Source: a virus. Taken from it: 37,352 nt of DNA. The stretch lies in the IMG/VR virus record IMGVR_UViG_3300049043_000075, positions 1-37,352 of that record. One strand, given 5' to 3'. Below, piece after piece: positions 1-37,352 of the stretch. Below the pieces are notes generated by a model, which saw nothing but the letters and a program-made list of their open reading frames with translations, searched no databases and was not told the DNA's origin. The position numbers and the translations under genes were made by a program. Positions within the stretch are counted from its first letter, which is position 1; every line of letters begins with the position of its first letter.

Positions 1-195
1 ATTCTTTTGCAGCGTCTTAAGACTTTTTACATGAGCCTCGACGGCAGCATCAGTTGTATCAACCGTTTTACCTAGGATTTTTGATGCCTGCTCCATCGCT
101 GCAATTTTGTCACGACTCCGTTGCGCCTCGGCATTGAGTTGTGCCAGCTCATCAAACTGTGCGTTTACCCGTAGATTTAGAGTGGTGTTTGCCAC
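1..195 (-). CDS. Tape-measure protein, N-terminal part (continues at 37352)
   Basis: Begins with GTG at 195 (VANTTLNLRVNAQFDELAQL) and is open to base 1, ending in a complete codon (CTG CAA AAG AAT). The reverse strand from base 37352 (TTG GAT CAG AAT AGC GAA) continues the frame exactly, giving KSLKTLQKNLDQNSEEYRKA. The N-terminus is hydrophilic and helical, coiled-coil-like, as is usual for tape measures. It overlaps the end of the chaperone extension by 44 nt, as is common between T and H genes. Start choice is tentative because no strong ribosome binding site precedes the GTG. The rest of the gene is at 34069..37352. Confidence 0.85.
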   Translation of the reverse strand, partial: MANTTLNLRVNAQFDELAQLNAEAQRSRDKIAAMEQASKILGKTVDTTDAAVEAHVKSLKTLQKN

Positions 196-867
196 GTTCC
201 GCCTGCTCCGCTAACTCTGACAAAATTGCTGACTCAATCCATTGTAACTCAGTTAGTAGTTGTCGTTTATCCTCAACCTCATGCAATGTCGCTACTGCTA
301 TGATAGCACCATAGTCCAATCCAATTAACCCAGCCATGGATGTACGCCACTGTGTCTGCACCTGACAGAAAAACAACCAAGTGTCTACATTCTCCATCCA
401 TAACTCATAGTCATCCTGCTCAGGTTGTGGCAGCTCTAACCCAGGTGCCAGTACTGCCACGTCCTGTGCTGAATCATCAACCGTCCGTGGCGCAACCCAT
501 CGACGAGCTGCGCCTTCTAGTTTTTTCGTTTAGCCGCCTGTCCATTGTACGCTTCGAGAAACGCATTCAGGATAGCGCCAGCAGCCATGGGCACCTCTAA
601 CAACTGGTCTAGTGCTGAGTCACTGAATGGCACTATGTCTTCGCCATCCATGATAGTGCCGTCCTTCCAGCCAACTACAATCTCACGGACAATTTGATTT
701 GCCGTGCGTTCGTCCGATTGAATGTCCTCTGCTAATTTAGTTAACTCAGACTGTGACAATCGTTTGAACTCTAGGTCACAAGTTGATGTAACGTGTTTGC
801 CTCCTGACTCAGGAGTAACAAACCGTACTGTCCATGTAAATGTATTACTCAGTTTAATTTTGAACAT
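152..867 (-). CDS. Tail assembly chaperone GT, made by -1 frameshift from G
   Basis: Frameshift product of the G gene. The zero frame stops at 519..517, but a -1 slip on A AAA AAC (526..520) continues as LEGAARRWVAPRTVDDSAQD into an open frame ending at 152. The total is about 238 residues. The extension carries a DUF1799-like T domain (residues such as PEQDDYELW, QTQWRTSMAG and IGLDY). In lambda-like phages the G and GT proteins coat the tape measure and recruit tail tube subunits during tail assembly. The gene lies between the tail tube and tape-measure genes, exactly where G/T belongs. Caveat: the slip site is a homopolymer in a sequence with many indels, so a simple G-T fusion with one more A cannot be excluded. 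Confidence 0.75.
489..526 (-). promoter_or_regulatory. Programmed -1 frameshift signal (slippery A AAA AAC plus hairpin)
   Basis: On the minus strand the heptamer A AAA AAC lies at 526..520 in the zero frame of G (CGA AAA AAC TAG). Five nucleotides further a perfect 6-bp stem follows, GGCGCA (514..509) with TGCGCC (494..489), around a 14-nt loop. The slippery heptamer, an immediate stop codon, a spacer of usual length and a stimulatory hairpin make up the classical layout. The -1 frame is open and encodes the T domain. Confidence 0.75.
517..867 (-). CDS. Tail assembly chaperone G
   Basis: A 116-residue protein starting with ATG (MFKIKLSNTFTWTVRF) directly after the tail tube gene. The body fits the phage tail assembly chaperone family by size, position and composition: an N-terminal beta-rich part, a central helical part with acidic residues, and a C-terminus ending AYNGQAAKRKN. 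The stop codon TAG follows the AAAAAAC slip site directly. The unshifted product is normally the abundant form and the shifted GT form the minor one. Identification rests mostly on synteny (tail tube upstream, T domain and tape measure downstream) plus the frameshift signal, since the primary sequence of this family is poorly conserved. Confidence 0.75.
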   Translation of the reverse strand: MFKIKLSNTFTWTVRFVTPESGGKHVTSTCDLEFKRLSQSELTKLAEDIQSDERTANQIVREIVVGWKDGTIMDGEDIVPFSDSALDQLLEVPMAAGAILNAFLEAYNGQAAKRKN

Positions 868-869
868 AG

Positions 870-2282
870 TTATGCAAACGCAATTGTGATTTCGTCATTG
901 CCAGCAGCAGATGGAGTTAATACTCCATTTATCGCTAACATCGTTGTCCCGTTGTCATCCTCGTAGGTAGGACCATCGGTAATATCAATCAACGACGATT
1001 GTATGATAATCCGTTGACCAGCTGCCGACCCATGCCTAAACGTTAGGTTGCCCAGAGTAGTGCCAAGACACGCTGTGAAATAATCTTTCTGCGCAATAGT
1101 AGGAGCCTCGAACTGTACTGCTACAGTTGGACGACGATCTGCATACTGGACAAACGGACCCTGTGGCAGTCCAATTAGTTCACGGTATTGGATGTCAACT
1201 GCCATGTCTAACGTTAGGCTACGCAATGGTGCGACATAATCAAAAAACCGAAACTCCCCAGAGTTGGCATGGTTCACTACCTGTGGAGTAATCTGGTTAT
1301 ATGTTGGTGATAGCGGTGCAGTATCCGTAGGAGCGGTATACAATCCAGTCATAGTGAACTGAAATGTTGGGATTTCACCAACCACAAAATTAGCGGTTAC
1401 TGTACCACGACATCCTTTGATGATGTGCTGTATCCCATCCACATTAGCGTAGATGGTAGCTGACTCAAACCCCTGCCCGACTGGTGAGTAAACGTGATGT
1501 TCGTCTATCGAGTAGGTTGAACTAGAAGTTGGTGCAACAGGAAATGTGCCATGGATGGTCGCTACATTGGTTGACCCAACATAGGATTTGATAATTGCAG
1601 TCTGCGTACCAACACCAGCAGGGTTGTTATTGGTGAACCTGATCCGCATCCCACGATACGCATTATCAACAGCACTAGCAGTATTAGCTAGTGTAATGGT
1701 AGTGCTACTACCTGCCGCCGCTGTGCCAGTATGCGCCGCTGCTAGCGTAGTTACGTTAAACCCACAGGCACGGAGCAACGCATCTAGTCCTGGTGGTGGA
1801 GTCGCAATATTGGTCGAACCCCTACTCGCTGCCTCAACTGTTAGCGTAATTTGTACATTTTGGTTTGCTACCAGTGACTCGTAGTTACCGAGGTATGGAC
1901 GAATCACAGTACGTTCAACGGTGGTCGCATTCAGTGGTGTTACTGATAGGTCGCTGACTAGTAATGCCTCAGTTGCAGTTGGTGTTGGGTCAGTGCCATA
2001 CCGTCCACCAGGTATGCTATAGGTTGATGTATTATCAGGAGGCGTTCCAAATGTACCCTGAATTGTCGCTGTTTTGGTTGATCCAACATACGCAGCAATG
2101 ATTGCAGTTTGCCCTGAACCAGTACCACCAGTAATTGTAATTGGGAGTCCAGCATAGTAATTGTCAATTGCGCTTTCGCCGCTGTCCAATACTATTGTTG
2201 ATGCTGTCCCCGACTGTGCTGTCCCTGTCTCCGGTGGTTCCACCTCCACCAATATCAGTCGTTTCCGTGTTAGTAATGCCAT
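870..2282 (-). CDS. Major tail tube protein with two inserted beta domains
   Basis: A 470-residue protein, intact in one frame, with ATG preceded by GGAGGAGAACG. It lies in the gpV position, after the gpU-like gene and before G/GT. The tube core appears split by two related segments of about 75 residues, near residues 20-92 and 180-260. Both begin GTA.SG..(S/T)TI.L, contain YVGST..AT(I), and end (S)TSTYSI or (N)TSTYSI. Such duplicated, serine/threonine/glycine-rich beta modules are typical of surface domains inserted in tail tubes. The C-terminal part (AINGVLTPSAAGNDEITIAF) fits the end of tube proteins. Function: polymerises around the tape measure to form the tail tube. The family call is from synteny and composition. 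Confidence 0.75.
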   Translation of the reverse strand: MALLTRKRLILVEVEPPETGTAQSGTASTIVLDSGESAIDNYYAGLPITITGGTGSGQTAIIAAYVGSTKTATIQGTFGTPPDNTSTYSIPGGRYGTDPTPTATEALLVSDLSVTPLNATTVERTVIRPYLGNYESLVANQNVQITLTVEAASRGSTNIATPPPGLDALLRACGFNVTTLAAAHTGTAAAGSSTTITLANTASAVDNAYRGMRIRFTNNNPAGVGTQTAIIKSYVGSTNVATIHGTFPVAPTSSSTYSIDEHHVYSPVGQGFESATIYANVDGIQHIIKGCRGTVTANFVVGEIPTFQFTMTGLYTAPTDTAPLSPTYNQITPQVVNHANSGEFRFFDYVAPLRSLTLDMAVDIQYRELIGLPQGPFVQYADRRPTVAVQFEAPTIAQKDYFTACLGTTLGNLTFRHGSAAGQRIIIQSSLIDITDGPTYEDDNGTTMLAINGVLTPSAAGNDEITIAFA

Positions 2283-2352
2283 CGTTCTCCTCCGATTTGT
2301 TTACAACAATTGCAGTATCGGTAATCAGATATGATCCACCAGTCCCATTCAT
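2164..2352 (-). CDS. Small conserved-looking phage protein before tail tube
   Basis: Starts MNGTGGSYLITDTAIVVNKS with ATG overlapping the stop codon of the gpU-like gene (ATGA), so it is probably translationally coupled. The open frame (62 codons) runs 119 nt into the tail tube gene in another frame. The N-terminal GTGGSY..I pattern resembles short proteins often found at this place in siphovirus tail operons, whereas the C-terminal half inside the tube gene may be spurious. A nearby indel could hide the real stop. No function can be given. Confidence 0.4.
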   Translation of the reverse strand: MNGTGGSYLITDTAIVVNKSEENDGITNTETTDIGGGGTTGDRDSTVGDSINNSIGQRRKRN

Positions 2353-2775
2353 ACGCCTAAATCTCCTAACGACGTGCGGTATCTAACACGGTAGAACAAC
2401 ATAGTTAGTCCCGTGGGTTGGTCTGTGTCGAGTACGTCAAACTCAACAGACTCTGGGATAATGTCAAACGCCAGTCCGTTTAATGTTATATCCGCTAATA
2501 ATTTTGCATGTACCGATTCAACAGTTGGATCTGCCAATTGGTCTGGCACTGCCCCGCGTGTTACAACTGCAATACGAGTGAGCAATGACCAATTCAGATA
2601 TGGCAGAAAACCCTTCCTGGTCGCACTCGTCCTTCGTCCACTCTACAATAATTGCAGGTGATTCAGACCGTGCCAGAGCCTCAACACGAGAGCGATAGAT
2701 ACGAGTGCTAACGCCAACCGTACCAATCAGGTTAGTCATTATGCGTGCTAGTATTTGCTCTCGTTTGGTACTCAT
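2349..2775 (-). CDS. Minor tail protein U-like (tail terminator), frameshifted
   Basis: Two open frames join into one protein: the N-terminal part starts MSTKREQILARIMTNLIGTV (ATG at 2775) and the C-terminal part contains TRIAVVTRGAVPDQLADPTV and ends RYRTSLGDLGV at 2349. The break is near 2590. The reconstructed length is about 141 residues, close to lambda gpU (131). The pattern of an N-terminal helix, a beta strand with IIVEWTKDE, a conserved TRG.VPDQ.ADP segment and a C-terminal FYRVRYRT strand fits tail-completion or terminator proteins. These cap the tail tube and make the head-tail interface. It lies between the gpFII-like gene and the tail tube gene. The call is by order and general pattern. 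Confidence 0.6.
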
Positions 2776-3056
2776 GTTTTGGTTAATGCTATTTCACAGA
2801 ACAATCCATCATCAATCAGTCGTGTGTCCCTGACTCGATATGCCACACCAGCAACGGTTAGCGTATCGTTATAAACGAGAGAACCAAACAGACTAGCCTT
2901 ACAGGTTAGGCGATAGTCAGTAGAAACCACTGCTATCCCGTTCTCCTCGATGATGCCAGGTTGGTCGAGGATGCCGAGCCCTGTTATCTGTCCAGAGACA
3001 ACGACATCCCCGAAATCATTTAGATACACATCAACATCATCAACAAATGCAGGCAT
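2772..3056 (-). CDS. Head-tail joining protein, gpFII-like
   Basis: I choose ATG at 3056 (MPAFVDDVDVYLNDFGDVVV), which has GGAG six bases upstream and begins directly after the stop of the preceding gene. The longer open frame starting at 3146 would overlap that gene. The protein is about 94 residues. The N-terminal acidic stretch ending in YLNDFGD followed by beta strands resembles lambda gpFII and the PF05354-like head-tail attachment proteins, which add to the capsid portal complex before tail joining. It overlaps the next gene (2775) by 4 nt, ATGA style. Confidence is moderate because the family is small and divergent. Confidence 0.6.
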   Translation of the reverse strand: MPAFVDDVDVYLNDFGDVVVSGQITGLGILDQPGIIEENGIAVVSTDYRLTCKASLFGSLVYNDTLTVAGVAYRVRDTRLIDDGLFCEIALTKT

Positions 3057-3057
3057 C

Positions 3058-3476
3058 CTATGCTCCGTACTTTTTGCTACCGAATCCAGTAGCCGCATAA
3101 TGACCAGTAAGGCTGGAGCCAACCGTAACCAGACGCAACCTGACATACCGTTTCAGGTTGTCGCAGTTACGTTGGAAAATGACATTGATTGCAGTCTCAT
3201 TATGGGTGACGGTTAACGCACCGCCGCCTGCTGTAGAAATTGCAGCAAAATCACCATCGGTAGTAGTGTCAGATTCGAGTAACGAAAATGTACATGTTTT
3301 TGCAGCATCGCCAGTACCAGTACTAACAATCTGAAAACAATGTCGCCCTCTGTAATCGAGCAGGTCAATTTTTTCGCCGTTTACAGTAGTTGTATTTGGC
3401 TGGTTAGCAGGTGCTAACGGAGCAGCTGTAGCAGTGCCAAAACGGCTAACTCAGTTCCTAGATTTGTAATTGCCAT
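3058..3476 (-). CDS. Putative capsid decoration or head protein (reconstructed)
   Basis: This gene is hidden by a one-base deletion. ATG at 3476 follows a strong site (CAGGAGGAACCC). The protein begins MAITNLGTELAVF, and after adding one T in the run at about 3442 the frame stays open: GTATAAPLAPANQPNTTTVN, then IDLLDYRGRHCFQIVSTGTG, then LRLVTVGSSLTGHYAATGFG, ending GSKKYGA at 3058. It would be about 139 residues, beta-rich, with no cysteine motif. The position directly after the capsid gene and before the head-tail joining gene is that of decoration or head-completion proteins such as lambda FI or D-like products. The exact role is inferred from place only. Confidence 0.6.
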
Positions 3477-4692
3477 GGGTTCCTCCTGAAACGGCTAGGT
3501 CAATGATACGGCTGAACGATTCGGGGCGACGGATGCCACAATCAAACGTTTGCATAATGCGTAGGTCAATGCTACCCGCTGCATAGCCAGTGCCATAGGG
3601 ATTGGGCAGGATTTCAGTACCGCCCCACATTGCCATGACGACATCAGCAAAATTACCGAAAATAATACAGTTACGGTTTGCAACGCCACCAAACGCATTC
3701 GGCACCTGATTAGAACGGACAATGGGATATCCATTAATTGCTGGCAGTATGCCACGTCCAGCTGGGTCTAATAGGTTATTCGTCCACAGTGGTAGACGGC
3801 TCTGCCGCTCCTGTGCTGGACGCTTTCAACGTTTTCAGGAATCCAATTACCCTAGCATTAGTCAGGTAGTACAGGCTGCCATTCAATGCGTTCAGGATGT
3901 CAACCTGAGTCTCCATATCAATCAATTTGTCGAGGTTGGCAAACGTATTACCCGATAGCGTAATCGTTTGTGCGCTGGATGCTAGTGTGGTCTGCAAAAT
4001 GCCGAGCGGTTGCCCATTGCTACCAGAGCCATTGATGACAGCTAAGTCAATCCCTAGTGCTAATTGCTGGGCAATATCGTTACGCACCAATTGCTCAATG
4101 TCAGGAGATGTTTGTTCGGCATCGCCAATCTGGTAATGCGACTCAGTACACCAGCCTGTTTTGGCATTAATGTCATGTTGTCGTAGGTCGTACCAGACTG
4201 AGTAACGGCTGCATCCTCAGCTACCCAGTACATGGTACTAGCAGATTTCTGACGTGGGATGGATACGTTACCAGTTAGTCCAGTCAGTACAGTAGGACCT
4301 AGCTGTGTGATAATTGCGGTATTGCGTAACAGGTCGATGAACGATGCTGGCAATAGGTTTTCTGCAACCAATGCACCACCAGTTGAATATGATCCAACGG
4401 TCTGTGTGGTACGGGTAGCAATCGGGATGTTATGCGGAATAAAAAATCCCTGAGTCTCCCGTCCAATTTGTTTGGCTAGTGTATCTGAAACCTCACGTTC
4501 TAAACCAGCCTCATTCCAACTGTTGTTAACACAGGCACGGATGGCACGGACAACAGAGTAATCACGTTGCTCCCGTTTGTTTAGGTCAATCGAACTAGAG
4601 TCATTTTGTACAGGACGTTCAACCTGTCCAGATGCCTGCAAAACATCGAGGAATGCAGCGCGCGCCTCCTCTGACAGTTTTACCAGAATCAA
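3451..4692 (-). CDS. Major capsid protein, HK97 fold, frameshifted
   Basis: Three open frames form one protein: EEARAAFLDVLQASGQVERP to about 4090, then NDIAQQLALGIDLAVINGSG to about 3790, then NGYPIVRSNQVPNAFGGVAN to the end at 3451. HK97-type features are visible: an N-terminal helical delta-like region, RETQGFFIPHN before the E-loop, IPRQKSASTMYWVAEDAAVT in the E-loop area, and a P-domain followed by GDFADV-like (FGNFADVVMAMWG) and a C-terminal RRPESFSRI segment typical of the A-domain end. It is the shell subunit. The upstream end has no clear start of its own: the delta domain is continuous with the protease (see that entry). The exact C-terminus is uncertain because the frame used overlaps the next gene by 26 nt. 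Confidence 0.85.
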
Positions 4693-5329
4693 TTAATTGG
4701 TCTGCTAATTCAGGACGTGAAAATTTGGTACCGAGGGCGGTAATCGTCCTGATCCTAGTGCGTTCGTCAGCAATTGCAGATTCATGCAATTGTAACGATG
4801 GTTGATAATCCATTGGTTCCTCCATATGGGTAGTGATAGATGGCGGCTCATTGTCCACCAGACTTCTGCCAACGCCAACCGTCGGGTCAGCGGGGATTGT
4901 TACTAAACTCAGTTCGAGTGGCTCCCACTCAGCAACACGATATTCATCGCTGCGTTTTTTGCTATGGTCACCCATTCGTATGATACGATACCCAACCGAT
5001 ACGTTGCGTATAATACCATTGCGGACATCCTCTTTAATCTGTTGAGCAAATGCAGACGAACTATAACGTGCCTCTGCATAGCCGCGCCTATCCTTGACGT
5101 ATGCTCTCTCCACAACACCAACCAGTTGGTTCATGTCATGGTTAAACAGAAGCGGTGCGCCGTCATTTAGCCTATCCAGTCTGACAGCATCATCACTATG
5201 GTCTAGCACCTCATCACCCATAGCACGGTCAACTGGCATTTCGGAAGAGAACGAAAATCGGACAACGTTGTCATCCTCGTTGTCCTGACTACCATCCTCC
5301 ATCCGTCCCAACATTCGTAGCATATCCAT
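4619..5329 (-). CDS. Prohead protease, HK97 family, probably fused to the capsid protein
   Basis: ATG at 5329 overlaps the stop of the upstream frame (TAATG). Residues 20-170 match the HK97 prohead protease (caudovirus S78-type) pattern: VRFSFSSEMPVDRAMGDEVL, DGAPLLFNHDMNQLVGVVE with the catalytic-type histidine, IIRNVSVGYRI with the serine, and WEPLELSLVTIPADPTVGVG. The serine protease trims the scaffold or delta domain during capsid maturation. Beyond residue 185 the frame encodes a helical ADERTRIRTITALGTKF stretch that belongs to the capsid delta domain. Removing one A near 4680 (GTC-A-GAGGAG) makes one continuous reading frame of about 625 residues through the capsid gene. No internal stop separates protease and capsid, so a protease-capsid polyprotein is likely. 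Confidence 0.85.
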   Translation of the reverse strand: MDMLRMLGRMEDGSQDNEDDNVVRFSFSSEMPVDRAMGDEVLDHSDDAVRLDRLNDGAPLLFNHDMNQLVGVVERAYVKDRRGYAEARYSSSAFAQQIKEDVRNGIIRNVSVGYRIIRMGDHSKKRSDEYRVAEWEPLELSLVTIPADPTVGVGRSLVDNEPPSITTHMEEPMDYQPSLQLHESAIADERTRIRTITALGTKFSRPELADQLIDSGKTVRGGARCIPRCFAGIWTG

Positions 5330-5778
5330 TAGTCCTCCTCGTCTGCACTATCCATCTGGTTGACCACCTTGTTTGCCCAGGTTTGACCTGGATCGCCTCC
5401 CCATAATGCCCATGCAATTCGACCATTGCTAGGGAACCCATCCTCACCTGGACTAAATCCAGTACCCTGTTTGTCTACCTCATGCCGTGCGAAAAATGAA
5501 CGCATACGCCGTAATGTGTCAGGGCTTAACTCCACCCCATTTTGTATATCCCTAGCACGTGCAACACCAACGGCTGTCCCACCACGTCCAAATTCACGTC
5601 GCCATTCTAGACCACGTTTCGCCTCCGCTCTAGCACCAGCAGGTGGACGGAAATTGATATGGCTGTATTTGTCAGGTATTCGTTTATGTAGGATATGAAT
5701 GTATGCCGTCTCAATATCATCATCCTCATTCTCTGTGTCATCCTCAACATCATCCTCTCGTGTCATCCTCAACATCAT
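5329..5778 (-). CDS. C-terminal domain after the portal, acidic linker plus conserved basic domain
   Basis: This open frame begins inside an acidic repeat (EDDVEDDTENEDDD) that duplicates the last codons of the portal frame (TEDDVEDDT). One extra A near 5765 separates them, so I read it as the continuation of the portal protein. The domain that follows has about 110 residues: SHINFRPPAGARAEAKRGLE, WRREFGRGGTAVGVARARDI, LSPDTLRRMRSFFARHEVDK and GRIAWALWGGDPGQTWANKV. I know this tryptophan- and arginine-rich domain as a recurring companion of portal or prohead-protease genes in phages, with no firm function that I can name. It could instead be translated alone from the ATG pair at 5778, but no good binding site precedes it. 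Confidence 0.6.
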   Translation of the reverse strand: MMLRMTREDDVEDDTENEDDDIETAYIHILHKRIPDKYSHINFRPPAGARAEAKRGLEWRREFGRGGTAVGVARARDIQNGVELSPDTLRRMRSFFARHEVDKQGTGFSPGEDGFPSNGRIAWALWGGDPGQTWANKVVNQMDSADEED

Positions 5779-7345
5779 CCTCTGTGTCGCCAGCTTTTAT
5801 TTTTTCTGCAACCTGCTGAGCGACTGTATCAGCAATTTCAGGATTGTTTTTTTGAGCCAACATTTCAGGCGTAGCAAACAACTCCTGTACGCTCGGTAAC
5901 GGAACGTCAGTATCAAACCGTAAATACAACTCCTTAGCTAGATCACGTTCAGCCGCTAACTGACCAAACACCTCCTGGAGGTCGCTACCATTTTCAGCAA
6001 TGATTTGCGATTTTGTAATAAACCCAGCTCGCAACGCTTCTTTGTATGCGTCAACCTCCTTGGTTGGGTCGATGTATCCCCATGACCGTGGGATGAACCG
6101 ACAGGCATGGTAGAATGACGGATCTAGTTCATAACGTGGTAGGTTAACAACGCCAGATAATACTGCTAGGTCTCAGCCAACGGTAGTATACAATTTTGTT
6201 GAAATTATCAATTAGCCAACTCTGCAATTGTCGCCATACGTCACGTTCATTCTGCAATGCTAACCTGCTGCTGGAGTAATTGCTCTGCGAATAATCATTC
6301 ATCACCGACTCAGCACTACATCCTAAGCCAGCCGAAAATGCTCTCAGACTCGCACGGATATAATCGGCATATCCAGCGGACTCGCTATTAATTGTTGGGA
6401 CACTGACCGACTCACCTGGTTGGCAAATATTTGAATACTCCAGGTTCAAACGTAGTCACCCGTTCATCATCATATGTGCCATCACCAATCAACTCACCCT
6501 TTGGGCTAGTGATAAATCCCATCAGTGACGCAGAAACTCTCTTACTAATTAATTCTGCCTGCTCATATCCACTCAGATGATGGAGACGTTCTACTGATGA
6601 ACTGAACCAGGTAACGCCACGGGTTTGTCCTGGTCTATCTACCAAATACAGATGTATGATTTCATCGGCAGGTATCCGAGTATATTTGGATGTTACTACA
6701 GTCCTGAGAGCTGAATAAATAATCTCCAGGATGACGCATATCTGCATAAAAATAATAGGCGACTGGACGACTCCATTTATCGACCTCAACGCCCATCCTA
6801 ATTTCATTACCATTGTCTGCTATGCCATTGTAATCATCTACCAGTAGGTCAGACTCGATCACCTCCAGCGCCAGTGGGATTCTGCTATACCCAAATGGTT
6901 GGTTTACCATACGGATAATTACCTCCCCACTCTCAGCACACGAACGCATAACAAGTCGTTCGATGTCATGAAAATTCAAACGTCCACCAACATCACACGA
7001 ATTTTTTTTACACCATTCATACCATGCTGACTCAATGATGTCATTTATGCGTTGGTCGAGTCGCCCCGCCCCGCGAGCCATCCTAACCTGAGACTGAAAC
7101 TGAATACCACTGCCCACCGTATTGTTTACAATTATGCGTAGTGCCTGGCGTGCATAATCGCTATCCCTGCATAACTGCCTAGCCCGATTGCGTAGCGTAC
7201 GCATTGAACCACGAATTTCTGAGTCTGCATTAGTTGAACTCGTCAACCAATTCTGGGTCAGACGGTTTACACCTGCTCCCTGATATGAACGATGCCGTCG
7301 TTTGGGACTGCTAAACAAATTTGCTAATCGGGAGTACCATGCCAT
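5750..7345 (-). CDS. Portal protein, lambda GpB family, frameshifted
   Basis: ATG at 7345 (MAWYSRLANLFSSPKRRHRS) starts just after the stop of the preceding gene. The protein is broken into about four frames (switches near 6700, 6440 and 6170). Recognisable lambda-portal parts include SSTNADSEIRGSMRTLRNRA, RQLCRDSDYARQALRIIVNN with TVGSGI, SGEVIIRMV, IPLALEVIESDLLVDD, GVEVDKWSRPVAYYFY, a region with ADEIIH, LYLVDRPGQTRGV, QNERDVWRQLQSWLIDNFNK, and a C-terminal IDPTKEVDAYKEAL followed by RAGFITKSQIIAENGSDLQE. Function: dodecameric channel at the capsid vertex for DNA entry and exit and docking of terminase. Gene order (large terminase, gpW-like, portal, protease) is that of lambda. It appears to continue into the acidic extension at 5329..5778. 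Confidence 0.88.
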
Positions 7346-7901
7346 GTCAGAACCTCACAAACAAACTATGTGGGTCACCCTGCCCGTTTGCAATCATCTC
7401 CTGCCTGCGCTCCTGTGTTACCTGATACCGTAGTTGATCACGCAGCATAATCAAATCATTTAATGCCATTTTTTAATACTACGTCCAGCCACGCTGTACT
7501 CCTGAACCGCCTTGTTTGCAATCATTGAACGGATTGCTGCTTCGACATTATCTAGGTCAATCTGCGCTTGTGAACGTAGTTCAACTCCTGCATTCTGTGT
7601 ACTGAAAATTTTTGCGTACCTCTAACCTACCCTGACCTAGTGTTACCCTATTGGCTCCCTGTGTTGCGTATGCCTGCCAGTAGTAGGTGGTACCGAGCAA
7701 TGTTGCTGTTTGTTGTGCTGTTGCTGTTACCTTCCAACCAGTTAGGTATGGGGTACCAGTGAGCGTGAGATTCTGCGCCCCTCTAATCGCATAGGTCAGC
7801 GTATGGGTGCCAGACGTGATTTGATTACCTAGGTTATCGGTAGCAGAATCATCACGCCATGTTAGGCTGTCACCAGCCACAATAACTGTAGGAATGTTCA
7901 T
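7346..7901 (-). CDS. Head-tail joining protein with gpW-like C-terminus, frameshifted
   Basis: ATG at 7901 overlaps the terminase stop (TAATG). The first open frame (MNIPTVIVAGDSLTWRDDSA) has about 95 residues of beta-rich sequence (TYAIRGAQNLTLTG, YYWQAYATQG, RVTLGQGRLEVRK). Restoring frame near 7605 gives IFSTQNAGVELRSQAQIDLD, NVEAAIRSMIANKAVQEYSV and AGRSIKK, and restoring it again at the A-run near 7470 gives MALNDLIMLRDQLRYQVTQE and a C-terminus SLFVRF ending at 7346. The C-terminal half has the GRS plus L..LRD..R pattern of gpW-type connector proteins and sits in the W position. The N-terminal beta domain resembles a module often fused to it in other phages. The total is about 181 residues. 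Confidence 0.65.
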
Positions 7902-9791
7902 TACCAGCTATTGACAAATGAATTGTTGGGTTGTTGAGGTCTGCGAGTACGTCTCGCTGGCGTTGCCACTGTATCAATAGATACGATCTTGGCACTGTCA
8001 GTTATCGTACCACATGTTTTTGCAAATTGTGTAAATATGGTTGATTTATTATATCGCTGATATAACAGGTTGAATGCAGCATAGGCATAGACCAAACAGT
8101 CCAATGCCTCGTTTCGGATGCTTGGTGATTTAGTCCATTCGTAAACAGGAAACCCCTTGACATAGCGTATTGTTTTTTTCTCCGATGTTAGCTGTTGATA
8201 AAATTCGGGAGTCAGCTTAGTATTGAAATGAATGTATCCTGCTCCTGGTGTGTTATGAGTCAACCTACCGTACAGAGTGGATTTGATTGTGTCAGTACCG
8301 ACAGGATATACAACTCCACCACGTTTCAAAACCTGTCCACGGATATTAACGTCACATTTGGACGGCTTGCCTATTGGCGGGCGGTTTCGTACGCTCAGTC
8401 CTTTAACTGCAATAACATTCTGCAATTTACGCTCTCTCGAATACTGATACGCTTCGTGTGTGAAATGTCCACCGCTATCGATGGCAATTACATCTGGACA
8501 GCGTTTGTGTCCATTATGCCAGGTCAGTGGTGTTAGCACGGTATCATCTAACTGTTTCCACAGCAATGGTGAACTAGGGTCGCCGTATATCTCCATGTGG
8601 TTTAGTACCCATGCCTGTTCACCATCACCCCATGCAACGAACAAAATTGCTAACCGATTATCCTGTACGTCAACTCCAACAGTAACAATAACAGCACCAT
8701 CTGGCACAATATCAGGATCATAAAATTCAGCACGTTCTGCCAGTCCAGTAGCTCCCAATTTGGCAACATAGTCCTCCTCGAATGTCTCACCAAGGATTGT
8801 ATTTACCCATGTTTTTAGTGATGGTGCATCCGTTTTAGCTCGCAAAAATTCGGATACTATATCAGCCCATGATTTCCAGCCGTAGTGGCGAGTACAACGA
8901 ATTTAGGTGAAATCCAACAACTGTTAGACTCATGGCATGTGCCGTTGGTAACCACCTGCCTGCTGACAACATTTGTGTTTTGTATCGCTCCTCAATCAAT
9001 GCGTTGCAATGTTCACATTTGTATCTAGCAGTAGATGGGTCGCGATTCTCCCAAACTAAATACTGCCATTGTAAATACTGCGTACCACCACAGTGTGGGC
9101 ATGGTACATAGAAACGACGTTGGTCAGTCTGCAAAAATTCACGTTCAATTCGTGACTGGTTGCGGAGCGTCGGAGTACTGCATATAAACAATTTACGCCT
9201 AGGAAATGTAATTGTACGTCGTTCTGCGAGCGATAATGGATCACCCTCGCCCTCTACGTCATATGGGTATGCGTCTACCTCATCCGCAAATAAATATTTG
9301 ATAGGCATTGACCGCAGCCCCGCCGCAGAATTGCTACCAGTAATCATTAGGACACCGCCAGGAAAATCTTTGCTGAACAACGTGTTGCCGCTATCCCGTG
9401 ACCGTGCTGGAAGCACCTTATCTCGCAGCCGTGGAGACTCTTCAATTAGTGTGGCAATCCGTTGTTTACTGAACCGCATAGCAATATCAACCGTTGGCTG
9501 TATCGCTAGGACCGGTCCTGGGAATTGGTCAATAATCGCACCAAGCCAATTGTTACCCGCCTCAGTTTTACCAACCTGTGCGCCAGCCATAAATACAACA
9601 CGCTGCGTCGGACTGCATGGCGATAGTTCATCCATAATTTCACGTAGATATGGCGTGCGTTCAGTACGCCACCGACCTGGTTCTGCGCTGGATTTACCAG
9701 ATAGGTATCGATACTGGTCTGCCCATTCGCTAACCGTTATCTCCTGCTCAGGTTCTAGGTAATCAGCGAAAATGTCACTGACGGATTTCAC
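7901..9791 (-). CDS. Terminase large subunit, GpA type, one frameshift
   Basis: GTG at 9791 (MKSVSDIFADYLEPEQEITV) overlaps the small terminase end. N-terminal ATPase part: WRTERTPYLREIMDELSP, a Walker A-like AGAQVGKTEAGNN near residue 68, a Walker B-like YLFADEVDAYP near residue 167, and a CPHCGG ... CEHCN zinc-binding pair. The frame breaks near 8870 between NSLYSPL and GWKSWADIV because of one extra base, then continues to 7901 with the nuclease half: TVGVDVQDNRLAILFVAWGD, DVIAIDSGGHFTHEAY and NEALDCLVYAYAAFN. Reconstructed length is about 629 residues, close to lambda gpA (641). It cuts the concatemer and drives ATP-dependent packaging at the portal. Confidence 0.93.
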
Positions 9792-10255
9792 CTGCCACCT
9801 CCCGTAATGCGTTAGTTAGTTCAGCCGTTAGTAACGCATGGACAGCAGATGGATCTGACTCTGCTGCCATTAGATGTGCAATGCGATCTGGGATACTCAG
9901 TATCAGCTCCCTGAGTAGTCCGTGCAATCCTCGCCTGCTCCCGTCCTACCTCGTCAGCCGATACTAATTGTTGACGCTGGGACTGATATGCTAATTCTGC
10001 GAGCAGTGCCTTGTAATATTCGTGTTTCGCCCGACTATCGTTGATGCTAGGGTATTCAGTCGCATTAGTTGGTAATGCGCCCTGCTGCTCAAAATAACGT
10101 GGATTGGTAGAACGATTCCACTCCTCATCCGCTACCGTTGGGTCAATCTCCCATTTGCCATTTTTCTGTGTAGCAGTAATTCTATTTTCGTCGATAGCTT
10201 TTTTGACAGACTGCCGTGTACATCCACGATGGTCTGCGTACTCTGATAAATTCAT
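9775..10255 (-). CDS. Terminase small subunit, Nu1-like, one frameshift
   Basis: ATG at 10255 (MNLSEYADHRGCTRQSVKKA) with GGAGGG eight bases upstream; the longer open frame from 10375 would overlap a terminator and is rejected. The N-terminal 45 residues form a winged helix-turn-helix of the Nu1 kind (SEYADHRGCTRQSVKKAIDE, then ITATQKNGKWEIDP). The middle is helical (RAKHEYYKALLAELAYQSQR, LVSADEVGREQARIART). One extra A near 9918 breaks the frame; corrected, it continues LRELILSIPDRIAHLMAAES and LLTAELTNALREVAGEIRQ to 9775, overlapping the large subunit start by 17 nt. It binds the packaging site and recruits the large subunit. Reconstructed length is about 160 residues. Confidence 0.88.
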
Positions 10256-10304
10256 ATGAAAAACCCTCCAATGTTTACAGAGTAGCACATCGGAGGTGAA
10301 TACT

Positions 10305-10328
10305 AAAAACCCCACCTGGTGGTGGGGT
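10305..10328 (-). terminator. Rho-independent terminator after the 10335..10550 gene
   Basis: On the minus strand an 8-bp perfect stem ACCCCACC/GGTGGGGT with a 4-nt loop (ACCA) is followed by five T. It lies between the stop of the small cassette gene and the small terminase gene, and would separate early cassette transcription from the late operon. Confidence 0.85.
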
Positions 10329-10334
10329 CTTCGG

Positions 10335-10550
10335 TTAACTATACCAGCGGTAGATGTTGAGGATGTCAGTTTCAATGAACTGAACTTGGTCGTTCTCGAC
10401 CTCTAGGATGTAGACTAGCCCCTGCTCAAGCTCCTCAGATGTGAGGTCTAGGGAGGTGATTGGTACCCATCCATCTGGAGTACCGTTGAGCTCGAGGCTT
10501 ACCTGTACCCACTGGGCGAGTACTTGAGTGAATTTTTGTGCTATCGTCAT
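10335..10550 (-). CDS. Small hypothetical protein, promoter-cassette gene
   Basis: Start ATG at 10550 (MTIAQKFTQVLAQWVQVSLE) is chosen because AAAGGAGCCGAC precedes it, the leader shared by several small genes here; the longer open frame from 10571 has no such site. It gives 71 residues, acidic in the second half (TSEELEQGLVYILEVENDQV), with no recognised domain. The gene has its own promoter (TTGACA at 10618-10623) and terminator (10305-10328), so it is an independent transcription unit placed just before the packaging genes. Function is unknown. Confidence 0.75.
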   Translation of the reverse strand: MTIAQKFTQVLAQWVQVSLELNGTPDGWVPITSLDLTSEELEQGLVYILEVENDQVQFIETDILNIYRWYS

Positions 10551-10594
10551 TGTCGGCTCCTTTGCGCTCACTGCGCGTATCTGTCTACATAAAT

Positions 10595-10623
10595 ATAGTA
10601 GTTCTATATGTACACATTGTCAA
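10595..10623 (-). promoter_or_regulatory. Sigma-70-type promoter of the 10335..10550 gene
   Basis: Minus strand: TTGACA (10623..10618), 17-bp spacer containing CATATAGAAC, then TACTAT (10600..10595). Upstream is the AT-rich tract AAAAAATTTTCTGAAAA, also seen before three other promoters here. The spacer and -10 hold TAGAACTAC, the reverse complement of GTAGTTCTA, the core of the iterons at 14954-15090. Confidence 0.75.
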
Positions 10624-10669
10624 CTATTTTCAGAAAATTTTTTCTGCTCATAATGACAATGCGTACAGA

Positions 10670-10837
10670 CTATAGCGGGAACAGTGTACGAATGGTACGT
10701 TTTGCCTCGGTAACATTTTTGCCGAGGAATTCGCCATTGTCGCCTAAATGACGTGGTTCACAGAATACAACAAACCATCCAACAAACCGACGAAATTCGA
10801 CAACAACATCATCATCCTCGATGCGTTCATCGAGCAT
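10670..10837 (-). CDS. Small hypothetical protein
   Basis: The open frame could begin with TTG at 10882, overlapping the annealing-protein gene, but ATG at 10837 (MLDERIEDDDVVVEFRRFVG) has AGGAG nine bases upstream and is preferred. It gives 55 residues: an acidic start, then WFVVFCEPRHLGDNGEFLG and a basic end (EAKRTIRTLF). No family is recognised. It follows the RecT-like gene closely and is probably cotranscribed with it. Its end lies about 50 bases from the promoter of the next cassette. Confidence 0.55.
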   Translation of the reverse strand: MLDERIEDDDVVVEFRRFVGWFVVFCEPRHLGDNGEFLGKNVTEAKRTIRTLFPL

Positions 10838-10856
10838 TTGCTGAAGCTCCTGCTGT

Positions 10857-11450
10857 TTAGTCTTGTGCGTTGGTCGTGGCAATGTCCATCGCCTCCTGTT
10901 CAGAATACAAACCGTTTAGAATTTCTGGACAATACACGCGCCCGAAAAATGCGGCTGCCCTGTATTGTAGCATCAGCTCTGGCATGCTTGACCATTTGCT
11001 ACCTTTTTTAGTAGACCATCCCTCGACGGTTGCCATCTCCAATGTCACGGTAGCACCACGTATCACCTCGCCAGTAGCTCGCTCAGTAGCGTATGCAGTG
11101 CAGGCGTTGCGCTCCTTATTAAACTCAAATTTGAGTGTAGTGAACCTGCGACTGGAGTTGATGGCAGCAATTATAAACTGGCTACTCCAACTCGGTCTGC
11201 CGTGGATAATATGCAGGTTTTGCATTACCATCAATGGTGCCATGTTTAACCTGGTAGAAATCTCCAACGCTATCAAGCAGTTGGCAACATTACCACGAAA
11301 AGCCTCTGGTACTAGGTCAGAACTAGACAATGCCTTGCTCATGCGTTGGGCTAGGTCAAACGCTGTAGTACCTGTTACTGGGTTGAATACTGCGGCTGGT
11401 TGTGGTTCAACGGGTACAATAGCCGTGGGTTCATCAAATATCTCTGTCAT
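10857..11450 (-). CDS. RecT-like single-strand annealing protein
   Basis: ATG at 11450 with ACACACACAGGAGATGAC upstream. It has 197 residues. The middle contains NVANCLIALEISTRLNMAPL, MVMQNLHIIHGRPSWSSQFI, IAAINSSRRFTTLKFEF, GEVIRGATVTLEMATVEGW and SMPELMLQYRAAAFFGRVYC. The order of an AL...LNL.P...QN(L)Y.I.G.P...SQF...I segment followed by a W..MP..ML.YRA..FF....P segment is that of RecT-family annealing proteins, which coat single strands and pair homologous DNA during phage recombination. No exonuclease partner (YqaJ or RecE-like) was seen next to it. The companion gene downstream is too small. The call is from pattern recognition without a search. Confidence 0.65.
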   Translation of the reverse strand: MTEIFDEPTAIVPVEPQPAAVFNPVTGTTAFDLAQRMSKALSSSDLVPEAFRGNVANCLIALEISTRLNMAPLMVMQNLHIIHGRPSWSSQFIIAAINSSRRFTTLKFEFNKERNACTAYATERATGEVIRGATVTLEMATVEGWSTKKGSKWSSMPELMLQYRAAAFFGRVYCPEILNGLYSEQEAMDIATTNAQD

Positions 11451-11483
11451 GTCATCTCCTGTGTGTGTTCAGAATTGTTCTAT

Positions 11484-11518
11484 CACGTTGTAGCAAGAGG
11501 TGCACTAACTACAACGTG
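11484..11518. repeat. Perfect 10-bp inverted repeat with GAGGTGCACTAA loop
   Basis: CACGTTGTAG (11484-11493) pairs perfectly with CTACAACGTG (11509-11518). The 15-nt loop on the plus strand contains GAGGTGCACTAA, one base longer than the loop of the five intergenic hairpins described elsewhere. Here that loop word is on the strand opposite to the neighbouring genes. It lies between the 11597..12166 gene and the RecT-like gene and might act as a terminator-like or regulatory hairpin. No T-run follows on either strand. Confidence 0.6.
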
Positions 11519-11596
11519 AAGGAGGGGTAAATGGTCATCCGCTGTGCTTCAGATGAACCATTGTCAATATAACATAAAGCGGCACAATTTAGTCCA

Positions 11597-12166
11597 TCAA
11601 AAAACCTCTGGGTTATTAAAGATAGCTATCTTGAGTCCTTCTGCTTTCATAAAATCCCAGTAAATAACAATAAAACTTGCGTTTTCTGTACGCTCCTCCT
11701 TTACATGCTTTTCATTCTGAATTTCGCCTTGTTCAAACCTAGTACAAATATTAATTAAATCAATTGTTCTGCACATTGCCAGATTAATTAATTTGCCCTG
11801 CCTTTTTGGAGGTGCTATATAGGATTGAACTGTTAGGTAAGGATAAATGAAACCTCTTTGACTATCAATGGCTTCTCTTCGTTTTTCATATTCAGTCTTC
11901 GTGCCAGAGTCTCTATTATATCGAATTGTAAATGTGCGATACGATACATCTACCCATTGAATCCTATTAGCAATTCCTCGTACCTGACCATTACAAATAT
12001 GCAAGACATCTATACCGCTATAAGTATCAAGCGCTTTTAATGTTTCATCTTTTGAACCCTCAATAAGAACAAGCTCCCCACCATCAACCCAAGGCTTTAT
12101 AATAGGCGATACAACACGTTGAAAATCAAATGAACTATCACTCAAATCCTCACGAAAACTTGACAT
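11597..12166 (-). CDS. Unknown companion of the methyltransferase, possible nuclease
   Basis: ATG at 12166 (MSSFREDLSDSSFDFQRVVS) with GAGGG upstream, overlapping the methyltransferase end by 17 nt; the longer frame to 12283 lies inside that gene. It has 189 residues. Visible parts: VLIEGSKDETLKALDTYSGI, then DVLHICNGQVRGIANRIQW, a beta-like TFTIRYNRDSGTKTEYEKRR and FIYPYLTVQSYI. The GID...(x9)...RIQ arrangement could be a variant restriction-type nuclease core (D ... xxQ/K), and the position right after a DNA methyltransferase would fit, but I cannot support that beyond pattern and context. It could also be a host-interaction protein. Translational coupling with the methyltransferase is likely. 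Confidence 0.6.
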   Translation of the reverse strand: MSSFREDLSDSSFDFQRVVSPIIKPWVDGGELVLIEGSKDETLKALDTYSGIDVLHICNGQVRGIANRIQWVDVSYRTFTIRYNRDSGTKTEYEKRREAIDSQRGFIYPYLTVQSYIAPPKRQGKLINLAMCRTIDLINICTRFEQGEIQNEKHVKEERTENASFIVIYWDFMKAEGLKIAIFNNPEVF

Positions 12167-13436
12167 AGCACCCTCTAGCCTCTGCAATTTTAAGATTTTC
12201 AATAGACACATCACATCCCAAACCGACACGCCCCAACTTTGAAGCTGAGATGAGAAATGTCCCTGTGCAGGCAAACGGATCAATAACTGTATCGCCTGGT
12301 CTTGTGCAATGCCTAATAAACCGATTTGCCAGTTCTAACGGCTTTTGCCATTCATGATACCTGTCACCCTGCCTGCCATCAGGTGCTGAAATATCCTGTA
12401 CTGAAAATTGCTCGACCATAACAGGAGAATCCAAAGGTGGCGCATCTTTACCAACGTAATAGAGTATAGCCTGCCAGTTTAATTTGTATCTATGAGATGG
12501 AGTTGGTCCTAGCGCGTTGCGATACGTCCATACTAAAACTTGGTCAGGCATAGCAACGGAGAGATAGGTATGCAACTCCTCTGGATATGCTCCAATACAA
12601 ATAAATGCTCTACCCGTTGGCTTTACCTTGCTCAATGCCAAAGGCAACCAAGAAGCAGCAAAATCTACAATGTTTGTTACATCGGTTGAGTATGGAGGAT
12701 TGGTTAGCAGTAAATCGGCTGGCTCTTGTCTGGATAACCATTCAATAGCGTCTGCAACTTCTAAAGACGGCTTACCAACGGGAGAGACTGCAACCTGCTT
12801 GGCAACAGCCTCCTCTCTCTCCAATTGCTTTTGCTGTTTCTTAGCTTGCGATATTGTGACTTTGCCTTCTTTAATTTGTTGATGCACGTCTGGTGATGTT
12901 TGCCTAAGTTTCTTAGCATCCGATACATATTGGCGGTTAGTGCCCAGGACGGTGGCAGCCTTGGCAGTGGATCGGTTTTGGTTGGGGTCTGAAATTGCGT
13001 CAATTTTTTGACTAGATTTCTCTTCTTTGCTGGGTCTGCCAACGTTAGCGGCATATCGCTCTTTAGCTTGCCGTTCTAGCTCTGCCAACAGATCTTCTAG
13101 CTCAACCCCGATCGCTGCCTTCTGACTGCTACTTAAGTGCCTGCGCTCCAGGTTCCAACTAATAACGGCTTGCAGTGCTTGGTTCTCATCCCCTGTAAAC
13201 TGCCTAAACTCAGGCGTGATACCAGACTGTAAGCATGCTTTATACCGATTTCTACCATCTAAAATTTTGCCTTGAAATAGCCAGACTTTTTCTCTTAAGC
13301 CATGCTGTTTTATATTTTCAACCAACGACGAAAACTCATCAGCCTGCATCATTGGAAATAAATCAGCAAACTGATGAAACTCGATATTCTCTACGTCAGA
13401 TAAATTGCTAAAATTAAACATAGTTAACCAATCCAT
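12150..13436 (-). CDS. ParB-domain DNA methyltransferase (N4/N6-type)
   Basis: I take ATG at 13436 (MDWLTMFNFSNLSDVENIEF), although the frame is open back to a GTG at 13499. About 428 residues. Residues about 20-105: ParB/sulfiredoxin-like domain with a GKILDGRNRYKACL box. About 105-215: helical HTH part (LSSSQKAAIGVELE, STAKAATVLGTNRQYVSDAK), then a KKQQKQLEREEA linker. C-terminal half: methyltransferase with catalytic NPPY (near 246-249), HEWQKP, and the S-adenosylmethionine-binding motif IDPFACTGTFL near 385-395. The order NPPY before the SAM motif marks a beta-class amino-methyltransferase. In phages such proteins usually protect DNA from restriction or alter regulation. A strong SD-like AGGAGGAG lies about 27 nt before the ATG, within an inverted repeat. 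Confidence 0.85.
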   Translation of the reverse strand: MDWLTMFNFSNLSDVENIEFHQFADLFPMMQADEFSSLVENIKQHGLREKVWLFQGKILDGRNRYKACLQSGITPEFRQFTGDENQALQAVISWNLERRHLSSSQKAAIGVELEDLLAELERQAKERYAANVGRPSKEEKSSQKIDAISDPNQNRSTAKAATVLGTNRQYVSDAKKLRQTSPDVHQQIKEGKVTISQAKKQQKQLEREEAVAKQVAVSPVGKPSLEVADAIEWLSRQEPADLLLTNPPYSTDVTNIVDFAASWLPLALSKVKPTGRAFICIGAYPEELHTYLSVAMPDQVLVWTYRNALGPTPSHRYKLNWQAILYYVGKDAPPLDSPVMVEQFSVQDISAPDGRQGDRYHEWQKPLELANRFIRHCTRPGDTVIDPFACTGTFLISASKLGRVGLGCDVSIENLKIAEARGCYVKFS

Positions 13437-13463
13437 GTTAGGTTGACCGTGGCAGATATGCAA

Positions 13464-13484
13464 CTCCTCCTGTGTCCTCAGGAG
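13464..13484 (-). promoter_or_regulatory. Hairpin that could hide an SD-like site near the methyltransferase start
   Basis: On the minus strand CTCCTG and CAGGAG flank a short AGGACA loop, and the right arm runs into AGGAGGAG. Folding would pair the only strong SD-like sequence in front of the methyltransferase gene, which suggests translational control. No functional proof can be seen. Confidence 0.35.
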
Positions 13485-13526
13485 GCGTTTGCGCCACACT
13501 GTTATTTTAACATACTACAATCTGAA

Positions 13527-13549
13527 ACTGCGTTAGTCACCTCCGCAGT
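13527..13549 (-). ncRNA. SD-loop hairpin (copy a)
   Basis: Minus strand: ACTGCG, loop GAGGTGACTAA, CGCAGT. The 6-bp stem differs in sequence from the other copies while the 11-nt loop is identical. It lies just after the stop of the 13556..13855 gene and 27 nt before the first possible start (GTG 13499) of the methyltransferase frame. Confidence 0.65.
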
Positions 13550-13555
13550 ATTATA

Positions 13556-13855
13556 TTACTCAACCTCTGTCACTGCCAGCAACTCCTGAATTGCTACCAC
13601 CCAGCGGATGTTACCGCCAATGGTGAGGTCATGCACGCCATGAGTGATGACGGCGTATAGCTGACGAAACTCGCCACTAGTGACTTCGTAGTAGAATTTA
13701 GAATTGGCAATCTGACGAGTCTTGGAGTTACTCAACTCCAAAGCCTTAGCAATTATCTTGGAGTCGAAATAGATCCTGTCTCGTCCAGGTGCTTGCCAGC
13801 GTTTACCACCAATGGCAATCATTTTCTTAATTAGGGTTTTTTCAGTGGTATTCAT
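13556..13855 (-). CDS. Small hypothetical protein
   Basis: ATG at 13855 with CACACACAAGGAGCCCGCT upstream. It has 99 residues with the N-terminus MNTTEKTLIKKMIAIGGKRW, then RDRIYFDSKIIAKALELSNS with an AKALELSNSKTRQIANSKFY stretch that could be a helix-turn-helix, followed by beta-like YYEVTSGEFRQLYAVI and a hydrophobic C-terminus (IRWVVAIQELLAV). It is flanked on both sides by SD-loop hairpins. No family is recognised. It is probably expressed from the promoter at 14201-14229 together with the gene at 13925..14167. Confidence 0.7.
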   Translation of the reverse strand: MNTTEKTLIKKMIAIGGKRWQAPGRDRIYFDSKIIAKALELSNSKTRQIANSKFYYEVTSGEFRQLYAVITHGVHDLTIGGNIRWVVAIQELLAVTEVE

Positions 13856-13888
13856 AGCGGGCTCCTTGTGTGTGTAATGTGTGTATTC

Positions 13889-13911
13889 TGGCGGTTAGTC
13901 ACCTCCCGCCA
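13889..13911 (-). ncRNA. SD-loop hairpin (copy b)
   Basis: Minus strand: TGGCGG, loop GAGGTGACTAA, CCGCCA. It is followed 33 nt later by the ATG of the 13556..13855 gene. About 50 bases around it, including the CACACACAAGGAG leader, are nearly identical to the copy at 22818-22840 on the other strand. Confidence 0.7.
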
Positions 13912-13924
13912 ACTGACTGGTCAG

Positions 13925-14167
13925 TTAATTGCCAGCGGGAGTAAATACATCCCAATATTGATAAAGGTCAACCCAAAATTTATTACTTGGGTCAATAGAA
14001 CTCAAGTAATAAGTCTTGTCCCCGTGGATGGTTTTGGTTAAAACCCTATCAGAAAGGTTAGAGATAACCCAGTTCATAAACGATTCCCAGTTGGGATAAT
14101 CGTAAATACTTGGGATATTGCAGCAGTCAATGTTGTCTGCGGTGAAGGCGATAATAAATTCAGTCAT
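13925..14167 (-). CDS. Small hypothetical protein, promoter-cassette gene
   Basis: ATG at 14167 with CCCCAGGAGCCGACCG upstream, the common cassette leader. It has 80 residues, is rich in tryptophan and tyrosine (YDYPNWESFMNWVISNLSDR, FWVDLYQYWDVF) and acidic. It has its own strong promoter (TTGACA, 17 bp, TATATT). The amino-acid make-up resembles small phage host-takeover or antirepressor-like proteins in general, but no family is recognised. An SD-loop hairpin follows its stop codon. Confidence 0.7.
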   Translation of the reverse strand: MTEFIIAFTADNIDCCNIPSIYDYPNWESFMNWVISNLSDRVLTKTIHGDKTYYLSSIDPSNKFWVDLYQYWDVFTPAGN

Positions 14168-14200
14168 CGGTCGGCTCCTGGGGTGTGAAACTACTCTTTT

Positions 14201-14229
14201 AATATAGTATTTCTATAAATAGTTGTCAA
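14201..14229 (-). promoter_or_regulatory. Strong sigma-70-type promoter of the 13925..14167 gene
   Basis: Minus strand: TTGACA (14229..14224), 17-bp spacer containing TTTATAGAAATAC, then TATATT (14206..14201). The upstream tract TTTTCTGAAAAACGC is almost identical to that before the promoter at 22427. Divergent to the plus-strand gene at 14312. Confidence 0.85.
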
Positions 14230-14311
14230 GCGTTTTTCAGAAAATTTTTTAGAATTTTGTATTCATAGTCTATGCTATGATCTGACGTAATTCATTCATG
14301 TAGGAGCCACC
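14230..14311 (+). promoter_or_regulatory. Divergent control region, weak rightward promoter
   Basis: The rightward gene at 14312 has TATGCT/TATGAT-like -10 words at about 14271-14281 with a weak TTTAGA or TTGTAT upstream, and a GTAGGAGCCACC binding site. The AT-rich tract between the two promoters is shared. The rightward promoter is much weaker by consensus than the leftward one. Confidence 0.4.
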
Positions 14312-14599
14312 ATGTTTTACCGCTTTCGTGGATACAAAGATTTAACCGACCCAGAGCCCGTATTGCTCCCGTTCATCATCAACATCCAGCACGTCCTATA
14401 CACTGAACAGCGTGATGATTGGCGCTGGGCACGCGCATCACGGTTCAGAGACCAGCCAGTGTTAATCATCTGGCTAAACTGCACCCGTGGTGAAATCAGC
14501 CAGGATGCTGAAACAAATCGGTTTACCCCACATCGCCTGTACCTAGTGGGACGTGAAACAATCGACGAATTTCACGATATTCTGCTACAGTGCAAATAG
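14312..14599 (+). CDS. Small hypothetical protein before the replication gene
   Basis: ATG at 14312 preceded by TAGGAGCCACC. It has 95 residues: MFYRFRGYKDLTDPEPVLLP, INIQHVLYTEQRDDWRWARA, RDQPVLIIWLNCTRGEISQD and a C-terminus GRETIDEFHDILLQC. It looks like a compact alpha/beta protein with an internal strand-rich part, with no recognised family. A strong terminator begins 14 bases after the stop codon, so it forms its own short unit, and the replication gene lies behind that terminator. Confidence 0.7.
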   Translation: MFYRFRGYKDLTDPEPVLLPFIINIQHVLYTEQRDDWRWARASRFRDQPVLIIWLNCTRGEISQDAETNRFTPHRLYLVGRETIDEFHDILLQCK

Positions 14600-14612
14600 G
14601 AAAGCAAAGCTG

Positions 14613-14645
14613 AAGCGCAGTTATTACGACTGCGCTTTTTTTTTC
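14613..14645 (+). terminator. Rho-independent terminator between 14599 and the O-like gene
   Basis: AAGCGCAGT pairs with ACTGCGCTT around a 7-nt loop (TATTACG) and is followed by about nine T. It precedes the replication gene start, so replication-gene expression would need readthrough or antitermination, or a promoter within the region. Confidence 0.85.
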
Positions 14646-14663
14646 ATCGCCTCGGAGTTTGGC

Positions 14664-15286
14664 GTGTACACACAGATACCTAACGAATTATTCGACTACC
14701 TGCCATCGCTCTCTGGAGCAGCCACTAAAATCCTCATGATAGTCGCTCGTCGTACCTACGGATGGCATAAATCTACTGCACAAATATCAATGAATACATT
14801 TGAAGAGCTGACTGGTTTGTCACGTTCTAGTGTTGCCCGTGCAATTACAGAACTAGGCAATGCTGGACTGCTCCATGTTCAACGTCTTAAAATCGATACC
14901 GTTAACGAGGTCAATTGTTACGAAATACTATTGCCTGTGGAAAACTCAAATGAGGGTAGTTCTAAAATGAAACTACCCCTACCAAGTCATCACAGGCTCA
15001 AAACAAGACAGAGCATACAGTACAGGAGTTATCCACAGGAGAGGGGGGTAGTTCTAAAATGAAACTAGGGGTAGTTCTAAAATCGAACTTATATAAAGAA
15101 AAATATAAAGAAAGAAAATTAAAGAAAGGCTCGGATGAGCTTGCGCTTGTGGAGAACCATGATCCAGTGGTTACAGAGGCTAAACCAAACATGGTATGTC
15201 CAACGTGTGGAGTACCATCAACTCAATTTGAATTGCAACGATATGGCTGTTGTCAGTTCTGTTTTGTTAAATCTACGAGACTGTAG
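14664..15286 (+). CDS. Replication initiator, phage O-like, one frameshift
   Basis: GTG at 14664 (VYTQIPNELFDYLPSLSGAA) with CGGAG six bases upstream. The N-terminal 85 residues match the phage replication protein O N-terminal winged helix: TKILMIVARRTYGWHKSTAQ, ISMNTFEELTGLSRSSVARA and ITELGNAGLLHV. The frame breaks near 14978 (one C missing from CCCC); restored, it reads TKSSQAQNKTEHTVQELSTG, continues KERKLKKGSDELALVE and ends with a putative zinc ribbon MVCPTCGVPSTQFELQ...CCQFC at 15286. The total is about 207 residues. The iterons and an AT-rich purine tract lie inside the gene, as in lambda O. It probably binds them and opens the origin. No DnaC-like loader or helicase gene follows. Confidence 0.82.
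14954..15125 (+). other. Putative replication origin inside the O-like gene
   Basis: Three copies of an imperfect palindromic iteron share the core GTAGTTCTAAAAT: 14954-14978 (arms GGGTAGTT/AACTACCC, perfect 8-bp dyad with centre CTAAAATGA), 15046-15070 and 15068-15090. The last two overlap by three bases. They are followed by an AT-rich stretch with strong purine bias (15085-15125, e.g. AAAGAAAGAAAATTAAAG), like the lambda ori with O-binding iterons next to an easily melted tract. A GTTATCCACAGG, which resembles a DnaA box, lies at 15028-15039. Confidence 0.75.
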
Positions 15287-15314
15287 GGCAACATTGTTGC
15301 GCCGAATTTTGTTA

Positions 15315-15339
15315 ACGCTAAGAAGCAATTTCTTAGCGT
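15315..15339 (+). terminator. Hairpin after the O-like gene, possible terminator
   Basis: ACGCTAAGAA pairs perfectly over 10 bp with TTCTTAGCGT around loop GCAAT. It is followed by a pyrimidine-rich CTCTTACTCT instead of a clean T-run, so termination may be weak. It lies 29 nt after the stop of the O-like gene. Confidence 0.55.
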
Positions 15340-15390
15340 CTCTTACTCTACCCTTATCTATAACTAAAACTTATTAGCCTACTCTTATTC

Positions 15391-15599
15391 GTACTACTGT
15401 AACGGCAGTATAGTACAAAAACACCGACAGCTGAAACCCTTATGCAGCCTGGTTTTTAGCCTGTGCCTAGAAATCGTCTGCGGCTGCGAACAAACCCGCA
15501 GGTCCGTAGCTTTACAGTACCTTTTGAAACCTGCGCCCAGCATACGTTTCAGCCATTGCCATATATACACTACCCTATTGCCTTTTTAGTCGTACTATA
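15391..15599. other. Non-coding region with nested inverted repeats between convergent genes
   Basis: No gene is supported in 15287-15594. It contains GTACTA (15391-15396) with TAGTAC (15411-15416); TATAGTAC (15409-15416) with GTACTATA (15592-15599); GCTGAAAC (15430-15437) with GTTTCAGC (15546-15553); and CTGCGG with CCGCAG at about 15479-15502. The TAGTAC arm can pair either locally or with the far arm, which would give two alternative folds. It could be a structured RNA, a replication or packaging feature, or a bidirectional termination region. The stop of the leftward gene lies in the right arm. Confidence 0.45.
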
Positions 15600-16017
15600 G
15601 GCTTTGCTTATCAATGAGCCCATCAATTAGGTTTTTTAGTTCAATGAGATAGTCACGATGACTCCAGCCCTCTAGCTTGCATATGTGCATATCAGTCAGG
15701 ATGTCCTGTAGGAGTTTCTCCTGCGTCTTCTTACGGGCGAGGTTATTCATAGTCAGTCGGTAGTCCTCGTCTATGACTGGACGTGGTGGTTCTGGGTCTG
15801 GCTCTGAGTCTGGTTCTGGTAATGGCAGTTGGATGGATGCCTCATCTTGTGGTTGTCTCTGTGGGTCAGGAGCGAGTGCCCGTAGCTGTTGACCAGTCAG
15901 TAGGTTTTTACCATTGGTGACGAATACGTGACCATGTAACGGTGAACCTGCGTATCTATCAACTACCCAACCATCTGGGATATGGTCGAGTACACTCCAA
16001 TGTTTATAAACGTCCAT
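15595..16017 (-). CDS. Hypothetical protein with proline-rich linker
   Basis: ATG at 16017, starting two bases after the stop of the upstream gene. It has 140 residues: an N-terminal domain MDVYKHWSVLDHIPDGWVVD, RYAGSPLHGHVFVTNGKNLL and TGQQLRAL, then a Pro/Glu/Asp linker (PLPEPDSEPDPEPPRPVIDE), then a helical charged C-terminus. The AGSPLHG..F.TNGK pattern looks like a conserved phage module I have seen without a function. It is expressed with 16019..16801. The proline-glutamate linker suggests two independently folded parts. Confidence 0.7.
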   Translation of the reverse strand: MDVYKHWSVLDHIPDGWVVDRYAGSPLHGHVFVTNGKNLLTGQQLRALAPDPQRQPQDEASIQLPLPEPDSEPDPEPPRPVIDEDYRLTMNNLARKKTQEKLLQDILTDMHICKLEGWSHRDYLIELKNLIDGLIDKQSL

Positions 16018-16018
16018 G

Positions 16019-16801
16019 TTAGTCCTTGCCTTGTAGACGGCGTTGCATGTATGTTTCTAGTTCATCATCAACAGCGTTCTGCAATGATGTTTCAAATATG
16101 TCATTAAAATACTGAGTGAGTAGGTCACTGACTGGGAACTGTGGAGAGTATGATGGTGCGCTACTTAGCCTATTAAATACCAGTACATATCCTCGTGGTA
16201 ATGTTTTGCCTTTAGGTTCACGCTTTGTCTTGGCTTTGGCTTCTACCTTCTTAGTCTTATCAACCCGCATGAATATCCCATCAACGCCACGGATAGTTGC
16301 CTGAAAGAAGCTAGATGCTTTATCTCCAGACAATGCTCTACCTACTGCTGCATACTGAGAGCGTGGCAGGTTGCCATACTGGTTGAATGCAAATTTGTAG
16401 GCACGACCATTTACGTTTACGCTACCAACGTTCTGCGGTATAGCATAACCGACTCCTTTCTGTTCAAATGGTTTTTGTGGACGACTACCACCAGCCGCCA
16501 ATGGTCGCAGATATTCTCCAGCAGGTGTACCACTGACATCCTCACCGAGTTGTTTGAACCCGAATGATATGACATCCATCCTAGTCGGTGTGACTCGTTT
16601 TGGTATTTTGCGTATTGAGCGTTTAGTCCAGTTAGTTGCCCTATCAATGTAGTCATCGGTATTATTCTGGAGGCGTTTTAGTGCTGCACTCGTTGCATCA
16701 TCCAGAGCATTAGCCACCACGAATTTGATACTGCGCTCTTTAAGTTCTGATGTCATTGATGCCATTGCATCTAGGTGATGGTCGAGTTCGATGGTAAACA
16801 T
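16019..16801 (-). CDS. Putative tail-completion or minor tail protein (Z-like)
   Basis: ATG at 16801 (MFTIELDHHLDAMASMTSEL) with GAAGG upstream; the longer frame to 16849 contains a terminator and is rejected. 260 residues. The N-terminal part reads NALDDATSAALKRLQNNTDD, YIDRATNWTKRSIRKIPKRV, followed by GTPAGEYLRPLAAGGSRPQK and FEQKGVGYAIPQ. The NDT..A......Q......RAT.FTK....... and GTPA.(K/E)YL.P...GG.R..K.FE patterns recur in a phage tail or head-tail protein often labelled minor tail Z-like. A basic KVEAKAKTKREPKGK stretch precedes a beta part (YVLVFNRLSSAPSYSPQFPV). It is unusual that it lies outside the morphogenesis operon. Assignment is tentative. Confidence 0.55.
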   Translation of the reverse strand: MFTIELDHHLDAMASMTSELKERSIKFVVANALDDATSAALKRLQNNTDDYIDRATNWTKRSIRKIPKRVTPTRMDVISFGFKQLGEDVSGTPAGEYLRPLAAGGSRPQKPFEQKGVGYAIPQNVGSVNVNGRAYKFAFNQYGNLPRSQYAAVGRALSGDKASSFFQATIRGVDGIFMRVDKTKKVEAKAKTKREPKGKTLPRGYVLVFNRLSSAPSYSPQFPVSDLLTQYFNDIFETSLQNAVDDELETYMQRRLQGKD

Positions 16802-16814
16802 AATGCCTTCATAT

Positions 16815-16841
16815 AAAAAATCCCCACTACAAAGTGGGGAT
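16815..16841 (-). terminator. Rho-independent terminator after 16859..17393
   Basis: Minus strand: ATCCCCACT pairs with AGTGGGGAT (9 bp, 4-nt loop) followed by TTTTTT. It ends the 17393 transcription unit and lies 14 nt before the start of the next gene at 16801, which must then depend on readthrough or another promoter. Confidence 0.88.
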
Positions 16842-16858
16842 ACACTCAAGCTATCTTA

Positions 16859-17393
16859 CTATTCTACATCATGATCATATCGGGTAACAATGGCATCCAT
16901 CGCCTGACGCACTGCCATGTGGTAGCTGTCAGTCTCTATCTGGTCAAGGAGGATGGAGTAGTAAGGAGTCTTTAAGGTATGCCAACAGGTTGGCATTTTG
17001 TTCAGGACGTTGGGATGTTTGATATAAAGCATTAGGCGTTTTATTATCATGTTCGAGATAATGTTCAAACATGTCCAGCGTTTCATCAATAGAATTGATA
17101 GACGTAAATTTGCTGGATGTGTAGTAACGAAACAGTTTACGCAATGGCACAATTGACCATCGCTGCACATTAGCCCATCGCTCCGACCAGTAGCCTAGGT
17201 CTGTGAACAAGTCACGTTTTAATGCTGCCTGAAACGCTTCATCATCAATTGACTGGTCAACATCCAAATAGATGGATAGGTCGGTTGGGTCAACCCACAC
17301 TACACCCTCTAGGTCATAGTCATCAACCCACACTATCCATTCAGCAGCGGTCAGTCTGGCACGATTGCATAGCGTTACGTCAACTCGTTTCAT
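16859..17393 (-). CDS. Hypothetical protein, one frameshift
   Basis: ATG at 17393 (MKRVDVTLCNRARLTAAEWI) with GGAG six bases upstream. An indel near 16960 separates the main frame (to NLLAYLK) from the C-terminal frame (TPYYSILLDQIETDSYHMAV, then RQAMDAIVTRYDHDVE at 16859). About 178 residues when joined. The N-terminal third is acidic and beta-like (EWIVWVDDYDLEGVVWVDPT, DLSIYLDVDQSIDDEAF), the rest helical. No family is recognised. It is the first gene leftward of a divergent promoter region and ends at a strong terminator, so it may be a control gene opposite the rightward operon. Confidence 0.6.
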
Positions 17394-17475
17394 GTTTATC
17401 TCCAATGTGTACAAATTATATTGACACTATCTACAGTAACATAGTATCGTATACAAATAGTTTACCGAGATAGAT
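17394..17475. promoter_or_regulatory. Divergent promoter region for 17393 (minus) and 17476 (plus)
   Basis: Plus strand: TTGACA at 17421-17426 with TAGTAT (15-bp spacer) or TATCGT (18-bp) as -10. Minus strand: TATAAT at about 17420-17415 with a weak -35. The two promoters overlap, so they probably exclude each other, an arrangement typical of a phage control switch. No clear operator repeat is seen beyond TGTACA/GTATAC words. Confidence 0.55.
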
Positions 17476-17718
17476 ATGCTAACAGGCTATCAGATATGGG
17501 ACAACAGAACGGACAGACCTGGTGGATATGCCACAGTCAGGCATACTCCAGAGGGAGCAATAATGGACATCGAGGTGGTGAGTTGCACCATCCCAAACGC
17601 TTATGCAGAATTATGGGTAGCGACTACCCATCAGCTTTGCAGTCAGCATTATCTAGCTGGCGTAATTTTTAATCATGAGGGGACGACAGTCTCCGTCAGC
17701 GAAGTTACACCATTTTAG
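17476..17718 (+). CDS. Small hypothetical protein, first gene of rightward operon
   Basis: ATG at 17476, 80 residues (MLTGYQIWDNRTDRPGGYAT, then VSCTIPNAYAELWVATTHQL). Beta-rich with a single cysteine in each half. Only a weak GAGATAGAT-type ribosome site precedes it. It is followed after eight bases by the next gene. No domain is recognised. As the first gene behind the divergent promoter it should be expressed early. Confidence 0.6.
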   Translation: MLTGYQIWDNRTDRPGGYATVRHTPEGAIMDIEVVSCTIPNAYAELWVATTHQLCSQHYLAGVIFNHEGTTVSVSEVTPF

Positions 17719-17726
17719 GTACAGAT

Positions 17727-18074
17727 ATGTACAAATACGATTTGATTGATGGCTCAGTATGCGAGCTCCGTAGTATTGGCTACGAAACCACGGCTGGCAG
17801 TGCTAGGGATAGGTGGGTGGTTGGCATTGGTCAGGACTATGGGTACTATGCCCTACGTTCTAACAGTGGCAGCAGCGTGTGGGAGATACAGACTCCACGC
17901 AAAATTAAACTAATGTCGGAGCGTCTCCATGATGCAGCCATGTTGTATCTGCGGTCACATCCCCATGACCATGAGCCATGGGCTGATGCGATGATTGCAG
18001 ACAGCAGGAAACTGGTTCACATACTGTACCTAGCCAGCAAGCCACCACTAACTAACACAGGAGAATTAACATGA
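17727..18074 (+). CDS. Hypothetical protein
   Basis: ATG at 17727, 115 residues. The N-terminal half is beta-like (MYKYDLIDGSVCELRSIGYE, RWVVGIGQDYGYYALRSNSG), the C-terminal half helical (LHDAAMLYLRSHPHDHEPWA, MIADSRKLVHILYLAS). Its stop overlaps the next start by 4 nt (ATGA), showing translational coupling. No family is recognised. Confidence 0.65.
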   Translation: MYKYDLIDGSVCELRSIGYETTAGSARDRWVVGIGQDYGYYALRSNSGSSVWEIQTPRKIKLMSERLHDAAMLYLRSHPHDHEPWADAMIADSRKLVHILYLASKPPLTNTGELT

Positions 18075-18406
18075 CTAAGATGGCTCCCCACGTATACATT
18101 GATGGACTCGGCGTTTGTGTCGAGTGTCTGCTGGAGGTTGACCTATTAACCCATGGTCAATACAAACGGCTGGCATTAGTCAGCTATTCAGTTAGCAATG
18201 GCATCTGGTCGCCATGCAGGATTGGCATTGCTGGACAACAATCCGATGGTGATTGGTATGCAGTTGAGCCGTCTAAGGTACGCACATGGATGTATCAGCA
18301 TAAACAATACCTCGCCAAAAACAGGGGGCAGATGCCTGATGCAGTATTAGTTGAGTTTCGTGCCTATGAACGGTTACTCAACGCATACAAGGAGCTGAAC
18401 TGCTAA
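18071..18406 (+). CDS. Hypothetical protein
   Basis: ATG at 18071 with CAGGAGAATTAAC upstream. 111 residues: MTKMAPHVYIDGLGVCVECL (C..C pair), YKRLALVSYSVSNGIWSPCR and a helical end DAVLVEFRAYERLLNAYKEL. It shares a general layout with the previous gene: a strand-rich domain, then helices. No family is recognised. It is coupled to the wHTH gene, which begins two bases after its stop codon. Confidence 0.65.
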   Translation: MTKMAPHVYIDGLGVCVECLLEVDLLTHGQYKRLALVSYSVSNGIWSPCRIGIAGQQSDGDWYAVEPSKVRTWMYQHKQYLAKNRGQMPDAVLVEFRAYERLLNAYKELNC

Positions 18407-18408
18407 CG

Positions 18409-19146
18409 ATGGAGTTGACACGGGAGCATATCGAGATATACGAAACAATTGTTGAGTTATCCAAAACACAATATGCGTATACAACGTTGGTCTGTATGCA
18501 CATGGGTATCAACCGTAGTTGCATATATCGACGTATCGAGGATATGCGTCGGCTTGGATGGTTGCGTGAGGTGCGGGGTAGGGCTGAACATTCAGACCGT
18601 CGCAGAAACTATCTGCTACCACTAAAAACATTGGAGGAGCTGCCTACTGTTACCCGTTATCGCAGGGAGCGCAATGACCCAATGGAGATTCTGCATATCG
18701 TATATATCGTGATATGTGAATTTATCGCTGGTGGTAACACATCTCCAACCATCCAAGAGATAGCTGCTAGGGCATGTTACCAGAGCAGTGCAGTTGACAT
18801 GGCTGTTAAAACTCTATGCCACTATGGCTGCGTCTCACGAACGTGTGCATGTCATCGGAGTATCGAGAAATCGTGTTACGTCTACAGTGTACAATTCGAC
18901 AAAACAGGTGAATTTATGAGGGCATATAAAAAACGGTTGGTTGATGTTCATGCAGCATTGCAGACGTTTATCTGCGAACGTGGCTATGCGCCATCAACGG
19001 AGGACATTGGCAAAATACTGCATCTGTCTCCCGACTCAATCAAGACTTATTTCAGACAGTTAGAGGAGTATGGCGTGCTAGTCATGCCACGCAATAACAA
19101 CGGCGTTATGGAGGTTCATCCGTTATATGACAACCGAAAATCATGA
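18409..19146 (+). CDS. Three-winged-helix DNA-binding protein
   Basis: ATG at 18409 with AAGGAGCTGAACTGCTAAC upstream. 245 residues with three winged-helix-like segments: residues about 1-65 (YAYTTLVCMHMGINRSCIYR, RIEDMRRLGWLREV), about 85-150 (FIAGGNTSPTIQEIAARACY, QSSAVDMAVKTLCHYGCV) and about 175-235 (FICERGYAPSTEDIGKILHL, SPDSIKTYFRQLEEYGVLV). The second and third resemble the LexA N-terminal DNA-binding domain (F....G..PS..EI...L..S...V...L..L...G.L). No protease domain follows. It is the best candidate for a transcriptional regulator in the rightward operon. Function is inferred from fold pattern only. Confidence 0.7.
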   Translation: MELTREHIEIYETIVELSKTQYAYTTLVCMHMGINRSCIYRRIEDMRRLGWLREVRGRAEHSDRRRNYLLPLKTLEELPTVTRYRRERNDPMEILHIVYIVICEFIAGGNTSPTIQEIAARACYQSSAVDMAVKTLCHYGCVSRTCACHRSIEKSCYVYSVQFDKTGEFMRAYKKRLVDVHAALQTFICERGYAPSTEDIGKILHLSPDSIKTYFRQLEEYGVLVMPRNNNGVMEVHPLYDNRKS

Positions 19147-19345
19147 CAGGATGGTTGCAGCGTATGAAAAATATGCTAATGCCAAACAACTGCGAGTAAC
19201 AATATCATCTGTCACCTATGACAAAATTATATCGTTACTAACTGAGTTAGAGGAGGGCGGCAGCATTCGTGCCAGACAATTGCGTGCCGAATTGTCATGG
19301 ACATTGTGTGACCAACTGCGTGGGAGGGTGACAGGTGCCGATTGA
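19127..19345 (+). CDS. Small helical hypothetical protein
   Basis: ATG at 19127 lies inside the end of the wHTH gene. 72 residues, mostly helical and charged: MTTENHDRMVAAYEKYANAK, TYDKIISLLTELEEGGSIRA, RQLRAELSWTLCDQLRGRV. It overlaps its neighbours on both sides (20 nt and 11 nt), as in tightly packed phage operons. No family is recognised. Confidence 0.6.
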   Translation: MTTENHDRMVAAYEKYANAKQLRVTISSVTYDKIISLLTELEEGGSIRARQLRAELSWTLCDQLRGRVTGAD

Positions 19346-19691
19346 TATTGATGATTTCTCAGACATTATCGCTGGACTACAGGTGGCATTTCGACTACTC
19401 GGTTGGTCGCTGGATACACCACGAATTAGTGGCTACTTACTAAAATGCCATGAACGATATGTTGAGTCATATCCTGAATATGCACATCTGTTCCCACTGC
19501 CCTGGACGAGGTTGGCACACTTGCCAGATCCAGTATTGATACAGTTAGCGTTAAAAATTACACAAGGAGGTTTCATTGAGGAGAAAATTCGGAGAGCCGA
19601 TCACTATTCGCCTGCCCGTCTGGCAGGACAGGATAGTGCGACTCAAGGGACTGCGGTGGTTGAGGTCGTTAGTAGAGGAGCGGATCAATGA
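19335..19691 (+). CDS. Hypothetical protein
   Basis: GTG at 19335 with GGGAGGGTGACAG upstream. 118 codons: MPIDIDDFSDIIAGLQVAFR, YLLKCHERYVESYPEYAHLF and LPDPVLIQLALKITQGG are protein-like. The last 40 residues overlap a second gene in another frame and look less natural, so an indel near 19575 may hide an earlier stop. No family is recognised. Confidence 0.5.
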   Translation: MPIDIDDFSDIIAGLQVAFRLLGWSLDTPRISGYLLKCHERYVESYPEYAHLFPLPWTRLAHLPDPVLIQLALKITQGGFIEEKIRRADHYSPARLAGQDSATQGTAVVEVVSRGADQ

Positions 19692-19776
19692 ATTTTCTAG
19701 ATCAGATGTTCACAGAGTCAGAGTTGACGATGGAGGACAATTTCGAGCTGGAGAAGACAAGACTAGCATTGACTAG
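19576..19776 (+). CDS. Small ribbon-helix-helix-like protein
   Basis: TTG start at 19576 preceded by a near-perfect AAGGAGG with five bases between. The first 38 residues (MRRKFGEPITIRLPVWQDRI, VRLKGLRWLRSLVEERIN) resemble a CopG/RHH DNA-binding protein: a strand with alternating I.IRLP followed by two helices. The C-terminal tail overlaps the next gene and could be an artefact of an indel. DNA-binding regulators of this size are usual in phage early operons. Confidence 0.5.
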   Translation: MRRKFGEPITIRLPVWQDRIVRLKGLRWLRSLVEERINEFSRSDVHRVRVDDGGQFRAGEDKTSID

Positions 19777-19882
19777 CAGCTCCCATGCTGATGTAGTTGA
19801 TGTAGCGATACGGGTCTATAAACTGTATCTACGTCATAGACGGATGAACAATTGGTTAATCAAACAGAGGCTATTAGGATGA
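19688..19882 (+). CDS. Small hypothetical protein, possibly ribbon-helix-helix
   Basis: ATG at 19688 (MNFLDQMFTESELTMEDNFE) or 19730 (MEDNFELEKTRLALTSSSHA). The segment LEKTRLALTSSSHADVVDVA, then IRVYKLYLRHRRM has the strand-helix-helix pattern of ribbon-helix-helix proteins. It overlaps both neighbours. The start is not settled by a clear binding site. Confidence 0.5.
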   Translation: MNFLDQMFTESELTMEDNFELEKTRLALTSSSHADVVDVAIRVYKLYLRHRRMNNWLIKQRLLG

Positions 19883-20460
19883 CACAACAACCCGAATTCA
19901 ATGACCCAGCCTATCATCAATGGCTATACGAGCAATATCTGGATAGCGTTGCAACTGTTCAGCAAAGTAGCCAACCGACACGGATACAAGATACACCAAC
20001 CCGTGTGCGTGAACCGATGCCACCATACCGCAGCGTTGAATATACGCCACCAGAAGCACGTAAACTGTCGCACAAGCGGTACAACAAATTGACACGCCAG
20101 CGTTATACTGATTGGCGGATGGTATTAGGTTGGGTATGCGTTGGAGGTGCTGCTATGGCATCGTTCAACCTACTGCTGCATGGCATTAAAACAGTATGCC
20201 CAGCACCAACAAAAACGAGTACACAAGCAGTCATTGCACCACCGAAACCCAAACCCAAACCCAGTCCACGGGTTATCCAACCACAGGAGATGCCTATCAT
20301 CAAAGTGCCGTCACTGCCACCACCACCCAAAGTTTTGGGTGTCAATATCAATGGCAAAACCCAATGGGTATCGACAAACACGCCATACGGCAAACGTCTG
20401 TTGGCAATGTACTACAGATATGCACCTAATTTAGTTAACTATATCCCAGGAGTCAAATAA
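19879..20460 (+). CDS. Single-pass membrane protein with proline-rich outer part
   Basis: ATG at 19879 with ATTAGG just upstream. 193 residues. Residues 1-75 are hydrophilic (probably cytoplasmic) and basic near the membrane (KLSHKRYNKLTRQRYTDWR). One transmembrane segment lies near 78-98 (MVLGWVCVGGAAMASFNLLL). Then a Pro/Lys-rich stretch (APPKPKPKPSPRVIQPQ) and a C-terminal NINGKTQWVSTNTPYG... part face the periplasm. The topology (N-in, one segment, Pro-rich spacer) resembles TonB-like or spanin-like envelope proteins, but no spanin partner or TonB C-terminal domain is recognised. The end overlaps the next gene (TAATG). Confidence 0.65.
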   Translation: MTQQPEFNDPAYHQWLYEQYLDSVATVQQSSQPTRIQDTPTRVREPMPPYRSVEYTPPEARKLSHKRYNKLTRQRYTDWRMVLGWVCVGGAAMASFNLLLHGIKTVCPAPTKTSTQAVIAPPKPKPKPSPRVIQPQEMPIIKVPSLPPPPKVLGVNINGKTQWVSTNTPYGKRLLAMYYRYAPNLVNYIPGVK

Positions 20461-20656
20461 TGAACGATACTCAAATGACCGTCCCTGCCATCGTGTACCC
20501 TGATACCTTCATCACACGACGTGATTTTTCGCAGCTCATGCACTAAATGGGTTACTCCAGGGGCTATATAGCGATCAGCCAAAACGGCTGGACTATATCA
20601 TCAATGAAGCGGTTAGGTTAGCCGATGACCTGATCGGTAAATTGGATGAGGAGTAA
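20460..20656 (+). CDS. Small phage protein, one frameshift
   Basis: ATG at 20460 overlaps the previous stop. It starts MNDTQMTVPAIVYPDTFITR RD. One T is missing from the run at 20522-20526; restored, the frame reads FFAAHALNGLLQGLYSDQPK and RLDYIINEAVRLADDLIGKL, ending DEE at 20656. About 65 residues. The pattern ITRRD.FAA.ALNGLL......D.....A..LAD.L...L is common in small phage and prophage proteins of unknown function. Without correction it would end after about 28 codons. Confidence 0.65.
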
Positions 20657-20657
20657 T

Positions 20658-20750
20658 ATGTTAGCCACCATTGCAAGTATTATTCTCACGATATTAGTAT
20701 GTCTGCTAATAGTCAGCGTCTTGTTCTTTTTGTTCTCGTCGCCGCTTTAA
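20658..20750 (+). CDS. Small membrane peptide
   Basis: ATG at 20658 with GAGGAGTAAT upstream, 30 residues, nearly all hydrophobic (MLATIASIILTILVCLLIVS, then VLFFLFSSPL). One transmembrane helix. It could be a holin-like or accessory membrane peptide; no assignment is possible. Confidence 0.5.
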   Translation: MLATIASIILTILVCLLIVSVLFFLFSSPL

Positions 20751-20789
20751 CTGATTACACACACACATTATTACTAGAGCCCTACTACC

Positions 20790-20882
20790 ATGGACAATTA
20801 CATTTATCTGTACATCATCACTGAACTATCCAGCACGTTGCTGCTGCTGTTGGTTGCCTGCTGGATATACGGCAGACGGTAA
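20790..20882 (+). CDS. Small membrane peptide
   Basis: ATG at 20790, 30 residues (MDNYIYLYIITELSSTLLLL, then LVACWIYGRR): one transmembrane segment and a basic C-terminus, which would stay in the cytoplasm. No clear ribosome binding site is present. It lies just before the operon terminator and pairs with the previous membrane peptide. Confidence 0.4.
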   Translation: MDNYIYLYIITELSSTLLLLLVACWIYGRR

Positions 20883-20957
20883 CGTTCGAGTAACAATCCG
20901 TTGTACTGAAACCTTTCAACTGCTAACATAAATAGGTGAACTCAGTGATAGTACATG

Positions 20958-20992
20958 CCCGTGGACAAACATCATTTGTCCATGGGTTTTTT
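20958..20992 (+). terminator. Strong terminator of the rightward operon
   Basis: CCCGTGGACAAA pairs with TTTGTCCATGGG (12 bp with one G-T pair, loop CATCA), followed by TTTTTT. It ends the transcript of 17476-20882. The 75 bases between the last gene and the hairpin show nothing else. Confidence 0.9.
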
Positions 20993-21049
20993 AATTGTCA
21001 CTATATGATTGCACACGATCTATACTATGTATAGAACTCTGTGCATACC

Positions 21050-21453
21050 ATGGGAGAAACCGTTGACCTAGCCACGTTGTTAGCTATTGTTGAGCGTATC
21101 GAAGGCAAAATCGATGCGCTTCACCTTGAGGTCAACAAATCCATGCGTCCCAATCGGTCAGACCTGCGAAAGCTACACTATGAAACCTATCGCAAAATAC
21201 TCCATCAGGCATACGAATATAACGGGCAGTTGCATTGTCCATGCTGCAACAAACAAACGGCTGATACTGAATGGCACGTTGACCATTGGGCACCTATAGC
21301 GGTGTACAACGACAAAACGGTTGGCTAATTTGCAGCGAGTGCAATTACAAACTGCTGGCACCAGGGTCACTAATTCGTAGTCAATATGCAATGGCATTCA
21401 CCCAGTTTCACGCCATTGGCGATATGTTGGAGCGACTGGAGGCGAGCAAGTGA
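21050..21453 (+). CDS. HNH endonuclease, one frameshift
   Basis: ATG at 21050 (MGETVDLATLLAIVERIEGK). The N-terminal 45 residues are a coiled helix (IDALHLEVNKSMRPNRSDLR), followed by the nuclease: LHCPCCNKQTADTEWHVDHW with the CxxC and the catalytic VDH. An indel near 21310 breaks the frame; restored, it ends NGWLICSECNYKLLAPGSLI and MLERLEASK at 21453. The second CxxC (ICSECN) completes the zinc knuckle of the HNH/McrA-like fold. Near packaging genes HNH enzymes assist cos cutting, but here it stands alone 11 kb from the terminase and may be a homing-type or accessory nuclease. About 135 residues. Confidence 0.78.
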
Positions 21454-21472
21454 CGGCTGCCACCACCTGACG

Positions 21473-21484
21473 GGGAGCGCTCCC
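21473..21484. repeat. Perfect 12-bp palindrome GGGAGCGCTCCC
   Basis: A short perfect palindrome directly after the HNH gene and before an AT-rich tract. It could be a recognition or cleavage site or a terminator stem without a T-run. Nothing more is supported. Confidence 0.4.
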
Positions 21485-21548
21485 AGAACGCCGAAAATAA
21501 TTTTCTCAAAAAATTTTCAAAAAATTTTCAAAAATCTTTAAAAACCCC

Positions 21549-21577
21549 TTGACAGCCCCATAGAAATACGATATATT
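21549..21577 (+). promoter_or_regulatory. Strong promoter of the 21615 gene
   Basis: TTGACA (21549-21554), 17-bp spacer with ATAGAAATAC, TATATT (21572-21577). Preceded by tandem AAAATTTTC(A) runs (about 21490-21540) that would act as an UP element. Same family as the promoters at 10595, 14201 and 22427. Confidence 0.88.
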
Positions 21578-21614
21578 ATAAGAGTAAAGAGAAACACACA
21601 AGGAGCCGACCGCA

Positions 21615-21911
21615 ATGATGACCCCAGAACGTTTACGAAGAGTACTGCAACAACACCGATGGCGAAACCGCCATCCCCGCCATCTTAAATGCACTCACCA
21701 AATGGGTCGCAGCAAGTTACAACAAAGTAGACTACGAATTTGCGGTACTCGAAAAAACTTTTGGATTCCAGTAGCGGATCTTGAACTCAATGATGACATC
21801 CTCGATTTATTGATTGAAGACGATATCATAAAAGTCAACCGCAAACTACAGGCAACCTTCTTGATCACAGATGTGATCAGAATAGTCAGGATATTCGAAG
21901 AAGGTGAATAA
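21615..21911 (+). CDS. Small hypothetical protein with two compensating indels
   Basis: ATG at 21615 after the cassette leader CACACAAGGAGCCGACCGCA. The literal frame is open for 98 codons, but its middle is unnatural (arginine/histidine-rich, HRWRNRHPRHLK). Reading one base later between about 21655 and 21770 gives a protein-like NTDGETAIPAILNALTKWVA and ASYNKVDYEFAVLEKTFGFQ, after which the original frame resumes with ADLELNDDILDLLIEDDIIK and VNRKLQATFLITDVIRIVRI. So one inserted and one deleted base cancel out. The reconstructed product is an acidic helical protein of about 98 residues. Function is unknown. Two tandem terminators follow. Confidence 0.65.
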   Translation: MMTPERLRRVLQQHRWRNRHPRHLKCTHQMGRSKLQQSRLRICGTRKNFWIPVADLELNDDILDLLIEDDIIKVNRKLQATFLITDVIRIVRIFEEGE

Positions 21912-21917
21912 AAACAG

Positions 21918-21943
21918 CCCCCACCCCACGGTGGGGGTTTTTT
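21918..21943 (+). terminator. Terminator 1 after the 21615 gene
   Basis: CCCCCACC pairs perfectly with GGTGGGGG (8 bp, loop CCAC), followed by TTTTTT, seven bases after the stop codon. Confidence 0.92.
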
Positions 21944-21955
21944 GTGCGCATCCGC

Positions 21956-21978
21956 CCCCACCCCACGGTGGGGTTTTT
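21956..21978 (+). terminator. Terminator 2, tandem copy
   Basis: CCCCACC pairs with GGTGGGG (7 bp, same loop CCAC), followed by TTTTT. It is a near copy of the hairpin 38 bases upstream, so it arose by local duplication, and it leads directly into the GC-rich block. Confidence 0.88.
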
Positions 21979-22340
21979 GTGCCCATTCGCCACCGCCCCA
22001 CGGGGAGGGGAGGGGAGGGCACCGCCACCCCCACCGCCGTCGCCACCCCGTCGCCCTGGGAGGGGCACCACCACCGCACCCCCTGCCGCTGCCGCTGCCG
22101 CCACCGCCCTGGGGAGGGCACCCGTCGCCCCACGGGGAGGGGAGGGCACCCCCTGCCGTCGCCGTCGCCCCACGGGGAGGGGAGAGGCACCACCACCAGA
22201 GGGCACCCGCACCCCCACCCCCACCAGAGGGGCACCACCACCCCCACGGGGAGGGCACCAGGAGGGCACAGGAGGGGGCGAGGGCACCTACACCCCACCA
22301 CCGACGGAGAGGGGCACTGCAGGGGCACAGACGGGCAGAT
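21979..22340. repeat. GC-rich degenerate hairpin-repeat block with G-quadruplex motif
   Basis: About 360 bases of extreme GC content in an otherwise moderate genome. At least six degenerate copies of a unit like GCCCCACGGGGAGGGGAGG or GCCCTGGGGAGGGC, each able to form a short hairpin, start near 21994, 22054, 22103, 22129, 22171 and 22238, mixed with CACC/GCC-rich filler. The run at 22002-22019 is four G-tracts separated by single A, a textbook G-quadruplex motif. All six frames are open merely because stop codons are rare in such DNA; the translations are low-complexity Pro/Gly/His/Arg and do not look like proteins. It lies between two terminators and the next promoter and is classed as non-coding. 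Confidence 0.75.
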
Positions 22341-22426
22341 GGACGCATCCGCTCCTCACCCCTACCGATACGACGGCACTGTCACTACCCCGAAAAAAAT
22401 TTCTCAAAAAAATTTCTGAAAAACGC

Positions 22427-22455
22427 TTGACAACTAATTAGAACTACTATACATT
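22427..22455 (+). promoter_or_regulatory. Promoter of the 22489 gene cluster
   Basis: TTGACA (22427-22432), 17-bp spacer holding TTAGAACTAC, then TACATT (22450-22455). The upstream TTTCTGAAAAACGC and the first bases after TTGACA repeat the promoter at 14201-14229. It probably drives the genes from 22489 to 24463. Confidence 0.82.
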
Positions 22456-22488
22456 GATAAATGTAGACACACACACAGGAGCCGACCG

Positions 22489-22812
22489 ATGAACTACTCA
22501 CCCCGCTGCCGCTACTGCCCTTACCTCCCTGCTAAGTCCGTTGACCGCTGGGGCAACGAGGTTTTGGCTGACGGTAGTCTCAAACTACTCGACGGCTACC
22601 ATGTGGTAGCCTGGCGCGCCATGGATGACGGCGCCTTCACCGAGGAGGTGTTCATCCCGTTCGCAGACCTCGGGTATCCAAAACCCGAACGATGGGTATG
22701 GTTTCTGGACTACTGTCCGTTCACCGAGTACGTTGGTGGGTACTGGACATCCAGTATTCCTGCCGAGAGTCCACTCTGGCAGCGCTGGTTAACGGACTGG
22801 TACTCTAACTAG
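22489..22812 (+). CDS. Small hypothetical protein, promoter-cassette gene
   Basis: ATG at 22489 behind CACACACAGGAGCCGACCG. 107 residues, rich in aromatic residues: MNYSPRCRYCPYLPAKSVDR with a CxxC, YHVVAWRAMDDGAFTEEVFI, ERWVWFLDYCPFTEYVGGYW. It is beta-like and acidic. No family is recognised. An SD-loop hairpin follows six bases after the stop codon. Confidence 0.7.
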   Translation: MNYSPRCRYCPYLPAKSVDRWGNEVLADGSLKLLDGYHVVAWRAMDDGAFTEEVFIPFADLGYPKPERWVWFLDYCPFTEYVGGYWTSSIPAESPLWQRWLTDWYSN

Positions 22813-22817
22813 TCAGT

Positions 22818-22840
22818 TGGCGGGAGGTGACTAACCGCCA
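22818..22840 (+). ncRNA. SD-loop hairpin (copy c)
   Basis: TGGCGG, loop GAGGTGACTAA, CCGCCA, 32 nt before the ATG at 22873. Sequence and flanks match copy b at 13889-13911. Confidence 0.7.
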
Positions 22841-22872
22841 GAATACACACAGTACACACACAAGGAGCCGAC

Positions 22873-23295
22873 ATGACTGAACAACTAGCTTGCAACCTTA
22901 GTACCCCAGCACATATTTTAGTAGAGTTATCGACTGATGAAGACTCTTGGGTTCGGAGGAGCGTTGCTCGCAATCCTAATACACCAGTAGAAGTGTTGGT
23001 AAAGCTTTCGACTGATACAGACTATTGGGTGCGACAAGGCGTTGCTCGCAATCCTAATACCCCAGTGGATGTGTTAGTCACGCTATCGAGTAATCCGAAC
23101 TACCACATTCGGCAAGGCGTTGGCAGAAATCCCAACACCCCAGTAGATGTGTTAGTCACGCTATCCAATGATAAAGAGTGGAGTGTTCGGAGGAGCGTTG
23201 CCCAGAATGCCAACACGCCAGTCGATGCACTGGTAACGCTATCCCATGATAGCAACTGGATCGTCCGTGAATTTGCACGGGCGTTGATTCATTAA
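22873..23295 (+). CDS. Leucine-rich-variant / HEAT-like repeat protein
   Basis: ATG at 22873 behind CACACACAAGGAGCCGAC. 140 residues made almost entirely of five to six repeats of 24 residues with the consensus NPNTPV.VLV.LS.D....VR..VAR: for example ARNPNTPVEVLVKLSTDTDY, GRNPNTPVDVLVTLSNDKEW, AQNANTPVDALVTLSHDSNW. This is the variant leucine-rich repeat (LRV), which stacks into a right-handed solenoid used for protein binding. DNA repeats are also close in sequence, pointing to recent expansion. A lone small LRV protein in a phage accessory cassette suggests binding to a host protein, but the target is unknown. Confidence 0.82.
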   Translation: MTEQLACNLSTPAHILVELSTDEDSWVRRSVARNPNTPVEVLVKLSTDTDYWVRQGVARNPNTPVDVLVTLSSNPNYHIRQGVGRNPNTPVDVLVTLSNDKEWSVRRSVAQNANTPVDALVTLSHDSNWIVREFARALIH

Positions 23296-23298
23296 CTC

Positions 23299-23322
23299 GC
23301 TGGCGGAGGTGACTAACGCAGC
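23299..23322 (+). ncRNA. SD-loop hairpin (copy d)
   Basis: GCT-G-GCG, loop GAGGTGACTAA, CGC-AGC: a stem of three plus three pairs with one bulged G. It lies 24 nt before the ATG at 23347 and directly after the stop of the LRV gene. Confidence 0.6.
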
Positions 23323-23346
23323 AATTCACACACAAGGAGATATACC

Positions 23347-23775
23347 ATGACTACCATCAACATAAACTTTTACGCACTCGCAGCCCTGGTGGGCGATGAA
23401 TATGATGGATGGACACCACCATCTGTTGTAGAGGGGTGGATTGATACACTCGTAGCTGGTCACGTTCTGACCAGTCCAGCGGACGTGTTTGCAGATACTC
23501 GCAACAAACGGTCTATTAACCTGACACTCATTGGGGATATTGACCAGTTCTTGTCTGATGATTGGGTATACATTATACCTGCTGGGACTAGGGTTTCGTT
23601 GGTAGTAACGGAGCCAGCTGAACATCCACAAACCACGGACCATACAACTGGGCGGATGTGGATCCTCCGGGGATATGTTCAGCCACCAACTCGGTGGCGT
23701 AGTGACGGTTCATTAACAACAAGCGGGAGGGTACTAACCGCTATCGTACACAAACACAAACAGGAGATACCATGA
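23347..23775 (+). CDS. Hypothetical protein, end uncertain
   Basis: ATG at 23347 behind CACACAAGGAGATATACC. Open for 142 residues: MTTININFYALAALVGDEYD, GWTPPSVVEGWIDTLVAGHV, RSINLTLIGDIDQFLSDDWV, YIIPAGTRVSLVVTEPAEHP. The last part of the frame runs through an SD-loop hairpin and the leader of the next gene, whereas in the neighbouring cassettes the gene stops before the hairpin. An indel near 23660-23700 probably hides an earlier stop. No family is recognised. Confidence 0.6.
   Translation: MTTININFYALAALVGDEYDGWTPPSVVEGWIDTLVAGHVLTSPADVFADTRNKRSINLTLIGDIDQFLSDDWVYIIPAGTRVSLVVTEPAEHPQTTDHTTGRMWILRGYVQPPTRWRSDGSLTTSGRVLTAIVHKHKQEIP
23722..23742 (+). ncRNA. SD-loop hairpin (copy e)
   Basis: AGCGG, loop GAGGGTACTAA, CCGCT, 29 nt before the ATG at 23772. 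The loop differs from the others only by two bases exchanged (GT for TG). Confidence 0.55.
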
Positions 23776-23999
23776 GTATTTACGATTACCAAGACGATTT
23801 ATACGCCACCTACGTTGGTGACGTGCCAGTTGAATTCTTCGTCGGCGAATTCGATGGCGACATCGAGGCAGCCGTTGACAACCTCATCAGTGAGGAGTGG
23901 TGGTCATCTACCTCTGGCAGTGCCCACGATTGGACACCACCAGATGACTTGCGCCCGTCGTTGATTGCGTACTGTGAGCGCAGACTCGAAAATGGATGA
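23772..23999 (+). CDS. Small acidic hypothetical protein
   Basis: ATG at 23772 behind AAACACAAACAGGAGATACC. 75 residues: MSIYDYQDDLYATYVGDVPV, EFFVGEFDGDIEAAVDNLIS, EEWWSSTSGSAHDWTPPDDL. Strongly acidic with few basic residues before the C-terminus, a composition seen in DNA-mimic and anti-restriction proteins, but no such family is recognised. The end overlaps the next gene. Confidence 0.65.
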   Translation: MSIYDYQDDLYATYVGDVPVEFFVGEFDGDIEAAVDNLISEEWWSSTSGSAHDWTPPDDLRPSLIAYCERRLENG

Positions 24000-24189
24000 A
24001 GCACTGAAGCGGGCGCAATACAAATACGAGCGCACCGAAAAAGCCAAGGCTAGACGTAAGCGTTACCTAGAGAATTGTTCTCCTGAACAATTAGAGCGAA
24101 TACGGGAGCAGAAACGCCTCTGGGCACAACGCAACCGTCAGAAAAAACAACAACAACAAACAGATACTACAGGAGAGTCCCATGCTTAA
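23992..24189 (+). CDS. Small basic helical protein
   Basis: ATG at 23992, overlapping the previous stop by eight bases. 65 residues, charged and helical: MDEALKRAQYKYERTEKAKA, RRKRYLENCSPEQLERIREQ, KRLWAQRNRQKKQQQQ. Its repeated ARRKRYLEN-like segment is typical of small nucleic-acid-binding phage proteins. It overlaps the next start by eight bases. Function is unknown. Confidence 0.6.
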   Translation: MDEALKRAQYKYERTEKAKARRKRYLENCSPEQLERIREQKRLWAQRNRQKKQQQQTDTTGESHA

Positions 24190-24463
24190 TATTGCATTAG
24201 CCACCATATTTGCAACCGTCAACCCCGCCTTCGACCATGAATCGCATGTTCGGTACTGCCAGCAAGTCAGGGCTGTTGCCGAGCATTATATGCAGTCTCA
24301 GCAATACCAATGGCATTCGACGATGACATTACCAGGGCGACCCATATTAACACGACGCATTGCCATTGATGCTCGTAACACGCCCATCGTGGCGAAGCAT
24401 GGCAAACGCCAAGCCGTCATCAATTTTGGTGACAAATGGCAAACTATTTGTCATGAGAGTTAA
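24182..24463 (+). CDS. Hypothetical protein, possibly exported
   Basis: ATG at 24182 with CTACAGGAGAGTCCC upstream. 93 residues. The N-terminus (MLNIALATIFATVNPAFDHE) is hydrophobic and could be a short signal or anchor. The rest is basic with two cysteines (YCQQVRAVAEHYMQSQQYQW, then RIAIDARNTPIVAKHGKRQA). It is the last gene of the rightward cassette run and converges on the leftward holin-like gene. No family is recognised. Confidence 0.6.
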   Translation: MLNIALATIFATVNPAFDHESHVRYCQQVRAVAEHYMQSQQYQWHSTMTLPGRPILTRRIAIDARNTPIVAKHGKRQAVINFGDKWQTICHES

Positions 24464-24492
24464 CTATTTGTTTAGGGTCGATGCCGACCACG

Positions 24493-24518
24493 GGAGACCT
24501 CAATTTCTTAGGTCTCTA
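24493..24518. terminator. Hairpin between convergent genes, possible bidirectional terminator
   Basis: GGAGACCT and AGGTCTC(T) pair around a 9-nt loop (CAATTTCTT on the plus strand). It overlaps the last codons of the holin-like gene. There is no strong T-run on either side, so efficiency is unclear. Confidence 0.4.
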
Positions 24519-24732
24519 ACACGGTTCTCTAACTGTTGTATACGACTGCTGTACTGACTCGTCTGCTCCTTGAGCGTGTCCTGTACGGCAGTCATTTTTA
24601 CGTCTAATTCTGCTAGTCGTAGTTGGAGGCTAACAATGAGTCCAGCTATACCAACCAGTCCCGCATATAGCAGCCCAGGGAGGAGCTGACTAATGACTCA
24701 ATAAATCCGGGCTCTTTATCATCGTCAGCCAT
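24500..24732 (-). CDS. Holin-like membrane and coiled-coil protein, one frameshift
   Basis: ATG at 24732 (MADDDKEPGFIESLVS) with AGGAGATAAT upstream. The literal frame stops after 28 codons, but adding one base near 24690 gives LLPGLLYAGLVGIAGLIVSL (one transmembrane segment) followed by a coiled coil QLRLAELDVKMTAVQDTLKE and QTSQYSSRIQQLENRVRDLR ending at 24500. About 77 residues: N-terminal acidic part, membrane segment, charged coiled coil. This layout resembles small holin or lysis-accessory proteins at the end of tail operons. It is the last gene of the late operon, where lysis genes are expected, but no endolysin was found next to it. Confidence 0.55.
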
Positions 24733-24733
24733 A

Positions 24734-25105
24734 TTATCTCCTATGTAAGGACAACTTTAGTATATCTATTTTTACATCCAGGCACGCCTGAATATAGGCT
24801 AATTTTTGGTTTTCATCATCCTTCACAATAGCATCGAGATAGTCAGCCATTGGCGGATATGACCTGCGGCGTTGGTCAGCCCATGCACGTACTACTACCT
24901 CATTATTAATAGTCAATCCCCACTCCTGACAATAAATAAAATCATAATTGCCATAGTTGCCATCAAATGTTTCGAGCCCGTCATGTTGTTGTTCTGCGAG
25001 TATTAGCCATGAACTACAATCAGGAGCCTGCCCGATGACTATCGAGTTTGGGTAGGTCGTCATTACATTGGAGTAGCTGGCTGCTGGTAGGACATATAGG
25101 CGCAT
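24734..25105 (-). CDS. Hypothetical tail-end protein
   Basis: ATG at 25105 with GAGGATAAACTCT upstream. 123 residues: MRLYVLPAASYSNVMTTYPN, IVIGQAPDCSSWLILAEQQH, then RRRSYPPMADYLDAIVKDDE and NQKLAYIQACLDVK. The C-terminal YPP..DYLD..VK.D..Q...Y...C..VK pattern is common in proteins encoded after phage tail fibre genes, where it may have a chaperone or fibre-tip role. It ends one base before the holin-like gene. Confidence 0.65.
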   Translation of the reverse strand: MRLYVLPAASYSNVMTTYPNSIVIGQAPDCSSWLILAEQQHDGLETFDGNYGNYDFIYCQEWGLTINNEVVVRAWADQRRRSYPPMADYLDAIVKDDENQKLAYIQACLDVKIDILKLSLHRR

Positions 25106-25110
25106 AGAGT

Positions 25111-25677
25111 TTATCCTCGATAGTGGTATAGTCGATTAATTGCGTTTCGGTCGGCAGTATGCCTAGTTTTTTTAGCCCATCCAATCCATGTGGGCATGAC
25201 ATAGCATTGAGTAGTTTTGCTGGAGATGGTCTACCATTAGCAATAATTTCAGACTGTATTTCACGGAAAATATTACCGCAAAATCAATGCCTGCATTTAA
25301 CTCAAACATCTGATCATCAGTATAGCCAGGTAAACGAGTTGGTTCTACCTCTGCATATAGTTCAGCCAGTATGTTTTGAATGACCTCAATCTCACGTTTG
25401 TTCAATGCAAACGCATGAGCCTGATCCTCCTGCACTGACTCAATTTCTACTATCTCAGCTTCGAGGATATAGTTGTTCATGCAATGGTGCACCAGTATCA
25501 CGGAGGTATTGCAATTCAGCGTGTTTACCGCCACAGTTTCAGATCAGCTACCTGCTCCAATGCGGCGGCACGTAGCCGACCGTTAAGAAAACCCTTCAGT
25601 GTCTTGATACGCTCCCATGGAGTAGAGCCTAGAACTTGATAGCGATAATTAAATTCAGTATTGAGTGGTTGTGCCAT
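25111..25677 (-). CDS. Phage tail-associated protein, several frameshifts
   Basis: ATG at 25677 (MAQPLNTEFNYRYQVLGSTP). At least three indels split it, but the pieces form one protein: WERIKTLKGFLNGRLRAAAL, EQVADLKLWRKHAELQYLRD, EIVEIESVQEDQAHAFALNK, REIEVIQNILAELYAEVEPT, RLPGYTDDQMFELNA, REIQSEIIANGRPSPAKLLN and GLKKLGILPTETQL. The reconstructed length is about 190 residues, mostly helical. The combination EPTR.PGYTD.QMFE.NA and ....RPSPAKL.NAMS is a pattern I associate with conserved proteins downstream of tail fibres in diverse siphoviruses. Function is unknown. Confidence 0.6.
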
Positions 25678-25686
25678 TGTAATTAC

Positions 25687-27391
25687 CTATGTTGAATATC
25701 CTGCTGCTGCTAGTCCATATCGTGCTGTACCAACACCAGTCGTATCAGCAGCAACAACGCCCGTATTACTGACTAGGTTGATCATGGAGAAGTTAGAACT
25801 ACCATTCCACCCATATCCAAAAATGGCTTTATCTACACCATAAATTGCTGCTGCTAGATAATACCGTGCTGTACCAACACCAGTCGTATCAGTAGCAACA
25901 ACGCCCGTATTACTCACCAAGTTAGTCATGGAGACACGAGAGCCATTATCCCCATATCCAAAAATGGCTTTATCTCCACCATAACCTGCTGCTGCTAATA
26001 AGTTTCGTGCTGTACCAACACCAGTAACATCAGTTGCAACAACGCCTGCATTACTCACTAGGTTAGTCATGGAGACGAAGGAGCCAGTATACCCATATCC
26101 GAAAATGGCTTTATCTCCACCATAACCTGCTGCTGCTAATGCGTATCGTGCTGTACCAACACCAGTCGTATCACTAGCAACAACGCCTGCATTACTGACT
26201 AGGTTGGTCATGGACACATTAGAGCCAGTATACCCATATCCGAAAATGGCTTTATCTCCACCATAACCTGCTGCTGCTAGTCCATATCGTGCCGTACCAA
26301 CACCAGTCGTATCACTAGCAACAACGCCTGCATTACTGACTAGGTTAGTCATGGACACATTAGAGCCAGTCGTACCATATCCAAAAATTGCTTTATCTCC
26401 ACCATAACCTGCTGCTGCTAATAAGTTTCGTGCTGTACCAACACCAGTCGTATCAGTAGCAACAACACCTGTAATACTGACTAGGTTAGTCATGGACACA
26501 TTAGAGCCAGTCGTACCATATCCAAAAATGGCACGAAGCGTATTGCCAGTGCCTACGCTTGACATTTGTGATGGATATTGCCATTGTGCGGCAGTACTAT
26601 TATAAAATTCAGGTGCGCCAATGCTCGTGTTATATCGCATTTCACCCTGTGCTGGCGTTGCTGGTCGTTGTGCTGATGTGCCAACTGGTATTAGCATGGC
26701 ACCATCCCGTATCCGCACACGTTGTGTACCACCAGTAGTGATAGCTAGTTCATTTGCTGCTGACCAATAAATACCAGTGTCATTGTCTGTAGATAGCGTA
26801 ACGGCTGGACTAGCAGCACTACCAGCAGATGTTACCACGCCGCCAGACGCTACAGCCTCCCATGCTGCTGCTGTGCTATTGTAGATTTCAACCGCTGACG
26901 TAGTTGTGTTATAACGTAGCATCCCATTTACTGGAGTACCTGGTCTATCACCAGTTGCACCGCTCGGTATCCGTACTGCACTAGTACCACTAATTGTTAA
27001 ACTACCAGAACCCTTCGGCGTGATAGTAATATCAATATTAGTATCAGTACCAGTTGCCGAAATAGTAGGCGAGCCTCCTGTCGCAGCATTAGCTATTGTA
27101 AATTCATTGACGGCTGTAGCAGTCGCCGTAAACGTGATCACCTCATTGCCATTACTATCCAAGATGCCATTAAATATCCGTGGTTGAAATATACGCATAC
27201 CTGCGTATAAATCCAGAATACCTTTGCTTCAATGCGCCAACGGTTGTGTCCTGCCATAGTTGATAGTCAACTGAAAAAGATGGCTCATTAGCACCTGAAT
27301 TAACAGTTTGGATGGCAGTCAATACGTTATTTAGATCAGCACGAAACTGCGCACCAGTCTGGTTCTCAATTACATAGTCATGTTGTGCCAT
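25687..27391 (-). CDS. Tail fibre with six-repeat propeller-like domain, one frameshift
   Basis: ATG at 27391 (MAQHDYVIENQTGAQFRADL) begins a shared N-terminal anchor also found in the next upstream gene; an indel near 27190 separates it from the main frame (FQPRIFNGILDSNGNEVITF). The middle has two related modules (RIPSGATGDRPGTPVNGMLR and LIPVGTSAQRPATPAQGEMR, each ending YNSTAA.W). The C-terminal 300 residues are six tandem repeats of 47 residues: SMTNLVSN.GVVATDTTGVG, TARxxLAAAGYGGDKAIFGY, Gxx GSxV. The regular glycine-rich repeat fits a beta-propeller (Kelch/RCC1-like) receptor-binding head. Differences between repeats concentrate at a few codons. About 568 residues. Confidence 0.8.
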
Positions 27392-27940
27392 TATGCCACC
27401 AGTCCTAATGCTTGTAATTTAGTTTCTAGTTGAGCAACCCGTGTTTGTAGGTTAGCAATTACTGATAACACACTATTCGCCTCATCTGCTGTTACAAATC
27501 CAAATGGACTGCTATTGGTAACGTTTTGTATTGCATAGTCTGGAGTGCCTGGAGCAGTATGTGTAATAGTAGTTAGCTGCGCTGTTAATGCTGTTGGTTG
27601 TACTACTGGAGTAGCATTAAAAAAACCAATTTTTTGTGTGGTTGCAGTACCAAACTTCGTGCCAGTAGTTGTACCTACCACAATGTTTTTTGGCATCCGC
27701 AATTGTTACAGTGTCATTTAGTGTTACTCCAAACAGTGTTGGAGCAATCCACGAAGCATTGCTGCTGTTTCGTTGTTTTATACCATCTGTTGTGTGCATC
27801 CATAACATATATGCAGCCGTGGTTGACGGTGCTATTGTAGTATTAGAGTTGACAGTAAGCACCGCTTGTAATGCTGAATTTATGTCAGCTAGTACCGCAC
27901 TGCCAGAGCCATTGTCAATTACATAATCATGTTGAGCCAT
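27391..27940 (-). CDS. Short tail fibre or fibre-anchor protein, one frameshift
   Basis: ATG at 27940 (MAQHDYVIDNGSGSAVLADI). The N-terminal module, NSALQAVLTVNSNTTIAPST through MLWMHTTDGIKQRNSSNASW, is a paralogue of the start of the next gene, so both probably attach to the same tail-tip partner. An extra A in an A-run near 27695 breaks the frame; restored, the C-terminal part reads IADAKNIVVGTTTGTKFGTA, TTQKIGFFNATPVVQPTALT and a leucine-rich coiled coil VLSVIANLQTRVAQLETKLQ ending ALGLVA at 27391. A trimeric fibre is likely. About 183 residues. Confidence 0.75.
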
Positions 27941-27979
27941 TTTAGTATCCTCTTGCTATCCAATCGAATTGTCTGTTAA

Positions 27980-30900
27980 TTACTGCCGAGGCAGCATTGA
28001 AAACGTAACAGTAAATTGGGATGGCGTTCTCCCAGTAATTTGATAATAGTCGCCAGTAACAGCTCCCTCCATGGTAATTGAAATAGCTGGTGCTACAACA
28101 AAACGCCTGCCAAACGTAACTGTTTTTGGGACGTTGCCAGTATAGGTTACATTTTGTTGTGACTCAAGACGGTCAGGAACATCAACATCCACCTGTAGCT
28201 GTGTAATTGATAGGTTATGTTCTAAATTTAGTGTGCCAAACTCTAACTTAAATTCGTATGCTCTAGCCGTATATTCAGCTACTATAAACTCCCGCCATGG
28301 TGTCCATGTTGGGTTGATAGCAGGATCATCCAGCGTTGTACGCATATATAGACGTAGATATGTATCAAACGCTGTTTGTCCGTCAATAACACCTTGAGAA
28401 TCAATCAATGCAATATTATCAATATAATTGTTAGTTGCAAAATCAGTTTTCTGTATTGTTGCCGTTGCTCGTGATGTATAAACTGCACCAAGATCAAGTG
28501 GCGCATCAAATAGGTAAGTTGCAGTTGCAAATGATACGCCAAAATCCCAATCTATTAGACCACTATCATCAAATGCTGCGAACGTCCTGACTAATGATAT
28601 GTCATTAATTGCTGCAAAATCATCAACTGCTCCAAACGTTTGCACCTGTGATACATCTGTTAGATTGCCAAAATTAAATACGTTCGTGCCAATGTCATCT
28701 ATATACATTACGTTTGGTAATGCTATGCCAGGAGTGTCATACGTCGTACCGTATTTTATCTGACCATATCTAAAACAATTTGTTAACGTACCATTAAATG
28801 CAGGATGCTGCGTGATAGTTGCTACCACATTTAGCTCATCAATTAATGGTGCATCAGTCGTGATAATAGCATCGTTTATGGACTGTACACCAGATGAATC
28901 AACAAATCTAGCAAGATACGTTCCAGTCAATGCTGGCACAAGACCCTCAGTTGAACGTCCATCAAATTGAGCAATCGGCACTGAATTAGAAAACGTTGCA
29001 CCAGATAATAGGTTGTTATGTCGTATTAAAACTACGCCGTTATTTAGTACGTCTAGGTCAACCGCTTGCTCCCACATTAGTTTTATCTGTCCCACTAGTG
29101 GAGTAGCTGTGAAATTTTGCACATCCCCTGGTGGCGCTAATAGCCCAAGTGCTTCATAGTAGTAATATGCTGGAAATGATGAGATACCAAATATTGAGAT
29201 TGATCCTATTTGAAATTCATAAACGCCTGGTTGGGCATCTCTAAATTCAATTGAATTTTGTACAGTTTCACCATAATCAACGTAGTTGCCAGCATTAATT
29301 CGATAGCGTATAAAATATTTAGAAGCACGTTTTGCATGAGTCCATGACAATAAAACTAATAATTTAACATTGCCCTTTTGTGAATATAGGGATTCGGTAA
29401 CATTTATATTAGTTACCTTGTCTGGCGGATTGGCTAATCCCTCTACCTTTCGAGGTGCTAAAGCCACTTGATTTTCAACAAATGCCCATTTACCTGGTTC
29501 ATGTTTTAACGCATTTATGCTATAGGTAGAAGTCTCCTGATCATTTTCAGCAATGCCAATTACTCGATACAATTCAGTTTGTAATTCAAAATCGCTTAAA
29601 ACCCATGCACTATATTGTGCTGGTAATTCTGACCAATTTGGTGATACCGTGTATGTGTTGCCTGATAGTGTGACATTATTACGTGTTTGTAACTGACCAT
29701 TTGGTAGGATTACTGATAATTCTGGAGATGTGCCAACAGCAGGTGCAGTGCCATCTACTGTTATCGAATTTATTGTAGAGCTAAGTACACGCCCTCCACG
29801 ACGTGCGCCGCTTCGCACTGGATTAGCTATTGATATAATTTGTCCAGGTCTAACATATATGCCAGCATCAAGTGACACATCAAATGTCAGCACCTCTGTC
29901 TCATATTTTTCAGTAAACAACAACCATTGTCCATATCGATTAGCCTGAGCCTGACTGGTGCAACCGATAGCTGTGGTACGTTTTATAATTAGTCCATATT
30001 TTGCAATACCATCTGCATCTTCGACATACTCCTCCTGTACATCACGCAGATCCGTATCATACCATTGCACAACAACAACTGTGCTACGTGTTTTTAATGA
30101 CGAACCTGAATATGTAAAATTACCACCAACCACGTTAGCCTGACTAAAATGATAAACGGGATTTGCTGGAGAATCCTGCACAATTTGCAATGAACCGAGC
30201 TGCCAATAGCCAATTGCAATAAATACACTGAGCAGGTCATTCGATTAGGTTGTATGCCTCCTGTCTGCTATTTATGTTTATATTTAACAAAAATCTAGGT
30301 TCTTGTCCTCCTCTACCATCACTAACTAATTCATTGCAATACTGCGACACACTGTAAAATGTAAATTTATCTAGTTGATTAGCCTTAACATAATAACCAA
30401 AACCATATCGAGTTGATGTTAGTAAATCCCATAGTGCCCACGCTGGATCTGCTGCCCATTGTGCTGCTCCAAATGCACCATTCCACAACCCAGTATATGT
30501 CACTCGTCCATTGCTAGAATCAACCGTTGCATTAGACGGCAGCCGAATTTTCATCCCTTTTATAAAATAGGATCGAGTTGGAATTGATGAAAACTGTCTA
30601 GCAGAGAATGTCGATACTACATACGCTGTATTTGGATAACGTAATTTAAGATCAATAACTGTTGTGTACGATTGCCAAAATGTTTTATTTGTAATTCTGG
30701 TATCAGGAGCATCTGGTGTAATACGTGAAACCCTAATATTTACAGGAAATGGCTGTGTTGTGTCTAGTGGTATTGCAAACGTCGCTTCATACTGCGAAGT
30801 AACATTTTCCACTAATAACAGGAGTTGACACAGTAGCATACTGCCCGCCGCTGTATTGGCGCTCTAATCTAAACTGTACTGACGTTGCATTAATATCGCC

Positions 30901-31478
30901 ATTTGTGTCATTTACAAGCAGTGCAGGAACCATTAGTCGTATCACAACTCGGTCTGGCTTATTTGGCGTATCTAAAATTGTTCTAACAATTGCGCCAGTG
31001 CGTATTGAAATTTCAATTCCTACTGTGAACTCAGTTAATATATTGTCCAGCCCTAACACATGCGCTTGTGACTGTGTACCTGTGCGTAATAAAACCTGCG
31101 TTGTAGGAAAATTTATTGTCCCGTTGTTATCCTCTGAATGCTGTATTATCTAAAAATATAGATTTTTTGCCGTCTACAAATCCTTCTATTTCGCCTTCGC
31201 ATAATACATCAACTAATTGCACCCGTGCTTCAGAGAGCAAAGTATTTGGTGCTTCTACTGGTGTGCGACTCAATCTCTCGTTTAATTCTTGGATGCTTTG
31301 ATTTTGCGCACTAATTCGTTGATTTGTTTCTTCCTGTTTTCTAGTAGCGTCTGCAATTGCTTCATTTTGACGGGCAATAGACTCATTAGTTTGTGCAATT
31401 GAAGCCTTAATAGCAGAAGTGTCTACACTACCACCACCACCACCACCACTTCCAAATAATCTTTGCGTAATCCATTTT
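27980..31478 (-). CDS. Host-specificity / tail tip protein J, several frameshifts
   Basis: The frame begins near 31478 (IKWITQRLFGSGG; no ATG in frame, probably lost by an indel) and ends at 27980; breaks occur near 31130, 30810 and 30215. Parts: Gly-linker then a coiled coil SIAQTNESIARQNEAIADAT, EARVQLVDVLCEGEIEGFVD, LGLDNILTEFTVGIEISIRT, DPAWALWDLLTSTRYGFGYY, SGARRGGRVLSSTINSITVD, fibronectin III-like segments (LLSWTHAKRASKYFIRYRIN; PPGDVQNFTATPLVGQIKLM) and a beta-rich C-terminus ending FTVTFSMLPRQ. This is the lambda gpJ layout: baseplate hub plus receptor-binding tip. About 1,160 residues, as in lambda (1,132). Confidence 0.88.
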
Positions 31479-32155
31479 ATTGATTCTCTAAATTAATTAA
31501 TGTATCAGAGCCAATAACTATACCAGACGAAACTACAATTGACCCAACTGGCATTTTGCCATACACAACTGGTATTGGCAAACCCTGCCGTGACGTGTTT
31601 ACAATATTGCTAAATGCAAATGATTCACCACCACCACCACCACTACTAGATCCAGATGTATCTGATTACTGGAGACTGAGAATATTGTGGTGTATCTAAT
31701 GGGCTAAATTTTGGAGCTTCTCCACGAGAGAAGTTGGCAGATGGCATTGGCGGTACTGGTGTTAGCAATTGTGCGACACCACCTAATGCTAAACTAGCAC
31801 CAATACCAAATATAGCTGGCGCTGCAAATGCTAGTATTGGTGGCAGAAAAAATGAAACAGCTACTAATGCAATGCCAGCTAATATTTCAAAAAAACCACC
31901 ACCACCAAAGTTGCCACCAACAACAGGTATAATACGAATTGTGCCATCCTCAAGCGGTAGGTTTACTAACTCAAGATTATAAAACGCTTGCTTGCCAATA
32001 AGCACCTTGTAAAACTTATCAGCCATATACGCCTCAAGTTTTTTGAAGTTGCAACATAGAAACCGCACAACTTCTCCAACGGTGTTAACGTCAGCTTCAA
32101 AAACATGCTGTCCCAAAAATTTTGCTAGGTCGCCGTAAACCTTAATTGTACGCAT
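31477..32155 (-). CDS. Tail assembly protein I, one frameshift
   Basis: ATG at 32155 (MRTIKVYGDLAKFLGQHVFE). The N-terminal 85 residues have a ubiquitin-like ThiS/MoaD-type beta-grasp, as in lambda gpI (LAKFLG...F...V....E..RFL). Next comes GGNFGGGGFFEILAGIALVA and VSFFLPPILAFAAPAIFGIG, a hydrophobic segment, then GGVAQLLTPVP. The frame is broken near 31665 and then continues as GESFAFSNIVNTSRQGLPIP, VVYGKMPVGSIVVSSGIVI and ends LENQ at 31477. The end segment matches the conserved gpI tail. About 225 residues, as in lambda (223). It precedes gpJ directly, as in lambda. Confidence 0.82.
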
Positions 32156-32880
32156 AACGCATCACCTTGTTAGTTTGTTTGAGCCAATATCCACCATATA
32201 AATCAACGCTACTCAACCTATTAATTGAGTGATGTACAAATCGTTGTTCTCCTAGATAAATACCTAGATGGTCGGTAGACTGTGTTGTACAGGAAAATAA
32301 TAACAGGTCACCTCGTTTAGCATCTGTCAATGACACTTCAGTAAAACCATGTTTAATTGCCATTGGTGGGATTAGTGAATCATACTCTGGATGAGAAATC
32401 CATTCGTCTAATGTTGGTACTTCATAATCAACCTTCAGGTCAATACCCAAGTTTTCTTTATACCAGTCACGAATCAATGTATAACAATCAAACAATTTGT
32501 AAACATAGGGTCTGCCAATTATTGGCGCTTTATATCCTGATGGTTCAAATTGATAAAATTGTTCGGTGTTTGGATTTACAATTATCCATGGTAATCCTGA
32601 TTGCTCACATGATTGTAAATCAGCCATTGACGGCTGGCAATTGCCAACAGTATGACTGTGTACAATAGCTAACACTGTTGCTTCGTCCTCAACGGCAGCA
32701 AAATCAACAACATCCATAACAAACGTATTAGTATTAGTTGCCAGATTATTACATGGATAATATCGTTGTTTACCATTATAAACTGCTAGGAGACCGCAAC
32801 ATTCCTCGTGGCTGCTGCCGATTTGCGTGTTTTAGAATATGCGTTTTTACCTTGTTATCTAAAATTAGATCAACCATCAT
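32142..32880 (-). CDS. Tail assembly protein K: JAMM and NlpC/P60 domains, one frameshift
   Basis: ATG at 32880 overlaps the L stop codon. The N-terminal JAMM domain begins MMVDLILDNKVKTHILKHA and, after an indel near 32805, EECCGLLAVYNGKQRYYPCN. The metal site HSHTVGNCQPSMADLQSCEQ follows (HxH, S, D). The C-terminal half is an NlpC/P60 peptidase with catalytic FDCYTLIRDWY and HLGIYLGEQRFVHHS. Lambda gpK has the same two-domain organisation and acts in the tail-tip assembly; the peptidase may process cell-wall peptides on injection. It overlaps gpI by 14 nt. About 246 residues. Confidence 0.87.
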
Positions 32881-33737
32881 ATCCTTCCTAAGCCTGGATA
32901 ACTGCCAAACGGTAATGGATTATTTGCTCCAAAACGTAGTTTACAACTAGTCAGTCGTTTACCACATATATCCTGTACTGCCGAAGAAACTGGCTGATCC
33001 CTAATATTAAAATAATTCGTGCCTGTATATGAACATTCAGGTCCGCGGTATTTTTCCCACTGGCAAATATTTGCAATTGCCATACGACGTGGCGCACGTA
33101 CACCAACCATGTCAAATGCTGCTACTAATTCAAATTCAACAATCTCACGGTTCTCCGTAACTTTGCGTTCAATGTAATAAATTTCATCAGGCATCCTAGC
33201 ATTTGGGTTGGCATCTGGATTTATGCCAACTAATGCAACATCATTTACTAAAATTAGATTTTCAATTTGAGCAAATTGTGGATAGTTAGCGCTATCGATA
33301 TATTTTTGTAGTGTTCTGATTCTTGTGAATTTTGCACTAATTAAATCGTTGCCTGGAGTATATGTATTTACAACAGCAAGCAGCGCACTAACTAACGATT
33401 GTAAATTGGCAAATTGCAATCTAGGTCGAGGCAACTGTCCCTTACCATTGTATTCAAAACCAGTTGCTATACATGGATATTGAGTATAGGTATTACCATT
33501 CCAGACAATATTGTTATTGTCAACGCCTGATGTGCCTGCATGAAACCGAAGGATTTGGTCAACGCCATGTACATTAGCAAATGTTTGTAGTTCAAATAGT
33601 TCAATAACAGCCGATGGACTAGGCTGCTGTAATTGCGTATGAATGCCAATACTACTGCCAACTAACGCAATGCTCGATACTAAGCCGACGCTCGTTAGTT
33701 CATTAAACAATAAAAAATTAATGTTTTGCGATGTCAT
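32877..33737 (-). CDS. Minor tail protein L
   Basis: ATG at 33737 overlaps the M stop (TGATG-like). 286 residues, intact. N-terminal hydrophobic stretch, then the core: VIELFELQTFANVHGVDQIL, FEYNGKGQLPRPRLQFANLQ, then IYYIERKVTENREIVEFELV, and a C-terminal cysteine cluster ANICQWEKYRGPECSYTG, VQDICGKRLTSCKLRFGANN and LPFGSYPGLGRI. Four cysteines in C...C...C.KRL..C.LRFG are the signature of lambda gpL, whose relatives bind an iron-sulfur cluster there. It forms part of the tail tip below the tape measure. Confidence 0.92.
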   Translation of the reverse strand: MTSQNINFLLFNELTSVGLVSSIALVGSSIGIHTQLQQPSPSAVIELFELQTFANVHGVDQILRFHAGTSGVDNNNIVWNGNTYTQYPCIATGFEYNGKGQLPRPRLQFANLQSLVSALLAVVNTYTPGNDLISAKFTRIRTLQKYIDSANYPQFAQIENLILVNDVALVGINPDANPNARMPDEIYYIERKVTENREIVEFELVAAFDMVGVRAPRRMAIANICQWEKYRGPECSYTGTNYFNIRDQPVSSAVQDICGKRLTSCKLRFGANNPLPFGSYPGLGRI

Positions 33738-34069
33738 GCCATGACCTCTTCAAACTCAGCAGAAACATCGTTTATGTTGTACGCTATCATTGTTTTTGAC
33801 CACTGCCTACATATCCATTTTTTACCACTAACTCCATCTGGTGTTGTCCAGTCAAATGCAGTAACAGCATTACTGTCATCCAGAAAATCCATAATTAAAT
33901 CAGTCTCAACATTTGTCCTAGCGCTAAACTGAAGCGACCATTTTTGTAGGTTTGTGTTGATTCCGTATGTTAGCCGTTGCTCGTAGCCATCACCAAATTT
34001 AACAGTACGAACTGCTGGTTGATGCTGACGTGACGTACCATAATCTGGAATCCAAACAAATGTAGCCAT
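33734..34069 (-). CDS. Minor tail protein M
   Basis: ATG at 34069 (MATFVWIPDYGTSRQHQPAV) overlaps the tape-measure stop (TAATG). 111 residues, as in lambda gpM (109). Pattern: F.WIPDYG........R...FGDGYEQR...G.N......W...F......E....FLD.......F.WT.P. G....W.C..W. It is the tail-tip protein that joins tape measure and L. The longer apparent frame to 35269 is a tape-measure artefact caused by one extra A. Confidence 0.92.
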   Translation of the reverse strand: MATFVWIPDYGTSRQHQPAVRTVKFGDGYEQRLTYGINTNLQKWSLQFSARTNVETDLIMDFLDDSNAVTAFDWTTPDGVSGKKWICRQWSKTMIAYNINDVSAEFEEVMA

Positions 34070-37000
34070 TAATACAATAGCCCTTCCTGGTCGTTGTTGT
34101 TTTATAATTTCTGCCTGTACTGCACGGGCAATCTGGTCACCAAGTTGATTGGCTCTAGGCTTATCACCAGCCGCTTTAGTACCAGATGCGTCAACATTAA
34201 CGACTACTGACGTGCTGCCACCAATAACAGTATTACCACCGCTAGTATTACCTGACAATACAACTGGTATGCGTCTTCCATCAGGTAACGGTACATACGC
34301 CTCTGGCGTGCTACCCTCACCAAACATTGCTAACTGTGGAGAGTCTGCTATACCACCTCTAGCGTAGCTCTTAGCAGCTATTCTTTCCTGCCTTCTTGAC
34401 TCAACAACACTCTGAAACGTTCGCTTGCCAGCCAGAAAATCTTGAAAATCCTGACTAAATAAATTAGGTTGCGGTTTTGGCTTAGGTGCTAAATCATACA
34501 AACTTCTTTTGCCTGAATAAACGTCAATCATTTCTGGACTGAACAAAGAATATTTAGGTCTTGGCTTATATATAAAATCGTATCTATCTCTTCTACCTGC
34601 GTAAACATCTGCTACTTCCGTAATTGTTGGTCGTTGCTTAATTTCACTCGACAATCCACCTTTAGCAAACATTTTAAGGGTAACTGGTATCGACCGTCCA
34701 TCAGGTAACGGTACATACGCCTCTGGCATACTGCCTTCACCGAATACTGCCAATTGTGGTTTATTAGCTATCCCGCCTCGAGCGTATGTTGCCATAGGTA
34801 AATCGACTGCACCAGCACTCGTCATTACGCCACCAGACTGAAACGGTAGTAGACCGCCAAATAGTCCGCTTATCCCTTTGGAGATAAAGTTTACTAATGG
34901 CTGAATTACTAGAATATACAACAACTGATCAATAATCGTATTTAATACGTTTACAATAATTTTATCTAACGCCTCACCCCAATTCTGCGTGCCATTAATT
35001 GCTAGCAATAGTGACTCCCGAACACCCTGCCCAATAGCATTGGCAATGCCAACTGATAAAGATTCAATTTGTTGTTGACGTTCCAAAAACTCTTGTTGAT
35101 CAGCATTAACCTCTGCAATTCGCTTAGGCAGTTGACCATATTGATTGGTTAACTCTATAACAGTTTGTAGGCTTTCATCAACAATAGCCTTTTGTTGACC
35201 AGTTAGTTGATTTGATTGCTGGAGGTAGGTCAATTGACTTTTTATTTGTCCTAGCTCCACCAGTCGCACGTTATTAATTTGTTCAAATTCTGTACGCTGA
35301 CGTGCTACCTGAGGAGTAACGCCACTGCGTATTAATTCTAATTGTCGTCGTTGTGACTCTTCCCGCTGCCGTATGCTATCAGTCTGTCGTTGATACTCAG
35401 GCTGTTAGTTCTGGCAGTTGCGACCGTGCACGTGTCAGAATTTCAGGATCAGCCAATCGTGTGCTAGTTTCAAGGCGTGTTAGCCCAGCACCTGTTGTTT
35501 GTAGTTTATCAATATATTCATTAAAGGGTGTTAGCGATAATTGGTACTCGTTGTGCCAATCGTCGTCCTGAGGTTTATTGCAGTTTGGTCTATTTGATAG
35601 CTAGCATTTGGACTAAGTGCGGAGCGGTTGTTACCACCTGAACTGTCCATGCCGTGTACCAACCTGACTCCAATTAACATTTTCTGCGGTAGGAGAAACT
35701 GTAATGCCTGGTGCGTTGTGTGGTAAAAATGGCAATGGATTTACTGCATTGCCCCCCTTCATATCACCACCACCACGTCCATTTGGTCTGTGCTGATTTA
35801 ACTGCTCGTTAAACCGCCTGACCTCATTGGTCATTTGTTTCTGAAAATCAATAACAACATTAGATACTGAATTAATGTAGTCTGTTCATGCGCCTCATTA
35901 ATTTGTCCTGACCCTGTATTTTTAATTGTTGTAATTTTTTTTCATCCTCAAGTTGCTTTAAGATTTATGTCCTCTACATTCTCGTTTTCTTTGTAATTCA
36001 AGGTCTTGTAGGTCACGTTGAAAATCAATCTGCGCCTGTGGTGTTACTAACTCTCCACGTGCAATTGCATGTTCTCTGTACATCCTCCAGTAGTCGTTGT
36101 TGTTCTACCTCAGCATCATACCGTTCACGAAGGGCACGGCGTGCGCGTTCCTCTTGACTTTGCCTGCGTTGCTTGAGTCGATTCTTGGAATTTAGTAATA
36201 TAGTTTTTCTCCCACTCCAAATAGTTTTTTGTCTGATCCTGTATCCTTTGCCGTAAATTTGATTCTAATTCAAATAGTTTTTCAGCATGATTTTTACGAA
36301 GGTCAAATAATTTTTGTTCTTGTTTTTCAGCCCTATCGTTCGCTTCTTTCTCCTGTTGTTGTAATTGTGGAGCGGGTGGTCGTGTTACATTTGGTGGCGT
36401 AAATCGTAGGTCGTCCTGATAAATGGTGGCTGGTTTCTGCGTCAGTTTTGCGAATCCCTTTCTTGCAATATAATTAGGTAGCAATGATGGAGCAAATGCA
36501 GCAATAGCCCCTAGCTCAAACGCCTCAGTTGGTATTAATGAAATTGTTTTTATTACTGTGTCAATTACTGGAACCAATCGTTCCATTATCTGTAACATCA
36601 ATTGTAGAAATCGTATAATGGCATCACTGTTGTCTACAATCAGTCGTTGAAACGCCTCGTTTAATTTCTCCTGTTGTATGCGAAACTCTCGTACACGTTG
36701 TACAAAATCGTCATTAATAACAGCATTTTGATTATCAAACTCTTCACCAACTCGCTCAAGAACTGTTAGCAACCGCGCCGACTCAGCAGGTGAACCCATT
36801 ACCGCTGATATATAATTCACACGTTCTGAACCGCTTAAGACTGGATATACCACGAGCAAATTCAATGGCTACATCCTGAATATTTCTAACATTGCCAGCA
36901 GCATCTAAAGCATTGACTCCTAGGTTTTTTAGCACCTGCTGAAATTTATTAGTCTGTTCGCTCAACTGCCCGCCTGCTCGCAGCTCAGATGATAGGTCGG

Positions 37001-37352
37001 ATAATTTCTCAGTTAACTCAGCAGTGAAATCACCATAGTCACGTAGGCTCTGCCACCATATCGTTCAAACAATATCCGCACACGGTCAACTGATTCAGCA
37101 GACGTATCTAAAACATTTGCTGAGGTTCTGCACCTTGAACGAAGCATCAGCAATGTTGTTGAACATCTGTATAGTTGCCTCAGCAATTTGCTGCATGATC
37201 TCAATGCCGGCTTCTAGTGCTATAAATCCTTTTGCAAAATTCAGCAGACTATCAGCAGCACTGTTTTGTTTTTGCTCGACATCATTTAGCCCCTTTGTAT
37301 AGCGTTCTAGTTCTTGTTGCGCCTTTCGATACTCTTCGCTATTCTGATCCAA
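34069..37352 (-). CDS. Tape-measure protein, main part (continues at 1..195)
   Basis: Continues the frame that starts at 195 and runs off base 1: LDQNSEEYRKAQQELERYTK, then LLNFAKGFIALEAGIEIMQQ and IAEATIQMFNNIADASFKVQ, a hydrophobic stretch. At least eight indels split the gene. Long coiled-coil segments lie at 36.1-36.9 kb and 35.1-35.3 kb. The C-terminal 450 residues have a hydrophobic VLNTIIDQLLYILVIQPLVN, and FISKGISGLFGGLLPFQSGG, then two copies of a YARGGIA..PQLA.FGEGS module followed by PEAYVPLPDGR, with three degenerate repeats between them (DVYAGRRDRYDF, DVYSGKRSLYDL, DFLAGKRTFQSV). It ends RPGGLLY, the common lambda-type tape-measure end. Circle-wide length about 1,159 residues, which fixes tail length. 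Confidence 0.88.

Follow-up and report, generated by a model that had tools for sequence, protein, structure and literature searches.

The question raised by this locus is why five small hairpins recur between its genes, with an almost constant loop on stems of differing sequence. All five lie in the window, as we call the whole stretch of 37,352 nucleotides analysed here, and they were verified in the sequence on the mRNA strand, that of the flanking genes, where the initial annotation had placed them (Table 1). Their frequency is far above chance: exact GAGGTGACTAA occurs four times in the window compared with 0.019 expected, and the consensus loop within at least five contiguous pairs occurs three times compared with 0.0075 in Markov-1 sequence. 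Copies 2 and 3 share their 65-bp surroundings, in which hairpin, CA-rich linker, and Shine–Dalgarno (SD) site were duplicated as a unit from the stop region to the SD; they are therefore not independent, and the window alone provides four independent stems.

Table 1. Hairpin copies, duplicated intergenic blocks, and flanking open reading frames in the window.
Feature	Position	Strand	Description	Basis
Hairpin copy 1	13527..13549	−	stem ACTGCG/CGCAGT, loop GAGGTGACTAA	sequence; covariance model 33.4 bits
Hairpin copy 2	13889..13911	−	stem TGGCGG/CCGCCA, loop GAGGTGACTAA	sequence; covariance model 33.2 bits
Hairpin copy 3	22818..22840	+	stem TGGCGG/CCGCCA, as copy 2	sequence, repeat; covariance model 33.2 bits
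Hairpin copy 4	23299..23322	+	stem GCT(G)GCG/CGCAGC with bulged G, loop GAGGTGACTAA	sequence; covariance model 20.8 bits
Hairpin copy 5	23722..23742	+	stem AGCGG/CCGCT, variant loop GAGGGTACTAA	sequence; covariance model 26.9 bits
65-nt intergenic block, copy A	13860..13924	−	hairpin, CA-rich linker, and SD	inverted repeat
65-nt intergenic block, copy B	22805..22869	+	95% identical to 13860–13924	inverted repeat
ORF 99 aa	13556..13855	−	between copies 2 and 1; own SD AAGGAG; no PHROG match	
ORF 80 aa	13925..14167	−	upstream of copy 2; no PHROG match	
ORF 107 aa	22489..22812	+	upstream of copy 3; no PHROG match	
ORF 140 aa	22873..23295	+	between copies 3 and 4; leucine-rich-variant-like repeats; own SD	
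ORF 142 aa (longest-ORF reading)	23347..23775	+	after copy 4; 3' end overlaps copy 5	
ORF 75 aa	23772..23999	+	after copy 5; own SD AGGAG	

Further copies, which the initial annotation had proposed to seek with a covariance model, occur in other genomes: the same hairpin is present in more than 20 contigs of viruses that belong to several unrelated lineages of tailed phages, and in one contig of a cyanobacterium. The 27-nt model recovered all five window copies, which formed part of its training set; stem-less matches from relaxed pattern scans (L014, L044, and others) were left out. The element consists of a variable stem of 5–10 bp, usually G-C-closed, capped by the 11-nt loop GRRGUNACUAA. 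Among 39 aligned sequences, all seven stem pairs change on both sides, with a covariation score of 0.974 against 0.231 for shuffled and at most 0.26 for slid alignments, which bears out the earlier proposal that selection maintains an RNA element whose stems covary. Loop and stem also go together: the 13 records that carry the element contain 54 perfect consensus loops, of which 28 were borne on stems of 5 bp or longer; for loops with a single mismatch the figure was 5 of 409, and for more distant ones 0.5–0.7%. Strong members, though small in number, contain interior G-U but no A-C pairs, which points to sense-strand RNA, and every copy with a mapped context is sense to the adjacent genes. 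Several carriers hold two to seven copies, and copies within a single genome often have stems in common. The hairpin is thus a real, sense-strand, structure-constrained intercistronic element that occurs in unrelated phages.

The motif matched no family in Rfam 15, in agreement with the initial annotation: the window gave no match at the gathering threshold, and positions 13450–24000 gave nothing up to E = 1. Megablast of the window and two relatives against INPHARED returned no matches, and the covariance model did not find the element in isolated phages of Nodularia, Aphanizomenon, Nostoc, Planktothrix, or Phormidium; two weak matches in Microcystis phage LMM01 (E 0.2–0.6) were judged to be chance. 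When the top candidates per genome were scored in 386 cyanobacterial genomes, a scan of weak sensitivity, the sole strong match was in Stenomitos rutilans, and a scan of ~85,000 prokaryote species genomes yielded four loci, only one of which appears genuine. Literature searches with the loop strings returned unrelated papers only. Mimicry of rRNA was also considered and rejected, as the matches in E. coli 16S and 23S rRNA all had two mismatches and none appeared as a comparable hairpin.

The copies occupy short intergenic gaps, with the next start typically ~30 nt downstream. Of the 44 copies mapped, 30 have a loop that begins 11–17 nt past the stop codon; in most, the loop ends 17–39 nt ahead of a start codon. 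Several copies in large phages have no upstream gene nearby and yet retain a start 28–36 nt downstream, which favours a role in the 5' leader over protection of a 3' end. Genes behind the element carry their own SD (mean match 5.0 versus 3.5, partly biased by start choice). Within the window, the annotated spacing of 24–33 nt to a start with its own site held for copies 2 to 5 (33, 32, 24, and 29 nt, respectively) and was less clear for copy 1, located 6 nt past the stop of the 99-aa ORF: a candidate GTG start at 13499 lies 27 nt downstream of this copy, without an SD. Copy 5 falls inside the longest ORF that follows copy 4, while another frame has a TAA stop just upstream of it. An overlapping GTG-to-ATGA mini-ORF, apparent in some window copies, was rejected on account of its absence from others.

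Taken together, the hairpin looks like a signal in the messenger RNA, so far undescribed, by which adjacent genes are protected or kept separate. The reading we tentatively prefer, and to which we would give a little less than an even chance, is that of a structural barrier or stabiliser where two cistrons meet, its loop structured and perhaps bound by a factor. The hairpin would act within a polycistronic messenger, in the gap between two cistrons and outside the footprints of both the upstream terminating and the downstream initiating ribosome. There, a stable barrier could shield the end of the upstream message from 3' exonucleases, keep each ribosome-binding site open, or both. The loop would form a specific compact fold capping the short stem, for which we propose non-Watson-Crick G1-A11 and R2-A10 pairs, R3-U9 and G4-C8 pairs, and a UNA triloop; a host factor may hold it. 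Translation of the downstream gene would proceed from its own SD and not from the loop.

Comparison of a slot behind the major-capsid gene of one phage lineage lends this role indirect support. The element lies 3' of that gene in L352 and L355, whereas L353 (MCP 90% identical to that of G011) and L354 (82%) carry unrelated hairpins of 14–16 bp in the same position, with similar flanks (ACCAC...TACAAA). In relatives farther removed, the slot is occupied by hairpins with UUCG, GAAA, or GTAA loops, and the predicted folds of 37 of 50 post-capsid regions have z < −2. Such exchange with other stable hairpins, as read from the sequences, would be consistent with stabilisation of the mRNA.

For a purely structural cap, nevertheless, the loop varies far too little and is far too rare, since UUCG or GNRA would serve equally, and this suggests a specific binding partner. 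An operator or recruitment site is accordingly the foremost alternative, in which a host RNA-binding factor, or a small unrecognised phage protein, reads GRRGUNACUAA on a variable stem in the manner of T4 gp43 or lambda-N-type factors and switches downstream translation or processing. A constant loop on free stems, the multiple copies in several genomes, the rarity outside a set of phages, and a position ~30–40 nt before the start, close to that given for the T4 gene 43 operator, "about 40 bases upstream" (PMC3014915), are all expected of such a site. On the other hand, a search for a candidate loop reader found no phage protein common to all carriers, the window having no convincing homologue in the other carriers; most orthologous genes of related large phages are without the element; and the close relatives described above have unrelated hairpins in its post-capsid place. 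We therefore consider an operator or recruitment site possible but on balance doubtful. An undescribed class of phage RNA operators, in which a dedicated, widely conserved host factor reads the 11-nt loop and several copies serve unrelated phages as a plug-in control site, appears rather unlikely.

A partial terminator or attenuator between cistrons, or part of a promoter–terminator cassette, would also place a stable hairpin behind a gene end, and the post-capsid hairpins of many relatives do precede U-runs. No U-run was present 3' of the stem in the copies examined, however, where CA/AU-rich linkers run directly into the SD and start, and TATAAT-like sites were not enriched upstream of the element (0.26 versus 0.43 per 44 nt), which leaves this explanation very unlikely.

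Standby or capture of ribosomes, where an SD-like loop holds the 30S subunit near the true start, is very unlikely, even though GGAGGTGA is present in four of the five window copies and the hairpin is followed by a single-stranded linker and an SD. The match is not kept across the family: GGAAGUAA, GGGAGUUA, and GGAAGUUA are as common as GGAGGUGA, and R3 and N6 vary while CUAA, which is unable to pair with the 16S anti-SD, is invariant. The initial interpretation of the loop as an extended SD site consequently fails, as GGAGGUGA represents one of the variants of a loop that tolerates different purines, and family loops such as GAAGUAACUAA, GGAGUUACUAA, and GAAGUUACUAA break the anti-SD pairing. 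Equally improbable is a DNA-level element (a recombination or cassette-exchange site, or a single-strand-nuclease hairpin) that spreads genes or intergenic blocks: the 65-bp block is duplicated beside unrelated flanking genes, same-genome stems are often alike, and relatives differ by gain and loss of the element at particular positions, but ordinary recombination can explain the duplication, and the sense orientation, the G-U without A-C pairs, and the constant spacing to stop and start all speak against it.

The motif is sharply defined and covaries strongly across unrelated phages. If a host factor binds the loop, that factor would have a previously unknown role in phage messenger control; if the element is purely structural, it would represent a new compact loop fold, used by phages like UUCG or GNRA caps.

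Several known phage elements share features with this one. The Start-Associated Sequence (SAS) of cluster K mycobacteriophages, a constant 13-bp GGGATAGGAGCCC located 3–7 bp from the start, resembles it as a short repeat with SD-like letters that precedes the start codons of numerous small, non-structural genes. Its sequence is different, the ESAS inverted repeats were reported not to support RNA pairing (PMC3203893), and our element has a covarying stem ~25 nt from the start and a loop that mostly ends 17–39 nt from it. The PeSL of T4-type phages, described as promoter–stem-loop cassettes (Arbiol 2010 and Comeau 2014, as cited in PMC4503421), are likewise repeated intergenic stem-loops copied within genomes; going by that description, they differ in that no early promoter or terminator tract was found here and in that the constant part of our element is the loop, not a promoter. 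The T4/RB69 gene 43 operator is a leader hairpin ~40 nt before the start whose loop bases are recognised (PMC3014915). Its position is similar, while protein binding is putative in our case, and it is a single autoregulatory site overlapping the ribosome-binding site, in contrast to several copies with a different loop before unrelated genes with independent SD sites. Closest of all are the CUUCGG intergenic hairpins of T4, which, as summarised in PMC8948821 from Tuerk et al. 1988, are intercistronic, numerous per phage, and built of a constant loop on free complementary stems. Our element is likewise intercistronic and multicopy, and combines a constant loop with stems that vary freely but stay complementary; compared with the hairpins so summarised, it is rare, occurs in unrelated uncultured phages, and carries a new loop, the 11-nt GRRGUNACUAA.

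The five hairpins that the initial annotation had placed on the mRNA strand of the window were confirmed in the sequence, at the coordinates given. The window, a virus record of 37,352 bases, encodes a tailed phage, as judged by a large terminase (PHROGs) and by reading of tail-like ORFs, and a megablast of bases 1-25000 against INPHARED gave no match. Exact GAGGTGACTAA occurs four times versus 0.019 expected, and the consensus loop, GRRGTNACTAA, closed by at least five contiguous pairs, occurs three times versus 0.0075 expected in Markov-1 sequence. Copies 2 and 3 (13911 and 22818) were counted once because they constitute one 65-bp duplication. ORFs were called by a simple script and some starts are uncertain; the split terminase and the capsid pieces may be assembly frameshifts or gene decay.

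Features of the window and of other sequence records (G and L handles)
Record	Position	Feature
Window	13527..13549 (-)	copy 1; nearby ParB/methyltransferase-like gene, start uncertain
Window	13447-13500 (-)	3' of copy 1; second hairpin-forming stretch, strong GGAGG
Window	13889..13911 (-)	copy 2
Window	22818..22840 (+)	copy 3
Window	23299..23322 (+)	copy 4, bulged G
Window	23722..23742 (+)	copy 5, variant loop; overlaps ORF 23347-23775 as read by longest ORF
Window	3776-5329	capsid region, overlapping ORF pieces
Window	7901-9791	large terminase split into adjacent ORFs 8862-9791 and 7901-8845
Window	21917-22290	GC-rich low-complexity tract, units CCGCCACC/GGGGAGGG; first come two almost identical terminator-like hairpins with T-runs at their ends
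Window	25661-26524	tail-fibre-like gene, five 141-nt repeats; non-repeat part of protein weakly matches Synechococcus phage proteins
G001, G003, G006, G007, G008		carriers; AT-rich family, 57-151 kb, terminase and other proteins common to these five
G006	54207; 56353	upstream gene remote, start distance still 28-36 nt
G007	81351; 85024	upstream gene remote, start distance still 28-36 nt
G002		carrier, GC 61%
G010		carrier
G011, G012, G401, G403		carriers, capsid-related group; L082 distantly related
G402, G405, G406, G407, G408		carriers
L066		carrier
Stenomitos rutilans (cyanobacterium) contig		sole carrier with known host
L019	362-5508	GACCTTTGGAGGTTACTAAC seven times, intergenic, stem-less

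The same hairpin was retrieved from other genomes by several pattern scans of IMG/VR and one of GTDB species genomes, in which the loop was fixed and a nearby SD mostly required, so that variants and other contexts are under-sampled. A genome-wide cyanobacterial search scored few candidates per genome. Protein comparison of the window with the other carriers listed revealed no convincing common protein. The stem-less copies in L019 lie mostly directly 3' of the stop codons of minus-strand genes, antisense to them; this is an unrelated repeat with the same 11-mer.

Among 13 carrier records, 28/54 consensus loops are carried on stems of 5 bp or more, compared with 5/409 loops one mismatch away and 0.5-0.7% of more distant ones. 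As the records were picked for having hits, roughly one copy per record among the 28 is an ascertained one; the contrast persists after these are dropped. The closing pair is G-C in 37/39 aligned copies (C-G in one, T-A in one), and N6 is A, G or T, with C in 0/49 mapped copies. Variants GAAGATACTAA, GAGGATACTAA and GAGGGTACTAA were found, so loop position 5 is not strictly constant.

Compensating stem changes, claimed initially from the five copies, held in a wider set of 39 sequences (27 in a first version), in which all seven stem pairs change on both sides. The covariation score of 0.974, compared with 0.231 after shuffling and no more than 0.26 after sliding, with 89% versus 52% paired cells, is inflated by pre-selection of the 39 sequences for pairing (5 of 6). 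The shuffled-loop control (24/87 versus 3/195) and the contrast between perfect loops and those with one mismatch are free of this bias. Strong members have G-U but no A-C pairs in the stem interior, which, in small numbers, favours sense-strand RNA over DNA. The loop may fold through purine pairs G1-A11 and R2-A10, then R3-U9 (A-U 21, G-U 18), G4-C8 and a UNA triloop, a proposal that agrees with the constant positions. ViennaRNA predicts a GUNA tetraloop instead; this requires an R3-C8 pair and breaks down when R3 is A.

The element is real, paired, sense-strand, intercistronic and recurrent. Its loop starts 11-17 nt past the upstream stop in 30/44 copies and, for most of 45, ends 17-39 nt ahead of the following start. 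Taking the general size of ribosome footprints as yardstick, the hairpin would thus fit between the ribosome ending translation on its 5' side and the one beginning it on its 3' side. The genes downstream carry SDs of their own, the upstream sequence shows no enrichment of TATAAT-like sites, and in the copies examined the hairpin is not followed by a U-run.

In the group related to carrier G011, the element lies 3' of the major-capsid gene (PHROG 371). Most relatives gathered by capsid homology (L352-L431) have a strong hairpin in this gap, its stem and loop often replaced by others (UUCG, GNRA, CTAG-like or 11-nt loops): L352 and L355 have the element, while L353 and L354 have 14-16 bp hairpins with unrelated loops and similar flanks (ACCAC...TACAAA). 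More distant relatives display UUCG, GAAA, GTAA and other loops, some followed by U-runs. Post-capsid 60-mers fold with z < -2 in 37/50 cases against mononucleotide shuffles, so a hairpin is under selection at this locus and GRRGUNACUAA is one among several caps. Among the large phages listed as carriers, orthologous genes mostly do not keep the element, which is gained and lost. Copies within one genome often have common stems, a pattern suggesting duplication with later compensatory drift.

Our leading reading, held tentatively, is that the element acts at the border between cistrons as a barrier or stabiliser, with a folded loop and possibly a factor involved. A site for a dedicated factor that reads the loop is possible, with lower probability: the rare and constant loop speaks for it over a purely structural cap, but the exchange of hairpins at the post-capsid locus and the lack of a phage gene common to all carriers argue against it. 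Shine-Dalgarno capture, one of the initial proposals, is very improbable, since conservation in the loop across copies does not follow the anti-SD match.

The initial statement that no described family matches agrees with Rfam 15, which has no entry for the element, and a full-text literature search for its sequence strings returned only unrelated papers. SAS/ESAS (PMC3203893), the gp43 operator (PMC3014915) and PeSL, as cited in PMC4503421, resemble the element in parts only. The element comes closest to the intergenic CUUCGG hairpins of T4, as they are cited in PMC8948821.
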